In this document: piece after piece, positions 1 through 64,000 of the stretch | How positions within the stretch are numbered: the first letter of the stretch is position 1 | Layout of the letters: every line of letters starts with the position of its first letter | Assembly: GCA_016875165.1 (NCBI GenBank) | Contig: VGSF01000008.1 | Span: forward strand, 1 to 64,000 | Direction: 5' to 3' | Length of the DNA: 64,000 bases | Source: Deltaproteobacteria bacterium | GTDB lineage: Bacteria > Desulfobacterota > SM23-61 | Program-made: the position numbers and the translations under genes | The notes under the pieces: generated by a model | Told to the model about the DNA's origin: nothing | Database searches by the model: none | What the model saw: only the letters and a program-made list of their open reading frames with translations

Positions 1-1
1 G

Positions 2-157
2 GAAAAAGGGAAATTTCACCCGAAACTTGAGAAAAAAGCGGCCCTGGTGGCCATACGGAAGCTCAGAAAGAGAGATGTGAAAAAAATACTAACCTCCAGA
101 AGCGAAGAAGCAAAAAAGAAAAAGCCCCCAAAGCGTAAGACAAAAGCAAACAAATGA
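2..157 (+). CDS. C-terminal end of a protein truncated by the window edge, Lys/Arg-rich tail
   Basis: Open frame from base 2 to TGA at 155-157: EKGKFHPKLEKKAALVAIRKLRKRDVKKILTSRSEEAKKKKPPKRKTKANK*. Confidence 0.5.
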   Translation, partial: EKGKFHPKLEKKAALVAIRKLRKRDVKKILTSRSEEAKKKKPPKRKTKANK

Positions 158-322
158 TCTCGTAAAAAGTCTAAAAATACGCTTTTCGGTCAGTCCGGGA
201 AGCTTGTCCTCGTGAAAGCGGGGAGTTCGTAATAATTGTTTTTTAAACTCTGAGTCCTCTGTGGCTAATTTAATTGTATAGATTTTTTTTGGACACGGAT
301 GTACACAGATTATCATAATAAA

Positions 323-511
323 GAGGCAATTTAAAAATCCCCAAGATTGCTAATTATGAAATGCCTTTAAAATCAACTACTTATTCATTTTGGACTTCGT
401 GATCAACCCAAAATCATTGGGTTGATCGAACTGAAAAGGATTTTTCGAAAGGCTATATTTGTGTATAATTACAAGGAGTTAGGAGGCATTCCATAATTCT
501 TAAATTGCCTC
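323..511. mobile_element. 189-bp MITE-like element nested in a D-family repeat
   Basis: Ends GAGGCAATTTAA / TTAAATTGCCTC are perfect 12-bp inverted repeats; both flanks are AATAAA (6-bp direct repeat); flanking sequence matches the uninterrupted repeat at 14.83-14.94 kb. Confidence 0.7.
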
Positions 512-575
512 AATAAACTAAAAAGAAAATAATTATCTGCGGTTAGCTGCATAAATCTGCGTCCTATTAAATTTT

Positions 576-729
576 GCTAAACTCGTAGAAAGTCCTATTC
601 TTGTCATTGCGAGGAGTTCCACATTGGCGGGACGACGAAGCAATCTCGTATTTTCGGGCACTTAAAAAAACGAGATTGCTTCGCTGGCGCTCGCAATGAC
701 ACTTTCGCGATTTTTTACGGGATCATCAA
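576..729. repeat. Repeat family A (outer CTCGTAAAAAGTC ends, inner GTCATTGCGAG palindrome)
   Basis: Long imperfect palindrome also present near 1575, 21995, 25514, 51369 and 54536. Confidence 0.85.
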
Positions 730-738
730 ATTTTAGCT

Positions 739-1458
739 ATGAAAGAAAAAATCATCGGTATTCTGGGTGGTATGGGCCCGGAAGCAACGCTTTACATGTT
801 TGGGAGGATCCTGGCGAATACCCCGGCTTCCAAGGATCAGGAGCACCTCAGAGTGATAATCGATAACAACCCCAAAATCCCTGAAAGATTACCAGCCATA
901 CTTGGAGCGGGAGAAAATCCTGTCCCCATGATGGTGGAAAGCGCTTTATCTCTAAAAAGGGCCGGAGTTGATTTTATTGTAATTCCTTGTGTTTCTGCCC
1001 ACTTCTTTCTTAAAGAGCTTAAACAAGACATTAATATCCCCATTCTTTCCATTGTGGATAAGACCGCCGAATACGTAAAATTTGCCCATCCAAATATAAA
1101 AACCATCGGGCTTCTGGCAGCTGAAGGAGCTATTCGCGGTGAACTATTCCAGGATAGATTCGGAAGGGAGGCAATTAAAGTTTTGCTTCCAGAAGCCGCC
1201 GATTTGCAAAAACTCATGGCGGCCATCTTCCGCATTAAAAATACGAAAGCAGGACTCGACCGAAAAATAATAAAAGAGGAATTGATAGAAATTTCTTACC
1301 GACTCATTAACAGGGGAGCTGAAGGAATCGTTGTCGGATGCACCGAAGTATCAATTGTTGTCGGCCCTGGCGATTTAAAAGTGCCCATTTTCGACGTCTT
1401 AACAATTTTAGCCCGCGCGGCAATAGAAGAAGCAGGGATAAAGCCATGCGGGACTTGA
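739..1458 (+). CDS. Aspartate/glutamate racemase family protein
   Basis: IGILGGMGPEAT N-terminus, Cys motifs PCVSAHFF and VGCTE. Confidence 0.9.
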   Translation: MKEKIIGILGGMGPEATLYMFGRILANTPASKDQEHLRVIIDNNPKIPERLPAILGAGENPVPMMVESALSLKRAGVDFIVIPCVSAHFFLKELKQDINIPILSIVDKTAEYVKFAHPNIKTIGLLAAEGAIRGELFQDRFGREAIKVLLPEAADLQKLMAAIFRIKNTKAGLDRKIIKEELIEISYRLINRGAEGIVVGCTEVSIVVGPGDLKVPIFDVLTILARAAIEEAGIKPCGT

Positions 1459-1574
1459 AATTTTTATTTACTTACAAAACGGGCGTGAGTAAATATTTTT
1501 TAACTTTGCATAAGTTTACATAATACATCTTATCGGGCCTTATTTGGAAATTGATAATTTTGCCGTACCTGAGG

Positions 1575-1735
1575 TTGATGAACTCGTAAAAAGCCCTGTT
1601 CCTGTCATTGCGAGAAGTTCCGCATTGGCGGGACGACGAGGCAATCTTGTATTTTTGTTTTCGGGCACTTATAAAAACGAGATTGCTTCGCTGGCGCTCG
1701 CAATGACCCTTTCGCGACTTTTTACGAGATCATTA
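1575..1735. repeat. Repeat family A
   Basis: gatgaactcgtaaaaagccc...cattgcgag...ctcgcaatgac...gactttttacgagatcatt. Confidence 0.85.
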
Positions 1736-1749
1736 TTTGGCGCTAAATA

Positions 1750-2934
1750 TCAAGAATGTATTTTTCTGATAGCCCGGGCGAACCCGTCCATGGCCCCTTC
1801 GATGACTCGATCTTCCACGCAATACGCCAACCGAAAGTAACCAGGGCTTCCAAAGCCGGTCCCCGGCACAGCAAGGATGTTTTCTTTAAGAAGAGTCTGC
1901 ACAAAAAGGACATCATCTGGAACTGGGGATTTGGGAAATAAATAAAATGCCCCTTCAGGTTTGGTGAAAGAATACCCGGCATTGCCAAGGCCCTGGCAAA
2001 GGAGATCCCTTTTCCTGCGGTATTCCGATATATCCACTACCGCTCCCTGAACTCGTGGCAGAATACGCTGCATAAAAGCTGGGGCATTGACAAATCCTAA
2101 AACTCGATTGCTGAAAGTTAAACCATCGATTACCTGCTGGGTATTTTCCATGCGGGGGTTTACAGCAATAAATCCAATTCGTTCGCCGGGTAATGATAAG
2201 TCTTTGGAATAGGAAGTAATCAATAAACTATAAGGGTAAGCCTGAAGGACGCTGGGAACTTTCATCCCATCATAGACAAGTTTGCTGTATGGTTCATCCG
2301 AAAGTAAGTAAATAGGCCGACCAAATTTTTCCTTCATTCTTAGCAAAAATTCTCCTAATGCTCTCACGCTTTTCTCATCATAGAGGCGGCCAGAAGGATT
2401 ATTCGGGGAATTAATAATGATTGCTTTGGTTTTTTGGCTGATCCCGGCTTCTATCGCCATAATATTTAAAGAAAAGTCTTCATTAGTATTAACTAACTTA
2501 CCATTTCCATTGTGGTTATCGATATAAAATAAATATTCCACGAAATAAGGTTTAAGGACAATCACTTCATCCCCGGCATCCAGCAAAGTCTTCAGAGCCA
2601 CATTGAGGCCGCCTCCGGCCCCGCAGGTGATGATGATATTTTCCCATGATATTTTAATTCCGTGTTCTTGCGAAAGATAACTTCCCACTGCCTCCCGCGT
2701 TTCTCGCAAACCGGCATTGGGCATGTAAGCATGTTTGCCCGGGCGCTGATCTTCGACGATCTCCCGCATAGCCCGCTTAACTATTTCCGGCGGTTCCAGA
2801 TTGGGATTGCCCAGACTGAAATCAAAAACCTTATCCGCGCCGAATTTGCTTTTAAGCTCCAAACCCTGCTCAAACATCTTGCGGATCCAGGATGACCGCT
2901 CCATATAACCTTTGACTTTATCAGATATTGACAT
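1750..2934 (-). CDS. PLP-dependent aminotransferase, class I/II
   Basis: FSLGNPNLEPP, SPNNPSG, SYSKDLSLPGERIGF PLP-lysine region. Confidence 0.9.
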   Translation of the reverse strand: MSISDKVKGYMERSSWIRKMFEQGLELKSKFGADKVFDFSLGNPNLEPPEIVKRAMREIVEDQRPGKHAYMPNAGLRETREAVGSYLSQEHGIKISWENIIITCGAGGGLNVALKTLLDAGDEVIVLKPYFVEYLFYIDNHNGNGKLVNTNEDFSLNIMAIEAGISQKTKAIIINSPNNPSGRLYDEKSVRALGEFLLRMKEKFGRPIYLLSDEPYSKLVYDGMKVPSVLQAYPYSLLITSYSKDLSLPGERIGFIAVNPRMENTQQVIDGLTFSNRVLGFVNAPAFMQRILPRVQGAVVDISEYRRKRDLLCQGLGNAGYSFTKPEGAFYLFPKSPVPDDVLFVQTLLKENILAVPGTGFGSPGYFRLAYCVEDRVIEGAMDGFARAIRKIHS

Positions 2935-2953
2935 GCCTCCTCCTTTATAGATT

Positions 2954-4024
2954 TCAACGAAACTCGGGTAGGATTTCTTCCAGCACGCGCAAAACTTCGG
3001 CCATCTCCTGTCTCGTTCCGATAGTCATGCGCACCCCGTCCCGCAGGCCTTCCTCATCATAAAAACGGGTTAAAACTTTACGGGAAAAAAGAGCTTCATA
3101 AAATTTCACTCCCCTTCCCTTCTGCGGTTTGGGGAAAATAAAATTAGCCCGGGAAGGAATTATTCGATATCCAAGGGCAGCGGCTTCTTTGCTGAACCAG
3201 TCCCGCGTCTCGATAATCTGCCTGATATTTTTTTGGAAATATTCCTGATCTTCCAGCGCAGCCATGACCAGGGCCTGGGTCATTCTGGTAACATTGAACG
3301 GATCTTTAACTTTAAACATTTCCGAAATCAATTTTTCGTTTCCAATGGCATACCCAAAGCGCACTCCAGCCAGGGAATAAGATTTAGAAACGGTTCGGAC
3401 GATAATTACATTTGGGCAATTGCGGGCAATTTCCAAGGCGTTTTCATCGGCAAATTCAGCATAAGCTTCGTCGACCACAAAGACCCCTTTTATCTTCTGG
3501 GCCATTTGCAGGACCAGAGCTGTTGAATAGGCAAAACCAACCGGCGAATTGGGATTGGCCAGAAAAAAAACTCTCAAGCCCTCTAACAGAGGAGGCGGCT
3601 CTCCGTAAGGCTCAGCCACCGGCAAAGAAACAACCTTTGCTCCGTGGATTACTGCCAATACCCGGTACAGGGGAAAAGTGGGTTCGTAAAAACCCGCAGC
3701 CTCCCCGGGCGGGGTAAAGGTCCTAAGGATAATGTTCAAAATATCGTCGGAGCCATTGCCACAGATGATCTGACCCGGCGAAAACCCGTAAAGGGCCCCC
3801 AACTTTTGGCGCAGCTCCCAACTATCCGGATCCGGATAAAGCCGCAAGTCTTCATAGGAAAGGTTCTGAAGGATTTCTTTAACCCCGGGCGAAGGCGGAA
3901 AGGGGTTTTCATTACTATTTAATTTAATATAATTTTCCCTGGGGTCAGGCTGAAAACCTGGGACATAGCCCTTCATCGAAGCGATACAATTTCTGGCATA
4001 GTTCATGGCTCTATATTCCCTCAT
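2954..4024 (-). CDS. hisC: Histidinol-phosphate aminotransferase
   Basis: KLNSNENPFPPSPGV, NPNSPVG, RTVSKSYSLAGVRFGYAIG; ORF upstream of Met4024 is translated repeat C, so the start is moved to 4024. Confidence 0.85.
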   Translation of the reverse strand: MREYRAMNYARNCIASMKGYVPGFQPDPRENYIKLNSNENPFPPSPGVKEILQNLSYEDLRLYPDPDSWELRQKLGALYGFSPGQIICGNGSDDILNIILRTFTPPGEAAGFYEPTFPLYRVLAVIHGAKVVSLPVAEPYGEPPPLLEGLRVFFLANPNSPVGFAYSTALVLQMAQKIKGVFVVDEAYAEFADENALEIARNCPNVIIVRTVSKSYSLAGVRFGYAIGNEKLISEMFKVKDPFNVTRMTQALVMAALEDQEYFQKNIRQIIETRDWFSKEAAALGYRIIPSRANFIFPKPQKGRGVKFYEALFSRKVLTRFYDEEGLRDGVRMTIGTRQEMAEVLRVLEEILPEFR

Positions 4025-4029
4025 TTTTA

Positions 4030-4300
4030 GTAACACTTTAGCTCTTTGAAAAAAGGTGTGTTGTAAGGGCCAAGGGATTCCAAGGGCCGGGGGCCAGACC
4101 GGAACGCTTGGAATCATAAGGCGCTGATTCCTCCGCATATGGGGCGGGCAAGAACCCCCGCCTCCTCCGGAGGAAAAGGTCTTCTGTCTTCGTGGCCAAG
4201 CGGAAACCCAACCAATGTTTCCGGCGCGTTCCGCTCTAACCCCCGGCCCTCAACTAAGGCTTTTATACCATTTTTTTAAAATCGCTAAACTGATACGAAT
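4030..4300. repeat. Repeat family C, full length
   Basis: TAACACTTTAGCTCTTTGAAAAAAGG...AAATCGCTAAACTGATAC; reverse-oriented near-identical copy at 13953-14219, deleted copies near 44886 and 54787. Confidence 0.85.
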
Positions 4301-4435
4301 TTTTTAATTTTACCTATGCTTATCAGTGGTTACCTGTGTCTTAATTTTTTTTAAAATATTTCTTTATATCTCTGCGATCTCTGTGGTGAATAAATTTTGG
4401 TTGTAGCTCTGCCGTGCTGTGATGAATGAACCACA

Positions 4436-5737
4436 TTATCCCATGAAGCGAGCGGGAAGGAAAAGAGCAATCTGGGGAAATAAAAACAATAAAAAGGCGC
4501 AGACCGCCAGCGCGATTAAAAACGGGAAAACTCCCCTGTAAATAACCCCGAAGGGTACCCTGGTAATATTCTTTACCACAAAGACGTTGATGGCCACGGG
4601 CGGAATAACCACTCCGATCATCACCGTAATGGCAATCATCACGCCGAACCATATGGGGTCGAAGCCGAGTTTTATGATTGCCGGGTAAAAGATCGGGGTA
4701 GCCAGGATCATGAATGCCAGGTCATCTATAAAAGATCCGCCCAGAAGGTAAATCAAAGCGATGATGACCATCGTCAGGTTGCGGTCCAGGGGGAGCTGGA
4801 TGATCCAGTCGGCCGCCATCATGGGGATTTTGGTCACGGCCAGAAAATGGCCCAGGATGGTAGAACCGGCGATAAGCATAAGCACCATGCAGGCCGTGCG
4901 CAGGGATTCGCCCACTGATTTTACAAATCCTTTGAAATTCAGGTCTTTTTTCACAAGGGCGAGGAGGAGAACAGCGAATGTTCCCACGCTGCCAGCCTCT
5001 GTGGGGGTAAAAAAACCTTCCATCAATCCCCCGACTACCAGGAGAAAAACGATTCCCACCATAAGGACATCCGGCAGAGAGACAATTCGTTCCTTCCAGC
5101 TTGATTTTTGACCTCTCGGGCCCAGGCCAGGGTTAATCCGGCACCATGCATAGATGGTCAGGATAAAAAGGAAGGCAATGATCAAGCCCGGAATCAAACC
5201 GGCCAGAAATAACTTGCCGATGGATTGTTCCGTAATGATGCCGAAGACAATCAGCGTAACACTAGGGGGCATAAGAATCCCCAGGGTTCCCACGGAAGCC
5301 ACAATTCCGGTAGATAGCTTTTTACTGTATCCATACCGGTCCATCTCCGGAACTGCCACACTGGCAAAGGTCGCAGCCGTGGCCGGGGAAGACCCGCAGA
5401 TGGCCTTGAAGGCTGTCGCTCCAGCCACGGTGGCCATGGCCAGACCTCCGGGAATATGGCCCAAGAATTTATAGGCGGTATCGTACAATCTCTTGGCAAT
5501 ACCGGCGTTGAAGGCGATTTGGCCCATGAAGATAAAGAGCGGGATCACCGTAAAACCATACGAAGAAAAAACGTCAAATACGTCCTTGGCCAGCAGGTTT
5601 AACGCTGCTTTAACGGAGACGATATAACTGAATCCCACAAAGCCCACCAGGGCCATGGCAAAGCCCAGCTCGATGCCGGTGAAAAAAAGGGCTAAAACCA
5701 AAAACAATCCGATGAGGCCTGTCAGGATTTCATTCAT
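4436..5737 (-). CDS. TRAP transporter large permease (DctM family)
   Basis: Multi-TM protein with DctM motifs (GICGSSPATAATFASVAVPEM, GILMPPSV). Confidence 0.92.
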   Translation of the reverse strand: MNEILTGLIGLFLVLALFFTGIELGFAMALVGFVGFSYIVSVKAALNLLAKDVFDVFSSYGFTVIPLFIFMGQIAFNAGIAKRLYDTAYKFLGHIPGGLAMATVAGATAFKAICGSSPATAATFASVAVPEMDRYGYSKKLSTGIVASVGTLGILMPPSVTLIVFGIITEQSIGKLFLAGLIPGLIIAFLFILTIYAWCRINPGLGPRGQKSSWKERIVSLPDVLMVGIVFLLVVGGLMEGFFTPTEAGSVGTFAVLLLALVKKDLNFKGFVKSVGESLRTACMVLMLIAGSTILGHFLAVTKIPMMAADWIIQLPLDRNLTMVIIALIYLLGGSFIDDLAFMILATPIFYPAIIKLGFDPIWFGVMIAITVMIGVVIPPVAINVFVVKNITRVPFGVIYRGVFPFLIALAVCAFLLFLFPQIALFLPARFMG

Positions 5738-6212
5738 ACCGATCCCTGAATACCTTTACGATGTCGGCCAGCAGCACCAGAGTCTGAACAAAACAGCAAA
5801 CGCCGATTCCGTACACAATCGGGTAAAAAGGCATTTGCAGCGTAGGCGAAACCTCTCCGGACTTTAAAAGGTCTGTTCCCATGATCATTAAATTCCAACC
5901 AATCATCAAAAACAACCCAATTCCCAGAACCCGGGTGGCGGCATGGAAAACTTTTCTTATTGGCGAAGTGAATTTTTGCACGAAAAAATCCACGTAGATG
6001 TGCCCGCGCACCCAGGAGGTGAACGGGAGGGAGAACCCGATTACCACCGCTCCGGCAAAAGCCACGATTTCAAACGTTCCTACGATCGGCTTTCCCATGG
6101 ACCGCAAGATCACATCCGTTACAGTCAATAGCATCATAAGGGTAAGCGTAATCCCGGCAGTTACGTTGGCCCATTTACTGAGCCGAAAAATAATCCCGAT
6201 TAGTCCGTTCAT
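5730..6212 (-). CDS. TRAP transporter small permease (DctQ family)
   Basis: Small 4-TM protein overlapping the DctM start. Confidence 0.9.
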   Translation of the reverse strand: MNGLIGIIFRLSKWANVTAGITLTLMMLLTVTDVILRSMGKPIVGTFEIVAFAGAVVIGFSLPFTSWVRGHIYVDFFVQKFTSPIRKVFHAATRVLGIGLFLMIGWNLMIMGTDLLKSGEVSPTLQMPFYPIVYGIGVCCFVQTLVLLADIVKVFRDRYE

Positions 6213-6248
6213 CTACTTATCTCAACTAAGGGCGAGGAGGTATTCTGG

Positions 6249-7256
6249 CTATTTCAGGTTCTCCAGGCAGAATTTCAATGCTTCTTCGCCTGGTAAATTT
6301 TTGGCCTTCATGCTGTTTACGTAATCATCGAGAATCGGCCTGGCAGCTCTGGACCATCTTTCGTTTTCTTCTCCGGAAAGAGAAATGATCTGGTTGCCCA
6401 ATTTTAATGTAAATGCCTTCCCGGATTTATCGATTTCATCCCATAATGTTCCAGTCTTCTCGATCCACTCCTGATTGACGCCTTCGATAATCCTCTGGAT
6501 TTCCGCTGGCAGCCCATTCCACTTCTCTTTGTTTATAACCACAAAGAAACCAGTGCTGTAAGAAGCTCCGAAACTCTCGGTGGTAAACTTCACAACTTCC
6601 CCCCATTTCCAGCCTTCCAGTGATTCTATGGGGGCCATTGAACCCTCGACCATTCCCCTCTTCAAAGCGTCATAAGTCTCTCCCATGGGCATGGCTACAG
6701 GAACTCCTCCGAGGGCAGACACCACTTTGGCGCTCAAACCTGTAGACCTAATTCTCGTTCCCTTGAGGTCTTCGAGCTTATGAACAGCTTTTTTCGTGTG
6801 CAAAATCCCCGGCCCGTGAGCATGCAGATAAAGAACCTGGACTTCGTCAAATTCTTTGGGTTTAAAGCGCAGAAAATATTGATTGATCAGCCTGGTGGCG
6901 GATATACCGCTCTTGTACCCCAGAGGCAAATCGATTACTTCGGTCAGAGGAAATTTCCCCCGGGTGTATCCCATAACAGACATGCCTATGTCGGAGATCC
7001 CCTTGACCACGCCGTCATAACACTTATCTGCCGGGGTTAAGGTGCCACCGGGAAATATGGTGATTTTCACCCTGCCGTTGGTCCGTTTCTCAATTTCTTT
7101 CGCCCACTCACCTGCCAGGACCGTATTTTTGTGGGGAGCCGGGAAGAAAATCGAATAAGTAAGCTCGATGGGTTTGGTCTGAGCCCAGGAAGAGGGAATG
7201 AAAAAAAACACCCCCGCCAGAGTGGCGAATAGCATAATTGAGTTCCATCGCTTCAT
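6249..7256 (-). CDS. TRAP transporter substrate-binding protein (DctP family)
   Basis: Signal peptide, GGTLTPADKCYDGVVKGISDIG, DLKGTRIRSTG; adjacent to DctQM. Confidence 0.92.
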   Translation of the reverse strand: MKRWNSIMLFATLAGVFFFIPSSWAQTKPIELTYSIFFPAPHKNTVLAGEWAKEIEKRTNGRVKITIFPGGTLTPADKCYDGVVKGISDIGMSVMGYTRGKFPLTEVIDLPLGYKSGISATRLINQYFLRFKPKEFDEVQVLYLHAHGPGILHTKKAVHKLEDLKGTRIRSTGLSAKVVSALGGVPVAMPMGETYDALKRGMVEGSMAPIESLEGWKWGEVVKFTTESFGASYSTGFFVVINKEKWNGLPAEIQRIIEGVNQEWIEKTGTLWDEIDKSGKAFTLKLGNQIISLSGEENERWSRAARPILDDYVNSMKAKNLPGEEALKFCLENLK

Positions 7257-7287
7257 CTCTTTGCCCTCCTTAATTTTTTTTTATTAG

Positions 7288-7443
7288 ATGATCTCGTAAA
7301 AAGTCGTCACTCCGGTGAAAACCGGAGTCCAGAAAAATTATAACTATTTAAAAAAACTGATTTCCGGCTGGAGTTTATCCCGATGAAAATCGGGGCCGGA
7401 ATGACATAAAGACGCATTTCCAGACTTTTTACGAATTCATCAT
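7288..7443. repeat. Repeat A-type outer ends with an inner CCGGTGAAAACCGG / CCGGAATGAC module
   Basis: gatgatctcgtaaaaagtcgtcactccggtgaaaaccggagtcc ... ggccggaatgac ... gactttttacgaattcatc. Confidence 0.8.
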
Positions 7444-7467
7444 TAAATTAACCACAGAGAAGTATGC

Positions 7468-8766
7468 TTATTTTTTCCGTCGGTCGATTACTTTGGGAGC
7501 CTTTCCTTCTGGTGGCTGCAAACTCTCGGGGGCTACCAGCTTGACTTTGGCGCTAACCCCGATGATTTCCCGGATCTTACGTTCAATCTTTGCTGAAATA
7601 TTCTGTAGAATTTTTATTTCGTCCGAAAAAACTCCTTCGTTGACTTCGACTTTCACTTCCAGGATGTCTACCCCATCAAACCTGTCGGCGATAATCTGGT
7701 AGCGCGGCTCCACCCCCTCTACTTCCAGAAGGATGGCCTCAATCTGGGAGGGAAAAACATTTACTCCTTTGATTATAAGAATATCGTCGCTTCGCCCTAA
7801 CACTTTCTTTATGCGCACCAGGGTTCGGCCGCAGGGGCAAGGGGAATAATCCAGGGAAGTAATGTCCCGGGTCCGGTAACGAACCAGGGGGAAAGCCTCT
7901 TTGCTCAGAGTGGTCAGGACTAATTCTCCTTCTGCTCCGGGGGGGAGCGCCTTGAGTGTCAAAGGGTCGATGATCTCCGGGATAAAATGATCTTCATAGA
8001 GGTGCAGCCCGTTCTTAGCCTCGCACTCCGCAGCCACTCCCGGGCCCATAACTTCGCTTACGCCGTAGTTATCAGTGGCGCTTATGAACAGGCGCTCTTC
8101 GATCTCCTTGCGCATGGGTTCCGGACATGGCTCTCCGCCGAATAGTCCGAGTCTTAAGGATAAGGTTTTGGGGTCGATTCCTTCGGTTCCCATGTAGCGG
8201 GAGAGGAGCAGGGCATAAGAGGGAGTGCTCACCAACGCCGTAGTCTTGTAATCCTGCATGATCAAAACCTGCTTATGGGTGTTGCCGGTGGACATGGGGA
8301 TCACTGAAGCCCCGATAAGCTCCGCTCCATGATGCAGACCAAAAGCTCCGGTGAAAAGGCCATATTTGAAGGTAATCTGGACTACATCGTCTTTGGTTAC
8401 CCCTCCGGCGGTGAGAACTCTGGCCGTCAGCTGACTCCAGTGATGCAGGTCATTTCTGGTATAGCCGGTAACCGTAGGTTTTCCTGTAACTCCCGAGGAA
8501 GAGTGAATGCGCACCACCTCCCGCAAAGGAAGGGCAAACATGCCGTATGGGTAACTCTGGCGCAGGTCTTCCTTAGCAGTGAGAGGAATTTGACTTAGGT
8601 CCTTGATGGACTGGATTTCCTCCGGGAAAATCTTTAACAGATCAAACCGTTTTTTATAGAAGGAAACGTTGCGGAAGATCCGGTTTAAGGTGGATTGCAA
8701 GCGCTCTAACTGGAGCTGCTCCATCTCCTCCCGTTCCATGCATTCATACTTGCGGTCCCAGATCAT
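7468..8766 (-). CDS. paaK: Phenylacetate-CoA ligase family protein (AMP-dependent)
   Basis: MIWDRKYECM start, [40 protein letters not shown]. Confidence 0.88.
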   Translation of the reverse strand: MIWDRKYECMEREEMEQLQLERLQSTLNRIFRNVSFYKKRFDLLKIFPEEIQSIKDLSQIPLTAKEDLRQSYPYGMFALPLREVVRIHSSSGVTGKPTVTGYTRNDLHHWSQLTARVLTAGGVTKDDVVQITFKYGLFTGAFGLHHGAELIGASVIPMSTGNTHKQVLIMQDYKTTALVSTPSYALLLSRYMGTEGIDPKTLSLRLGLFGGEPCPEPMRKEIEERLFISATDNYGVSEVMGPGVAAECEAKNGLHLYEDHFIPEIIDPLTLKALPPGAEGELVLTTLSKEAFPLVRYRTRDITSLDYSPCPCGRTLVRIKKVLGRSDDILIIKGVNVFPSQIEAILLEVEGVEPRYQIIADRFDGVDILEVKVEVNEGVFSDEIKILQNISAKIERKIREIIGVSAKVKLVAPESLQPPEGKAPKVIDRRKK

Positions 8767-9518
8767 ATCTTCCCCCCCTTCACTCCCTCCCATACCTCCC
8801 GGTATTCTTTGCCCAGATAAGCCCGTTGCACCTCTTTGTTATTCAACAGATCGTGCGTTTCGCCTTCGAGGATGATCCGGCCAGTCTCGATAACATAACC
8901 CCGGTCGGCAACTTTCAAAGCGGCGTTGGCATTCTGTTCCACCAAAAGGATAGTTGTGGCCCGGTCCCGCAAGGCCTGGATAGTTTTGAAAATGTCGGTC
9001 ACAATCTTGGGCGCCAGGCCCATCGATGGTTCATCCAAAAGAAGAAGTTTGGGCCGGGCCATCAGGGTCCGTCCGATAGCTACCATCTGCTGCTCTCCCC
9101 CGGAGAGAGTTCCGGCGCGTTGTTTCGCCCTTTCTTTCAAGATGGGAAAGAGCTCGAAGATGGAATCCATATCCTGCAGCACATTTTTTTTCCCTGCTCC
9201 TTTGAGCCGGACATAAGCGCCAAGGATAAGATTGTCCATCACGGTAAGCGGAGCAAAAATTTGCCGGCCTTCGGGAACCTGGCCAACTCCCAGGCGCAGA
9301 ATATGTTCGGCCGGTAATCCGGTGATATTCTGACCGCTGAACAATAACCTGCCTTTTGCCGGAGGGTGGATCCCGGATATGATTTTCAACAGGGTCGTCT
9401 TTCCCGCCCCGTTGGCCCCTAAAAGGGTGACGATCTCTCCGGGACTGACGTGGATGGACACATTCCGCAAGGCCTGGATGGCCCCGTAAAAGGCGCTGAT
9501 GCTCTCTACCCTAAGCAT
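8763..9518 (-). CDS. livF: Branched-chain amino acid-type ABC transporter ATPase
   Basis: GANGAGKTT, LSGGEQQMVAIGRTLM, LLLDEPSMGLAP; Met9518 preferred over the longer ORF. Confidence 0.92.
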   Translation of the reverse strand: MLRVESISAFYGAIQALRNVSIHVSPGEIVTLLGANGAGKTTLLKIISGIHPPAKGRLLFSGQNITGLPAEHILRLGVGQVPEGRQIFAPLTVMDNLILGAYVRLKGAGKKNVLQDMDSIFELFPILKERAKQRAGTLSGGEQQMVAIGRTLMARPKLLLLDEPSMGLAPKIVTDIFKTIQALRDRATTILLVEQNANAALKVADRGYVIETGRIILEGETHDLLNNKEVQRAYLGKEYREVWEGVKGGKI

Positions 9519-10287
9519 TACCCGCCTCCTCGCCAAGATAGGCGGCAATGACTTCAGGGGTCCGCTGGACGTCCCGGGGTGAGCCTTCAGCGATCTTTTT
9601 TCCGTAATTGAGGACGAGCACTTCATCCGAAATTTCCATGACCAGGCTCATATCATGTTCCACGAGCATTATTGTAATTCCCCGGTCGCGGATGCGCAGG
9701 ATTGTTTCAGAGAGTTTGACGGTCTCGCGCGTGTTCAAGCCGGCAGCCGGCTCATCGAGTAGAAGAAGCTTGGGCTGGGTGGCCAGGGCGCGGGCAATTT
9801 CCAACAATTTCTGCTCCCCCAGGGGAAGAGCTGAGGCGCTGAGCATCGCTCGATCCTCCAGCCCCATGAAGCGGAGTTCTTGCAAGGCATTTTCCCTAAT
9901 CTCTTTCTCCTCCCTGCGCATCCGGGGAAGACGAAGACCTGCGCTAAAAATACCCGAAGCAGTCTTTCCGTGTCTGCCCAGCATGACATTTTCCAGGACG
10001 GTCATGTTGCCGAATAGCTCTAAATGCTGAAAGGTCCGGGATATTCCTAAACGGGCAATTACATGGGGTTTTAGACCGTTCAATGATCTTCCGGCAAACT
10101 CCAATATTCCACCGGTAGGAGGAATAACCCCCGTAATCATGTTAAAAAGGGTGGTCTTCCCTGCCCCGTTCGGACCGATCACGGATTTCACTTTTCCTTC
10201 GGGCACAATAAAATCCAAAAAATCGATGGCCCGCAAACCGCCGAAAAATTTATGCAACCCCTTTCCTTTGAGCATTCCTCCGTCCAT
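9511..10287 (-). CDS. livG: Branched-chain amino acid-type ABC transporter ATPase
   Basis: GPNGAGKTTLFNMITG, LPLGEQKLLEIARAL, DEPAAGLN. Confidence 0.92.
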   Translation of the reverse strand: MDGGMLKGKGLHKFFGGLRAIDFLDFIVPEGKVKSVIGPNGAGKTTLFNMITGVIPPTGGILEFAGRSLNGLKPHVIARLGISRTFQHLELFGNMTVLENVMLGRHGKTASGIFSAGLRLPRMRREEKEIRENALQELRFMGLEDRAMLSASALPLGEQKLLEIARALATQPKLLLLDEPAAGLNTRETVKLSETILRIRDRGITIMLVEHDMSLVMEISDEVLVLNYGKKIAEGSPRDVQRTPEVIAAYLGEEAGNA

Positions 10288-10299
10288 GGATCCTCGAAT

Positions 10300-11238
10300 C
10301 TACCTTTTTTTGCCAGCGAAGAGGCTGCGCACCCCGTGTAAAACCCCCTGCGGCATGAAGAGGAGGACGACCATCAGAATGGCCCCGTAAGCCAGCACTT
10401 CAAAATCTTCCAGCCCCCTTAGGTATTCCGGCAACAGAGTAAGAATCATGGCTCCCAGGAGGGCGCCCCAAATTGTCTCCGCCCCTCCCACAACCACCAT
10501 CATTAAAAGCAAGATAGAGAACATCAGACTGAACGAGCTGGGGCTGATGAAAGTGACAAAATGAGCATAAAGACTGCCGGCCATCGAAGCGTAAATAGCG
10601 CTTAAGACGAAAACCTGCACCTTATACCAGGAGGCATCCACCCCCATGGCGTTGGCCGCAACTTCACTACCGTGAACGGCCCGCAGGGCCCGCCCCACCC
10701 GGGAGTTGATTAAGTTCAGGGAGAAAAGGAGCAGGCTAATAACAAACCCCCAGACGAGGTAAAGGTATGTTGTCGCTTCCAGGAGGCGTCCGAAGAAAGT
10801 GAGGGTAGGAATGCCCGAGAGCCCGGAAGGCCCGCCGGTTAAAGGAGAAAGTTCGTTGAAGAAGATAAACAGGATCTCCCCAAAACCCAGGGTAGCCACG
10901 GCCATATAGTGGCCTTTGAGTCTGAGGGTGGGTTTACCGACCAGGAAAGCAATGACGGCTGAGAGGAAAATGCCGGCAAAAAAGGCCAAAATGGGATCGA
11001 AGGAATATTTCGTGGTCAGGATTCCGGAGGAATAGGCGCCGATCCCAAAGAATCCGGCATGTCCTAATGAAATCTGCCCGGCATAACCCATGAGCAGACT
11101 CAGCCCCATGGTGGCGATACTGTTGATGCCCATAAATACAAGGATGCTGATGAAGTATTGGTTGCCGCCGACGAGCCAGGGGAAAACGCCGATGGCCATG
11201 ACGATCATCAGAAGGGGATAAAAATCTTTTCTGCTCAT
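10300..11238 (-). CDS. livM: Branched-chain amino acid-type ABC transporter permease
   Basis: GYAGQISLGHAGFFGIGAY and LivM topology. Confidence 0.92.
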   Translation of the reverse strand: MSRKDFYPLLMIVMAIGVFPWLVGGNQYFISILVFMGINSIATMGLSLLMGYAGQISLGHAGFFGIGAYSSGILTTKYSFDPILAFFAGIFLSAVIAFLVGKPTLRLKGHYMAVATLGFGEILFIFFNELSPLTGGPSGLSGIPTLTFFGRLLEATTYLYLVWGFVISLLLFSLNLINSRVGRALRAVHGSEVAANAMGVDASWYKVQVFVLSAIYASMAGSLYAHFVTFISPSSFSLMFSILLLMMVVVGGAETIWGALLGAMILTLLPEYLRGLEDFEVLAYGAILMVVLLFMPQGVLHGVRSLFAGKKR

Positions 11239-11248
11239 CTTAACCTTA

Positions 11249-12142
11249 TCAGTATTTCTTCAATTGGCTCTCTTCGGCGCTTCCCAGGATGCCGCTCGGC
11301 TTCAACCATAGAATCACCAGAAGGACCAGGAGGGCGATGGCATCCTTGTATCCGGATGAAATTAGACCAGCGCCCATGGATTCCAGGATGCCAATAATAA
11401 AACCGGCAATGACAGCTCCGACCCCATTCCCCAGGCCTCCAAGAACTGCCGCCGCAAATCCTTTTATGGCCAGGAGGGGACCCCGGTCGTATTCCATAAG
11501 GGTTATGGGTGTGATAATGGCTCCGGCAACTGCTCCGATAGCTGCGCTCAAACCGAAAGAAAGCAGGACCATTTTACGCACATTTATGCCCACGAGCCTG
11601 GCAGCCACCGGGTTGAAAGAACAGGCAGTCATGGCTTTTCCGGTCAGGGTGCGGTTAAAAAAAATGCCAATCCCGAATACGGCAAGGGCGGTAATCCCCA
11701 GAATCCAGAATATTTGTGGTTGGAGGGTGGCTCCCAGGAGCTTAACAGATTGACCGCCGCTGAAGGTGGGTAAACCATAGGGATCTTTGCCCCATATGAA
11801 CATGGCTATACCCCGGAATAGAATGGAGCCGGCCAGAGTAATCATAATCAGGGTGATCAGTGAACCATTTTTTAATGGATTTATGGCCAAACGTTCGAAA
11901 ATGGCGCCCAGGGCCATGACCACAGCCACGGTTAGCAGAAAGGCAATCAGCAATGGGATTTTTAAGGTGGCCGTTAAGAAAACCATAATCAGGCCTCCCA
12001 GCATGACAAATTCTCCCTGGGCCAGGTTGATGATTCCGGTGGCTCTGTAGATCATCGTAAACCCCAGGGCAACAAGGGCATAGATGCTCCCGAGGGTTAG
12101 ACCGGAAAAAAGAAATTGGATAAGTTGACTGGACAAACGCAT
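11249..12142 (-). CDS. livH: Branched-chain amino acid-type ABC transporter permease
   Basis: LGSIYALVALGFTMIYRATGIINLAQGEFVMLGG. Confidence 0.93.
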   Translation of the reverse strand: MRLSSQLIQFLFSGLTLGSIYALVALGFTMIYRATGIINLAQGEFVMLGGLIMVFLTATLKIPLLIAFLLTVAVVMALGAIFERLAINPLKNGSLITLIMITLAGSILFRGIAMFIWGKDPYGLPTFSGGQSVKLLGATLQPQIFWILGITALAVFGIGIFFNRTLTGKAMTACSFNPVAARLVGINVRKMVLLSFGLSAAIGAVAGAIITPITLMEYDRGPLLAIKGFAAAVLGGLGNGVGAVIAGFIIGILESMGAGLISSGYKDAIALLVLLVILWLKPSGILGSAEESQLKKY

Positions 12143-12164
12143 TTTTTAAACCGTTTTTGCTGGA

Positions 12165-12220
12165 TAGAAAAAAAGCGCCTAAGGCCTTCAAAAAAGAACA
12201 TTGAAGGCCCCCGCGCTTTT
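12165..12220 (-). terminator. Intrinsic terminator/attenuator between the livK-like gene and livH
   Basis: Minus strand AAAAGCGC-GGG-GGCCTTCAA..TTGAAGGCC-TTAG-GCGCTTTTTTTC: 8+9 bp stem plus T-run. Confidence 0.6.
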
Positions 12221-12349
12221 AAAGATAATAATACTCGACAAAGGAATAGTATAGATTTTCTTTGCTCGTGGAATTAGCGAACAAAACGAAAGTAAAAATA
12301 TCCCATGATTGTATTTTACCTTTTGATATCATATAAATCTGCTTTTACC

Positions 12350-12503
12350 CTGAGCTTCTTGCAAAAGTCACTTACTCCGTCATTCCGGCGAAAGCCGTCC
12401 GCCTCAGGCGGACAGAATTTCTTAAAAATCCTGAATTCCGGGTCGCGCTTCGTTTGCCCGGAATGACGATTTCCTCTACTTTCAAGAGTTTTGCAAGAGC
12501 CTC
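12350..12503. repeat. Repeat family B (outer GAGCTTCTTGCAAAAGTC, inner GTCATTCCGGCGAAAGCCG)
   Basis: Near-identical to 16365-16520; related to 43640-43795. Confidence 0.85.
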
Positions 12504-12558
12504 CCTGGTTAGCTGGCAAACATCTAACAGGGTGAATCCGCCTGCAAAAGTTATTCTC

Positions 12559-13767
12559 TCAATCGGCGAAAGCCCAGTCGCCGTCTTTGACCGCGATCAT
12601 TTCGAAGGCGTCTTTTTTCAGTCCGGTGTGATCTTCCGCAGACATGTTAAAAACACCACCCGTTCCTGGCCAATTTTTGATCTTGGTCTCCAGGTAATCC
12701 CGGATTTTAGCCTTATTCGGGCCCACGGCCTTCAAGGCCTCCACGAGCATCATAGCGGCGTCATAGGCGTGACCGCCGAAGGTGCTCACCTCGGCCTTAA
12801 AAAGCTTTTCATACTCGGTTTTGTACTTCATAATTACTGGTTTTTGCGGGTGGTCGGCTTTAATTTTTTCAGCCACTACAAGCCGGCCCAGGGGACATAA
12901 AACACCTTCAGCAGCCCCTCCAGCCAGCTCGATATTCCTCTTTGACCCGAAACCATGGCTCTGATAGAGGGGTATATTCATGGATAGTTGCTTCCAGTTC
13001 TTGGTGACGATGACCTGGGGAGGTCCTACGGACCAGTTGACTATTGCCTGGGCGTCCATTCCTTTAATTTTTGTCAGTTGAGCGGTCATGTCGGAATCCC
13101 GGGGGCCATATCGCTCATCGGCCACGATGGAAATTCCGTAAGACGGCGCCACCCTTTTCAGTTCCTGGCGCCCGAAATCCCCGAACCCGGTAGTAACGGT
13201 GATGATGGCCACGCGGGAGATTCCTTTCTTCTTCATGTGGTCATAAATTGTTTCCACCGCAGCCGTGTCTGTCTGGGGTGTTTTGAATATCCAGTGATTC
13301 TGCTTCTTGGGCATCTCAAATGTCTTGGCCGCGAGGATTCGATCCAATTCTTCTTTGGGAGTGACAATCGATAGAGCCGCTGCGCAAGAGATTAAAGGGG
13401 TTTTAGCTTTTTCCATGATTGGAACCACGGCCATACTCTCTCCTGTGGTGGAGGGGCCGACGATGGCCAAGACTTTATCTTTCTCCAGAAGCCTTTGCAC
13501 CGACAAGACAGCTTGACTTTCTTCGCTTTTGCTGTCTTCCACAACAATTTTTAACGGATGACCATTGATACCCCCGGCGGCATTAACCCAATCTTCGATC
13601 ATTTTTACCGTATTTCGCTCAGGTTCACCAAGGAAAGACGCCGCTCCGGTGACGCTTAAAACCGCTCCGATCACATATGGCTTTTTCTCCGCCCATGAAG
13701 CGCCGGGACTTACCCCCAGAATCAGGAGGCAAACAACGATAATGGCCACAAAACATTTCCTCTTCAT
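12559..13767 (-). CDS. Branched-chain amino acid-type ABC transporter substrate-binding protein
   Basis: Signal peptide; IGAVLSVTGAASFLGEPERNTVKM periplasmic-binding family; upstream of livHMGF. Confidence 0.92.
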   Translation of the reverse strand: MKRKCFVAIIVVCLLILGVSPGASWAEKKPYVIGAVLSVTGAASFLGEPERNTVKMIEDWVNAAGGINGHPLKIVVEDSKSEESQAVLSVQRLLEKDKVLAIVGPSTTGESMAVVPIMEKAKTPLISCAAALSIVTPKEELDRILAAKTFEMPKKQNHWIFKTPQTDTAAVETIYDHMKKKGISRVAIITVTTGFGDFGRQELKRVAPSYGISIVADERYGPRDSDMTAQLTKIKGMDAQAIVNWSVGPPQVIVTKNWKQLSMNIPLYQSHGFGSKRNIELAGGAAEGVLCPLGRLVVAEKIKADHPQKPVIMKYKTEYEKLFKAEVSTFGGHAYDAAMMLVEALKAVGPNKAKIRDYLETKIKNWPGTGGVFNMSAEDHTGLKKDAFEMIAVKDGDWAFAD

Positions 13768-13793
13768 AAGACCACCTCTTCTTCTTTTTTATT

Positions 13794-13923
13794 GAGCCTC
13801 TTGCAAAAGTATTTTTTGTGGTTCGACAAGCTCACCACGAACGGAAAAACTAAATAATTTCAACCTAAGCCCGTTCACCCTGAGCCTGTCGAAGGGTAAA
13901 TTACGGACTTTTGCAAGAAGCTC
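13794..13923. repeat. Repeat family B outer ends with inner GTTCGACAAGCTCACCACGAACGG module
   Basis: gagcctcttgcaaaagtatttttt...gacttttgcaagaagctc; longer version at 63742-63934. Confidence 0.8.
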
Positions 13924-13952
13924 TATTGTTTCGGAAATTAAAACAATCTTCC

Positions 13953-14219
13953 GTAACAGATTAGCGATTTGAAAAAATGGCATTAAAGCCTTTGTTGAGG
14001 GCCGGGGGTTAGAGCGGAACGCGCCGGAAGCATCGGTTGGGTTTCCGCATGGCCACGAAGACAGAAGATCTTTTCCTCCGGAGGAGGCGGGGGTTCTTGC
14101 CCGCCCCATATGCGGAGAAATAAGCGCCTTATGATTCCAAGCGTTCCGCTCTGGCCCCCGGCCCCTGGAATCCCTTGGCCTTTACAACACACCTTTTTTC
14201 AAAGAGCTAAAGTGTTACA
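13953..14219. repeat. Repeat family C, full length, inverted relative to 4030-4300
   Basis: Reverse complement of the 4.0-kb copy. Confidence 0.85.
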
Positions 14220-14366
14220 ATCTTCCTTTGTTCTTTTTGGCCGATAATCCATTTTAGCATCCGGCTATCATGGCAAAATTATCAATGGTCAATGATCAAT
14301 GAAAAATTGCCATGAAAAAAGACCTTGTTACGGGAACGGTTTATTGCTAAGGGTATCCCAGCTTTT

Positions 14367-14798
14367 TTAAAGCGCGTAAACTTTCTTCCCTTCTAAAATC
14401 CGCACTTTTTTCTCGGCCAGGACCGAGATGGCCCGGTCGGTTTCATCGAAGCGGAAAATAATAATGGCATTCTCCCCGCTCTGCTGGACAAAAGCATAAA
14501 GGTATTCCACGTTGATTGTGGCTTCGGCTAAAATTTTCAAAATGTCCGCCAATCCCCCGGGCCGGTCGGGAACTTCTACAGCGACCACTTCGGTCTTTCT
14601 CACCGTGAAACCCTTCGGCCCCAAGGCCTCTTTGGTTTTTTCGTTGTCGTTGACAATCAACCGCAGGATGCCAAAGTCTTTGGTGTCGGCCAAAGAAAGA
14701 GCCCGGATATTCACTCCCGCCTCGCCGATGATCCTGGTTACTTCGGCTAATGCCCCGGGCTTATTTTCCAGGAAAACAGATATCTGTTCGACTTTCAT
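14367..14798 (-). CDS. ACT domain-containing protein (two ACT-like segments)
   Basis: [29 protein letters not shown] ... [30 protein letters not shown]. Confidence 0.9.
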
Positions 14799-14827
14799 GA
14801 CCTTCCTCCAAAATCAGAAACATTTAT

Positions 14828-14936
14828 TGGGACACAGATTTTCACAGATAACCGCAGATAATTATTTTCTTTTTATTTTATCCCGATAATCTGTGTACAT
14901 CCGTGTCCAAAAAGGAAATTCCTATACAATTAAATT
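14828..14936. repeat. Repeat family D (GGACACAGATTTTCACAGAT...ATCTGTGTACATCCGTGTCC plus AAGGAAATTCCTATACAATTAAATT tail)
   Basis: Same element at 268-568 (interrupted), 24064-24167 and diverged at 33174-33316. Confidence 0.8.
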
Positions 14937-14989
14937 CCTGTTTCGGCTTTTCTCCTGTCTTCTGACTCCTGTCTCCTGAATTCTCGCCT

Positions 14990-16291
14990 TTATATTTTCC
15001 GTTTATCGATTACCCGCTGAGCTTTCCCTTCACTGCGTTGAATACTCTTAGGTTCAACCAGCTTTACTTCGGCCGTAACTCCCAAAAGGTCTTTGATATC
15101 ATTCTCGATCTTCCGGGATATGACTTGAAGGTTTTTGATTTCATCCGAAAAGACTTTCTCGTTGACCTCCACCTGAGCCTCCAGGGTGTCCAGATTTCCC
15201 TTGCGGTCAACGATCAGCAGATAATGAGGTTCCACCCCTTCGATATTCATGAGGACACTTTCGATCTGGGAGGGGAAGACATTCACCCCCCGGATGATGA
15301 GCATGTCATCGCTACGCCCGCTAACCCGCTCCATACGCACATGCGTCCGCCCGCACTTGCAGGGCTCGGGATAAAGAACTGATATGTCGCGGGTGCGGTA
15401 ACGGATTAAGGGAAAGGCTTCCTTAGTAATAGTGGTGAAGACCAATTCCCCTTTTTCTCCATAAGGGAGTATTGCCCCAGTCTGCGGGTTGATAATTTCC
15501 GGGATAAAATGATCTTCGAAGACATGCAAGCCCTGCTTGGCTTCAAGGCACTCTATACTTACCCCAGGTCCAATGACTTCACTCAAGCCGTAAATGTCAA
15601 TGGCCTGGAGGTTGAGCTTCCGTTCAATTTCTTCGCGCATCTTCTCGGACCACGGTTCGGCGCCGAAGATGCCCACCCGCAATTTTAGTTTTTTTATGTC
15701 CACCCCCATCTCTTCGGCGGTCTCAGCCAAAAAAAGAGCATACGAGGGAGTGCAGGTCAGCACCGTGGAGCCAAAATCCTGCATAACAATAATCTGGCGT
15801 TTGCTGTTTCCACCGGATATGGGAATAACCGCCGCGCCCAATTTTTCCGCCCCGTAATGGACCCCCAGGCCTCCTGTAAAAAGCCCATACCCATAGGCGT
15901 TCTGGATAGTGTCATTTTTTTGCGCTCCAGCGGCCGCGAGGGAACGGGCCATCAGCTCTGCCCAGGTGTCAATGTCCTGGCGCGTATATCCAACCACGGT
16001 TTGTTTGCCTGTTGTTCCGGAGGAAGCATGGATGCGCACCACCTGTTCCATAGGCACAGCAAATAGGCCAAAAGGGTAATGATCACGCAGGTCTGTTTTC
16101 GTGGTAAAAGGGAGACGTTGCAGATCTTTTAAATATCTAATATCCGCAGGCTGGATGCCATCTTCGTCAAATTTTTTCTTGTAGAAAGGAACTGTGGCAT
16201 GGACTCTATCCGCGGTGGCCCTGAGGCGTTTTAGCTGTAAAGCCTCCAATTCTTCCCGCGGCAAAGTCTCCAACACTTCATTCCAGATCAT
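14990..16291 (-). CDS. paaK: Phenylacetate-CoA ligase family protein (second copy)
   Basis: [29 protein letters not shown]; first 70 aa of the ORF are translated repeat B, true start [11 protein letters not shown] at 16291. Confidence 0.88.
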
Positions 16292-16364
16292 GGAAAAGTC
16301 CTCCGGATTTGAATCATAGGTAATAAGTAATGGGTTTTGGGTAATAATCAATAACCCCTGTAAC

Positions 16365-16520
16365 CTGAGCTTCTTGCAAAAGTCACTTACTCCGTCATTC
16401 CGGCGAAAGCCGTCCGCCTCAGGCGGACAGAATTTCTTAAAAATCCTGGATTCCGGGTCGCACTTCGCTTGCCCGGAATGACGATTTCCTCTACTTTTCA
16501 AGACTTTTGCAAGAGCCTCA
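16365..16520. repeat. Repeat family B with CCGGCGAAAGCCG inner module
   Basis: Near-identical to 12350-12503. Confidence 0.85.
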
Positions 16521-16531
16521 CCTATAACCTA

Positions 16532-16966
16532 TTACCTATTTTTCCTATCCCACCAGAAATCGTTATTCTCTACTGGATCATAATAACGAAAAGAATCATT
16601 AATCTTTATCAAGGGGGCCCTGTGGATTTCATCTGATTCCTGGAGCAAGCGGCCGAAAGCCATTACCAGACCTACGAGAGACCCATGCTTGCGGACGGCT
16701 TCCAGAGCATATTGCGAACAGGTGGGATAACTCGGGCATCTATCTCCGTCCACCGGGCTAATGTAATTCTTGAAAAAACCAACTAATTCTTCTACCGCCC
16801 TTTGCGCCAGGAAAGACTCCTGTTCCACGTTCTTTTTGCCGGCCCGAGAAAATGAATTCTCCCAGGGTTCTCTGAAACGGCCTTCTTCGGCATAGCCCGC
16901 TTTCATACTAATGGTTTGAAAGAGAAGACCGATTAATAAAATAAAAGCCAACACCTTAAAAAGCAT
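16532..16966 (-). CDS. YidD-family (DUF37) protein with an N-terminal signal/TM segment
   Basis: FFKNYISPVDGDRCPSYPTCSQYALEAVRKHGSLVGLVMAFGRLL. Confidence 0.8.
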   Translation of the reverse strand: MLFKVLAFILLIGLLFQTISMKAGYAEEGRFREPWENSFSRAGKKNVEQESFLAQRAVEELVGFFKNYISPVDGDRCPSYPTCSQYALEAVRKHGSLVGLVMAFGRLLQESDEIHRAPLIKINDSFRYYDPVENNDFWWDRKNR

Positions 16967-17906
16967 AATTTATGGAAATCACAGGGCTCCTGCCAAAAAG
17001 AGAAATCCCAATAGAAGTCGGGCTTCCCCTCTCTAAGTAATCAAGGTATTCCTGTTTTTTTCTTTTGTTATATTTATGAGCGCTGGCTACCGCACTGTAG
17101 ATGTTCCCACTATACCATCCCAATTCAAAAAAGGTCAATATCCCGGCAACCACGTAATTTTTGCGCTCAAAAGCTTCCACCATTCCCCAGATAAAAGCTC
17201 CGTTGAGCAGGAAGGCTATGGTTGCATCCCTATACCGTTCGCAATATAGATGCCCCGAACCTGGAAGAACAGCAGCCAGAATTCCGGCAGTTTCCGGAGA
17301 TTTTTGGCGAATTTCATGAATCCGCTCCAACCCTTGAGCAAAGTGTTGGCTTTTTATGTATAATTTACTGTTTTTATTTATTTTATTATATTCGCTAACA
17401 GCTTCTTTCCATTTCTCTTCCAAAAGGTATGTGCTGGCGATCTGCCAGTGGGCTTCATCCTCGACAGGCGTCCCGGGAGATATTTTTCTAACTTTATAAA
17501 AAAAAAGGCGGGCCTGTGAATATTCTTTTTTTTCTTTAAAACAGAGACCAGTAAGCAGGAAGGCTTCCGCTGTTCGCTCTGAATCAGGGAATTTTTTTAA
17601 CAGGTAGTCGCTGGCAGAGATGGCCTCATCCCATTTCCTTCCGTTAAAATAGGATTTGGCTATTTTCCAGAGCGCTTCCTCGACGCTGACGCTCTGCGGA
17701 AAGAAAAAAAGGAACCGCTTGTACTCCGTGATCGCTCGATAATAATCTCCTTCTTTAAAAAAGTGGTCGGCCAGATCCATTTGCAGCTTTTCATCGATGA
17801 CCCTTTTCTCCCCCTCCTCAGCGGAAAAAACCAGGGGTGTGGAAAGGAAAAAAAATACCAGCAGAAAACATTGAGCCCGCCTGCTGGTTGCCGGCCATTT
17901 GCGCAT
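16956..17906 (-). CDS. TPR-repeat exported protein with C-terminal membrane region
   Basis: Signal peptide at MRKWPATSRRAQCFLLVFFF; TPR-like repeats; GSGHLYCERYRDATIAFLLNGAF; upstream extension overlaps iorB. Confidence 0.7.
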   Translation of the reverse strand: MRKWPATSRRAQCFLLVFFFLSTPLVFSAEEGEKRVIDEKLQMDLADHFFKEGDYYRAITEYKRFLFFFPQSVSVEEALWKIAKSYFNGRKWDEAISASDYLLKKFPDSERTAEAFLLTGLCFKEKKEYSQARLFFYKVRKISPGTPVEDEAHWQIASTYLLEEKWKEAVSEYNKINKNSKLYIKSQHFAQGLERIHEIRQKSPETAGILAAVLPGSGHLYCERYRDATIAFLLNGAFIWGMVEAFERKNYVVAGILTFFELGWYSGNIYSAVASAHKYNKRKKQEYLDYLERGSPTSIGISLFGRSPVISINYAF

Positions 17907-17916
17907 CGGCCTCAAT

Positions 17917-18495
17917 TCAGGCGCTCCTGCCCAGCTCAAAAGCCTCCAGGTTGACCTTTTGGGCTTGAGCAGGAAACCGGCTAAGGATGTTTTCCGTCCA
18001 GATTTTTTCGGATATAGGCAGGAAGGGCTGCAAAGCTCCCAGTAAGACAATATTCACGGCCCGAACATCTCCGACCTGCAAAGCCAGATCCCTGGCCGGT
18101 ATACCTTTGAATTTTTCCGCTCTCCGGGAAAGGATTTCGGCAGCGCCCTCCGGGTAGGCTTCATTCCCCAGGGAAACCGCAGGGGGATTAAGACGCTGTC
18201 GGTTTAAAAGGATGGTGGGTTTCGGGCCCAGGTAATGCAGGTAGCGAAGAGCCTCCAGCTCCTCAAAGGCCATAAAAATATCCACTTCCCCTTCTTTTAT
18301 CAAAGGTGAAAAAACCTTCGGGCCGAAGCGCACGTGGGTGGAGACGCTTCCCCCTCTCTGGGCCATGCCGTGCACTTCGCTCTTCTTCACGTCAAAACCC
18401 GCCTCCAAAAAAACATCGGCCATGATCTCTGAAACCATAATGATCCCCTGGCCGCCAACTCCTACTATCAAAATATTTGTAATCTTATTGTCCAT
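17917..18495 (-). CDS. iorB: Indolepyruvate:ferredoxin oxidoreductase beta subunit
   Basis: ILIVGVGGQGIIMVSEIMADV, EVHGMAQRGGSVSTHVRFG. Confidence 0.92.
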   Translation of the reverse strand: MDNKITNILIVGVGGQGIIMVSEIMADVFLEAGFDVKKSEVHGMAQRGGSVSTHVRFGPKVFSPLIKEGEVDIFMAFEELEALRYLHYLGPKPTILLNRQRLNPPAVSLGNEAYPEGAAEILSRRAEKFKGIPARDLALQVGDVRAVNIVLLGALQPFLPISEKIWTENILSRFPAQAQKVNLEAFELGRSA

Positions 18496-20278
18496 TGGTT
18501 TCCTTTATCGCCGAGAATTTACAAACCTGTTCGCAGAGTGTGCAGCCGTTGCAGAGGAAATGATCGATCAGGGCTCTCCCTTTTCTTTTCTTCCCCCCGT
18601 CTTCATTTTCGTTTTCTTTCACCCACATGATTGCCGGACAACCCAAGCGCAGACAGGCCCGGCATCCTGTGCACAATTCGGAATTTATAAAAAATGGCTT
18701 TCCCGTAACTACTCTCTCCCTCCGCGAGAGAACACAGGGAGCCTGGGAAATAATCACGGACGGCTCCGGCCGTTTTACTTCTCTTTTGATAACTCGCTCG
18801 GTTGCTGCCAATTGATAAGGATTGACAACCTTCACATGTTTTACCCCCAGGGCCTTGGCCAGCTTGACCAGGTCCACCTTAAAAGCTTCCTCGCCCCGCA
18901 GGGTAAACCCTGTTCCCGGGTGGTCCTGCCTTCCAGTCATGGCGGTAGTGTGGTTGTCCAATATGATAAGGGTTACTGCCCCTTTGTTGTAGGCCATGTC
19001 CAGCAGTCCGGTGATTCCGGAGTGAAGGAAGGTTGAATCTCCGATTACGGCCACCACTTTCCCCAGGGCTTCTTTCCCCAGGGCTTTGTCCAGACCCAGG
19101 GCATTTCCAATTGAGGCGCCCATGCAGACACAGGTATCGATAGCGCTGAGGGGGGGAAGGAATCCCAGGGTATAGCATCCAATGTCCCCTGTAACGTACA
19201 ACTTCATTTTGCTAAGAATGGAGAAAATCCCCCGGTGAGGACATCCCGGGCACATGATCGGGGGGCGCGCGGGTAAATTCCGGGAAATTTCATCCACCGG
19301 CAGGGGCGAAAAACCTTTTAAACCTTTGGCCACCAGGGCAGGGGTAAGTTCTCCGCAAAGAGGAAAGGCTGCTTTTCCGGTAATGGCAATTCCCATGGCC
19401 CGCACCTGCTCTTCGATAAAGGGATCAAGGTCCTCCACAACGAAGAGTTTTTCCACGCGGGAGGCGAAAGAGCGGATTAATTCCTGGGGCAGAGGATAGA
19501 CCATCCCTAATTTCAAATAAGAGGCCTCGGGCTTGACTTCTTTGGCGTACTGGTAAGAAATACCGCTGGTGATGATTCCTATTTTATTCTCTCCCCATTC
19601 GATGCGGTTTTCCGGAAAGGTTTCGGCAAAGCGGGAAAGGTCTTCCATACGCTTTTCCACCACCGGGTGGCGTTTGCGGGCATTGCCCGGCAGCATAACG
19701 AATTTCAGAGGGTCTTTTACCAGCTTGGGCTCCGCAGTTTGTTCCGCAGGCTCTTTCAGGAGAACAATGGACTTCGAATGGGAAATCCGCGTGGTGGACC
19801 GCAACATCACGGGTGTGTCGAACCTTTCGGAAAGCTCTAAAGCCAGTCCGGTAAAATCTTTGGCCTCCTGGCTGTCGCTGGGCTCCAGCATGGGAACTTT
19901 GGCGAATTTGGCATAATTCCGGCTGTCTTGCTCGTTCTGGGAGCTGTGCATCTCCGGGTCGTCGGCCGTTACCAGAACCAGTCCTCCGCGCAAACCGGTG
20001 TAGGACATGGTGAAAAGCGGATCTGCGGCCACGTTGACCCCCACGTGTTTCATGGCCACCAGGGCCCGAGCTCCTGCGAAGGCCGCTCCCATTCCCATTT
20101 CCAGGGCTACTTTCTCATTCGGGGACCACTCGCCATATATTCCTTTGTAAGCCCTTATGTTTTCCAGTATCTCGGTGCTGGGTGTGCCTGGATAGGCGGC
20201 GGCTACTTTCACGCCGCTTTCGTACGCCCCGCGGGCAACTGCTTCATTTCCTGACAATAAGATGCGTTTTTCGTTCAT
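18485..20278 (-). CDS. iorA: Indolepyruvate:ferredoxin oxidoreductase alpha subunit
   Basis: LLSGNEAVARGAYESGVKVAAAYPGTPSTEI; CPGCPHRG; GDIGCYTLG; C-terminal CTGCRACLRLGCP and CNGCTLCEQVCK. Confidence 0.95.
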   Translation of the reverse strand: MNEKRILLSGNEAVARGAYESGVKVAAAYPGTPSTEILENIRAYKGIYGEWSPNEKVALEMGMGAAFAGARALVAMKHVGVNVAADPLFTMSYTGLRGGLVLVTADDPEMHSSQNEQDSRNYAKFAKVPMLEPSDSQEAKDFTGLALELSERFDTPVMLRSTTRISHSKSIVLLKEPAEQTAEPKLVKDPLKFVMLPGNARKRHPVVEKRMEDLSRFAETFPENRIEWGENKIGIITSGISYQYAKEVKPEASYLKLGMVYPLPQELIRSFASRVEKLFVVEDLDPFIEEQVRAMGIAITGKAAFPLCGELTPALVAKGLKGFSPLPVDEISRNLPARPPIMCPGCPHRGIFSILSKMKLYVTGDIGCYTLGFLPPLSAIDTCVCMGASIGNALGLDKALGKEALGKVVAVIGDSTFLHSGITGLLDMAYNKGAVTLIILDNHTTAMTGRQDHPGTGFTLRGEEAFKVDLVKLAKALGVKHVKVVNPYQLAATERVIKREVKRPEPSVIISQAPCVLSRRERVVTGKPFFINSELCTGCRACLRLGCPAIMWVKENENEDGGKKRKGRALIDHFLCNGCTLCEQVCKFSAIKETNGQ

Positions 20279-20282
20279 TCCT

Positions 20283-20975
20283 TTACCCCTTGAGCTCACT
20301 TACTTTTCTCTGGATGAATTCCGTCATCAATGACTTTGGATTATTAGCCAAAGCTTTTTGATAAACTTCCAGAGCTTTCTCTTTTTGATTCAGCGCTTCG
20401 TAACAACGGGCCGCGCCAAGTATCGCCTCCGCTTGATAAGGGCTGCGAAGTCCTTCCATGTTCTTTTGAAAATTTTCCAGAGCTTTGGCCCAATCCCCCT
20501 TGGCTTCATAGCAATGTCCCAGCCCATCGAGGGCCATGGCCCCAAAAGGACCCTCCAGACATAGAGAATAAGTTGCGATAGCCTGATCGTATTCTTTCAG
20601 AGCATACTGGCAATGGCCGATGTAAACCTGGGACACCTGGGAAACATTGCCCCGGCCGTAAACCGCAAGGGATTCGCGGAATTTTTCCAGGGCTTGGCGG
20701 TAACTTTCCTTCTCCTCTTCAGGGTTTGCAGCTTTAACGAAAGCTTCCTGGTATAACTGGAAAGCCTGCTGCTGGACTGCCTGGGCTTTCCCTTCCTGCC
20801 AGAGAAGGTAGGTATAACCGCCCAATACGGCAGCAATTACGGCAAGGGAAATCAAACCATATAACGTAACCTGGCGCCGATGATGGCGCAGGTATTGAAT
20901 GACTTTTCCGGTAGTTGAAATAAATTCGTCCGGCTCTTTCAGTAGTTTTTTCCGCGATATTTTTTTCCCGGCCAT
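20283..20975 (-). CDS. Tetratricopeptide-repeat protein with one TM segment
   Basis: TM segment VTLYGLISLAVIAAVLGGYTYLLW then TPR repeats. Confidence 0.75.
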   Translation of the reverse strand: MAGKKISRKKLLKEPDEFISTTGKVIQYLRHHRRQVTLYGLISLAVIAAVLGGYTYLLWQEGKAQAVQQQAFQLYQEAFVKAANPEEEKESYRQALEKFRESLAVYGRGNVSQVSQVYIGHCQYALKEYDQAIATYSLCLEGPFGAMALDGLGHCYEAKGDWAKALENFQKNMEGLRSPYQAEAILGAARCYEALNQKEKALEVYQKALANNPKSLMTEFIQRKVSELKG

Positions 20976-21011
20976 TGACCGTCTCTCCTCCTCACCTATA
21001 AAAAATAACCG

Positions 21012-21365
21012 TTTGATGGTCTCTTAAAAAGTCGTCACTCCAGTGAAAACCGGAGTCCATAGGTTTGATAAATCCTTAAAATAACTTGATTGTATAGGAA
21101 TTTGCTTTTCTATCCCCATCCCCCCAACCCCCTCCCGCCAGGGGAAAGGAGATACTGGGGGATCCAAAATTCCCTCCCCCTGGATGGGGGAGGGTTAGGG
21201 TGGGGGTGTTAATAACTTGATTGTATAGGAATTTGCTTTTTTATCCTTCCCCCTCACCCCGCCCTCTCCACCGTTTGCGGGGGAGAGGGGAAGGGTGAGG
21301 GGGGTTAACTTGATTCCGGCTTTCGCCGGAATGACGGGGAAAGTGGCTTTTTACGAATTCATCAG
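21012..21365. repeat. Composite A-type repeat containing two copies of a TAACTTGATTGTATAGGAATTTGC unit and two C-rich/G-rich hairpins
   Basis: Outer tgatggtctcttaaaaagtc ... ctttttacgaattcatca; inner CCCCTCACCC/GGGTGAGGGG and CCCATCC/GGATGGG-type palindromes. Confidence 0.75.
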
Positions 21366-21395
21366 TTTAGCCCTTTCAACGCGCTAAATTGTTAC
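21363..21395. repeat. Solo family C end hairpin without interior
   Basis: CAGTTTAGC-ccctttcaacgc-GCTAAATTGTTAC. Confidence 0.5.
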
Positions 21396-21461
21396 CCGAA
21401 AATAAACCCCTCCCCTTCTTGCGTTCCAGAAAAACTTTCCTGGGAATCTGCCGACTCGGCT

Positions 21462-21878
21462 TTACGGGTGGAAATTTATTGATTTCAGGTCCCGGGCCTC
21501 GATCTGGAAAGTTCCGAACTCTGCTTTGCCGTAAAACTTCGACTTCTGCCCTATTTTAATTTCGAAATTTTTAGGTTCACGCATTGAAATTACGGCCAGT
21601 ATCTCATTTCCTTCCAGTCCCTGAAATTGAACCTGGGAAATATTTTCGAAAGGAATTGTTACGTTTGCGCTTCCTCGTTTTCCCGTTATAATAACATGGC
21701 CATCGTGGCTGAATTGGGAAAGAGAGGTCTTGACCCCCTGGCGGTCAATCACTACCACGGTAAAATTTTTTTTCGGCTCAGGGATCTTATCAACCGGGGC
21801 AGTGCCGCCCAGTTCTCCCATGCCCATGAGGAACACAAAGGATATTAAAACCACTGTCGAGGCGAAACAATTTTTCAT
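21462..21878 (-). CDS. Hypothetical exported protein
   Basis: MKNCFASTVVLISFVFLMGMGE signal peptide; no family recognised. Confidence 0.6.
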   Translation of the reverse strand: MKNCFASTVVLISFVFLMGMGELGGTAPVDKIPEPKKNFTVVVIDRQGVKTSLSQFSHDGHVIITGKRGSANVTIPFENISQVQFQGLEGNEILAVISMREPKNFEIKIGQKSKFYGKAEFGTFQIEARDLKSINFHP

Positions 21879-21994
21879 ATCCACGCCCCCATCTTGTCGC
21901 CCGTCCCAGTCTTTCTGAATGCTGGCTGATCGGGCCGGCAATTTAATTTTGTTATTTCATACCATTTTTTTAAAAAAATGACAATCACAAATAT

Positions 21995-22140
21995 TGATGA
22001 TCTCGTAAAAAGTCCCAAAAGTGGTCATTGCGAGCGGAGCGAAGCAATCTCGTATTTCGTAAGTGCTTGATTTCATGGGATTGCTTCGTCGCTACGCTCC
22101 TCGCAAGGACATGTGGTTGGACTTTTTACGAAGCCATCAA
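21995..22140. repeat. Repeat family A
   Basis: gatgatctcgtaaaaagtcccaaaagtggtcattgcgag...ggactttttacgaagccatcaa. Confidence 0.85.
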
Positions 22141-23953
22141 TATTAAATTGACAGAAAAGGGTCCGTTCCGTTATTTTGTTTGTAACATTCCGTTGCAGTT
22201 GAACGAAGAAAATACCGCGGAGAAATGCTGTTTGAACAATCGGGTTAAGAAAAGGTGGGAAGTCTGTTCTTTCGATGGTTTTGACGACTCATCTCTTAAA
22301 GAGTTGGGAATCTCACCCCTTACGGCCCAGATTTTATCCAACCGCGGGATATCTAATCTGGATCAGGCAAAACGTTTTCTCTCCCCTGCCCTTTCTGACC
22401 TTCCAGATCCTTTCACCATGAAAAACATAGACCAGGCAGTAGCCCGCATTGAGAAAGCCGTCCGCCATCAAGAAAAAATCACCATCTTCGGGGATTATGA
22501 CGTGGATGGCGCAACAGCCACAGCCGTGCTGCTGCTTTTTCTGAAAAGCCTGGGCGCCAGTGTTGACTTTTACATTCCCCACCGGTTGCAGGAAGGATAT
22601 GGATTAAACATCGAGGCGGTTAAAAAAATCCAAGCCGAGGGCGCGAAACTGCTGATTACGGCGGATTGCGGGATCAGTAATCCCGAAGAGGTCCGCTGGG
22701 CAGTTGGGCGCGGAATGGATGTCATTGTTAGCGACCATCACGAAATTCCTGAAACCCTCCCCCCTGCTCTGGCTATCCTAAACCCGAAGCAAAAGGATTG
22801 CCCCTATCCCTTCAAGGAATTGGCCGGGGTGGGAGTGGCCTTCAACCTGGTCATCGCCCTGCGCAGCCGTCTCCGGCAGAACGGAACCTGGCAAGGGCTC
22901 ACAGTTCCCAACCTGAAAGAATATCTGGACCTGGTGGCCCTGGGGACGGTAGCTGACGTAGTGCCGCTAATTGGAGTCAACCGCATCCTGGTTCAATTTG
23001 GTCTTATACAATTGGCTCGTTCTACCCGTCCGGGAATTTCCGCTTTGAAAGAAATTTCGAAAATGGGCGAGATGCCCCTCGATACCACCGGAATTAATTT
23101 TCGTTTGTCCCCCCGGATTAACGCTGCCGGGCGTATGGAGGACGCTGGCCAGGCAGTCCGCTTGCTCACAGCGGATGATGAAAGAGAAACCCGCCTTATC
23201 GCCGCCCATCTGGACCATTTGAATTCCCTGCGTCAGAGGCTCGAAGAAAAAATACTTATAGACGCCAGGAAAATGATTGAGTCGCCCTCCGGGATATCGA
23301 CGACGAAATCCCTCGTCCTTGCTTCCCTGGATTGGCACCCCGGTGTCATTGGTATTGTGGCTTCGCGCTTGGCCGAGGAATATTACCGCCCAACCATATT
23401 GATTGCCCTGAAAGAAAACCTGGGAAAAGGATCAGGCCGCTCCATCGGCCCTTTCCCGCTCTACCAGGGGCTGAAAGCCTGCCAAAACTTGGTGGAAAGA
23501 TTTGGGGGGCACGCGCAGGCCGCCGGCCTTGTCATCCGACCGGAGTGCATTCCTGATTTTTCCAAAGCCTTTGAAGAAGTCGTCCATTCACTGCTAACAG
23601 AGGAGGATTTCATTCCCCGCCTCTCCATTGACACCTTTACCAAGTTGGATCAGATGAACGAATCATTTCTCTCTGAGCTCGACTCCCTTTCCCCTTTTGG
23701 GATAGGAAACCCGGAACCTGTCCTGGCCGTAGCAGATCTAACGGTTCTGGATTCGCAGCTGGTCGGGAAAAACCACATGCGCCTGCGCCTTAAAGAAGGC
23801 CGGGGGACCCGCAGCGCCATCGGCTTCCAGATGGCCTCCTGGCACCCTATGGCTGGCGAGCACATGCAGATGGCCTTTTCACCCCAGGTCGGCTTTTTTC
23901 AGGGTAAGAAGACTCTGCAATTAAAAATCATCGACCTTAAGCCGGCGGGATAG
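22028..23953 (+). CDS. recJ: Single-stranded-DNA-specific exonuclease RecJ (true start uncertain, downstream of the repeat)
   Basis: DHH motifs FGDYDVDGATATAVL and VSDHHEIP, SPRINAAGRMEDA; first ~37 aa of the ORF are repeat A, so the real start is probably a later non-ATG codon. Confidence 0.9.
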   Translation: MRAERSNLVFRKCLISWDCFVATLLARTCGWTFYEAINIKLTEKGPFRYFVCNIPLQLNEENTAEKCCLNNRVKKRWEVCSFDGFDDSSLKELGISPLTAQILSNRGISNLDQAKRFLSPALSDLPDPFTMKNIDQAVARIEKAVRHQEKITIFGDYDVDGATATAVLLLFLKSLGASVDFYIPHRLQEGYGLNIEAVKKIQAEGAKLLITADCGISNPEEVRWAVGRGMDVIVSDHHEIPETLPPALAILNPKQKDCPYPFKELAGVGVAFNLVIALRSRLRQNGTWQGLTVPNLKEYLDLVALGTVADVVPLIGVNRILVQFGLIQLARSTRPGISALKEISKMGEMPLDTTGINFRLSPRINAAGRMEDAGQAVRLLTADDERETRLIAAHLDHLNSLRQRLEEKILIDARKMIESPSGISTTKSLVLASLDWHPGVIGIVASRLAEEYYRPTILIALKENLGKGSGRSIGPFPLYQGLKACQNLVERFGGHAQAAGLVIRPECIPDFSKAFEEVVHSLLTEEDFIPRLSIDTFTKLDQMNESFLSELDSLSPFGIGNPEPVLAVADLTVLDSQLVGKNHMRLRLKEGRGTRSAIGFQMASWHPMAGEHMQMAFSPQVGFFQGKKTLQLKIIDLKPAG

Positions 23954-24063
23954 AACCTTGGAATTTTTCACCGCTGAGATCGCAGAGACCGCAGAGATGG
24001 GAATCATGTAAAAACTGAAAAAGGAAAAGGAAAAATATCTCTATTTTTAGCTTTTGATAATTT

Positions 24064-24167
24064 GATTTTATAGGAATTTCCTTATTGGACACGGATGAAC
24101 ACAGGTTATTAGGACAAACAAAAAAAATAATTATCTGAGGTTATCTGCGAAAATCTGTGTCCAAATT
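24064..24167. repeat. Repeat family D
   Basis: gattttataggaatttccttattggacacggatgaacacagg...tctgtgtcc. Confidence 0.75.
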
Positions 24168-24242
24168 AATTTAAGCCGTTCACGCTATTATCCTCTGCGG
24201 TCTCTGCGTGCTCTGCGGTAAAAGATTTATTAAGAGGGAAAA

Positions 24243-25514
24243 ATGAACAAGAAAAATAAGGCTGTAAAGAAAAAAATGGATCCGCTTTTCCCCCAGGCTG
24301 AAACCCTCCTTCAAGAAACAGAAGACAACGCCGAATTATGGATAAAAGATGCCGATCCGCTGTTGCAAAAGCTTCGGTCTCTTTCTTCTAATCAGCAAGA
24401 AATTTTTTTTCTCTCCTTTATTAAGAAAAATAACGAGCAGCTTCCCCTGCTGCTGGAAGCGCTTTGCGGTAAAGAAGAAGGACTTGATCTCGCTTTGGCC
24501 GCCAGCCTGGGACAATGGAGATCTCCGCACGCGGCTGATATTCTTAAGCGGATGGCTGCGGCAAACCCTTCCAAGGCCCTGTTCAAAACGATCCGTAAAT
24601 CCATTTTTCGCCTGCAGAGCATGGGCATATCTGTTAAGGAGATTAGCGACCGGTCTCAAGCGGTCTTTCACCCTACGCGGCTTGCCCCCTCAGAAGGATT
24701 TTTAAGCCCGATCGACCCTTTCGGAAATAGATTCATTATGCTGTTCAAGCCCCAAATTCCCCAGGGGGTCGCTTTATTTAACACCCTGATCAGCGATATG
24801 GACGGGATTATTGATTTTAACGCGATAGAAACATCTCGCAAGAATGCCGATGAATACCTGAGCGCATTTCAACAGGAATATTCTTTTAAGCTCGTAGAAG
24901 CTGGCCCGGATTATTGTCTTCGCTTGATTGCCGAGTCTTACGAGCTCGGGCAAAAAATAGGGAAGACTCCTCCGGCTGATTTTTTAAAATTGCGCCCTTT
25001 GATGGGTTCATCTCCTCCATTCCCACTTAGGCCCTTTATTTATAAGCATTTAATAGAAGAAGAGATAAAATCGCGCCCGGACCTTTTGGATCAATCGGTT
25101 TCCCTTTTCCAGACGCCCTTTTTTGAGGACTGGTTTCTCAAGAAGGAGGAGTGTCAAAAATACCTCGACCATTTTAAGGAGGCTAATGCCTCCAGATTAG
25201 TTCTTACCCCTTATCAGAAGGAGGGCCGGCTTTTGGACATATACCGCCAGGCAGTTCATGAGATCTTCGACGAATCGAAACGGATGATTTACCGGCGCAG
25301 GCTGGAGGAGATGGCTTATTATCTCTGGAAAGCAGGGCAGGAAAATGAAGCGCGGATGAGCCTGGCCGCTGCATTGGCGTTGCGCGAAGAAAGCAGGCTT
25401 CTCTCTCCTAATCCTTTTCTTCTCGAACTCGTAAAAAGAAGCTTAAACGATCTGATGAAGGAAGAAGAGGAGGAGAAAAAAAGGAAAGAAGAGGAATTGA
25501 TTATCAAACCGTAA
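24243..25514 (+). CDS. Hypothetical protein, 423 aa, probably alpha-helical
   Basis: Long ORF on the recJ strand; no family recognised; acidic/basic C-terminal tail EEEEEKKRKEEE. Confidence 0.75.
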   Translation: MNKKNKAVKKKMDPLFPQAETLLQETEDNAELWIKDADPLLQKLRSLSSNQQEIFFLSFIKKNNEQLPLLLEALCGKEEGLDLALAASLGQWRSPHAADILKRMAAANPSKALFKTIRKSIFRLQSMGISVKEISDRSQAVFHPTRLAPSEGFLSPIDPFGNRFIMLFKPQIPQGVALFNTLISDMDGIIDFNAIETSRKNADEYLSAFQQEYSFKLVEAGPDYCLRLIAESYELGQKIGKTPPADFLKLRPLMGSSPPFPLRPFIYKHLIEEEIKSRPDLLDQSVSLFQTPFFEDWFLKKEECQKYLDHFKEANASRLVLTPYQKEGRLLDIYRQAVHEIFDESKRMIYRRRLEEMAYYLWKAGQENEARMSLAAALALREESRLLSPNPFLLELVKRSLNDLMKEEEEEKKRKEEELIIKP

Positions 25515-25671
25515 TTGATGGATTCGTAAAAAGTCCTATTCCTGTCATTGCGAGGAGTTCCGCATTGGCAGGACGACGAAGCAATCTTCTCTTTTCGGGC
25601 GCCTATAAAAACGAGATTGCTTCGCTGGCGCTCGCAATGACCCTTTCGCGACTTTTTACGAGATCATCGTA
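25514..25671. repeat. Repeat family A
   Basis: ttgatggattcgtaaaaagtcc...gactttttacgagatcatcg. Confidence 0.85.
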
Positions 25672-25768
25672 ATTACTTCACCGCAAAATTATATTTTGGG
25701 ATTTTGATTTTTTTAATACGCTCTGCGGCGAACGACTTTTTTAATGGATAAGTAAATTGTGGAACGGT

Positions 25769-25990
25769 TTAGCGGCGGCGGATTCCGGCATGGTAGCAGC
25801 AGGTGGCATTTTTGAAATTGTTGTCAAAGATGCGCGTCTGGCCGTCTCTAAACATTACTTTTACATAGGATAATCCCCCTTGAACGAGAGAGTTCTTCTC
25901 CTCTACTACAAGACCCGAACCCCACTCAGGGTAGCGGTGGTGCACAACCCAATCACCGACCTTTAAATACAAAAACCTCGTCTCCTCCAT
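25769..25990 (-). CDS. DUF3553-like small protein
   Basis: VGDWVVHHRYPEWGSGLVVEE...VKVMFRDGQTRIF. Confidence 0.6.
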   Translation of the reverse strand: MEETRFLYLKVGDWVVHHRYPEWGSGLVVEEKNSLVQGGLSYVKVMFRDGQTRIFDNNFKNATCCYHAGIRRR

Positions 25991-26151
25991 ATTTTGCTTT
26001 ATACCAAACTATTTCCGGAAAGGCAATTTGAAAACACTTTCTCCATCAATTAAGCCGCGTCCTCCACATCCACGCTTTCTGTTTTATGGCCATTTTTATG
26101 AATACCTAATTCCCTAAGCCCAACCTTAAACTGATTAAAAAGCAGCTGTAT

Positions 26152-29100
26152 TCAGACAAATGCTTCGCTACAGACGATACGGGGAATAGACCTGTCCTCG
26201 AATTCCAGGCTTCGCCGGGACGTCACGTCTTTCAGATTGTGCTGGTCGTAGATTCGGATCAGATTTTTGTAGAGTGCCTCGCCAGCGATGGCATTCCGCC
26301 GCAAATGGTTCAACTCGCGCTTGACCGCTCCGGTCAAAGCGCCTCTGAAAGCCTTTTCCAGAATGTTAACGTTAGCCTTGATCTCTTCTTCTATCGTGGC
26401 TTCAAAAAGGATCCTGAGTTCACGAAGAGCATAGAGTTGACCGTGCGTTAGATTGAAGGTATGCTTGCGCTCGGCTTCCCGGTGTTTGACTTCCTCGGCA
26501 AATGTCCGTTGAACGGCCATGACCGCCTTGTTGTACCCGTCCGGCAGGTCGGCGGCCTTTGCATCGGGAGCGCATTTGACTGTACCGACAACCCTCGGAA
26601 CATCGCGGGAAACAACAGCGCCTTTATCATCGAGCAGGAAGAGCTGCTGAAAGCGGCCAGCCTGGCAGAAAACAAAAAAGCCTTTTTGCAGAGAAGGTCG
26701 CGCCGTTCGGATGCCATCGCGCAGAGTGGCAATACGTTCAAACTCCGCAGGGTCTTCTTTCCGCAACTGTCGTAAAATTTCTTCGGCTTCGTTCAGGTCC
26801 AGAAATTCGTCTTCCGGTTTACCCCAGAGCTCCAACTGCACCGGGCCGCCTCCCTGTGTTTCGTAAATGGCATACATCGCCTCGGGGTTCAGCCGTTCGG
26901 TCTCGTCAAGGATGTTGGAGTCTTCCCCAATGGTGTCGTGAATCTCTTGAATCCGGTTGTGCAACTTATCGTACAGCTTCAGATTCTTCTCGATTCCCAC
27001 TTCCGGCAAGAAGTTAAAAGCAAAGATAACCTCATGTTCCGATCCGATACGGTCTATGCGCCCGAAGCGTTGAATCAGCCGCACCGGGTTCCAGTGCAGA
27101 TCGTAATTGATGATGTTGTCGCAGTCCTGGAGGTTAAGACCTTCGGCCAGAACGTCGGTGGCGACGACGGTCATGAGCTCCGCTTCGCCTTTGGCAAAGC
27201 GATACTCCGGGTTGGCTTTCGGTGCGAACCGTCCGACCACGCGCGCTTTGCTCTTGTCCCCGCTGTAGATGACCTCCATGTCGGGGAAGCGGTCGCCGGG
27301 GTTCAGATTGGCATAGAGATACTTCGCCGTGTCGGCGTACTGCGTGAAGATCAACCGTTTCGTACCCTTCAAAGGCTTGTCGGTTAGGCGCGTTTTGAGC
27401 GTTTGGAGTTTGGCGTCTTTTTCGGGGGTGATGGGTGCAACCAGTTTCTGGACGGTCTTCAAAAGCTCGATGTCGTGCGCGATGTGTTGGCGCAGGGTAT
27501 CCGTGTCGAAGTCTTTTGCATCGTAGCGTTGCGATACCGCACGCAAGGCGTCCATGAAGTCGGCCTCTTCGAGCGTATCGCTTCCATAGAGGATGTACTG
27601 CGCTTCCTCGCCCGCCGGGATAAAACCCTCGTCAATGGATTTGAGAAATGATTCGTGAATATTGAGCAACCGGCGGATGGTCTCCTGAAAGGCGTAAACA
27701 CTCGACTCAAACCGCTTGAACAAGAGAACCCGCATCAGGCCGCGCAGATTGGCCCCGGCCCGGTGCAGGCTGATGTACGGTTCTTTCTTCTGTTTATCAG
27801 CGTGTACGTAGTGCCACAGGCCATAGCGCGCGTAGGTCAGTTCCCCTGCCGTAGCTTTGGCCGGTTTGCCCTTCCGGGACTTGCCAAGAAAGCCGCGCAA
27901 CTGCTGGTAAAGTCCCTGGTAGGTGTCTTCGATGCTGTAGGCAATGGTTTGAAGGTTCCGCTGCAAGAAGAACTGGTGCTTCCCGCCAACGAGCACATAG
28001 GCTTTCCGTTTACCGTCCAAGTATTCCTGAAAACGGCAGGGGTCAACCGGCTCGTGCGTCTCCGCGTCGAAACCATACCAACGCAAGATATGGTTGCGCG
28101 TGCGCCGGATAAGGATATTGGCCAGCAAGTCGGGCAGTTTCTTTTCCCCGCGCTCAATCAGTTTGAAGAACTCTTTCAAATTCGGCGGATCAATGGGCAG
28201 GTCCGTCCGGTCGTCCTGATGGAAAAGCTTGATCTGGTGATAAACGTCCCACGCGCTTTTGTTTCGGGGCGTGGCGGTCAGGAAACAGCAACGGCGGCCG
28301 GTTGAAAGGAAAGTTTGAACTACCTTATAGCGCTGGGTGTCGGGATGCCTAAAGTTGTGGCTTTCGTCCACCAGTACAAAATCACGGTCTTTGTAGTGGA
28401 AATCCTTCAGAAGCTTGGTCACGCCGTCGTTATCGTCTTCCCGGAGGTACCCCATGGAAAGGACTCGGGCGTTGAGTTGGTAAACCTCATTGTACCGTTC
28501 CCACATTTCCTTGAGCGGGGCGGGACAAATGACCACGGGGCGTGAGTGGTCCGTACGCTCAAAATGCTTCACGATGGCCGCGCCGATGTAGCTCTTGCCA
28601 AGGCCGACTACGTCCGCAACAAACCCGCCGCCGAAATCCCGGATCATCTGAATCGACTGCCGGACGGCGACCTTTTGGAAATTCGCCAGTTTGCGGAATA
28701 TCTCGTCATCCCAAAGGAGTTCTTGTTCTTCCTCGCCCTCCAGCCGATCTTTTACGAGGGCAAAGAGCGTCTTCATGTAGATGTCGTACGGTCTCACCCG
28801 CGCCGCCGCCCAGGATTCCTTGAGTTCCACCATCAGCGTTTCGTCGAATTCCTGTGCTTCCTTCCAAAGATCATCGAACCAGCGAACAAGCTCCTGGTGG
28901 TTCTGGTTCCCCTGAACGATCACATTCAACTCGGTGTTGTGAGTCAACCCAGCCAGGGTCAAGTTGGAAGATCCCACAACCGCAATACCCTTTTCGTGGC
29001 GTTCAATCTCTTTGCCAACCAGATCAAACACTTTACCGTAATCGCAAATGTATGCTTTCGCGTGGAGTCGTCCTTTCGTATAAACGCGGACCTTCAGGCG

Positions 29101-29496
29101 CTTGTCCTGGATCATCTGAATCAGTCCGGCAATCAACGCTTCCGCTTCGTCCGTCTGGTCCATCAACTCGACTGAGTTCCGCAGATTCCCGGCTGTCTCC
29201 TGGGCCATCTTCCCGGCCTCCGTGCGCTTGGGGTAAGCCTGTCGCTCGACCTCTTCCGCCGCGAGATCAAGGCGGCGATAGCCTTCCGCCAGCATTTCAA
29301 CCGTCTCGCGGTTGGTCGTGTTTCCAATGAGGAGCCGGAGTTCTTTAAGGTTCAAGAGACGTTTGGCGACACTCGTTAACCCGGATAGGAAAAGGTAGCC
29401 AACGGCAAACCGTGCCCGTTCGCTGGATCCGAGCATCTGGCCGAGGTGGTCAACCAGTTTCTCTGTTCGATTGTCGATGATGTCATGGGCGGGCAT
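26152..29496 (-). CDS. PLD-domain SNF2-family helicase (predicted defence/restriction protein)
   Basis: N-terminal PLD motif LHAKAY...GSSNLT; helicase motifs DVVGLGKS, LVDESH, FLTATP, C-terminal RIGSE / QRFGRIDRIG. Confidence 0.88.
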   Translation of the reverse strand: MPAHDIIDNRTEKLVDHLGQMLGSSERARFAVGYLFLSGLTSVAKRLLNLKELRLLIGNTTNRETVEMLAEGYRRLDLAAEEVERQAYPKRTEAGKMAQETAGNLRNSVELMDQTDEAEALIAGLIQMIQDKRLKVRVYTKGRLHAKAYICDYGKVFDLVGKEIERHEKGIAVVGSSNLTLAGLTHNTELNVIVQGNQNHQELVRWFDDLWKEAQEFDETLMVELKESWAAARVRPYDIYMKTLFALVKDRLEGEEEQELLWDDEIFRKLANFQKVAVRQSIQMIRDFGGGFVADVVGLGKSYIGAAIVKHFERTDHSRPVVICPAPLKEMWERYNEVYQLNARVLSMGYLREDDNDGVTKLLKDFHYKDRDFVLVDESHNFRHPDTQRYKVVQTFLSTGRRCCFLTATPRNKSAWDVYHQIKLFHQDDRTDLPIDPPNLKEFFKLIERGEKKLPDLLANILIRRTRNHILRWYGFDAETHEPVDPCRFQEYLDGKRKAYVLVGGKHQFFLQRNLQTIAYSIEDTYQGLYQQLRGFLGKSRKGKPAKATAGELTYARYGLWHYVHADKQKKEPYISLHRAGANLRGLMRVLLFKRFESSVYAFQETIRRLLNIHESFLKSIDEGFIPAGEEAQYILYGSDTLEEADFMDALRAVSQRYDAKDFDTDTLRQHIAHDIELLKTVQKLVAPITPEKDAKLQTLKTRLTDKPLKGTKRLIFTQYADTAKYLYANLNPGDRFPDMEVIYSGDKSKARVVGRFAPKANPEYRFAKGEAELMTVVATDVLAEGLNLQDCDNIINYDLHWNPVRLIQRFGRIDRIGSEHEVIFAFNFLPEVGIEKNLKLYDKLHNRIQEIHDTIGEDSNILDETERLNPEAMYAIYETQGGGPVQLELWGKPEDEFLDLNEAEEILRQLRKEDPAEFERIATLRDGIRTARPSLQKGFFVFCQAGRFQQLFLLDDKGAVVSRDVPRVVGTVKCAPDAKAADLPDGYNKAVMAVQRTFAEEVKHREAERKHTFNLTHGQLYALRELRILFEATIEEEIKANVNILEKAFRGALTGAVKRELNHLRRNAIAGEALYKNLIRIYDQHNLKDVTSRRSLEFEDRSIPRIVCSEAFV

Positions 29497-29499
29497 GGG

Positions 29500-29835
29500 T
29501 TATGCGTCTTCTGTAATGGTGATCGGCTGTCCCTCACGCCGGGCGATCTCAATGATTGCGCTGGATTCATCCTCGCGCCATTGCCGCTCTCCACAGGGGA
29601 TCGGTTCGATGCGATTATCCGTCCTCGCCGCAACACGCCAAAGAAGGTCAATATCTGCGCGATCCCGCATGTCATCGAACCGGGGAGAAACAACCAATAA
29701 ATCGATATCGCTCCATGAACCCGGTATACCTCTGACCTGTGATCCGAAAACCACCCCGAAGTTGATGATCAGTCCCTGATCCTGCAAGGCCCGGAGGTAG
29801 TCTCTGACGCCTTTCACAACAGATTTGTCAACCAC
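29500..29835 (-). CDS. MNT-type nucleotidyltransferase (antitoxin-like)
   Basis: GSQVRGIPGSWSDID fits GSX10DXD; overlaps the HEPN gene by 22 bp. Confidence 0.82.
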   Translation of the reverse strand: MVDKSVVKGVRDYLRALQDQGLIINFGVVFGSQVRGIPGSWSDIDLLVVSPRFDDMRDRADIDLLWRVAARTDNRIEPIPCGERQWREDESSAIIEIARREGQPITITEDA

Positions 29836-30194
29836 CGGAACACCTCCTCTGCCCGTTTCATATACCGGGCTGCTTCCTCGCTCGTTGGCGGCTTCGTCAA
29901 CATTTCGGGGTAGCGTCCTTCAATATGGAATGCATTCATTTCAGCCAGTATGTCAGTCTGCACCAAACTCGAAACAACACCCGCCAAATCAATCAGGCGA
30001 TTCAGATTGTGGATGCGAGGCGCCAAATCACCCGTATTTTTGCAAACAAGTGCCTTGAGCATCTTTTCCAGGGCCAGATGAGCGAAAAACAAACCGTGGC
30101 GGGTTCGACCGCTTTCAAGAAGCTGCTGAGCTACCGCCCAATCTTCTTCGGCGTTTTCCTTCCAACAGGAGATCTGTTTTTTGATATCAACCAT
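29814..30194 (-). CDS. HEPN domain protein (partner of MNT)
   Basis: HLALEKMLKALVCKNTG...RIHNLNRLIDLA...ARYMKRAEEVFRWL. Confidence 0.8.
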   Translation of the reverse strand: MVDIKKQISCWKENAEEDWAVAQQLLESGRTRHGLFFAHLALEKMLKALVCKNTGDLAPRIHNLNRLIDLAGVVSSLVQTDILAEMNAFHIEGRYPEMLTKPPTSEEAARYMKRAEEVFRWLTNLL

Positions 30195-30343
30195 AATTAT
30201 TTTCCCCAAACAGAATTATGGAATCTTAGGTTAATAAATTCAACATATTTCTAAGAAGTTGCGCAACCGCATCCCCCATTAACCCGTACAGTTGCAACAC
30301 GGCTCTTTCCCATCCAAACCTGCCGCTTGCCCATCGCCATATC

Positions 30344-30368
30344 CTCCTGCCGGCTTGCCCGGCAGGAG
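30344..30368. repeat. Perfect 10-bp-stem hairpin just 3' of the transposase gene
   Basis: CTCCTGCCGG-CTTGC-CCGGCAGGAG; no T-run on the minus strand. Confidence 0.6.
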
Positions 30369-30369
30369 A

Positions 30370-31314
30370 TTACGACCGCCTGCCAATGCGCCGAATGACG
30401 TCCAAATCATACTCACTGAACGTTCCCACGTAAAACCTATCCTGCCACACCCGGCACCCCGCGGCCCTCGCCAGCCCATTCTGAAACGTCAATGCAATCT
30501 CTTCCGGCGACCGCGCGATATTCCCGCGCAACGCCATATGGACATGGTCCGGCATCACCGACAAGGCTGCGATCCGGTGGCCGCCCTCCGCCGCCACGTC
30601 CAAAGCCGCGTCGCACATCCGTCCGAGCTGCTCGCGGGCGCTAATCCTGAACCGATCCGCCGTCACTAACACGAGATGGAGGTCGTACCAATACCGCCCG
30701 CTGTTAGATTCCGACGGTTCAGCCAGCCGCACATCGTCGGCGACAACCGTGAAGCTGCGCATGGTCTCTCGAAAACGCGGGTCGGCGAAGTCCCCTTTCC
30801 CGATCTGGCCGCGAATATACCTCTGGACCACGTCGGAGGTGTTCTCGCCGAGACTGCGGAAGGATACTTTGCGGCTGAAATCCACCGGCGTGCCGTGCTT
30901 GCGCAGCGCGTGCTGCAGGCGCCCTTTTACGCGCATGCAGAAGAACGTCGGGCTCACCTGCGGGGTGACGCTGAAAAGAATCTGCACCTTTTCAGCCGTG
31001 GCGTGGGGTTGAAGCAGGCTCAGGCCGTCTTTTTCCCACAAGGACGCGGTTTCGCGCGCAACGGCGGCGCTCTGCGGGGGCAACGTCGCGCCGGCGGTCG
31101 GCCAGCCGGTCCAGTCGTAGTGGAGCAGGAAAGCCGGTTTGAGGTTGTGGCCGGTGTATAGGGCTTGCGGCGACCTTGTGCCGCCAGGGCCGAATTTTTG
31201 TGTCCGGCGACGCAAGATCGCCGGGACGCCGGTCTCATTCGTTCCCGGTGATCTCGTCGGCTGGGCGTTGGCCTCATGGGCTCCTGGTGATCTCGTCGTC
31301 GGGGCGCTAGTCAC
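30370..31314 (-). CDS. IS200/RAYT-like (Y1-type) transposase
   Basis: SVMPDHVHMALRGN (HUH region), FQNGLARAAGCRVWQDRFYVGTFSEYD; GTG start overlaps the MTase stop; true start uncertain. Confidence 0.72.
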   Translation of the reverse strand: MTSAPTTRSPGAHEANAQPTRSPGTNETGVPAILRRRTQKFGPGGTRSPQALYTGHNLKPAFLLHYDWTGWPTAGATLPPQSAAVARETASLWEKDGLSLLQPHATAEKVQILFSVTPQVSPTFFCMRVKGRLQHALRKHGTPVDFSRKVSFRSLGENTSDVVQRYIRGQIGKGDFADPRFRETMRSFTVVADDVRLAEPSESNSGRYWYDLHLVLVTADRFRISAREQLGRMCDAALDVAAEGGHRIAALSVMPDHVHMALRGNIARSPEEIALTFQNGLARAAGCRVWQDRFYVGTFSEYDLDVIRRIGRRS

Positions 31315-31388
31315 CTCCGCTCCCGGTGACCATGCGTCACCGGGGCCGAAATTTCGCTTCCGGTGACCCGAGGTCGCCGGGAAGCATC
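31163..31388. repeat. 39-bp tandem array, about 5.8 units, with internal palindromes
   Basis: Units start at 31163, 31202, 31241, 31280, 31319, 31358; e.g. GCTCCCGGTGACCATGCGTCACCGGGGCCGAAATTTCGC; stem CCCGGTGAC/GTCACCGGG at 31322-31344. Confidence 0.8.
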
Positions 31389-32795
31389 AAAACCTTTCAG
31401 AGCCGTGCCCAAAAATGCCACCAACGCTTCGTCCACCATGTACTCCACGATCTCGCGCGGGGTGTAGAACGAGCCGGTCTGTTTTCTGGCGGTGGCGCCG
31501 GTTTCAGGATTATAGGCGGCAAGCAGGTTTTCGAACACCTTGCCGGAAAGCTCCGGATCGAGGGCGACTTCCTGCTCGAAGGGCGTGTTTTCCTCAATCG
31601 TGAAATGGTACTGTTGGAGAGTATGGATCAGCCCGCGCACCCGGACCTTTCTGAACTTCCTGTCGCCATAATCCGCGCTGAGGTCTTCTTCGCGCTCAGG
31701 TCCAAAGAACAGGAAATCCGGCACAACCGGCTGGCTGTCCGGCCGTCGGGAGAATCCGTCAATGCGCACATAACGGGGCCTGGCGTTTTCGCCCAGATCC
31801 TTATCCAGGCACTCGAACAGGCCGCCATTGAGGAATGGGATGTTCTTGAACAGCGCCAGCGCATCGCCGGGCTTCTTAAAAAAATCGCGATGGCGGTAAA
31901 GACTGTGCGCCATAAAGTTCTGCTCGTCCCGCGCCCAGCCGCGCTTGTCCATTTCCGTGTTCAACGTGGCGAAGAACAGATTCTGCAGGATCGCCTTGTA
32001 GAAGACGGAGTCCTTCCCGGCATCCTTGTCTGTCGCGAACCCATCGAGCAGTCCAGCCAGGCGTCGCTCATCAAACAGCACCTCCGGAATCAGGCCTTTT
32101 TCCTTCACGAACCAGCAAAAAATCAACCGCGTGATCATGCGGATCACGCCGATATGGTCGTGCCCGTCAGCCTCCTTGGGTGCGTCCTTGGGGAAACGAA
32201 CATGCTTCAGCGCCCAGAAATACCAGTTGGCGAGCTCCTTGTAGAACGCTTTGGTGACCGACTCGACATCAAAGGCGTCATCGTGGCGTTTTTGAATCTC
32301 CAGCGCGGGGATGCCGAACAGGTCTTTCCCCATCAACGCGAGATCCATCATCTGCAGCCGCTCGGCGGCCGTGCGCAAACCGCTGTCGGCTCGCACGGTA
32401 ATCCGGCGGAAAAGTCGCCGCTTCTCTGCCTTCTCGTCATACTTGATGTTCAGAAAATGCCAGGCGGATTGCGCCTTGTCGGAAAAAACGAACAGGCAGT
32501 AAGGATGTTCGCGGATCAACTGGTTGACGATGGGCCGCTCAAGGTTCCTCTGAAGGCTGGCGGAGGCCAGGCGGCAATACACCATATGAAACGCACTATC
32601 CTCGCCGCCGCTCGCGAACAGGATGGGATCATCGACCAGCGCCTTGCGGGCGGAATCCGGCCAGCCGCGCATGCTGAGCGGCTTGTTTTCGCGCTCGTAG
32701 TTCAGTTCCTCCCAGAAAAGCTTTTTAAGGCCGCCCAGATCCCGCAAGTTCCGAAGGATATTCAGAACCATCTGTTGTCTTTCAATCTGGCCCAT
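31311..32795 (-). pseudogene. N-terminal part of an Eco57I/PglX-like adenine-specific DNA methyltransferase, truncated
   Basis: FNGGLFECLD, DPELSGKVFENLLAAYNPE..ARKQTGSFYTPREIVEYMVDEAL precedes the MTase domain in this family; then reads into the 39-bp array and stops; no NPPY motif follows. Confidence 0.72.
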
Positions 32796-32905
32796 TCATC
32801 ACGCTCATTTTGGAAGACGTTGATTCTTTATGGTTGTAAGGAAAATCCGGAATTTACCGCATCATAGCAAAAACTATTTACAAGGTCAAAACCTTAAAAT
32901 CAAGG

Positions 32906-33167
32906 CTAACTATCCCTTCTTTTTTGAGAATATCTCTGGAATAGGACCCTGGTTTTTTCAATTTCTTGGGCAGAGTGGTCGAAAGCCGTTTGGTATTCTT
33001 CAAGGAATTTTGAGACCGGGAAAGTTTTTCTTAGGTCTCTTTTTTCTGCTAAATTTTTCAATCTTCTTCCCACACTTCCAGCACTTCAGTGGTTTTTTCT
33101 TAATCAAACACAAACGCGCCTTTGTGGCAAAATTTTGCGTGTGACAATGGGAACAAGAATAAATCAT
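32906..33167 (-). pseudogene. Small zinc-ribbon protein gene with an apparent frameshift
   Basis: 33167-33000: MIYSCSHCHTQNFATKARLCLIKKKPLKCWKCGKKIEKFSRKKRPKKNFPGLKIP*; adjacent frame continues LEEYQTAFDHSAQEIEKTRVLFQRYSQKRRDS* to 32906. Confidence 0.5.
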
Positions 33168-33173
33168 TTTTTG

Positions 33174-33316
33174 TGTGGGACACAGATAAACGCAGATTTC
33201 CAGGATTGCAAAAATACTATATTAAAAAGCGATTCAACAGTTCAATATATAAATATTTTTAAATCATTTAAAAGAAGTTATATCCGCGTTTATCTGCGTC
33301 AATCTGCGTCCCAAAA
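33174..33316. repeat. Diverged repeat family D
   Basis: gtgggacacagataaacgcagattt ... tccgcgtttatctgcgtcaatctgcgtccca. Confidence 0.65.
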
Positions 33317-33381
33317 TATTTTTACTGCGAGCTATTTATTCCGCAATCCCCATTCCCCATTCCGCATTCTGGAATGTGCAC

Positions 33382-35079
33382 TCAGAAGTCCATCTCGGCA
33401 ATTTTTTTTAGGCCCAGGCGCATGGGGATGATCACGGCCGCGCCCATCAATACAGCCACACCCGTAAAAGAGAGGGCGATGCCAGCCCAATCCGATAGCG
33501 CAAGGTCCCGCTGATGAAATGCGGCCATGAATATCGTATAGACCGGCCAGGCTTCCAAAACGACTACCGCCCCTATAAAAATCATACTTAAAATCATGTA
33601 AAAAATCCCCCCGAATCCTGAGACTATTTGCGCGGCGTTTTCCACCCGGAAGCGGGGATAAATCGCCCCCAGCCCCACTCCCAGGCCGACTATCCCAAAG
33701 GTCATAAAGAAGATGGTCACCGCAGAAAGGACCATCATGAAGGGGGTGACCTGGAGAAAACGGTTAGACAGATAAATCAAAACTTCGGCAAAAATTAGCA
33801 GAGGGACGAGGTTTGACCAGAATTTACTCCAGAGAAAGCTTTGCATGGATACCGGCGAAGCGCGGATGATCCAGAAGGAATATCCTTCCTGGCTCACGGC
33901 CGGAAAGACGAATCGGCCAGCTATTGCCGATAAGACAAACCCGGCCAGGCCCATGTTGAGGAAAGAGATCAAGTTTGTAAGAAAAAAAGTGGGCATGGGG
34001 GATTTATCCAGGGGAAGGACGCTAAAGTTGTAAAGGTAAACCACTACCAGGGCTGTGAGCAGGATAAGTTGAGACCACTGGGTAGTATCCCGGAAAAAAC
34101 TCTTAAAGTCCTTAATCGTAAGAGCTCTTATCCGGGAATTCAACGGGCGGCTCATACTGCGCAAGACTCGATTGATCAGGGGCTTTTGGGTGAAACGGGT
34201 TTTGCGGGCTTCCTGGGATTTGCTCCATCCACTGAAAAACAGGGCCCGGGAAGCCCAGTTTCCCAAAACAACTGTTGCCCCGGCTGTGGACCAGAGCAGT
34301 CCTAAATAAAATATGCTGTCAGCTCGTTCTCCTAAATAATAAGGGAGCAGCGCCTCGGAGACCCAGAAACTGGGGAGGAGGGGCCAGGATGGGGTGTTCA
34401 GGGCAGTGAAATATTCTACCAGGTGAGCGAAGGAATCGGGGTTGACCAAACGTTCCGGCTGCAAGAACCGCAAAAGAAAATACAGAGCAATGACTAAAAA
34501 AATGGAAAGAAGGAAGAGGACTTCTTTGGTCCGGCGAGCCGGGAAATTATTCACTAAGGCCACGGATAACAATGTCCCTAAGGCTGCCGGAATGATTAAA
34601 AAGGGAATGAAAGCGCCGATGAAAACCAGGTAGTAATCGAGGGAAGAACTATACACCCAGGCATAGGCAAAAAATACCGGCAGCCCGAAAAGAATTACCA
34701 TCCAGGAGCTGTGGAACATGGTTTCCGTCAGTCGAGCATAATAGAGACTATCAAGGGAGACCGGGCGAGAAAGGACCAGGTTTAAATCCTCAGCAAGGAA
34801 AAAAGTGGAAAGGGAAGAGATTACGTTGCTGAAGAGCAGGACGGAAAAAAAGGTGAGAAGGGTCATGGACATGAGTCTTGCGGCCAGAAGGTCTCCGAAA
34901 AGCTCCACGCTACGAAAATAAACCAGAACCCGCTGAAAAACAAAAAACGTCAAGAACCAGAACCCAAGGGCCAGGCCGGCCAGGATCAATGGTTTCAGGA
35001 GGGAACGTTTGTCGGGGCGGCGCAGGCGGTTTTGCAGGGCGGTGATTTTGGGCTGAAGCAGGGTCATCCATGCTTTCAT
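33382..35079 (-). CDS. ABC-2-like exporter permease
   Basis: Multi-TM 565 aa protein upstream of... and co-oriented with the ABC ATPase at 35241-35999. Confidence 0.75.
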   Translation of the reverse strand: MKAWMTLLQPKITALQNRLRRPDKRSLLKPLILAGLALGFWFLTFFVFQRVLVYFRSVELFGDLLAARLMSMTLLTFFSVLLFSNVISSLSTFFLAEDLNLVLSRPVSLDSLYYARLTETMFHSSWMVILFGLPVFFAYAWVYSSSLDYYLVFIGAFIPFLIIPAALGTLLSVALVNNFPARRTKEVLFLLSIFLVIALYFLLRFLQPERLVNPDSFAHLVEYFTALNTPSWPLLPSFWVSEALLPYYLGERADSIFYLGLLWSTAGATVVLGNWASRALFFSGWSKSQEARKTRFTQKPLINRVLRSMSRPLNSRIRALTIKDFKSFFRDTTQWSQLILLTALVVVYLYNFSVLPLDKSPMPTFFLTNLISFLNMGLAGFVLSAIAGRFVFPAVSQEGYSFWIIRASPVSMQSFLWSKFWSNLVPLLIFAEVLIYLSNRFLQVTPFMMVLSAVTIFFMTFGIVGLGVGLGAIYPRFRVENAAQIVSGFGGIFYMILSMIFIGAVVVLEAWPVYTIFMAAFHQRDLALSDWAGIALSFTGVAVLMGAAVIIPMRLGLKKIAEMDF

Positions 35080-35240
35080 CGGAATTCTCGTCTATCGTGA
35101 TTGTATAGGAAATTCCTTTTTGGCGCCTTTTAGCATCATCATTAATTTTAGGCTCTTAACGCGTATTCTTTATTTATCCTTAATTAGCGTTTTTGAAACT
35201 CGGTGATCTCTGTGCCCTTTGTGGCTAATTTAGCGATTCA

Positions 35241-35999
35241 TTAACGCCCGGCTTCCGGAAATTCGCGCACTCCCCCATCCTCTGTCAATTTGAGAAAGAG
35301 GGACTCCAGCCGTTCATCGGTTGTTCTTGCTTGTTTCCGCAGCTCCGGCATGGTGCCGAGGGCAATCACTCGGCCTTCGTTTATGATTCCTATGCGCTGG
35401 CACACCTCTTCGGCCAGTTCCAGGGTATGTGTGGACATAAAAATCGCTGCCCCTGATTTGGCCAGATCTTTAAATAGGTTCTTCACCAGTTTAGCGCCTT
35501 TCGGGTCCAACCCCACCATCGGCTCATCGACGATGAGAACTTTGGGACGGTGCAGTAAAGCAGCGGCAATGACCAACCGCTGGCGCATTCCATGGGAATA
35601 GCTTTCAATCAATTCCTGGCTCCAGGATAGGAGGTCATAAAAATTCAAAAGCTCGTCAATCCGTCTCTCTCTTTTATCGCCGGAATCGAGAGCATGCAGG
35701 TCAGCAATGAACTCCAGAAACTCCCGGCCGGTTAGTTTCTCGTATAGATACGGCTTGTCCGGGATGAATCCTAAAATGGACTTCGCTTCCTCTGGCTGCC
35801 GGAAGACATCTTTCCCGTCAAGGAGCACCTGCCCGGAAGTCGGTTTCATCAAGCCAGCCATCATGCGGATGGTGGTGGTCTTGCCCGCGCCGTTCGGACC
35901 TAAAAATCCAAAGACTTCCCCGGGCGGAATATGCAACGTTACGTCCCGGACTGCCGGGAACTTCCCAAAGCTCTTGCAAAGCCGAAAAAGTTCTATCAC
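35241..35999 (-). CDS. ABC transporter ATP-binding protein
   Basis: FLGPNGAGKTTTIRMMAGL, YSHGMRQRLVIAAAL, LIVDEPMVGLDP. Confidence 0.93.
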   Translation of the reverse strand: MIELFRLCKSFGKFPAVRDVTLHIPPGEVFGFLGPNGAGKTTTIRMMAGLMKPTSGQVLLDGKDVFRQPEEAKSILGFIPDKPYLYEKLTGREFLEFIADLHALDSGDKRERRIDELLNFYDLLSWSQELIESYSHGMRQRLVIAAALLHRPKVLIVDEPMVGLDPKGAKLVKNLFKDLAKSGAAIFMSTHTLELAEEVCQRIGIINEGRVIALGTMPELRKQARTTDERLESLFLKLTEDGGVREFPEAGR

Positions 36000-37519
36000 C
36001 GCACCTCCAGTATCTCAACCTTCAGGCGGCCAATGACTTTAACGATATCCATCTGTTGATCCAGGTCGCCCTCAACCAGGCGGATATGCGTGGCGTCTGC
36101 CGGAACCTGGTTAAGGAGGGGGTCTACGGAAATCCATGAACCCAGGTGAACTTTGACCCAGGCATGGTAGAAAAAATTTCCTTCTTGATAAATGATGCCG
36201 GCCTGTATTTCTGCAGGAATCCCCACGGCCCGGGCCAGGGCCGTAAATAAAACCGCGTGTTCATTACAGTCTCCGGCCTTCTGGCGAAGGACTTCGACCG
36301 CGCTGGGGATGCTTACCACCGGACGTTTTTCCAGTTCCCCGTAGACCCAGGCGGCAAGCCGTCGCACTTTTTCAGCGGGATCCTCAACCCCTTTTACAAT
36401 GGCTGCGGCCTGGCGCTTAATCTCCGGGTCGTCGCTCTGGATGAAAGGAGTTGGACGCAAAGCCATCTTTAGTTCTTCAGGTGAAATGGTTTTGTATTCA
36501 GAGGGCGGCGGCGGGAATTTTTCCTTCCGGACAACCACCTCGTTTCCCTGGCGGACTTGACGGTCTCCTTCGATTTTCAGGCCGCCCAGGGCAGAGGATA
36601 AAAGTTTCGCCCGCAAATAATATGCCTCCCGCGGGTCTTCAATCTGGCGATTCACCGGGATGGCCGTGAGGGCGATCAAGTCAACAATCTTGGCCGGGTT
36701 CCAATTTTTATGCATGGCCGCATCTTTACTTTCCCGGATTAACATAAAGCCGAGGGGGCTCTCCTCTTTCCAGATTTCTCCCTGGCCATCTATCCATGAT
36801 TTGACCACGATTCCTCGAAACTCTTCCCCCACCCGGTACAAAACCCTCTCATCTCCGCCGATGTTTAAACGCTCCACGCCTAAAACTTCAGCAGTCATCA
36901 TGGCCGTGCTGAGGGTTGCCGGATCAAAAGCTGGAATAAGGTATTTCTTCCCAACTTCCAAACCCTGAGAAAGCAAGTAGGGCTTGGCCTGGCTCAGGAT
37001 GTACGGAGCTTCTTTCAAGAAAATTTCCTGTGTCCGTTCTTTTCCTCCCGAATGCACCTGGAAGCTAAGCTGCTTGCCCGCTCCGGATGTCCGGTCTTCA
37101 ATGCGGCCAGCCAGCCGAAATTGGAGCAACCCGGACTTCAAAGAAAATGAAAATGAATTTAGAGTTAGGTCCGGATGCAAATGGTAATTTAGAGTCTGTT
37201 CAATATTCTGGGGGATGCCCAGGACGTTTAACTTCAACCAAACCTTTTCTGCCATGGAAACTTTTTCCGCTTGTTGCTCCTGGGCTGTTACGGCATATCC
37301 GATCTTTTCCCCTTTCCAGTAGATTCCCCACCAGTTTTCCCCGACTTTCAACCTCTCCCTGGCCAGGACCGGGGTGATTTTTATTGCTGCGGGCTTGAGA
37401 AAGGTTCTTTCCACCAGCAGGCCTATCATCGTCAGCCAGGAAAGGACGATGGTCATTTGCCAGATAAGACCCCTCCGGTAGTTCAGTATTTTTTTCCATC
37501 TACTCCAGGACCGACTCAT
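35996..37519 (-). CDS. Transglutaminase-like domain protein with N-terminal TM
   Basis: KAGDCNEHAVLFTALARAVGIPAEIQAGIIY...FYHAWVKVHLGSWISVDPLLNQ (Cys-His-Asp). Confidence 0.9.
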   Translation of the reverse strand: MSRSWSRWKKILNYRRGLIWQMTIVLSWLTMIGLLVERTFLKPAAIKITPVLARERLKVGENWWGIYWKGEKIGYAVTAQEQQAEKVSMAEKVWLKLNVLGIPQNIEQTLNYHLHPDLTLNSFSFSLKSGLLQFRLAGRIEDRTSGAGKQLSFQVHSGGKERTQEIFLKEAPYILSQAKPYLLSQGLEVGKKYLIPAFDPATLSTAMMTAEVLGVERLNIGGDERVLYRVGEEFRGIVVKSWIDGQGEIWKEESPLGFMLIRESKDAAMHKNWNPAKIVDLIALTAIPVNRQIEDPREAYYLRAKLLSSALGGLKIEGDRQVRQGNEVVVRKEKFPPPPSEYKTISPEELKMALRPTPFIQSDDPEIKRQAAAIVKGVEDPAEKVRRLAAWVYGELEKRPVVSIPSAVEVLRQKAGDCNEHAVLFTALARAVGIPAEIQAGIIYQEGNFFYHAWVKVHLGSWISVDPLLNQVPADATHIRLVEGDLDQQMDIVKVIGRLKVEILEVR

Positions 37520-37627
37520 CCCGACTCCTATAATACTTTACTGGCTGGATAGTAAGAATTACATTGAAAATAGCCTTCAAATCTCCCCATTCCCATTCTT
37601 TAAAACTCCCAGCTCCCTACTTACTCT

Positions 37628-38323
37628 TTAATCTTTTCTGGTTTTCGGCATCCCGAGATGCAAAGCCAAAGAAGGGATGAGGTCGCGTAAATCCTCGCTG
37701 TGGATGGAAAAAGTTGCCAGGGATTCCACTCGCGGGGAAAGAGGGTTGAAGGCGATGGAGAGACCGGACATCTGGAACATGTCAATGTCTCCGGCGCTGT
37801 CGCCGACAGCCAGAACTTCTTCATTACGGACGTTGAATTGGCGCTTTGCCTCCTCCACCCATTCTCCTTTACGGTCGTAATGGACGTTGATTTTGATTTC
37901 TCCTGTTAAGCAACCGTCAGCCACGCGAAGCTCATTGGCGACAGTATAATCGAAACCATATTTCTTCCCCACCCAATCCGCCAGAAGTGAAAGACCCGAG
38001 GAGATAATTCCCAAATTCATCCCCAGGGAACGAAGGTATTCCAGAAGGTCCTCTAGGCCATCATGGAAGGGAATTTCTTTCAGGATCAGCGCCAGGTCCG
38101 CAACCTTCATCCCCTTCCAAATTTCAGCGTCGAGCTGGCAGAAGCGTTCGTAATTGATTTCTCCCTGCAAGAATGCTTCCTGAAATTTATCGGCATATCC
38201 TTCCCAGACCCCCAACCGTCTGTGGAGGTATTCCCAGGCGCTTCGCTCTTTGGTCAGGGTGCCATCCAGATCAAAAAGAGCTAATTTAATTGTATAAGAA
38301 TTTCCTTTTTTAATTTTAGGCAT
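37628..38323 (-). CDS. HAD-superfamily phosphatase (SerB/HAD-IB-like)
   Basis: LALFDLDGTLTKERS; GIISSGLSLLADWVGKKYG; VGDSAGDIDMFQ. Confidence 0.9.
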   Translation of the reverse strand: MPKIKKGNSYTIKLALFDLDGTLTKERSAWEYLHRRLGVWEGYADKFQEAFLQGEINYERFCQLDAEIWKGMKVADLALILKEIPFHDGLEDLLEYLRSLGMNLGIISSGLSLLADWVGKKYGFDYTVANELRVADGCLTGEIKINVHYDRKGEWVEEAKRQFNVRNEEVLAVGDSAGDIDMFQMSGLSIAFNPLSPRVESLATFSIHSEDLRDLIPSLALHLGMPKTRKD

Positions 38324-38455
38324 TTTTAAATCAGCCTTTCGCAGGATTCAACATTCCGTTGGCTTCCGTAAAAACCATAAATTTCTTTTTGGAATATATC
38401 GGCGAGAAGAGTAAAAAAATCGATTATTTAAGGGGCTGGAGGGCAGAACAAGCCG

Positions 38456-38938
38456 TCACATTTCTGACTTGAAGTCTTCGGGTTTCAGTTTATCGAAGAG
38501 GTCGTCAATCCATTTATCCGAAGTTTCCTGTTTGGTCTTTGGTTCCATATGGCCGGCGGATTCCAGCACTTTTTCGGCGACAAAGATGGGCGCTTTGGCC
38601 CTTAAAGCCAGGGCGATGGCATCACTCGGTCTTGAATCGATTTCCACCACCCGTCCATCCACTTCCAGCGAGATGATGGCGTAAAAAGTGTTGGAGCGAA
38701 GATCATTCACGGTAATCTTGCGGACGATTCCGTCCATCCCATCAATTATGTTTTTTATCAGGTCATGGGTCATGGGCCGGGGAGTCCAGGTGTGTTCGAT
38801 GCCCATGGTGATGGCATTCGCTTCGAAGAGCCCCACCCAAATGGGTAAGGTTCTCCCTGTTGCTTCATCCTTTAAGACGACGATGGATTGATTCGTCTCC
38901 GAATCAAAAAATAACCCCTGAACTTTCATCTCCACCAT
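38456..38938 (-). CDS. Bifunctional nuclease family (DUF151) protein
   Basis: LPIWVGLFEANAI...MDGIVRKITVNDLRSNTFYAIISLE...IDSRPSDAIALALRAKAPIFV. Confidence 0.93.
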   Translation of the reverse strand: MVEMKVQGLFFDSETNQSIVVLKDEATGRTLPIWVGLFEANAITMGIEHTWTPRPMTHDLIKNIIDGMDGIVRKITVNDLRSNTFYAIISLEVDGRVVEIDSRPSDAIALALRAKAPIFVAEKVLESAGHMEPKTKQETSDKWIDDLFDKLKPEDFKSEM

Positions 38939-39021
38939 GGTCTCCCCCTTTGCCTGGATAACTCACGGCCTTTAGGATTTATTATAAGAGGGCCATACAT
39001 AAAAAGCCAGTTTTTTCTTGA

Positions 39022-39780
39022 TCAGCTTTTTTCTATCGCTACTACTTCCATAAGGAGGGCGTGCAGGATGAGGCTGGCTGACCCTTTCAGGATCCAGGCG
39101 GAAATATAGCGGGTAAGCTGGGTCTCCTCCAGGTTTATTTCCACGATGGTCGCTCCGGCCCTCTTGGCAATTGCCGGCAAATCGCAGGCCGGCGAGACCA
39201 CTGCGGATGTTCCGATTACTAACATCAGTCCGCAGTTGCCCGCTTCCTCCCTGGCTTCCAGGTGCGCTCCCCAGGGGATCGGTTCACCGAAAAACACAAT
39301 GTTAGGCTTCAGCACGCCGTTGCAGGAACAACGCGGCGGAAGAGTGTCCAGTTTGACTTCCTGGCGCTCGTACATGCGGCTGCAAATCATGCAGATCAAT
39401 CTCTGGCCGCTGCCGTGAAACTCGATTACTCGTTTGCTGCCGGCAGCCTGGTGCAGGTTATCAATATTTTGGGTAACGACCGAGTGGAGATAGCCCATCT
39501 CTTCAAGTTTAGCCAGGGAGATATGAGCGGGATTCGGTTTGGATTTTTCCAGCAGGCTGCCCATCTCTTTGAGCATGGCCCAAACTTTTTTAGGATTGGC
39601 GGAAAAAGCTTCGATGGTGGCGTATTCCATGGGGTCAAACTTTTCCCAAATTCCTGCGGGGCCGCGAAAGTCAGGAATTCCGCTTTCCACGGAAATCCCG
39701 GCTCCGGTTAAGGCCACCACTTTTTTAGCGTGGCGGATGGCCTGAGCAGTTTTTTTGATCAGGTCCTTGTCCACACCCAT
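39022..39780 (-). CDS. cobB: NAD-dependent protein deacylase, Sir2 family
   Basis: ALTGAGISVESGIPDFRG, TQNIDNLHQAAG, ICSRMY...PPRCSC zinc Cys, FFGEPIP; MGVDKDL start at 39780. Confidence 0.92.
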   Translation of the reverse strand: MGVDKDLIKKTAQAIRHAKKVVALTGAGISVESGIPDFRGPAGIWEKFDPMEYATIEAFSANPKKVWAMLKEMGSLLEKSKPNPAHISLAKLEEMGYLHSVVTQNIDNLHQAAGSKRVIEFHGSGQRLICMICSRMYERQEVKLDTLPPRCSCNGVLKPNIVFFGEPIPWGAHLEAREEAGNCGLMLVIGTSAVVSPACDLPAIAKRAGATIVEINLEETQLTRYISAWILKGSASLILHALLMEVVAIEKS

Positions 39781-40163
39781 TACCTTTCTATCCTTGAAAA
39801 TGTTGGATTTTTCCGAAAATTCTACCAGAATTAAATATTTTGGCAAGGATAAACGAAAACTTGCCTTTTAATGGGTGCCCACCTTCACTTTTTATTTTCG
39901 TTCATGATTTCAGAATGGTGGTCATGACGCGGCCCGGACGGCAGGGGGAATCTCTCGGGAACACAAGGCGGTATTTCTTTCATGAAAAAGGGCGGGGCTT
40001 TCGCCCATGATGCCCTGCTTTCCTTCGATCCCGCCTTTTCTTGGCGGAAAAAAAGCACGGGTTATTTTCAAATCTATTTCCCGCCGGTGCTCCCTCTTTC
40101 ATCCCCCTCCCTTCCGGGCTTCGCCGATCACTGTGAATTATTAAATTTATTCAAAAGTGACGG

Positions 40164-40334
40164 GTGAAAGAGATTGGCCGGTATTTTAAGCGGGAGCCGA
40201 TGACGATAAGTTTTGGGGTGAGAAAGATTGAGAATCTGCTTCAGCGAGATAGGGGTATAGCCCAAAGAGTGGAGGCCATGGAACTTAATTTGAGAAAGAG
40301 GGGAAAAAAGAAATACTTTATTACGATTGCCTGA
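40164..40334 (+). pseudogene. C-terminal remnant of an IS200-like transposase with a DnaA-like HTH tail
   Basis: VKEIGRYFKREPMTISFGVRKIENLLQRDRGIAQRVEAMELNLRKRGKKKYFITIA*; in-frame stop directly upstream. Confidence 0.55.
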
Positions 40335-40370
40335 CCCCAAAGATTGCATGACCCCAAAGATTGCAGTACC
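40325..40370. repeat. 17-bp tandem repeat GATTGCNTGACCCCAAA (2 full copies plus partial)
   Basis: Copies start at 40325, 40342, 40359. Confidence 0.8.
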
Positions 40371-40448
40371 TGGAAAGGGCAGCCGCTGCCCCACCTCCTT
40401 TTCCCGGCCGCATCGCCAGTCCCTGCTTTTCGACGCAAAATATCTCCA

Positions 40449-40477
40449 TTGACAAGCAAAATCGGACCCTCTATACT
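40449..40477 (+). promoter_or_regulatory. Sigma70-type promoter for the Zn-dehydrogenase gene
   Basis: TTGACA (40449-40454), 17-nt spacer, TATACT (40472-40477). Confidence 0.65.
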
Positions 40478-40547
40478 TCATCTCATCGAAAGCAATGTCT
40501 TATCAAACCCCTATACTTCATCTCATCGAAAGCAATGTCTTATCAAA
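40471..40547. repeat. 37-bp direct repeat, period 40 bp
   Basis: CTATACTTCATCTCATCGAAAGCAATGTCTTATCAAA exact at 40471-40507 and 40511-40547. Confidence 0.95.
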
Positions 40548-40664
40548 AAATATCAAACAAACAAATTGTCGATGAAACTGCCTGATTGTACATTTTCAGC
40601 GACTCGGTTTCTAAGTGTTGTTTTGCCGACTACGCGACTCTGCAATATAAAGGGGGAGCTGAAT

Positions 40665-41783
40665 ATGAAAATGGGAAAAGCAGCAGTGATGGTTGATTTC
40701 GATAAGCCTTTTGAAGTCCGTAACTATCCGTTGCCGGATAAGGTTGAACAGGGGGCCGTTCTTGTGAAGATGGTCATGGCCGGAATCTGCGGGACCGACG
40801 TTCATACCTGGTTAGGCCATACGGGCGGAAAGATCCTCAACTTTCCTGTCATCCTCGGCCACGAAAATGTGGGAGAGATTGTGGAGCTGGGTGGAGAGGT
40901 GAAGGACTGGAACGGAATCCCTTTGAAGAAGGGGGATCGGATTACGTGGCCCACGACGATCGGGACTTATTGCTATCAATGCTTCAACTGTACGGTCGCC
41001 GGGATTCCCAACAAGTGTTTGCAAAGAAAAACTTATGGAGCCGGTATTACCTCAGAGCAGTCTCCCCACTTCCTCGGAGGGTGGGCTGAGTACTGTTATC
41101 TCTATCCCCGGACTTCCCTCTTCAAGCTGCCCGATGGCCTTCCCGCTGAGGCTCTGGTCGCCTCAGGCTGTGCCGCGCCGACCATGGTGCACGCTTCTGA
41201 GAAAGCGGATATCCATGTGGGGGATACGGTCGTGGTTCAGGGGAGTGGTCCCGTGGGGTTATTTGGCTTGATCGTCGCACGAGAAAACGGCGCTGGCAAA
41301 GTGATCGTTGTGGGTGGACCGACAGAGCGCCTCGATCTTGCCCGGAGATGGGGGGCCGATGCCACCATCGATATCTCGGAAGTAAAGGATCCCAAGGATC
41401 GCGTGCAACTGGTGAAGGAGAAGAGCCTTTCGAAGTATGGAGCGGATGTCGTCTTCGAATGCAGCGGCGTGCCTGCGGCTTTTGCCGAAGGCGCTCAGTA
41501 TGCCCGGGATGGAGGGAGGTACGTGATCGTGGGCCAATTCATGGATGCAGGCCCCTCGGAGACCTTTCATCCGTTCTGGATCACCTTCAAGGAGCTGACG
41601 GTGATGGGCTCTTATTCCTGGGAGCCCAAGCACACAGGGAGGGCCGTGGCTCTGATCGACCGGATCAAAGATAAATATTCCCTGAAGGATATCGTTACGG
41701 ACCGATTCAAGCTGGAACAGACCACGGAGGCTATCCAGGCGGTTCGAGACTGGAAGACCATCAAGGCTGTTCTGGTCCCATAA
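40665..41783 (+). CDS. Zinc-dependent medium-chain alcohol dehydrogenase family protein
   Basis: AGICGTDVHTWLGHTGG, LGHENVGEIVELG, VVQGSGPVGLFGLIVARENGA; RBS-like GGGGGAG 5' of ATG40665. Confidence 0.9.
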   Translation: MKMGKAAVMVDFDKPFEVRNYPLPDKVEQGAVLVKMVMAGICGTDVHTWLGHTGGKILNFPVILGHENVGEIVELGGEVKDWNGIPLKKGDRITWPTTIGTYCYQCFNCTVAGIPNKCLQRKTYGAGITSEQSPHFLGGWAEYCYLYPRTSLFKLPDGLPAEALVASGCAAPTMVHASEKADIHVGDTVVVQGSGPVGLFGLIVARENGAGKVIVVGGPTERLDLARRWGADATIDISEVKDPKDRVQLVKEKSLSKYGADVVFECSGVPAAFAEGAQYARDGGRYVIVGQFMDAGPSETFHPFWITFKELTVMGSYSWEPKHTGRAVALIDRIKDKYSLKDIVTDRFKLEQTTEAIQAVRDWKTIKAVLVP

Positions 41784-41828
41784 GTCCAAGAGGATGCCTG
41801 AAAAATCAAATCTGAGAGGAAATTTACT

Positions 41829-42248
41829 ATGAAACGAACAGTATTTTCCATTTTTTTGAAAGTACTCTTGGGAGTTTTCTGGATTCATGGTGAAGGGGCC
41901 TTCGGCCAGACACCGGTGAAGCTCAAATGGGCGGCGGTGATGGCTTCCCCGGGTGTATCTCCATCAGGGGACATCGCAAAAAGCTTTCAGGAAGAGGTGA
42001 CCAATCGGACGAAAGGGGCCATCACGTTTGAAAGCTTCTGGGGAGCTTCGATGGGCGCTCCTGCAGAACATATCGAGATGCTCAAGAATAATGTGGTACA
42101 GATCACTCAAACGCATCAGTGGTATACCCCCACCAAGATGCCTTTTGGTGATTTTGAATTCGTCTTTCCTTTTGGTCCAACGGACTATGTATCTTCCGGT
42201 GAAAACCGGTTGACAAAGAAGGATTGGAAAGGTAATCTTTGGGCATAA
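41829..42248 (+). pseudogene. 3'-truncated TRAP substrate-binding protein (DctP)
   Basis: Signal peptide plus about 120 aa of DctP-like sequence; normal members are over 300 aa (6249-7256 is 335 aa). Confidence 0.7.
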
Positions 42249-42292
42249 TTTTCCCTTATGCAATAACTCCAATAATTCGGTTGGGAGGAGCT

Positions 42293-43471
42293 ATGGAGGA
42301 AGTGGTCATTGTCAGTGCGGTCCGGACGGCCATTGGCGCTTTTAATGGCGCTTTGAGTAATATTCCGGCCACAACCCTCGGAGCTTGGGTAATCAACGAG
42401 GCGATACGCCGGGCCGGGATTTCCGATAAAGATGTGGATGAAGTCATTATGGGAAATGTCCTTCCTGCCGGATTAGGACAGAACCCCGCCCGCCAGGCCA
42501 GCCTTAAGGCGAAACTCCCCTTCGAAAGCGGAGCGATTACTGTTAATAAAGTATGCGGTTCAGGTTTGAAAGCGGTGATGTTGGCTGCTCAGGCCATTCA
42601 AACCGGAGACGCCGATGTAGTGGTGGCCGGAGGAATGGAAAACATGAATCTGGCCCCCTATTATCTCGAACGCGCCCGGACAGGCTACCGGATGGGCGAT
42701 GGAAAGGTAGTCGATGGGTTGGTCCACGATGGACTCTGGGATTTAAACAATGATTTTCACATGGGTTATAGCGCGGAGCTATGCGCCGGTAAATATGGGA
42801 TCAGTCGCGAAGAACAGGACCGTTATGCCTTCCGCTCATACCAGCGATCCCTGAAGTCGATTGCCGAAGGAAAATTCCGGGCCGAAATCTTTCCGGTGGA
42901 GATTCCGGCCAAGAAAGGCGCGCCTGTGCTTTTCCAGATGGATGAGGCGCCCCGGGAAACCTCCCTGGAAGCGCTTTCCGCTCTTCCTCCGGCTTTTGGC
43001 AAAGATGGTTCGGTTACAGCCGGAAATTCTTCCAAGATCAGCGATGGGGCCGCGGCATTGGTCCTTATGTCGTTGTCGCGGGCAAGGCAGATGAAAAACC
43101 AGTCCATGGTGCGCATAGTTGCGAAGGGAGCGGCTGGGATCGATCCTAAGTATGTGCTGGTCGCCCCTATCTACTCCATCCCGAAAGTACTGAAAAAAGC
43201 GGGTTTAAAAATTGAAGACATTGACCTTCATGAAGTTAACGAGGCTTTTGCCTCTTCCACGCTGGCCGTTATTAAAGAATTGCGGATTGACCTGGAACGC
43301 TGCAATGTTCGCGGAGGATCCATTTCCCTGGGCCATCCCATAGGAGCCAGCGGCGCCCGGGTCCTCACCACCCTGATTTATGCCATGGAAGAATACCGGG
43401 CGAAACGGGGAATGGCTTCTTTATGCCTGGGTGGAGGGGAGGCGGTTTCACTGATTGTCGAAAAAATGTGA
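42293..43471 (+). CDS. Acetyl-CoA acetyltransferase (thiolase)
   Basis: MEEVVIVSAVRTAIGAFNGAL; NKVCGSGLKAVMLAAQAI; NVRGGSISLGHPIGASGARVL; CLGGGEAVSLIVE. Confidence 0.95.
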   Translation: MEEVVIVSAVRTAIGAFNGALSNIPATTLGAWVINEAIRRAGISDKDVDEVIMGNVLPAGLGQNPARQASLKAKLPFESGAITVNKVCGSGLKAVMLAAQAIQTGDADVVVAGGMENMNLAPYYLERARTGYRMGDGKVVDGLVHDGLWDLNNDFHMGYSAELCAGKYGISREEQDRYAFRSYQRSLKSIAEGKFRAEIFPVEIPAKKGAPVLFQMDEAPRETSLEALSALPPAFGKDGSVTAGNSSKISDGAAALVLMSLSRARQMKNQSMVRIVAKGAAGIDPKYVLVAPIYSIPKVLKKAGLKIEDIDLHEVNEAFASSTLAVIKELRIDLERCNVRGGSISLGHPIGASGARVLTTLIYAMEEYRAKRGMASLCLGGGEAVSLIVEKM

Positions 43472-43639
43472 AAAAATATATTCGGGTCAATTAGCCACAG
43501 AGGGCACAGTGCAGCGTAGCCGCAACCAAAAGAAAGCATTTAGCTTGTAGCCAAATTTTTTCTTAATAGAATTTCAAGATTTTACACGTTAGTAGTACAG
43601 AAGTTGAAAGATCATGATTAAGAAAAGGTAAAAGATAAG

Positions 43640-43795
43640 TGAGCTTCTTGCAAAACTCTTGAAAGCAAGAGGAAAGCAAGAGGAAGTCGTCATTCCGGGC
43701 AAGCGAAGCGCGACCCGGAATCCAGGATTTTCGAGCAATTCTGGATTCCGGCTTTCGCCGGAATGACGGAGTAAGCGACTTTTGCAAGAAGCTCA
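43640..43795. repeat. Repeat family B outer ends with CCGGCGAAAGCCGG inner module
   Basis: gagcttcttgcaaaactc...gtcattccgggc...gccggaatgacgg...gacttttgcaagaagctc. Confidence 0.85.
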
Positions 43796-43870
43796 AGTGT
43801 CAAGTGACTAAAGTGCCCAAAATTGTAAAAAGGAAATTCCTACTTCAGCAATTCCCTAAGGAGGTAGGCC

Positions 43871-44110
43871 ATGGCTATTTCCGCGTACATATTTATCGAG
43901 ACGACTCAGGGTAAGGCCCGGATGATAGCCCGGGAGATCGCGCAGATCCCGGGGGTCAAGTCAGCTCACACCGTCACCGGCCCGTATGACGTGGTAACCT
44001 TTGTGGCGGCTGATTCCATAAGCGTACTGGGGGACTTCATCGTCTCCAAAATTCAGGCTACACCAGGAGTCCTGCGCACTTTGACCAACGTGGTAATTGA
44101 TGCTGAATGA
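43871..44110 (+). CDS. Stand-alone Lrp/AsnC ligand-binding (RAM) domain protein
   Basis: AYIFIETTQGKARMIAREIAQIPGVKSAHTVTGPYDVVTFV. Confidence 0.9.
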   Translation: MAISAYIFIETTQGKARMIAREIAQIPGVKSAHTVTGPYDVVTFVAADSISVLGDFIVSKIQATPGVLRTLTNVVIDAE

Positions 44111-44123
44111 AGAAACCGGGCCC

Positions 44124-44708
44124 TTACTGGACGGTGATGCGTGACCGGATAGCTGCCAGCTTCTTCGGCCCGATGCCGCGCACTTGCAGAAGGTCTTCCG
44201 GGGAGGAAAATTTTTCACCCTGTTCTCGATATTCAATGATGGCCAGGGCGGTTTTCGGTCCAATTCCGGGCAAGGTAATTAGCTCTTCCGGAGTTGCCGT
44301 GTTAATATTGATGGGGATGAAAAGAACCGGAAGCTTTTGCGGGTCTAAGGATTCCAGCGATATCCTGCCTTTTTCTTTCTCTTCCGCAAGGACATTGATA
44401 CGGCAGTTCTTCTCTATTCTGGCCAGGACGATCTCGGGCGGGAGCGAAAGATTCCCTTTAATCCCCCCGGCCTTCTCGATTACGTCCATGACACTCATAC
44501 CCATTTCAACCGTGTAAACCCCCTTCCGGTTGACATTTCCGTCCACTTCGACCATGATCTCTCCACTCGCAGATTTATTCTTTGAAAAATCGCCCCCGAC
44601 TGTCGCGGGAAACGATTGCGGCAAAGGAGCAGGGGGGGATGTTAAGAAAAAGAAAAGGACCAACAAAAAACAGAGGAAGAGGACGATTCCTTGTTGTTCT
44701 CTGGTCAT
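44124..44708 (-). CDS. ComEA-like helix-hairpin-helix protein with SLBB-like segment
   Basis: ININTATPEELITLPGIGPKTALAIIEYREQGEKFSSPEDLLQVRGIGPKKL; VYTVEMGMSVMDVIEKAGG; start moved out of the repeat. Confidence 0.88.
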   Translation of the reverse strand: MTREQQGIVLFLCFLLVLFFFLTSPPAPLPQSFPATVGGDFSKNKSASGEIMVEVDGNVNRKGVYTVEMGMSVMDVIEKAGGIKGNLSLPPEIVLARIEKNCRINVLAEEKEKGRISLESLDPQKLPVLFIPININTATPEELITLPGIGPKTALAIIEYREQGEKFSSPEDLLQVRGIGPKKLAAIRSRITVQ

Positions 44709-44712
44709 TTTT

Positions 44713-44878
44713 CGATGGACTCGTAAAAAGTCAATATTTGATGAATTCGTAAAAAGCCCGCATATCCCCTTTTCCGTCATTCCGGCGAAAGCCGGAATCC
44801 GGTTAATTCAAGCAGTTCTGGACTCCTGCTTTCGCAGGAGTGACGACTTTTCTGACTTTTTACGAAACCATCAATATT
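44713..44878. repeat. A-type outer ends with CCGGCGAAAGCCGG inner module
   Basis: gatggactcgtaaaaagtc...gtcattccggcgaaagccggaatcc...ctgactttttacgaaaccatc. Confidence 0.85.
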
Positions 44879-44885
44879 TGGGTGG

Positions 44886-45062
44886 CCGTAACACTTTAGC
44901 TCTTTGAAAAAAAGGGTGTTTTAAGGGCCAAGGGATTCCAGGGACCGGAGGCCAGACCGAAACGCTTGGAATCATAAGGCGCTGATGCTTCCGGCGCGTT
45001 TCGCTCTAACCCCCGGCCCTCAACAAAGGCTTTAATACCATTTATTAAATCGCTAAACTGAC
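44886..45062. repeat. Repeat family C, internally deleted
   Basis: gtaacactttagctctttgaaaaa...gcttccggcgcgttt...aaatcgctaaactg. Confidence 0.8.
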
Positions 45063-45063
45063 C

Positions 45064-46658
45064 TCAATTTTTGGGCTTCTCGTCTTTCAAAAGTTTGTAG
45101 TTTAGGGAATCTACCAGGGCCTGCCAGCTGGCTTCAATGATGTTTTCCGAAACTCCAACAGTTCCCCATTTGTCCTTATTGTCCCCGGATTCCACAAGCA
45201 CCCGGACTTTCGACCCGGTCCCTTTGCCCGTGGAAAGAACGCGCACTTTGTAATCCACCAGTTTCATATCGTCTAACTGCGGGTAGAATTTTTCCAGGGC
45301 TTTACGGATGGCATTGTCCAGGGCATTCACCGGGCCGTTGCCCGTGGCCGCGGTGTGTTCTACCCGCCCTCCAACTTTGATCATGATGGTCGCTTCAGTG
45401 ATCGGAGCCCGCTCCTCCCGGAGTTTTTCAGAGAGGATACGGAACCCGATCAGCTCGAAGTATTTCTTTTGAGCGCCCATTGCTTTTTTCATCAGCAGCT
45501 CAAAAGATGCTTCGGCTCCTTCGAACTGGTAACCCTGGTTTTCCATTTCTTTCAGGGTGGTGAGTATCTCGTGAGTCAATGGGTCTTTCCGGTTCAGGTT
45601 GATGTGGTATTCCGCTGCTTTTTGCAGGATATTGCTCTTACCGGCCAGGTCCGAGACCAAAACCCGGCGATGGTTCCCCACGTTTTCCGGGGGAATGTGT
45701 TCGTAAGTTTGCGGGTTTTTTTCAATGGCGCTGACATGAACTCCCCCCTTATGGGCAAAGGCGCTCGACCCTACGTAGGGCTGATGTTTATTAGGTTGGA
45801 GGTTGGCCAATTCCGCCACGAAATGGGAGATCTCCCGCAATTTGGCCATCTGCGCTTCGCTAAGGCAGTCTATTTTAAGCTTGTACTTCAGGTTGGGAAT
45901 GATGGAACAAAGGTTGGCATTGCCGCAGCGTTCGCCGTACCCATTGATCGTTCCCTGGATGTGGCCTACCCCTAACTGCACGGCAGCGATAGTATTGGCC
46001 ACAGCCATATCGGCATCGTTGTGGACGTGGATGCCCAGGGGAAGGGTGATCTTTTCCTGGACCGCCCGGATGATTTCGTTAATTTCGCTTGGCAGGGTTC
46101 CGCCGTTGGTGTCGCAAAGAACGATGGCGGCAACTCCCGCCTCTTCCGCTGCTTTCAGCGTGGCCAAAGCATATTCAGGGTTCCCTTTAAAACCGTCGAA
46201 AAAATGTTCAGCATCATAATACACTTCCGGGGCGGCCGTCATCAGGTACTTTAATGAATCGCGGATCAAGGTTACGTTCTGCTCCAGGGAAATCCTCAGG
46301 GCATCCCGCACGTGCACATCCCAGGATTTGCCAAAGATGGTTACTGCCCTGGTCTTGGCCCCAAGCAAGGCTTTGATGTTGACATCGGCCTCAGGCGCGG
46401 TGCGCGCTTTTAAAGTGGAGCCGAAGGCTGCTATCGTGGCCGTTTTCAGGGAATAATTTCGGATCTCCCGGAAAAAAGCCATGTCTTTGGGGTTCGAGCC
46501 TGGCCATCCGCCTTCGATATAATTGACACCCAGCTCATCGAGGCGCAAGGCGATGCGCACTTTGTCTTCTACGGAAAAGGAGATGTCTTCAGCCTGAGTG
46601 CCGTCCCTCAGGGTCGTATCGTAAATGATGATTTTTCCTTCCGGTCGTTTTCTTCGGT

Positions 46659-46662
<4 letters not shown>
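45064..46662 (-). CDS. cimA: Citramalate synthase
   Basis: [50 protein letters not shown]; LeuA-type C-terminal domain. Confidence 0.93.
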
Positions 46663-47894
<1,232 letters not shown>

Positions 47895-47895
47895 T

Positions 47896-48408
47896 TCATT
47901 CCTCCTTCATCCATTTTTCACCGAGGCCTTGCACCAAACCCCTGACTGCCTGGCCTTTACCGATAAACGCCAATTTTCGCTCAACGACGCCCACCCATTC
48001 TAAGTGAACTTCGATCCTTTCTCCGGGCAAAAGCCCTGAGACTTTTTCGGCCCATTCCACCAGAGTCACCCCGGGAGCGGAAATCAATTCTTCCCAGCCC
48101 AAATCCTCTACCTCAGCGGATTTTTCCACGCGGTAAAGATCAACGTGAAAAACCGGAACCCGACCCAGGTATTCATTCACCAGGACAAACGTAGGGCTGG
48201 TGACATCTCTCTCATCCGCCACCCCGAGTCCCCTGGCCACTCCTTTGACAAAAACCGTCTTCCCCGTGCCCAGATCACCCATCAAAGCTATGACTGTGCT
48301 TTCCGAAAGCATTGCCCCCAAAAGCTGGCCGAGGCGAAAGGTTTCATCCGGACTATTCGACTTAACGCTCCAGGTTTCTTCTGCTTGTTTTTCTTGGTTC
48401 TTCGCCAT
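47896..48408 (-). CDS. tsaE: tRNA threonylcarbamoyladenosine biosynthesis ATPase
   Basis: [38 protein letters not shown]. Confidence 0.94.
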
Positions 48409-50012
48409 TAAAAAATAATTTCGGGAGAAAGCCGGAAGGAGAAATCATCGATCTGTTCCTGCCCCAAGGCCAGCGCCCTAAGAACCCTGGGGGTTTCTTC
48501 GATCAGGTCCATAGCGGCCATTCCCTTTTCTCCTTTTTTGTGGGCCACGAAATCTCCGGTTAATCCATGTAAGAATACGCCAAGCTGCGCGGCCTTAAGC
48601 GGAGGCAACCCCTGGGATAGAAATCCTCCAACCATGCCGGTAAGAACATCCCCCATCCCACCGGAGGCCATTCCCGGGTTTCCCGTGGGATTGATAAACA
48701 CTTCTCCTTCAGGGCTGGCCACGATGGACCTTGCTCCTTTAAGAATCAGGATTAGACCGTATTCCTCGGCAAACTTCCGGGCCAACTGGATCCTGTCCTG
48801 CTGAACTTCCCGTACAGGAATTCCCAGGAGCCGGGCCATCTCTCCCGGATGAGGTGAGAAAATGACAGAACCCTTGTTTTTCCTGATCAAATCCATCTTG
48901 CCCGCGAAGGCGCTCAGGCCGTCGGCATCGACGATAGTAGGAAGACTTGTTTTAAGGACAATCTTGCGGATCAACCGCGCCGTCTCATGGTTCAGGGAAA
49001 GACCTGGGCCGATGGCCAGGGCATTCTTGCGCAGGATCAAATCGTTGATTTTTTTTTGAGCTTTAAAAGCCAGAGTTTTCTCTTTTGTTTCCGGCAGCGG
49101 CTCGGTCATGGCCTCCGTGATTTTTACTTCGAGGATAGGGTTTAGACTTTCGGGAATGCCCAGAGTAACCAGTCCAGTTCCGACCCTTACCGCAGCCTGA
49201 CAGACCATGGCCGCTGCTCCGGTTTTTCCCGGCGACCCGGAAAGAACTAATAGATGACCAAAGTCGCCTTTATGGGCGCTGGGGTCTCTAAGAGGAAGCA
49301 GATGATAGAACTCATTCCCCTCTATGAGATAATCTTTAACCGGCTCTGCTTCGACAGCCGCTGCCGGGATGGAAATATCCGCGATTATAAGTTTTCCGCT
49401 CAATCGAGCCCCGGGCTGCACCACAAGACCCCTTTTGCCCAGCCCAAAAGTGACTGTCAGAAAGGCCTGAATGCATGTGCCCAGTATTTGGCCGCTGTCT
49501 GAGTCCAATCCCGAAGGGATGTCGATTGCAACCACCGGAAGGCCGAGGGAATTGATGAATTCGATAACCTCCTGGTAAAACCCCTTTACGGGCCCTTTCA
49601 GACCAGTGCCCAATATGCCGTCAACCAGAAGGTCATTCCCGGCAATCTGTTCCTTAAGGGTTTTCAGCTCCCCGGCGTTCAGAATTCTGGAAATATCTCC
49701 ACCCATCCGGTTAAGAATTTTTAGGTTTGTAGCGGCGTCCCCCTGAACTTCTTCAGGGGCTGTAAGAAGGTATACCCTGCAGGCCAAACCACGATTAAGC
49801 AGGTAACGGGCCACGGCAAAAGCGTCTCCCCCGTTGTTGCCCCGGCCGGCAAATATTCCCACCCGCCTGGTTAAAAGGTCGGGAAAATAGCGGAACATTG
49901 CGCTAACTATGGCTCTGGCCGCATTCTCCATCAACACCATTCCCGGAATGCCGAAATCCTCGATAGCCCTTCGGTCCAATCTTCTCATGATTTCCGCAGT
50001 GGCTAGCTTCAT
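48408..50012 (-). CDS. nnr: Bifunctional NAD(P)H-hydrate repair enzyme (epimerase + dehydratase)
   Basis: MKLATAEIMRRLDRRAIEDFGIPGMVLMENAA; GRGNNGGDAFAVARYL; NPTGNPGMASGGMGDVLTGMVGG. Confidence 0.94.
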   Translation of the reverse strand: MKLATAEIMRRLDRRAIEDFGIPGMVLMENAARAIVSAMFRYFPDLLTRRVGIFAGRGNNGGDAFAVARYLLNRGLACRVYLLTAPEEVQGDAATNLKILNRMGGDISRILNAGELKTLKEQIAGNDLLVDGILGTGLKGPVKGFYQEVIEFINSLGLPVVAIDIPSGLDSDSGQILGTCIQAFLTVTFGLGKRGLVVQPGARLSGKLIIADISIPAAAVEAEPVKDYLIEGNEFYHLLPLRDPSAHKGDFGHLLVLSGSPGKTGAAAMVCQAAVRVGTGLVTLGIPESLNPILEVKITEAMTEPLPETKEKTLAFKAQKKINDLILRKNALAIGPGLSLNHETARLIRKIVLKTSLPTIVDADGLSAFAGKMDLIRKNKGSVIFSPHPGEMARLLGIPVREVQQDRIQLARKFAEEYGLILILKGARSIVASPEGEVFINPTGNPGMASGGMGDVLTGMVGGFLSQGLPPLKAAQLGVFLHGLTGDFVAHKKGEKGMAAMDLIEETPRVLRALALGQEQIDDFSFRLSPEIIF

Positions 50013-50061
50013 CTTTTTTCCTTTTATGTTCACCGCCGAGAGCGCAGAGAACATAGTAAAA

Positions 50062-50448
50062 TTATTCGTCCTTTGCTTCCAATACGACGATGGCGCTGCT
50101 GTATTCGCGATCATGGGTAAGGCTCACAAAGACGCCGGCGATTTTCTCTTTCGCACATACTTGTAAGGCCTGGCCGCTCAATCTCAATACGGGCTTGCCC
50201 AGCGGTCCGCGAGTAACCTCAACATCTTTCCAGTGAATTCCCCTTCTTATTCCTATGCCCAGAGCCTTGACAAAAGCTTCCTTGGCCGCAAAGCGGGCAG
50301 CGAAATTGGGGGAAGGGGTTTTCTTTTTTAAACAATAGTCTATTTCGCCGGGGGTAAAAACTTTTTGGGTAAACCGTTCTCCCCATCGCTCAAGGTCTTG
50401 TTCGATCCGCTTAATCTGGACAATGTCAATGCCAATGCCGTAGATCAT
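50062..50448 (-). CDS. acpS: Holo-[acyl-carrier-protein] synthase
   Basis: IYGIGIDIVQIKRIE, FAARFAAKEAFVKALG. Confidence 0.95.
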   Translation of the reverse strand: MIYGIGIDIVQIKRIEQDLERWGERFTQKVFTPGEIDYCLKKKTPSPNFAARFAAKEAFVKALGIGIRRGIHWKDVEVTRGPLGKPVLRLSGQALQVCAKEKIAGVFVSLTHDREYSSAIVVLEAKDE

Positions 50449-50531
50449 GATGCTTAGAATTCAGAAGACAGAATACAGAAGTCAGAGATCAGAAGTCAGA
50501 ATAAAAAAACTCATTTTACTCATTAGGCCTT

Positions 50532-51299
50532 CTATCGTCCATCGTCCATCGGGCTTATCAATCTCTTCATCTCCCGCACCGCCCGATCCAGGCCCACCAG
50601 GACTGCCCTGGAGATAATGCTGTGTCCGATGCTGTAGTCCTCAATTCCCGGGATAGCGGTAAAGGGATGAACGTTTTGGTAATCCAGTCCGTGTCCGATG
50701 TTGACCCTAAGGCCAAGGCGTCGGGCTTGGCGGATGCCCCGGGCAATTTGCTGAAATTCTTTCTGCTTTGTTTTTTCATCGAGGGCATCGGCATATTTTC
50801 CGGTATGGATTTCTACGAAATCGGCCCCTACCCTTTTACTGGCCTTAATCTGATAGGGATCGGCATTTATGAAAAGACTGGTTTTAATGCCGGCTTTCTT
50901 AAGTTTCTGGATGTTCTTTGTAAGGGGGGCCTGGTTGGCCAGAACATCCAACCCTCCTTCAGTGGTCAGCTCCTGGCGTCTCTCCGGCACAAAAGTAACC
51001 AAATCAGGTTTGACCTTCAGGGCTATTTGCATGATTTCTTCGGTGTTGGCCATTTCCAGGTTGAGGCGGGTTTTGATAGTTTTACGTAAAAGTTCCAAAT
51101 CCCGATCCTGGATATGCCTTCGATCCTCCCGCAGATGAACAATTATTCCATCGGCTCCGGCGAGTTCCGCAATCATGGCAGCGGCGACGGGATCCGGTTG
51201 TTTTCCGCCCCGGGCCTGCCGCAGAGTGGCCACGTGATCTACATTCACCGAGAGTTCGGGCACAAACGCCTCCTTATAAATAATAGGTTCACGACCCAA
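50532..51299 (-). CDS. pdxJ: Pyridoxine 5'-phosphate synthase (start may be internal)
   Basis: [53 protein letters not shown]. Confidence 0.96.
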
Positions 51300-51368
51300 G
51301 GCTAATTGTTCAAGGTGCGGGGTTTATGGTTGATCGTTCATTGCTCATTAATAAGTGACCATTGAAAA

Positions 51369-51530
51369 TTGATGAACTCGTAAAAAGTCCAACCACAGGT
51401 CATTGCGAGGAGCGTAGCGACTAAGCAATCCCATGAAATCAAGCACTTACGAAATACGAGATTGCTTCGTCACGCCCATGGCGTGACTCGCAATGACTAC
51501 TTTTGGGACTTTTTACGAGACCGTCAATTA
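51369..51530. repeat. Repeat family A
   Basis: ttgatgaactcgtaaaaagtcc...gggactttttacgagaccgtcaa. Confidence 0.85.
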
Positions 51531-51632
51531 AGATATTTTTCTCGTTTTTTTGCGTTCTTCTGTTTTCTAAATTGCTTTTTGTTCTAAAGATTTTGCCTAT
51601 AACTCTGTGTCCTCTGTAGCTGATTTATCTGC

Positions 51633-52517
51633 TTAGCAGCGCACAATCGCATCGACCACCTGGACAACCCGGCGCATTCTTTCCACTTCGTGCACTCGAA
51701 CGATATTCGCGCCGTTGATAATGGCCACAGCCACCGTGGCCATGGTTCCTTCTTCCCTGTCCTTTGGCGGCAGCCCCAGTATTTTACCGATGAAAGCCTT
51801 TCTGGAGGTTCCGACCAGCAATGGTTTCCCTAAGACTTTAAACCGTTGTAGATTTTTCAAAATGATCAGGTTATGCGATTCTTCCAGGGATTTTCCAAAC
51901 CCGATCCCCGGGTCTAAAATGATGTTTTCCGCGGAAATGCCGCAGGATTCGGCATGGGCCACGCGTTCCTTGAAGAAACTTAGGATCTCTCCCATCAGGT
52001 CATCATAATGTGTGTTAAGTTGCATGGTTTCCGGATTTCCGCGCATGTGCATCAGCACTACAGGGACCTTCTTTTGGGCAATGACCGTGGCCATGCTTTC
52101 ATCAAACCTAAGCGAGCTGATGTCGTTGATCATCGCAGCCCCGGCTTCCAGGGCCCTTTCCGCTATGGGCGACTTTCGTGTATCCACGGATATGGGGATA
52201 TCGATTTGTTGGCTTAAGGAACGAACTACCGGAATGATCCGCCGGGCTTCTTCTTCCTCCTCTAACGGTTCGGCCCCCGGCCGGGTCGATTCCCCGCCGA
52301 TGTCCAGAATGTCTGCTCCGCCCTCGGCTAATCGCAGCCCCTGTTCCACTGCTTTCTCTGAATCGAAAAAGCGGCCTCCGTCGGAAAAGGAATCCGGCGT
52401 GACATTAATAGCGCCCATAATGAGCGTGCGCTGGGAGAGGTCATAGCTTTTGTTGCGAAAGCGGAGAAAAGGGCATTTCATAAAAACCCTTAACCTCAGA
52501 GCGCGTTGAGAACGCAT
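51633..52517 (-). CDS. folP: Dihydropteroate synthase
   Basis: IMGAINVTPDSFSDGGRF, DIGGESTRPGAEPL, ILDPGIGFGKSLEESHNL. Confidence 0.95.
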   Translation of the reverse strand: MRSQRALRLRVFMKCPFLRFRNKSYDLSQRTLIMGAINVTPDSFSDGGRFFDSEKAVEQGLRLAEGGADILDIGGESTRPGAEPLEEEEEARRIIPVVRSLSQQIDIPISVDTRKSPIAERALEAGAAMINDISSLRFDESMATVIAQKKVPVVLMHMRGNPETMQLNTHYDDLMGEILSFFKERVAHAESCGISAENIILDPGIGFGKSLEESHNLIILKNLQRFKVLGKPLLVGTSRKAFIGKILGLPPKDREEGTMATVAVAIINGANIVRVHEVERMRRVVQVVDAIVRC

Positions 52518-52552
52518 AGAAGCGCTCTCTGCGCGCTTGGCGGTGAAAAATT

Positions 52553-52630
52553 AAAAAGGGCCAAAGGTCAAGAAACAAGGGCACAGGAAAAGACCCAACC
52601 CTTGGCCCTTGATCTTTGCCCCTCTTTTAA
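52553..52630 (-). terminator. Putative intrinsic terminator of ftsH
   Basis: Minus-strand inverted repeat GGGGCAAAGATCAAG...CTTGACCTTTGGCCC followed by TTTTTAATTTTT. Confidence 0.5.
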
Positions 52631-54483
52631 AAAAGTCTCCCTTCCTGAACAAATTCTTTTTGAGGGACTTCGGGAATAAATGGTTTTAGACCCAGTACCT
52701 GGTCAATTTCTTCTCCGGCAAGTACTTCCCTCTCCAGAAGGGCTGAGGCCAGGCGATGGAGTCGCTCCAGGTGCTGGACGATAATATCTTTGGCCCGGCT
52801 ATAATTTTCCAGGACGATGCGCTTGATTTCGGTATCAATGTCCACTGCGGTCTTTTCACTGTAGTCCTTATGCTGGGCTATCTCCCGACCGAGAAAGATA
52901 TGTTCTTCCTTTTTTCCGAAAGTAAGGGGTCCCAATTTATCGCTCATTCCGAAGTCGCAGACCATTTTCCTGGCCCATTCCGTGGCCATTTCCAGGTCAT
53001 TTCCGGCCCCGGTAGTTTGGGTATTTAAGATCAGTTCTTCCGCAGCCCGACCTCCTAAAAAAATGGCGATTTTGTTGATGATGTATTCTTTAGAAAGGGT
53101 GTGCTTGTCTTCGGCGGGAAGCTGTTGGGTAATTCCCAAGGCCCGCCCTCGGGGGATGATGGTTACTTTGTGGATAGGGTCGGCGCTGGGGAGAAATTTG
53201 GCCACCAGGGTATGCCCGGCTTCATGATAGGCGGTGAGGCGCTTCTCTTCTTCGCTGATAATCATCGTGCGGCGCTCAACCCCCATGAGAACCTTATCTT
53301 TCGATGCCTCGAAATCAGCCATCTCCAGTTTTGTTTTGCCCAGGCGCGCTGCCAGGAGGGCTGCTTCATTGACCAGGTTTTCCAGGTCTGCACCTGTAAA
53401 GCCCGGGGTGCCCCGGGAAATCAGGGCCAGGATGACGTCATCAGCGAGAGGAGTTTTGCGAGTATGGACTTTTAAGATTTCTTCCCGCCCTTTCACGTCG
53501 GGCCGGGGAACCACCACCTGCCGGTCAAACCTGCCCGGACGCAGGAGCGCCGGGTCCAAAACATCAGGCCGGTTCGTAGCCGCAACGATAATCACTCCTT
53601 CGTTAGATTCAAATCCGTCCATTTCAACCAAAAGCTGGTTGAGAGTCTGCTCCCGCTCGTCGTGCCCTCCTCCGAGTCCAGCTCCCCGGTGGCGGCCGAC
53701 CGCGTCAATTTCATCGATAAAGATGATGCAGGGAGCATGCTTTTTTCCCTGAATGAAAAGGTCCCGGACCCTGGAGGCGCCCACGCCCACGAACATCTCC
53801 ACAAAATCTGAACCGCTTATGGAGAAAAAAGGAACGTTGGCCTCGCCGGCAATAGCCCGGGCCAGAAGCGTCTTGCCGGTTCCCGGAGCGCCCACCAGCA
53901 GAACCCCCTTGGGAATCCGCCCGCCCAGTCTGGTGAATTTTTTCGGATCCCGGAGAAATGCGATGATTTCCTGCAGCTCTTCCTTCGACTCTTCAATCCC
54001 GGCTACATCCAGAAAAGTAACCTTTTGCTGTTTTTCCGTGAGCAGTTTGGCCTTGGCTTTTCCGAAAGACATGGCTTTGGTGCCGCCGGCCTGCATCTGG
54101 CGCATGAAAAAGATCCAGAATCCAATCAGGAGCAACATCGGAAACCAGGAGATGAGTATGGTCATGTACCAGGGGGATTCATCCTCGGGTTTTGCCGAAA
54201 TCTGCACATCTTTTTCCCTCAAGAACTTGACCAGCTCAGGATAATTGGGAGCGTAGGTTTTGAATTCCTTGCGGTTGGCCAGGCGGCCATGAAGGTTTGG
54301 TCCCTGAACGGTGACTTCCCTCACTTCTCCCTTTTCCAACGCGGCCAAAAAATCACTGAAGATTATTTTATCCTGGGTGGAACGAGGCTGGCTGAAAAGG
54401 TTAAAGAGGAGAATCATCATCACGCTTATGACCAGCCAGAGGGCTAAGTTTTTGTAAAAGGGGCTCAGTTTTTTCTCCCCCAT
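52627..54483 (-). CDS. ftsH: ATP-dependent zinc metalloprotease FtsH
   Basis: [39 protein letters not shown]. Confidence 0.97.
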
Positions 54484-54535
54484 AAGCTTTTTCCCCGAGA
54501 ATTAATGAAGATGGATTTAAAAATTTATGGTGAAT

Positions 54536-54705
54536 ATTGATGGTCTCGTAAAAAGTCGCGAAAGGGTCATTGCGAGTCCGCCTAAGGCGGACGAAGCAAT
54601 CTCGTTTTTATAAGTGCCCGAAAAGACAAGATTGCTTCGTCGTCCCGCCAATGCGGAACTCCTCGCAATGACAGGCACAGGACTTTTTACGAATCCATCA
54701 ATATT
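54536..54705. repeat. Repeat family A
   Basis: attgatggtctcgtaaaaagtcgc...ggactttttacgaatccatcaat. Confidence 0.85.
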
Positions 54706-54786
54706 GGAGGTTTATTTATAGCATAAAAGAAAGTTTTCAACAATGAAAAAAGCAGATGGCCGATTAAGATTAGAGGAAAAAATCTT

Positions 54787-54899
54787 TTGTCCTCGTGGCC
54801 AAGCAGAAACCCAACCGATGCTTCCGGCGCGTTCCGCTCTAACCCCTGGCCCTCAACAAAGGCTTTAATACCATTTTTTCAAATCGCTAAACTGTTACG
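54787..54899. repeat. Repeat family C, truncated at one end
   Basis: tcctcgtggccaagcagaaacccaaccgatgcttccggcgcgttccgctctaacccc...aaatcgctaaactgttacg. Confidence 0.8.
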
Positions 54900-54900
54900 A

Positions 54901-56286
54901 TTAAAGAAGTTCAACGCGCAGGGCTTTTTTTGTTTCCGGCTTCAGACGTATTCGATGATCGAGGCGGACGCCGGCAACCCAGAGGAGTTGATCCTCCTTG
55001 AAAAGTAAAGGAATTCTTTTGCGCTGGGGTGCGGGAATTTTACAATCGATGAAAAGGTCTTTGACTTTTTTCGCCCCCTCCATCCCCAGTGGTTGGAGGC
55101 GGTCTCCAGGCCGAAAGGAGCGAACGGTCAGGGGAAAATCAATATCGTCGAAATCCAGCAGGGCAATGTTGGAAATGTTTTGGGGCCTTATCCGGGGCGC
55201 CTGGGTTGCTAACATCTTGAAGCGCATTTCCCGGCCGATTTCCGGAATTTCCAGACAACCCTCCCCCGAAACAGAATATTCAAAAGGGATAATCTCTTTC
55301 AGGGACTTGGCAAAGGTAAGGGCCCGGTAGGCCTTAGCCACGCATAGCCCTTGAGGAAGCTTAAGGGTTTTATTGGGGTCCGGGCTCTGCAGGATATTCT
55401 CGATGGTCAGGATATGATTGAATCCCACCCGCCTAAGGTGGCCCAGTATTTTTTCAATGGCATACCGGAAAGATCGCAGCCGGATGGGTAACGACTGGGC
55501 GAGCAGGGAGGGGATGTCCAGGGTTATGGATTCCTTTTTCTGATTCCGGACCAGCGCCGGAAATCTTTCTTCCAAGAGGTTTTGCCAGCAGGCTTCTTCC
55601 GCCCGGAAGAGATCAGCCATTTGCGCCAGGGTCTGCCGCAACCGGGGATTATACTGCTCAAGGACAGGAAGGAGATCATGGCGTATCCGGTTGCGCAGAA
55701 ACTTAAGGGAACGATTGGTCGGATCGGTCAGGAAAGCCACTTTCTTTTCAAAAAGGAAGGCTTCAATTTCTTCCCGCCAGGATTCAATCAGCGGCCGGAT
55801 AAAAAAATCGCCGCGCACAGGAGGGATCCCCGATAGTCCGCGGGTTCCGGAACCACGGAGGATACGCATGATCATGGATTCGGCCTGGTCATCGGCCGTA
55901 TGTCCCAGGGCAATCTTCGCGGCCTTCTGACTCATAGCTGCTTCCAGCAGAAAGGAGTACCGGGCTTCCCTGGCAGCTTCCTGCAGAGTGAGACGTTGTT
56001 CTTTTTGCTTGGCCCGTATATCCACCTGGCGAGTTATGAAAGGTATTCCCAGGTCCGCTGAGGCTTTGCGCACAAAAGATTTTTCTTCTTCCCCTTCCGG
56101 GCGAAGTCCATGGTTCAAATGGGCAACCACCAGGGAAAGATGAAATTCCCGGCGCAGGTCCCAGAGCACATGGAGAAGAGCCATGGAGTCAGCCCCTCCG
56201 GAAACGGCGACCACTAGGCGTTCTCCGGGCTGGAGCATCTCATATTTTTTGATTGTTTTTAAGACATTCAGGACAAAGGGTTGCAT
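54901..56286 (-). CDS. tilS: tRNA(Ile)-lysidine synthase
   Basis: VVAVSGGADSMALLHVLWDL, TilS C-terminal region. Confidence 0.94.
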   Translation of the reverse strand: MQPFVLNVLKTIKKYEMLQPGERLVVAVSGGADSMALLHVLWDLRREFHLSLVVAHLNHGLRPEGEEEKSFVRKASADLGIPFITRQVDIRAKQKEQRLTLQEAAREARYSFLLEAAMSQKAAKIALGHTADDQAESMIMRILRGSGTRGLSGIPPVRGDFFIRPLIESWREEIEAFLFEKKVAFLTDPTNRSLKFLRNRIRHDLLPVLEQYNPRLRQTLAQMADLFRAEEACWQNLLEERFPALVRNQKKESITLDIPSLLAQSLPIRLRSFRYAIEKILGHLRRVGFNHILTIENILQSPDPNKTLKLPQGLCVAKAYRALTFAKSLKEIIPFEYSVSGEGCLEIPEIGREMRFKMLATQAPRIRPQNISNIALLDFDDIDFPLTVRSFRPGDRLQPLGMEGAKKVKDLFIDCKIPAPQRKRIPLLFKEDQLLWVAGVRLDHRIRLKPETKKALRVELL

Positions 56287-56804
56287 GGCTTTTCCTGACT
56301 TTCCTCGTACCTGGCCAGCGTGAAAAGTAAATCGGCAAGACGGTTCAGGAACCTAAGCACTTCGATATTGGCGATGATTTTTTCCTGTAGCAATCGGACG
56401 GCTTTCCGTTCGGCCCGGCGGATGATGGCCCTGGCTAAGTCAACGGAGGCTGAAGCGATTGTCTCTCCGGGTAAAATGAACTCTTCTTTTAGGACAACCT
56501 CCTTCTGTATCTCGGAGAGGAGGCGTTCCAGCCGGTCAACTTGTTCGGTGGTAATCCGGTAGGGATACTTTTGGACGTCTTCAGTGGCAGTGGCTAGCTC
56601 GGCGCCAAGGATGAGCAAGTCTCTTTGTATGGTCAGGATAATCTCCTTGGTCTTCGGCCGGGTTGCCGCCGCTCTGGCGATCCCCAGCGCAGAACTGGCC
56701 TCGTCCAGGGTCCCGTAGGCTTCGGGCCTGGGCCCGGATTTGGATATCCTCTGGCCGCCCATAAGGCTGGTCATGCCCCGATCTCCCTTCTTAGAAAACT
56801 TCAT
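56268..56804 (-). CDS. Cob(I)yrinic acid a,c-diamide adenosyltransferase, PduO type
   Basis: GDRGMTSLMGGQRISKSGPRPEAYGTLDEASSALGIARA; RRAERKAVRL; FLNRLADLLFTLAR. Confidence 0.92.
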   Translation of the reverse strand: MKFSKKGDRGMTSLMGGQRISKSGPRPEAYGTLDEASSALGIARAAATRPKTKEIILTIQRDLLILGAELATATEDVQKYPYRITTEQVDRLERLLSEIQKEVVLKEEFILPGETIASASVDLARAIIRRAERKAVRLLQEKIIANIEVLRFLNRLADLLFTLARYEESQEKPCNPLS

Positions 56805-56822
56805 GGAACCCCTTCCCTGCTT

Positions 56823-57596
56823 TTACTTTTTTTTTGGTGGAGTCACCTCAGATGCGCCGGGCGATAAATGTTTGGCCAAAAGGTCTTTTAGCCTTTGCAC
56901 TTCGCTTGGCCGAAGGTAACGGTATTCCCCGGGTTTAAGCCTTCCGATACTAAGCCCGGCAAAGGCCACCCGCTTAAGCTTTAATACCGGGTAGCCCAGC
57001 TTTTCCCACATCCTTTTCACCTGGCGATTTCTGCCTTCATGTAAAACCATTTCCAGCCAGAGGTTATCTTCTGTCTCCTGGAAGGGCCTGATGCGGCAGG
57101 GCGCCGTGGGTCCGTCTTCCAGGCGGATGCCCCGGCTTAATCTGCTGATTTCTTCGGGACCGGGTTTCCCTTTCACTTTCACCCGGTAAATACGGGAGAT
57201 GCCATAGGAAGGATGGGATAAACGATGGGCCATGGCCCCATCGTCGGTCAAGAGGAGGAAACCCTCGGCATCAAAGTCAAGCCGGCCCACCGGAAACAGC
57301 CGGGGTTTCGTTTCCTTTATTAGATCCAGGACCGTTGGTCTTCCTTCCGGGTCGGCCACGGTCGTCACCGTACCCTTAGGCTTGTTTAGCAGCAGGTAAA
57401 CTTTTGCGGAGGAAGACAGGGATATTCGCCGTCCGTCAACCTTGATATGGTCATGAAAAGGATCCGCTTTATCTCCGACCTGGGCGAGGCGTCCATTGAC
57501 CGTGACTCGCGCTTCCCGGATCAAATCTTCAGCCTTGCGCCGGGAAGCAACCCCAGATTCAGAAAGAATCTTTTGCAGCCTCTGCAGGTGGCTCAT
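56823..57596 (-). CDS. rluB: 23S rRNA pseudouridine synthase, RluB/RsuA family
   Basis: S4 domain RLQKILSESGVASRRKAEDLI; PVGRLDFDAEGFLLLTDDG; EGRNRQVKRM. Confidence 0.93.
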   Translation of the reverse strand: MSHLQRLQKILSESGVASRRKAEDLIREARVTVNGRLAQVGDKADPFHDHIKVDGRRISLSSSAKVYLLLNKPKGTVTTVADPEGRPTVLDLIKETKPRLFPVGRLDFDAEGFLLLTDDGAMAHRLSHPSYGISRIYRVKVKGKPGPEEISRLSRGIRLEDGPTAPCRIRPFQETEDNLWLEMVLHEGRNRQVKRMWEKLGYPVLKLKRVAFAGLSIGRLKPGEYRYLRPSEVQRLKDLLAKHLSPGASEVTPPKKK

Positions 57597-58227
57597 CGAT
57601 TTCTCCATCCTCACCTAACTGAATTGCCAACCGGGGATCTGAATTTGTTCCCATCTCTCCTTCGGCTTGCTCGCCGAAAGGCAAAAGCGATTCTGCCGCA
57701 GGGGGCCCCAATCCTTCTATGTCCTTAAGGGTGGGAAGGCTGGACAGGTCTTTTAATCCGAACATTTCCAGGAACTGTCGGGAAGTGCCATATACCAGCG
57801 GTTTACCCGGAACATCTTTCTTACCGAGGATTTTTATCAGTTTCTTATCCAATAGGGTTCGCAAAACGCCCCCGGAATCCACCCCCCGGATTTTTTCTAT
57901 TTCCCCGCGCACAAGGGGTTGTTTGTAGGCTATAATGGCCAGAGTCTCCAATGCCGGCTGGCTGAGATGAGCCGGCTTGCCCTTCTTCAATTTCTTTATC
58001 CATTCGGCGTGCTCGGGGCGGGTTCGGAATTGGTATCCTTCAGCCACTTCAACCAGAGTAAAACCGCGCTTCGCTTGGTTGTACTCTTCCGCCATCTCGG
58101 CCAGCAGCCGCTGGATTTCCTTTTTGCTAACCTCGCCCAGAACTTCTTTGATCCGGTCCAGACTTAGGGGGTTCTCCGAGACGAAGATTAATGATTCCAC
58201 TATGGCCTTCCGTTTATTATCATCCAC
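57559..58227 (-). CDS. scpB: Segregation and condensation protein B
   Basis: GTG start (VDDNKRKAIVESLIFVSENPLSLDRIKEVLG) next to the scpA stop; ETLAIIAYKQPLVRGEIEKIRGVDSGGVLRTL. Confidence 0.93.
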   Translation of the reverse strand: MDDNKRKAIVESLIFVSENPLSLDRIKEVLGEVSKKEIQRLLAEMAEEYNQAKRGFTLVEVAEGYQFRTRPEHAEWIKKLKKGKPAHLSQPALETLAIIAYKQPLVRGEIEKIRGVDSGGVLRTLLDKKLIKILGKKDVPGKPLVYGTSRQFLEMFGLKDLSSLPTLKDIEGLGPPAAESLLPFGEQAEGEMGTNSDPRLAIQLGEDGEIDEPPAEAAKDSF

Positions 58228-58228
58228 T

Positions 58229-59056
58229 TCACAGAATCCTTTCTTCGATCTTCTTCTGGCCTTCTTCCCGTCCCATCGGCGAGAAAATCCTGATGGGCCC
58301 AAAAGATTCGGCTTGAAACACGTTTATCATGCGCAGGCGCATTAGCTCCAGGATGGCTAAAAAGGTTACGATAATCTCGCCGCGAGAAGCCAATGAAGTA
58401 AAAAGCTCTTTAAAGGTCAGGCTCTCCGTTTCCCAGAGCCGCTCCATGATCTGGTTGATTTTGTCTTTGATACTCAGATGATCAAGGGAGATTTCCTGAA
58501 ACTCCTCAGGGGGGATTCCCTGGAGGACTTTCTTAATAGCCTCCAGCAGGTCGTACAAGGTAACTTCTCCGGTCAAAGCGTCCTCGGTTTCTTCCAGAAG
58601 TTTTTCCGCAAAAAATTTACGGGCAAAGACTTCCCGGTCCAGCAGGCAACCTTTGGCCAAGTCGGAAGCCGCCTCTTTGAAGCGCTGGTATTCTAAGAGC
58701 CGGCGGACCAATTCGGCCCTGGGGTCTTCTAACTCCCCTTCTTGATCCTCTCCCGAGGGCTCTTCCTCCGAGGGGGGCAAGAGCATCTTAGATTTAATGT
58801 GCAACAGAGTAGCCGCCATCAGCAGAAACTCGCCGGCCACGTCCAGATTCAAAGTTTTCATCATCTCCAGGTATTCCATGTACTGCTGGGTGATCACCAA
58901 AATGGGAATGTCATAAATATCAATCTCATTTTTTTTGATCAGGTGCAGCAGAAGGTCCAGAGGGCCCTCAAATATTTCCAGCTTGACCTGAAGAGGCAAT
59001 TCCGGCTGCGCATATTCGTTGCTCAGGTGATTTGGTTCCATAGATTCTCTTAACAT
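58229..59056 (-). CDS. scpA: Segregation and condensation protein A
   Basis: LEIFEGPLDLLLHLIKKNEIDIYDIPI. Confidence 0.95.
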   Translation of the reverse strand: MLRESMEPNHLSNEYAQPELPLQVKLEIFEGPLDLLLHLIKKNEIDIYDIPILVITQQYMEYLEMMKTLNLDVAGEFLLMAATLLHIKSKMLLPPSEEEPSGEDQEGELEDPRAELVRRLLEYQRFKEAASDLAKGCLLDREVFARKFFAEKLLEETEDALTGEVTLYDLLEAIKKVLQGIPPEEFQEISLDHLSIKDKINQIMERLWETESLTFKELFTSLASRGEIIVTFLAILELMRLRMINVFQAESFGPIRIFSPMGREEGQKKIEERIL

Positions 59057-59068
59057 GAACGATCTTCC

Positions 59069-60055
59069 TCAGGTTATTTTCATGGCCGCGCGCACTTCTT
59101 CCATGGTCCGCGAGGCGACCAACCGAGCTCTCTGGCAGCCATCTTCCAGCACTTCATCCACCAGGCAAGGGTTTTGCAGGTAACGGCTTCGTTGCTCATG
59201 GATAGGAGTTAAATAAGCCACAATGTTCTCGGCCAGATTCTTTTTATCCTCCACGCAGCCAATCGCCCCCCGCCGGCAATCTACCCGGACCTGTTCAACG
59301 GCCTCCGGCGAGCTGTAAACCCGGTGGAAGGCGAAGACGTTGCAGATGTCCGGGTTGCCGGGGTCGCCCCGCTTGATGCGGTTGGGGTCGGTGAACATCT
59401 GGGCCACCTTTTGCCGGATTTCCTGGGGAGGGTCGGATATGTAAATGGCGTTATCATAGCTCTTGCTCATCTTGCGCCCGTCGATGCCTAAAACCTTGGG
59501 AACCTCCGTCAGCATCGGCTCCGGATGCGGAAAGACCGGGGCGTATAAAAAATTGAACCGGCGGGTAATTTCCCGGGAGAGTTCCACATGGGGAACCTGG
59601 TCTATGCCTACCGGGACCTTGTGGGCTTTGTAAATAATAATGTCGGCGGTCTGAAGCAGTGGGTAGCCCAGAAAACCGTAGGTGGATAGGTCTCGGTTGG
59701 TTATTTCCTGTTGCTGCTCCTTGTAAGTGGGCACGCGCTCCAGCCAGGCAAGGGGCGTGATCATCGAAAGAAGCAGATGGAGTTCAGCGTGCTCCTTGAT
59801 CCGGGACTGGACAAAGAGAACGCATTTTTCCGGAGAAAGGCCGACGCTCAGCCAATCGGTGGTCATTTCCCGGATGCTTTCCTGGATGCTCTCCGTGCTA
59901 TTGTATTCCGTCGTCAGGGCATGCCAGTCCGCCGCAAAGAAAAAACAGTCGTAATCCTCCTGGAGTTTTTTCCAGTTTTCTAAGGCTCCGACCAAATTAC
60001 CCAGGTGAAGTTTCCCCGATGGCCGCATTCCACTAAGCACACGCTGCTTGGACAT
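59069..60055 (-). CDS. trpS: Tryptophanyl-tRNA synthetase
   Basis: VLSGMRPSGKLHLGNLVGAL, KMSKSYDN. Confidence 0.96.
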   Translation of the reverse strand: MSKQRVLSGMRPSGKLHLGNLVGALENWKKLQEDYDCFFFAADWHALTTEYNSTESIQESIREMTTDWLSVGLSPEKCVLFVQSRIKEHAELHLLLSMITPLAWLERVPTYKEQQQEITNRDLSTYGFLGYPLLQTADIIIYKAHKVPVGIDQVPHVELSREITRRFNFLYAPVFPHPEPMLTEVPKVLGIDGRKMSKSYDNAIYISDPPQEIRQKVAQMFTDPNRIKRGDPGNPDICNVFAFHRVYSSPEAVEQVRVDCRRGAIGCVEDKKNLAENIVAYLTPIHEQRSRYLQNPCLVDEVLEDGCQRARLVASRTMEEVRAAMKIT

Positions 60056-60090
60056 TCGCTTATCTATATCTCCTTTCTCTTAATTTAATA

Positions 60091-62739
60091 CTATACCCTC
60101 AATCTGGTTTCTTGTTTAGAAAATTTCTGCTGGACGTATTCGACTTCCTCCTGCTGGCTGTGCAATTTTCCGTCGAGCCGGGCCCTTAAAAGATCCTGGA
60201 AGATTTCTGTGTAGATCGGCCCGGGAGGATAGCCCATCCGGTTCAGGTCTTTACCACTCAAGGAAACTTTGGTAGGCTTCAGGCCGGTAAAGTAGAGGGA
60301 AAGGGCCTTTTTAACCTCCTCGGAATCGGTCTTCCCCATGGCGAAAAGCAAAAAATCCGTGGGCAGGGGATTTAAGAGAAAATAAATTTCGCTGCGGCGA
60401 AGGAAAGATAAACGGGCCATGCGGTCTACCACCTGGTTGGCCATCCGCCGGTGCTGCAGGAGCGCGGCCCGAAATTTTTCGGAGAGAGAAAGCCGGCTGA
60501 GAAGCTCCTGGAGTTCTTTCTCCGTCAAATTGTCCACCAGCCCGAGGAAGACCACCAACCACCTCTCGTAACGCTCTCCGGTAAATAAAAGATTATACCA
60601 GGAGAGCACGCTCTCCAGCCTCTGGAACAGATTCTCAACCCCCCGATCGGTTTTCAGCTTGGGATGGAAAAATTTCAGCAAACCATAATCGGCCAGTCTC
60701 TTGATCACGGCAAACGGCTTTTCTTCCTTGAGGCAGAGCACCAGCTCCTGGAAAAGTCTCTTGCCGGAAAGCCGGCCGAATAGTTCCATGCGCACCGCGT
60801 TCTCCATGAGCATATGGGTATGTTTGGCGATTTGAAAGCCGATGCGTTGTTCGAAACGAAGAGCCCGGAAGATGCGGGTAGGATCTTCTACGAAACTCAG
60901 GTTATGGAGCACCCGGATGCGCCGCTCTTTGATATCTTTCTGACCGCCAAAAAAATCAATTAGCTCTCCGAAGTTTTGGGGATTTAAATGGACGGCCAGG
61001 GCGTTCACCGTAAAGTCCCTGCGGAAGAGATCCAGCTTGATGGAGCTGTGCTCAACGCGGGGAAGGGCAGCCGGGTGATCATAATATTCCAGGCGGGCCG
61101 TGGCCACGTCCAGCCGGCGCCCCTGGGGGAAAAAGAGGGTGGCTGTCCCGAATTTTTTGTGCGCCTGGATTTCGCATTTCCCCTCTTCAGCCAGGGCTTG
61201 GGCCAATTGTATGCCCTCGCCTTCTACCACTACGTCGATGTCGTAGTTTTCGTATCGCAATATCAGGTCGCGCACAAATCCGCCCACCGTATAAACCTGG
61301 AAACCCATCTCTTGAGATTTTTCCCCGATGGTCTTGAGCAAAGCGAGTACCCCTAAGGGTAGCCGTTCCTCCATGAGCTGGAGGATCCATTTCTTTTTTG
61401 GTTGGATCGAGGAAAGGTCTTGTTCGACCAGGGTGTGGGGCGGCCGGTTGGCGCTGGTATAGAGCCAGCGCAACAAATCCGTGCGGGTGATGGCTCCAAC
61501 CAAATTGTCCTTCTCCAGCACCGGGAGAAATCGCTGGTTGTTCCCCACGATAAGATCTTGAACTTTAGACAGGGCTGTACGGGGATGGACCGCGGCAAAC
61601 TCACTGCTCATATAATCCCTTATGGGTGAGTTTTTGAACCCGTGAAAGGCGGCTTTCTCGATGACTTGCCGGGAGATCAAGCCGGCAATTTTTCCTTTGT
61701 CCATTACCGGCAGGACATTTATGTTATAACGGGTTAAAAGCTCCCCTGCCCGCTCGATGGTCTCCGTGGCCTCCACGCTCTTAACCGGAAAGGACATCAG
61801 GTCGCGAGCCAGCCTAACCGGGTGTACCCGTCCTTCCAGGTAGCTCAACAGTTTTTCTTCCACCTGGGGGAGGTTCAGGCCCTTGATGGTCGCCGAAGCA
61901 GCCGTGGGATGCCCTCCTCCGCCGAAGGCAGCGGCAATCTCTCCCACGTTGACTTCTTCCAGGTTGCTCCGGGCAACTAAATAAATCCGGTCTTCCATCT
62001 CAGCCAGGGCGAAAAGGACGTTAATATTTTCCATATCCCTCAATTTGTGGACTAATAGGGCAAAATCTCCCACGTATTTGTTGGAGGAGGCTTTGGCGAT
62101 AACCACCTCCACCCCTTTCACCGTGTAGCGGGTGGCGGTTTGGATCAATTCGTTAAGCAGGGAAATCTGCTCGGAAGTTATCTCCCGGGTGATCAGGCTT
62201 GATACGGTATTCAAGTTGGCTCCCTGGGAGAGTAAAAAAGCGGCAGCTTCATAATCTTCAGTAGTGGTGGAAGAGAATGTGAAAGACCCGGTATCCTCAT
62301 AAAGGCCCAGAGCCATGACCGTGGCCTCTTCGGCAAAAAGGGGAATCTTTTTTTCCTTTAAGATATGGGCCAGAATGGTCATGGTCGCCCCCACTTCGCG
62401 GATGTGCTCCACTTTGCCCCGAAGATCATCTGGCGAAGCCGGGTGGTGATCAAAAATATGCACTTCCACTCCCGGGCGCTGGGCTAACTTGGCCAACTTC
62501 CCGATTCGCCCGGGTTGGCGGGTGTCCACCAGAATCAAGCGCCGAACATCATCTAAATTGATATTTTTGATCCGTTCTGTTTCAAAAACATAGAAAGTGG
62601 ATTGGATGAAAAAATCCCGTAAATTTTTTTCCTGGGACCCGGGAAAAACCAGGACAGCCTGAGGGTAGAGCTTCTTGGCCGCCAGCATGGAGGCCAGGGA
62701 GTCGAAGTCGGCGTTGACGTGGGTGGTAATTACGTCCAT
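60091..62739 (-). CDS. DHH/DHHA1 + CBS pair + class II poly(A) polymerase/CCA-type nucleotidyltransferase fusion
   Basis: THVNADFDSLASM, FDHHPAS, GGGGHPTAAS, two CBS repeats, VGGFVRDLILRYENYDIDVVVEG. Confidence 0.92.
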   Translation of the reverse strand: MDVITTHVNADFDSLASMLAAKKLYPQAVLVFPGSQEKNLRDFFIQSTFYVFETERIKNINLDDVRRLILVDTRQPGRIGKLAKLAQRPGVEVHIFDHHPASPDDLRGKVEHIREVGATMTILAHILKEKKIPLFAEEATVMALGLYEDTGSFTFSSTTTEDYEAAAFLLSQGANLNTVSSLITREITSEQISLLNELIQTATRYTVKGVEVVIAKASSNKYVGDFALLVHKLRDMENINVLFALAEMEDRIYLVARSNLEEVNVGEIAAAFGGGGHPTAASATIKGLNLPQVEEKLLSYLEGRVHPVRLARDLMSFPVKSVEATETIERAGELLTRYNINVLPVMDKGKIAGLISRQVIEKAAFHGFKNSPIRDYMSSEFAAVHPRTALSKVQDLIVGNNQRFLPVLEKDNLVGAITRTDLLRWLYTSANRPPHTLVEQDLSSIQPKKKWILQLMEERLPLGVLALLKTIGEKSQEMGFQVYTVGGFVRDLILRYENYDIDVVVEGEGIQLAQALAEEGKCEIQAHKKFGTATLFFPQGRRLDVATARLEYYDHPAALPRVEHSSIKLDLFRRDFTVNALAVHLNPQNFGELIDFFGGQKDIKERRIRVLHNLSFVEDPTRIFRALRFEQRIGFQIAKHTHMLMENAVRMELFGRLSGKRLFQELVLCLKEEKPFAVIKRLADYGLLKFFHPKLKTDRGVENLFQRLESVLSWYNLLFTGERYERWLVVFLGLVDNLTEKELQELLSRLSLSEKFRAALLQHRRMANQVVDRMARLSFLRRSEIYFLLNPLPTDFLLFAMGKTDSEEVKKALSLYFTGLKPTKVSLSGKDLNRMGYPPGPIYTEIFQDLLRARLDGKLHSQQEEVEYVQQKFSKQETRLRV

Positions 62740-62743
62740 GATT

Positions 62744-63643
62744 TCAACCCCGGGGATGGTATTTCTGATGGATTTGCTTCAGGTGGTCCCGGGAAACATG
62801 GGTATATATCTGGGTGGTGGCAATATCTACATGTCCGAGCAGGGATTGAACGGACCTTAAATCCGCCCCGCCTTCCAAAAGGTGGGTGGCGAATGAATGG
62901 CGGAGTATATGGGGGGTCAGGCGTTTGGGAATGCCTGCCGACGTGGCATACTTCTTAATGATTTTCCAGAACCCCTGGCGGGTGATTCCCCTTCCTCCCT
63001 TTCCGAGAAAAAGGGTAGCGTCGGACGATTTCATGGCCAAAAGGATCCGCGGTCCTCTCAGGTAACCTAACAACGCCTGCCGGGCCGCCATGCCGATGGG
63101 CACAATTCGCTCTTTCGATCCTTTCCCCCGGGTGCGCAGATACCCCACTTCCAGGTTCACGTCGTTTAACGAGAGATGAATCAATTCCGAAACGCGCAGG
63201 CCGGTAGCGTAAAGAAGTTCCAGCATAGCCCGGTCCCGAATCCCCAAAGGCTGCAGAGGATCAGGCTGTCGCAATAAATCCTCCACCTCAACGGAGGTCA
63301 ATACCGAAGGAAGCTTGGGGACAACCCGGGGGGTGCGCAGGCGATTCAGGGGGTTTTCTTCTATAGCGCGCTCCTGGAGCAGAAATTTATGAAAACCCTT
63401 CAGGGCTGAAAGGGTACGAGCCTGGCTTCTTGCCGAAAAGCCTTTTCCCCGCAGGTGCTTAAAGTATTTCAAGGTATGGTCGGCCGAGCTGCCTCCGATA
63501 TGGGATATTCCCTGCTCCATCAAAAAAATGGCATACCCCTGAAGATCATGGGCATAAGCTTCGAGAGTATTCCGGCTCAACCCTTTTTCTACGGTTACGT
63601 AGTGTAAATAACTATCTATCCAGTTATCGAAGTTATCGGCCAT
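62744..63643 (-). CDS. xerD: Tyrosine recombinase XerD/XerC family
   Basis: ATGLRVSELI, GKGSKERIVPIG, HILRHSFATHLLEGG, LGHVDIATTQIYTHV. Confidence 0.93.
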   Translation of the reverse strand: MADNFDNWIDSYLHYVTVEKGLSRNTLEAYAHDLQGYAIFLMEQGISHIGGSSADHTLKYFKHLRGKGFSARSQARTLSALKGFHKFLLQERAIEENPLNRLRTPRVVPKLPSVLTSVEVEDLLRQPDPLQPLGIRDRAMLELLYATGLRVSELIHLSLNDVNLEVGYLRTRGKGSKERIVPIGMAARQALLGYLRGPRILLAMKSSDATLFLGKGGRGITRQGFWKIIKKYATSAGIPKRLTPHILRHSFATHLLEGGADLRSVQSLLGHVDIATTQIYTHVSRDHLKQIHQKYHPRG

Positions 63644-63741
63644 TATAAAAAATCTTCTCCATGCGCATTCTATTCTAACACATCGGGTTCTTTTTTCAAT
63701 TTCTTTCTCCTTGGCCCGTCTCTCACCAATTCTTGGTATCA

Positions 63742-63934
63742 GGAGCCACTTGCAAAAGTATTTTTTGGTGGTTCGACAAGCTTGTCCTGAGCGAACCGTT
63801 CACCCTTCGAGAACCTCAGGGCGATGGGTGAGTCGAAGGGCTCACCACGAACGGAAAAACTAAATAATTTCAACCTAAGCCCGTTCACCCTGAGCCTGTC
63901 GAAGGGTAAATTACGGACTTTTGCAAGAAGCTCA
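63742..63934. repeat. Repeat family B outer ends with expanded GTTCGACAAGC/GCCTGTCGAAGGG inner module
   Basis: ggagccacttgcaaaagtatttttt...cggacttttgcaagaagctc; about 60 bp longer inside than 13794-13923. Confidence 0.8.
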
Positions 63935-63935
63935 T

Positions 63936-64000
63936 CAGTTTAGCAATTTTTAAAAAATGGTATTAAAGCCTTTGTTGAGGGCCGGGGGTTAGAGCGGAAC
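63936..64000. repeat. Repeat family C, cut by the window edge
   Basis: cagtttagcaatttttaaaaaatggtattaaagcctttgttgagggccgggggttagagcggaac matches 13953 onward. Confidence 0.75.

Follow-up and report, generated by a model that had tools for sequence, protein, structure and literature searches.

In the window, by which we mean the whole 64,000-nt stretch of DNA analyzed, we found what is probably a copy of a two-gene, restriction-like defense operon that has recently been broken, interrupted by a REP/Y1 insertion with a deletion and left with a disarmed helicase. The position of the element suggests that its insertion, together with the associated deletion, caused the break. A preliminary description of this DNA had recognized a restriction-like module with a truncated methylase and had proposed two fates for it, decay or activity without a methylase of its own. 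The module and the secondary nature of its truncation are borne out by 33 related loci; decay is the fate that fits best, and activity without the methylase is left standing by three cyanobacterial loci (L069, L076, and L099).

The open reading frames of the operon lie where they had been placed, all on the minus strand (Table 1), the methylase fragment within an ORF at 31311-32795. The proposed island span of 25769-33167 holds for the operon genes but not for the 73-aa ORF at 25769-25990, a DUF3553-like gene (a weak Pfam match) and conserved chromosomal neighbor, which lies outside the island, since a relative has it at its empty site too. A genome of the same family has an empty site, which marks the island as an insertion. 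The inventory of parts was likewise correct for the genes it named, but it overlooked the Y1 transposase/REP element at the break and the lost cargo genes. The 59-bp promoter sequence 5' of the methylase recurs ahead of further genes, with copies on contigs C25, C113, and C77.

Table 1. Features of the broken operon in the window.
Feature	Position	Strand	Details
PLD-SNF2 helicase	26152..29496	-	1114 aa, intact; Pfam, motifs, and relatives
MNT (minimal nucleotidyltransferase)	29500..29835	-	111 aa; 94% identity with L043; Pfam
HEPN protein	29814..30209	-	131 aa; 91% identity with L043; Pfam
SPL-like radical-SAM gene, 3'-end remnant	30281..30331	-	51 bp; 84% identity with L043:8384-8434
REP-like palindrome, CTCCTGCCGG-GCAA(G)-CCGGCAGGAG, right side of Y1 element	30344..30368	.	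0 expected in shuffles
IS200-like Y1 transposase ORF	30370..31314	-	314 aa; Pfam Y1_Tnp; fused double-domain family (predicted)
Two REP-like palindromes, left side of Y1 element	31319..31384	.	0 expected in shuffles
PglX/Eco57I-type N6-adenine methylase, N-terminal 466 codons	31398..32795	-	alignment with relatives
59-bp sequence with promoter TTGACC-17-TATGAT (32889-32861)	32832..32890	-	sequence repeats

As described earlier, the methylase keeps its N-terminal region and then ends: homology to relatives stops near 31410-31422, and PADLOC matches of the fragment are to the N-terminal parts of type IIG models only. Compared with its closest relative, L043, the window methylase lacks the SAM motif (L043 aa 510-516), the NPPY motif (734-737), and the TaqI-like specificity domain (1026-1115), the recognition domain belonging to the C-terminal part that was lost. 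Beyond the break, the two loci share only the 51-bp end of the SPL-like gene before homology restarts at 30243; about 6.2 kb, counted in L043 from methylase codon 466 to the final ~51 bp of the SPL gene, has been swapped for a ~1.07-kb Y1/REP element. The preliminary description had asked whether homologous loci consistently lack the C-terminus, or whether it is encoded elsewhere as a split subunit. Neither was observed: methylases in 33 related loci are 947-1290 aa long and contain the NPP(Y/W) motif, which makes the truncation in the window secondary, and a search of the genome gave no orthologous piece, only distant paralogs in other loci. Codon changes in the remnant comprise 37 silent and 16 replacement changes specific to the window, and 53 and 21, respectively, specific to L043; no relaxed selection is seen on the remnant, and the break therefore looks recent.

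The helicase and the MNT/HEPN pair are intact, in agreement with the earlier reading. The helicase combines PLDc_2, SNF2, and Helicase_C domains (Pfam), retains all its motifs (the HKD motif HAKAYICD at aa 145, Walker A GLGKS, DESH, and QRFGRIDRIG), and has relatives of 54-92% identity across its full length in about 50 loci, as well as further partial ones. The adjoining HEPN (73.3 bits; Pfam cut-off 22) and MNT (NTP_transf_2, 30 bits; cut-off 21) genes are also full-length and conserved, and the pair may persist alone as a toxin-antitoxin module; a PDB search with HEPN gave no match.

What the window has lost can be read from L043, where the gene order is methylase, GapS1-like, TcmP, radical-SAM (SPL-like), Phd/ParE, HEPN, MNT, and helicase: the cargo genes between methylase and HEPN are missing. 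Across the operon family the methylase comes first and the helicase last, with exchangeable defense genes between them, including reverse transcriptase, NACHT ATPase, Schlafen, OLD-like ATPases, TcmP/SPL, and toxin-antitoxin pairs, which are candidate back-up defenses. By sequence comparison, unbroken members of the family are BREX-related and independent of DUF499, a restriction-like pair with exchangeable defense cargo inside it; our search of the open-access literature found no paper on such a cargo slot. Three further loci (L051, L107, and L115) are broken in other ways, and decay of this locus type is therefore common. In the cyanobacterial L069, L076, and L099, an intact helicase with a full ORF of 1122-1135 codons stands beside a broken or missing methylase, of which L069 retains no trace, L076 the 5' 221 aa, and L099 the 3' ~200 aa.

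The Y1 ORF, located between the methylase fragment and HEPN, matches Pfam Y1_Tnp with 54.5 bits (cut-off 23); its first ~50 aa are read-through of REP DNA, and the true start is probably near 31164. Because none of the 70 relatives' loci gave a Y1 match, we rejected the gene as a usual cargo of the operon and treated it as an invading element. The element is single-copy in the window's genome, an 87%-identical one occurs in another genome, and in the two same-phylum genomes that carry a close copy, it lies inside this operon; no member of the Y1 family was found on plasmids. Foldseek with the predicted structure returned ISDra2/IS608 TnpA as top matches. The repeated secondary structure of the model and residue conservation among 25 aligned family members point to a chain of two Y1-like halves, with the invariant Tyr in the N-half only and the invariant HUH in the C-half only, while a duplication is weak at the sequence level (hhalign probability 10%). 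Known TnpA proteins are single-domain dimers. The family is predicted to be a fused double-domain one with one composite active site, involving Tyr116, His207, and His209 in a numbering that runs 50 below that of the 314-aa ORF, and would represent a natural single-chain TnpA; a search of the open-access literature turned up no description of a fused double Y1.

In the intact operon, which begins with a PglX/Eco57I-type methylase carrying a TaqI-like recognition domain and ends with the PLD-SNF2 helicase, the methylase would mark self DNA and supply sequence recognition, and the helicase would translocate and cut unmarked DNA with its PLD domain. When the REP/Y1 element inserted, the accompanying deletion would have removed half of the methylase and the cargo, and since the methylase would supply recognition, its loss would disarm restriction instead of killing the host. 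Two observations speak against this broken-operon reading, namely that the genes for helicase, HEPN, and MNT all survive complete and conserved, and that L069, L076, and L099 keep an intact helicase beside lost methylases. An alternative, which we consider unlikely, is that the helicase has come to act with no methylase of its own, whether by itself or together with HEPN/MNT, recognizing the invader otherwise than by missing methylation. In its favor, the helicase motifs are intact in the window, L069, L076, and L099 retain full helicase ORFs, the helicases of the sister loci L069 and L076 (dS 0.42) show a dN/dS of 0.056, and the nearest methylase in the L069 genome is just 29% identical. However, purifying selection on the window's helicase mostly predates the break, a 35-40% identical methylase elsewhere in the L076 genome might help in trans, and the deletion breakpoints of L069 and L076 differ, so that a loss predating their split is not implied. 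Moreover, the loci were found via the helicase, and helicase loss with the methylase kept is thus under-sampled. Rather unlikely, too, is the broader proposal that the helicase family has a defense function needing no operon methylase, the losses in the window, L069, L076, and L099 being a recurrent switch and not decay. Recurrent methylase loss beside an intact helicase allows one to ask whether a restriction-type motor nuclease acts without its modification partner.

An artifact of assembly or binning in a draft metagenome contig is a very unlikely source of the truncation, even though the genome comprises 234 contigs and carries 7% contamination: the single-copy Y1 element offers no repeat to misjoin, one and the same operon lies on both sides of the break, what is left of one of its lost genes adjoins the element, and the 87%-identical element recurs in another genome. 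We find it scarcely credible that the truncation is functional and the retained N-terminal domain a useful stand-alone subunit. Nearly all of its about 95 conserved positions are unchanged, with conservative differences, and the methylases of L071, L075, and L081 are split into N-part and C-part ORFs; however, the C-part adjoins in those cases, and a recent truncation explains the conservation equally well. In the predicted model of the fragment, residues 399-452 have confidence <50, as for a piece cut from a core, and a fold search with the N-domain gave no significant match, the resolvase-like matches (E about 0.7) being too weak to be used as evidence of a nuclease fold. The recently broken operon remains our preferred reading.

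Several known systems resemble parts of the locus. Like IS200/IS605 TnpA and REP-associated tyrosine transposases, the window's Y1 protein has a Y1_Tnp domain, a TnpA fold, and REP palindromes around its gene, but unlike the single-domain IS200/IS605 TnpA it has HUH and Tyr in different halves, and it falls short of the curated cut-off in each of the two NCBI models. In HEPN/MNT toxin-antitoxin pairs MNT usually comes first (PMC3710099); the two genes are adjacent here as well, but with HEPN first, and the window MNT falls under the NCBI MntA cut-off. For the helicase, the best PADLOC model is C3a139 (HKD+Snf2; E 5e-78, aa 5-901), a single-protein model without the partner methylase and cargo slot of the operon; no paper naming C3a139 was found in the open-access literature. 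The PLD anti-phage protein model NF042964 gives 146.9 bits versus a cut-off of 1100. DISARM (DrmD, DrmC, methylases) shares a DrmD-related SNF2 helicase, a PLD nuclease, and a methylase with the operon, but the DrmD model reaches 136.4 bits versus a cut-off of 610, the PLD is fused to the helicase, and neither DrmA nor DrmB is in the L043 slot (GapS1-like, TcmP, SPL-like, Phd, ParE, HEPN, MNT). The operon also falls outside BREX, with PglX models at no more than 71 bits versus 400-900 and neither PglZ nor BrxC encoded in the L043 operon. The DUF499-centered BREX-related (BR) Type-2 systems, also called Hma, combine a PglX-like N6-methylase and an HKD/PLD-SNF2 helicase with extra nuclease/toxin modules (PMC12839542). 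We rejected membership in them because the DUF499 ATPase (PF04465) is absent from 14 of the 20 genomes that have the operon, including that of L043, and from the flanking and slot genes tested; DUF3780 was not seen among the 25 of 68 slot families listed or in ten flanking genes scanned. The operon thus resembles BR Type-2 in its HKD-SNF2 helicase (in the window) and PglX-type N6-adenine methylase (in intact relatives, broken in the window), and differs in lacking the DUF499 ATPase and in its order of methylase, cargo, and helicase: a methylase and a helicase around a slot of interchangeable defense genes, present in many phyla without the ATPase by which the closest named systems are defined.

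Gene calls, Pfam and PADLOC confirmed the ORFs and domains of the preliminary description, a PLD-SNF2 helicase, an MNT/HEPN pair and a broken methyltransferase, but that description had missed a transposase. It had also counted 25769-25990 within the defence island, although the DUF3553-like ORF in this stretch is a conserved chromosomal neighbour, kept at the empty site of the same-family genome G004. There, an ABC permease gene, about 230 bp, a DUF3553-like gene, a 423-aa gene and recJ follow one another (L127), with no defence genes between the permease and the DUF3553-like gene, and the window's defence genes occupy exactly this interval. In a same-genus genome (L126), the common sequence extends into the intergenic region as far as ~33108. 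Comparison of these sites shows that the island was inserted here. The window takes in the initial 64 kb of contig C8, which is 84.8 kb long and belongs to the draft genome G000 (234 contigs, 99% complete, 7% contaminated). The window's helicase retains the HAKAYICD, GLGKS, DESH and QRFGRIDRIG motifs.

Features of the defence island, of its DUF3553-like neighbour and of its closest intact relative, L043
Feature	Coordinates	Strand	Size	Matches
Methylase-fragment ORF	31311-32795	minus	494 aa	no Pfam hit; N-terminal parts of PADLOC type IIG models
Y1 transposase ORF	30370-31314	minus	314 aa	Pfam Y1_Tnp
HEPN	29814-30209	minus		Pfam HEPN
MNT	29500-29835	minus		Pfam NTP_transf_2
Helicase	26152-29496	minus	1114 aa	Pfam PLDc_2 + SNF2 + Helicase_C
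DUF3553-like ORF	25769-25990			conserved chromosomal neighbour
L043 methylase	797-4339			Eco57I 577-825; NPPY 734-737; TaqI-like specificity domain 1026-1115
L043 GapS1-like protein			619 aa	

A helicase search retrieved 70 loci from many phyla, among them deltaproteobacterial MAGs, Nitrospirae, Verrucomicrobia/Kiritimatiellae/Lentisphaerae, Cyanobacteria, Chloroflexi and Poribacteria. In 33 loci, a methylase ORF of 947-1290 aa lies upstream of the helicase on the same strand and carries an NPPY motif (NPPW in one). The best guide to the intact arrangement is L043, from a Deltaproteobacteria MAG, which encodes in order methylase, GapS1-like protein, TcmP, a spore-photoproduct-lyase-like (SPL-like) radical-SAM protein, Phd, ParE, HEPN, MNT and helicase; its HEPN, MNT and helicase are 91%, 94% and 90% identical to those of the window. 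G000 also holds three helicase-methylase loci with the helicase first (L029 on C127, L030 on C124, L031 on C130), in two of which the methylase is complete and has NPPY, while the third is truncated by the contig end. Three other loci (L071:5512-8576, L075:6139-9173, L081:6177-9266) have the methylase in two ORFs alongside an intact helicase, divided close to where the N-domain meets the catalytic core, which could reflect frameshifts or a stop, or true split subunits.

The window aligns with L043 from the methylase start to 31422 (with L051, a close relative, to 31410), then over 51 bp at the end of the SPL-like gene (30331-30281), and without interruption from 30243 on, across HEPN, MNT and helicase. 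In place of some 6.2 kb in L043, the window thus has ~1.07 kb of other sequence. This contains REP-like palindromes at 31319-31384, then the Y1 ORF, then a 25-bp palindrome at 30344-30368, and shuffled sequence gave an expectation of zero for each of the two palindrome patterns. The Phd/ParE stretch is missing from the window, and the window's ancestral gene set is partly a reconstruction from L043, a relative and not an ancestor. A search of G000 for the orthologous methylase C-terminus found none, and both the Y1 ORF and its DNA occur just once in that genome. From the position of the Y1/REP element, we infer that it caused the deletion.

Among 395 same-phylum genomes, close Y1 matches occur only in G000 and G053, a third match being marginal; relatives are found in 31 of 387 PVC-type genomes around a Lentisphaerae MAG, and the family, whose members consist of two fused Y1-like halves, includes L130-L152, L116 and L117. 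Across 25 aligned members, Tyr116 in the N-half and Asp206-His207-x-His209 in the C-half are invariant, the N-half being without HUH and the C-half without the Tyr helix. The AlphaFold2 model (pLDDT 90, pTM 0.88) has a repeated strand-helix pattern, and its best Foldseek matches (ISDra2, IS608 and other TnpA chains) cover about half of the query; in sequence the two halves are weakly similar. Since each active site of known TnpA dimers pairs the HUH of one subunit with the Tyr of the other, the natural reading is a single predicted composite site per chain. A second Y1/REP copy (L115:188-1115, G053:C245) precedes, at a distance of ~50 bp, a gene of the PLD-SNF2 helicase family that has an internal deletion fusing its first ~22 codons to codon ~1037. 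Both of the close copies that the phylum sample contains thus lie in this operon type, with the methylase first, an exchangeable cargo slot and the helicase last.

When the window is compared pairwise with three relatives, the helicase has a dN/dS of 0.07-0.09; HEPN and MNT each give 0.11, and the methylase remnant gives 0.11-0.14. The remnant has 37 silent and 16 replacement window-only codon changes (53 and 21 in intact L043), and nearly all of ~95 conserved N-domain positions are unchanged, as a recent truncation would predict; a structural model of the remnant has confidence below 50 at residues 399-452, which is to be expected of a fragment severed from its catalytic core. That the helicase could instead work without its own methylase seems unlikely, even though three cyanobacterial loci whose methylase is absent or cut (L069, L076, L099) have a complete helicase ORF. 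L069 and L076 form a sister pair (support 1.0; helicase dS 0.42, dN/dS 0.056), and the nearest methylase in the L069 genome is just 29% identical. However, the differing deletion breakpoints of L069 and L076 do not demonstrate one loss in a common ancestor; the loci were sampled by helicase, and in L051, L107 and L115 the helicase is broken as well. The L051 methylase frame (7483-12775) extends to a deletion fusing it near helicase residue 190, a different break from the window's in a close relative.

The methylase-helicase interval of relatives spans 0 to 8.5 kb. PIN (13) and Uma2 (6) lead the Pfam matches over 120 slot ORFs, which also include XisI/XisH, Schlafen, AAA_21/AAA_15, MNT, HEPN and SPL, and PADLOC matched several defence-candidate families, including AriA and MADS3. 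Among single loci, L021 encodes a NACHT protein, L086 an AIPR/MzaE-like protein, and L045 a reverse transcriptase with relatives among group II intron and AbiA/DRT enzymes. Copies of the helicase 5' end stand within the slot, upstream of the full gene, in L043 (29 bp, 9110-9138), L042 (31 bp, 475-505) and L054 (186 bp, 3009-3194). L042 and L043 have the same sequence ahead of this scar and carry different cargo after it. This pattern suggests that recombination at the helicase 5' end swaps one cargo for another. In L021 (9433-9777), a short HEPN remnant and MNT-like start continue into a MerR-type DNA-binding ORF directly preceding the helicase, as if it had replaced HEPN/MNT. The general idea of back-up effectors within operons of this sort is already known for BREX and BR systems (PMC12839542).

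A sigma-70-type promoter (TTGACC-17-TATGAT, 10/12 match) lies ~66 bp upstream of the methylase start, in a 59-bp sequence (32832-32890) that recurs at three other genome places (L002, L003, L004). The C77 copy precedes a WYL-domain regulator gene, the C113 copy an ORF that begins with the same sequence, has no Pfam match and lies near a SEFIR/TIR gene, and the C25 copy an ORF6N gene. As WYL proteins often control defence operons, shared control through this sequence is possible, a lead and not a result.

In its working, the operon presumably resembles BREX-related or DISARM-like restriction systems: sites would be marked and recognised by the methylase, through its recognition domain, and the motor nuclease, the PLD-SNF2 helicase, would attack unmarked DNA. 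Because recognition resides in the lost part of the methylase, the helicase left in the window would be expected to lack a target and not to be lethal. On C9 of G000 (55343-63855), a stretch of ~8.5 kb encodes an SNF2 helicase of 1189 aa together with a DUF499 protein of 1123 aa, which probably make up a DUF499-centred system within this bin. DUF499 defines the DUF499-centred BR systems, and 14 of 20 host genomes of the methylase/PLD-SNF2 operon have none; the DISARM DrmD model score of the window helicase, the PglX models of BREX and the NF042964 model all fall far under cut-off. Since the operon thus fails defining tests of the named systems, we describe the operon as a DUF499-independent methylase/PLD-SNF2 variant.
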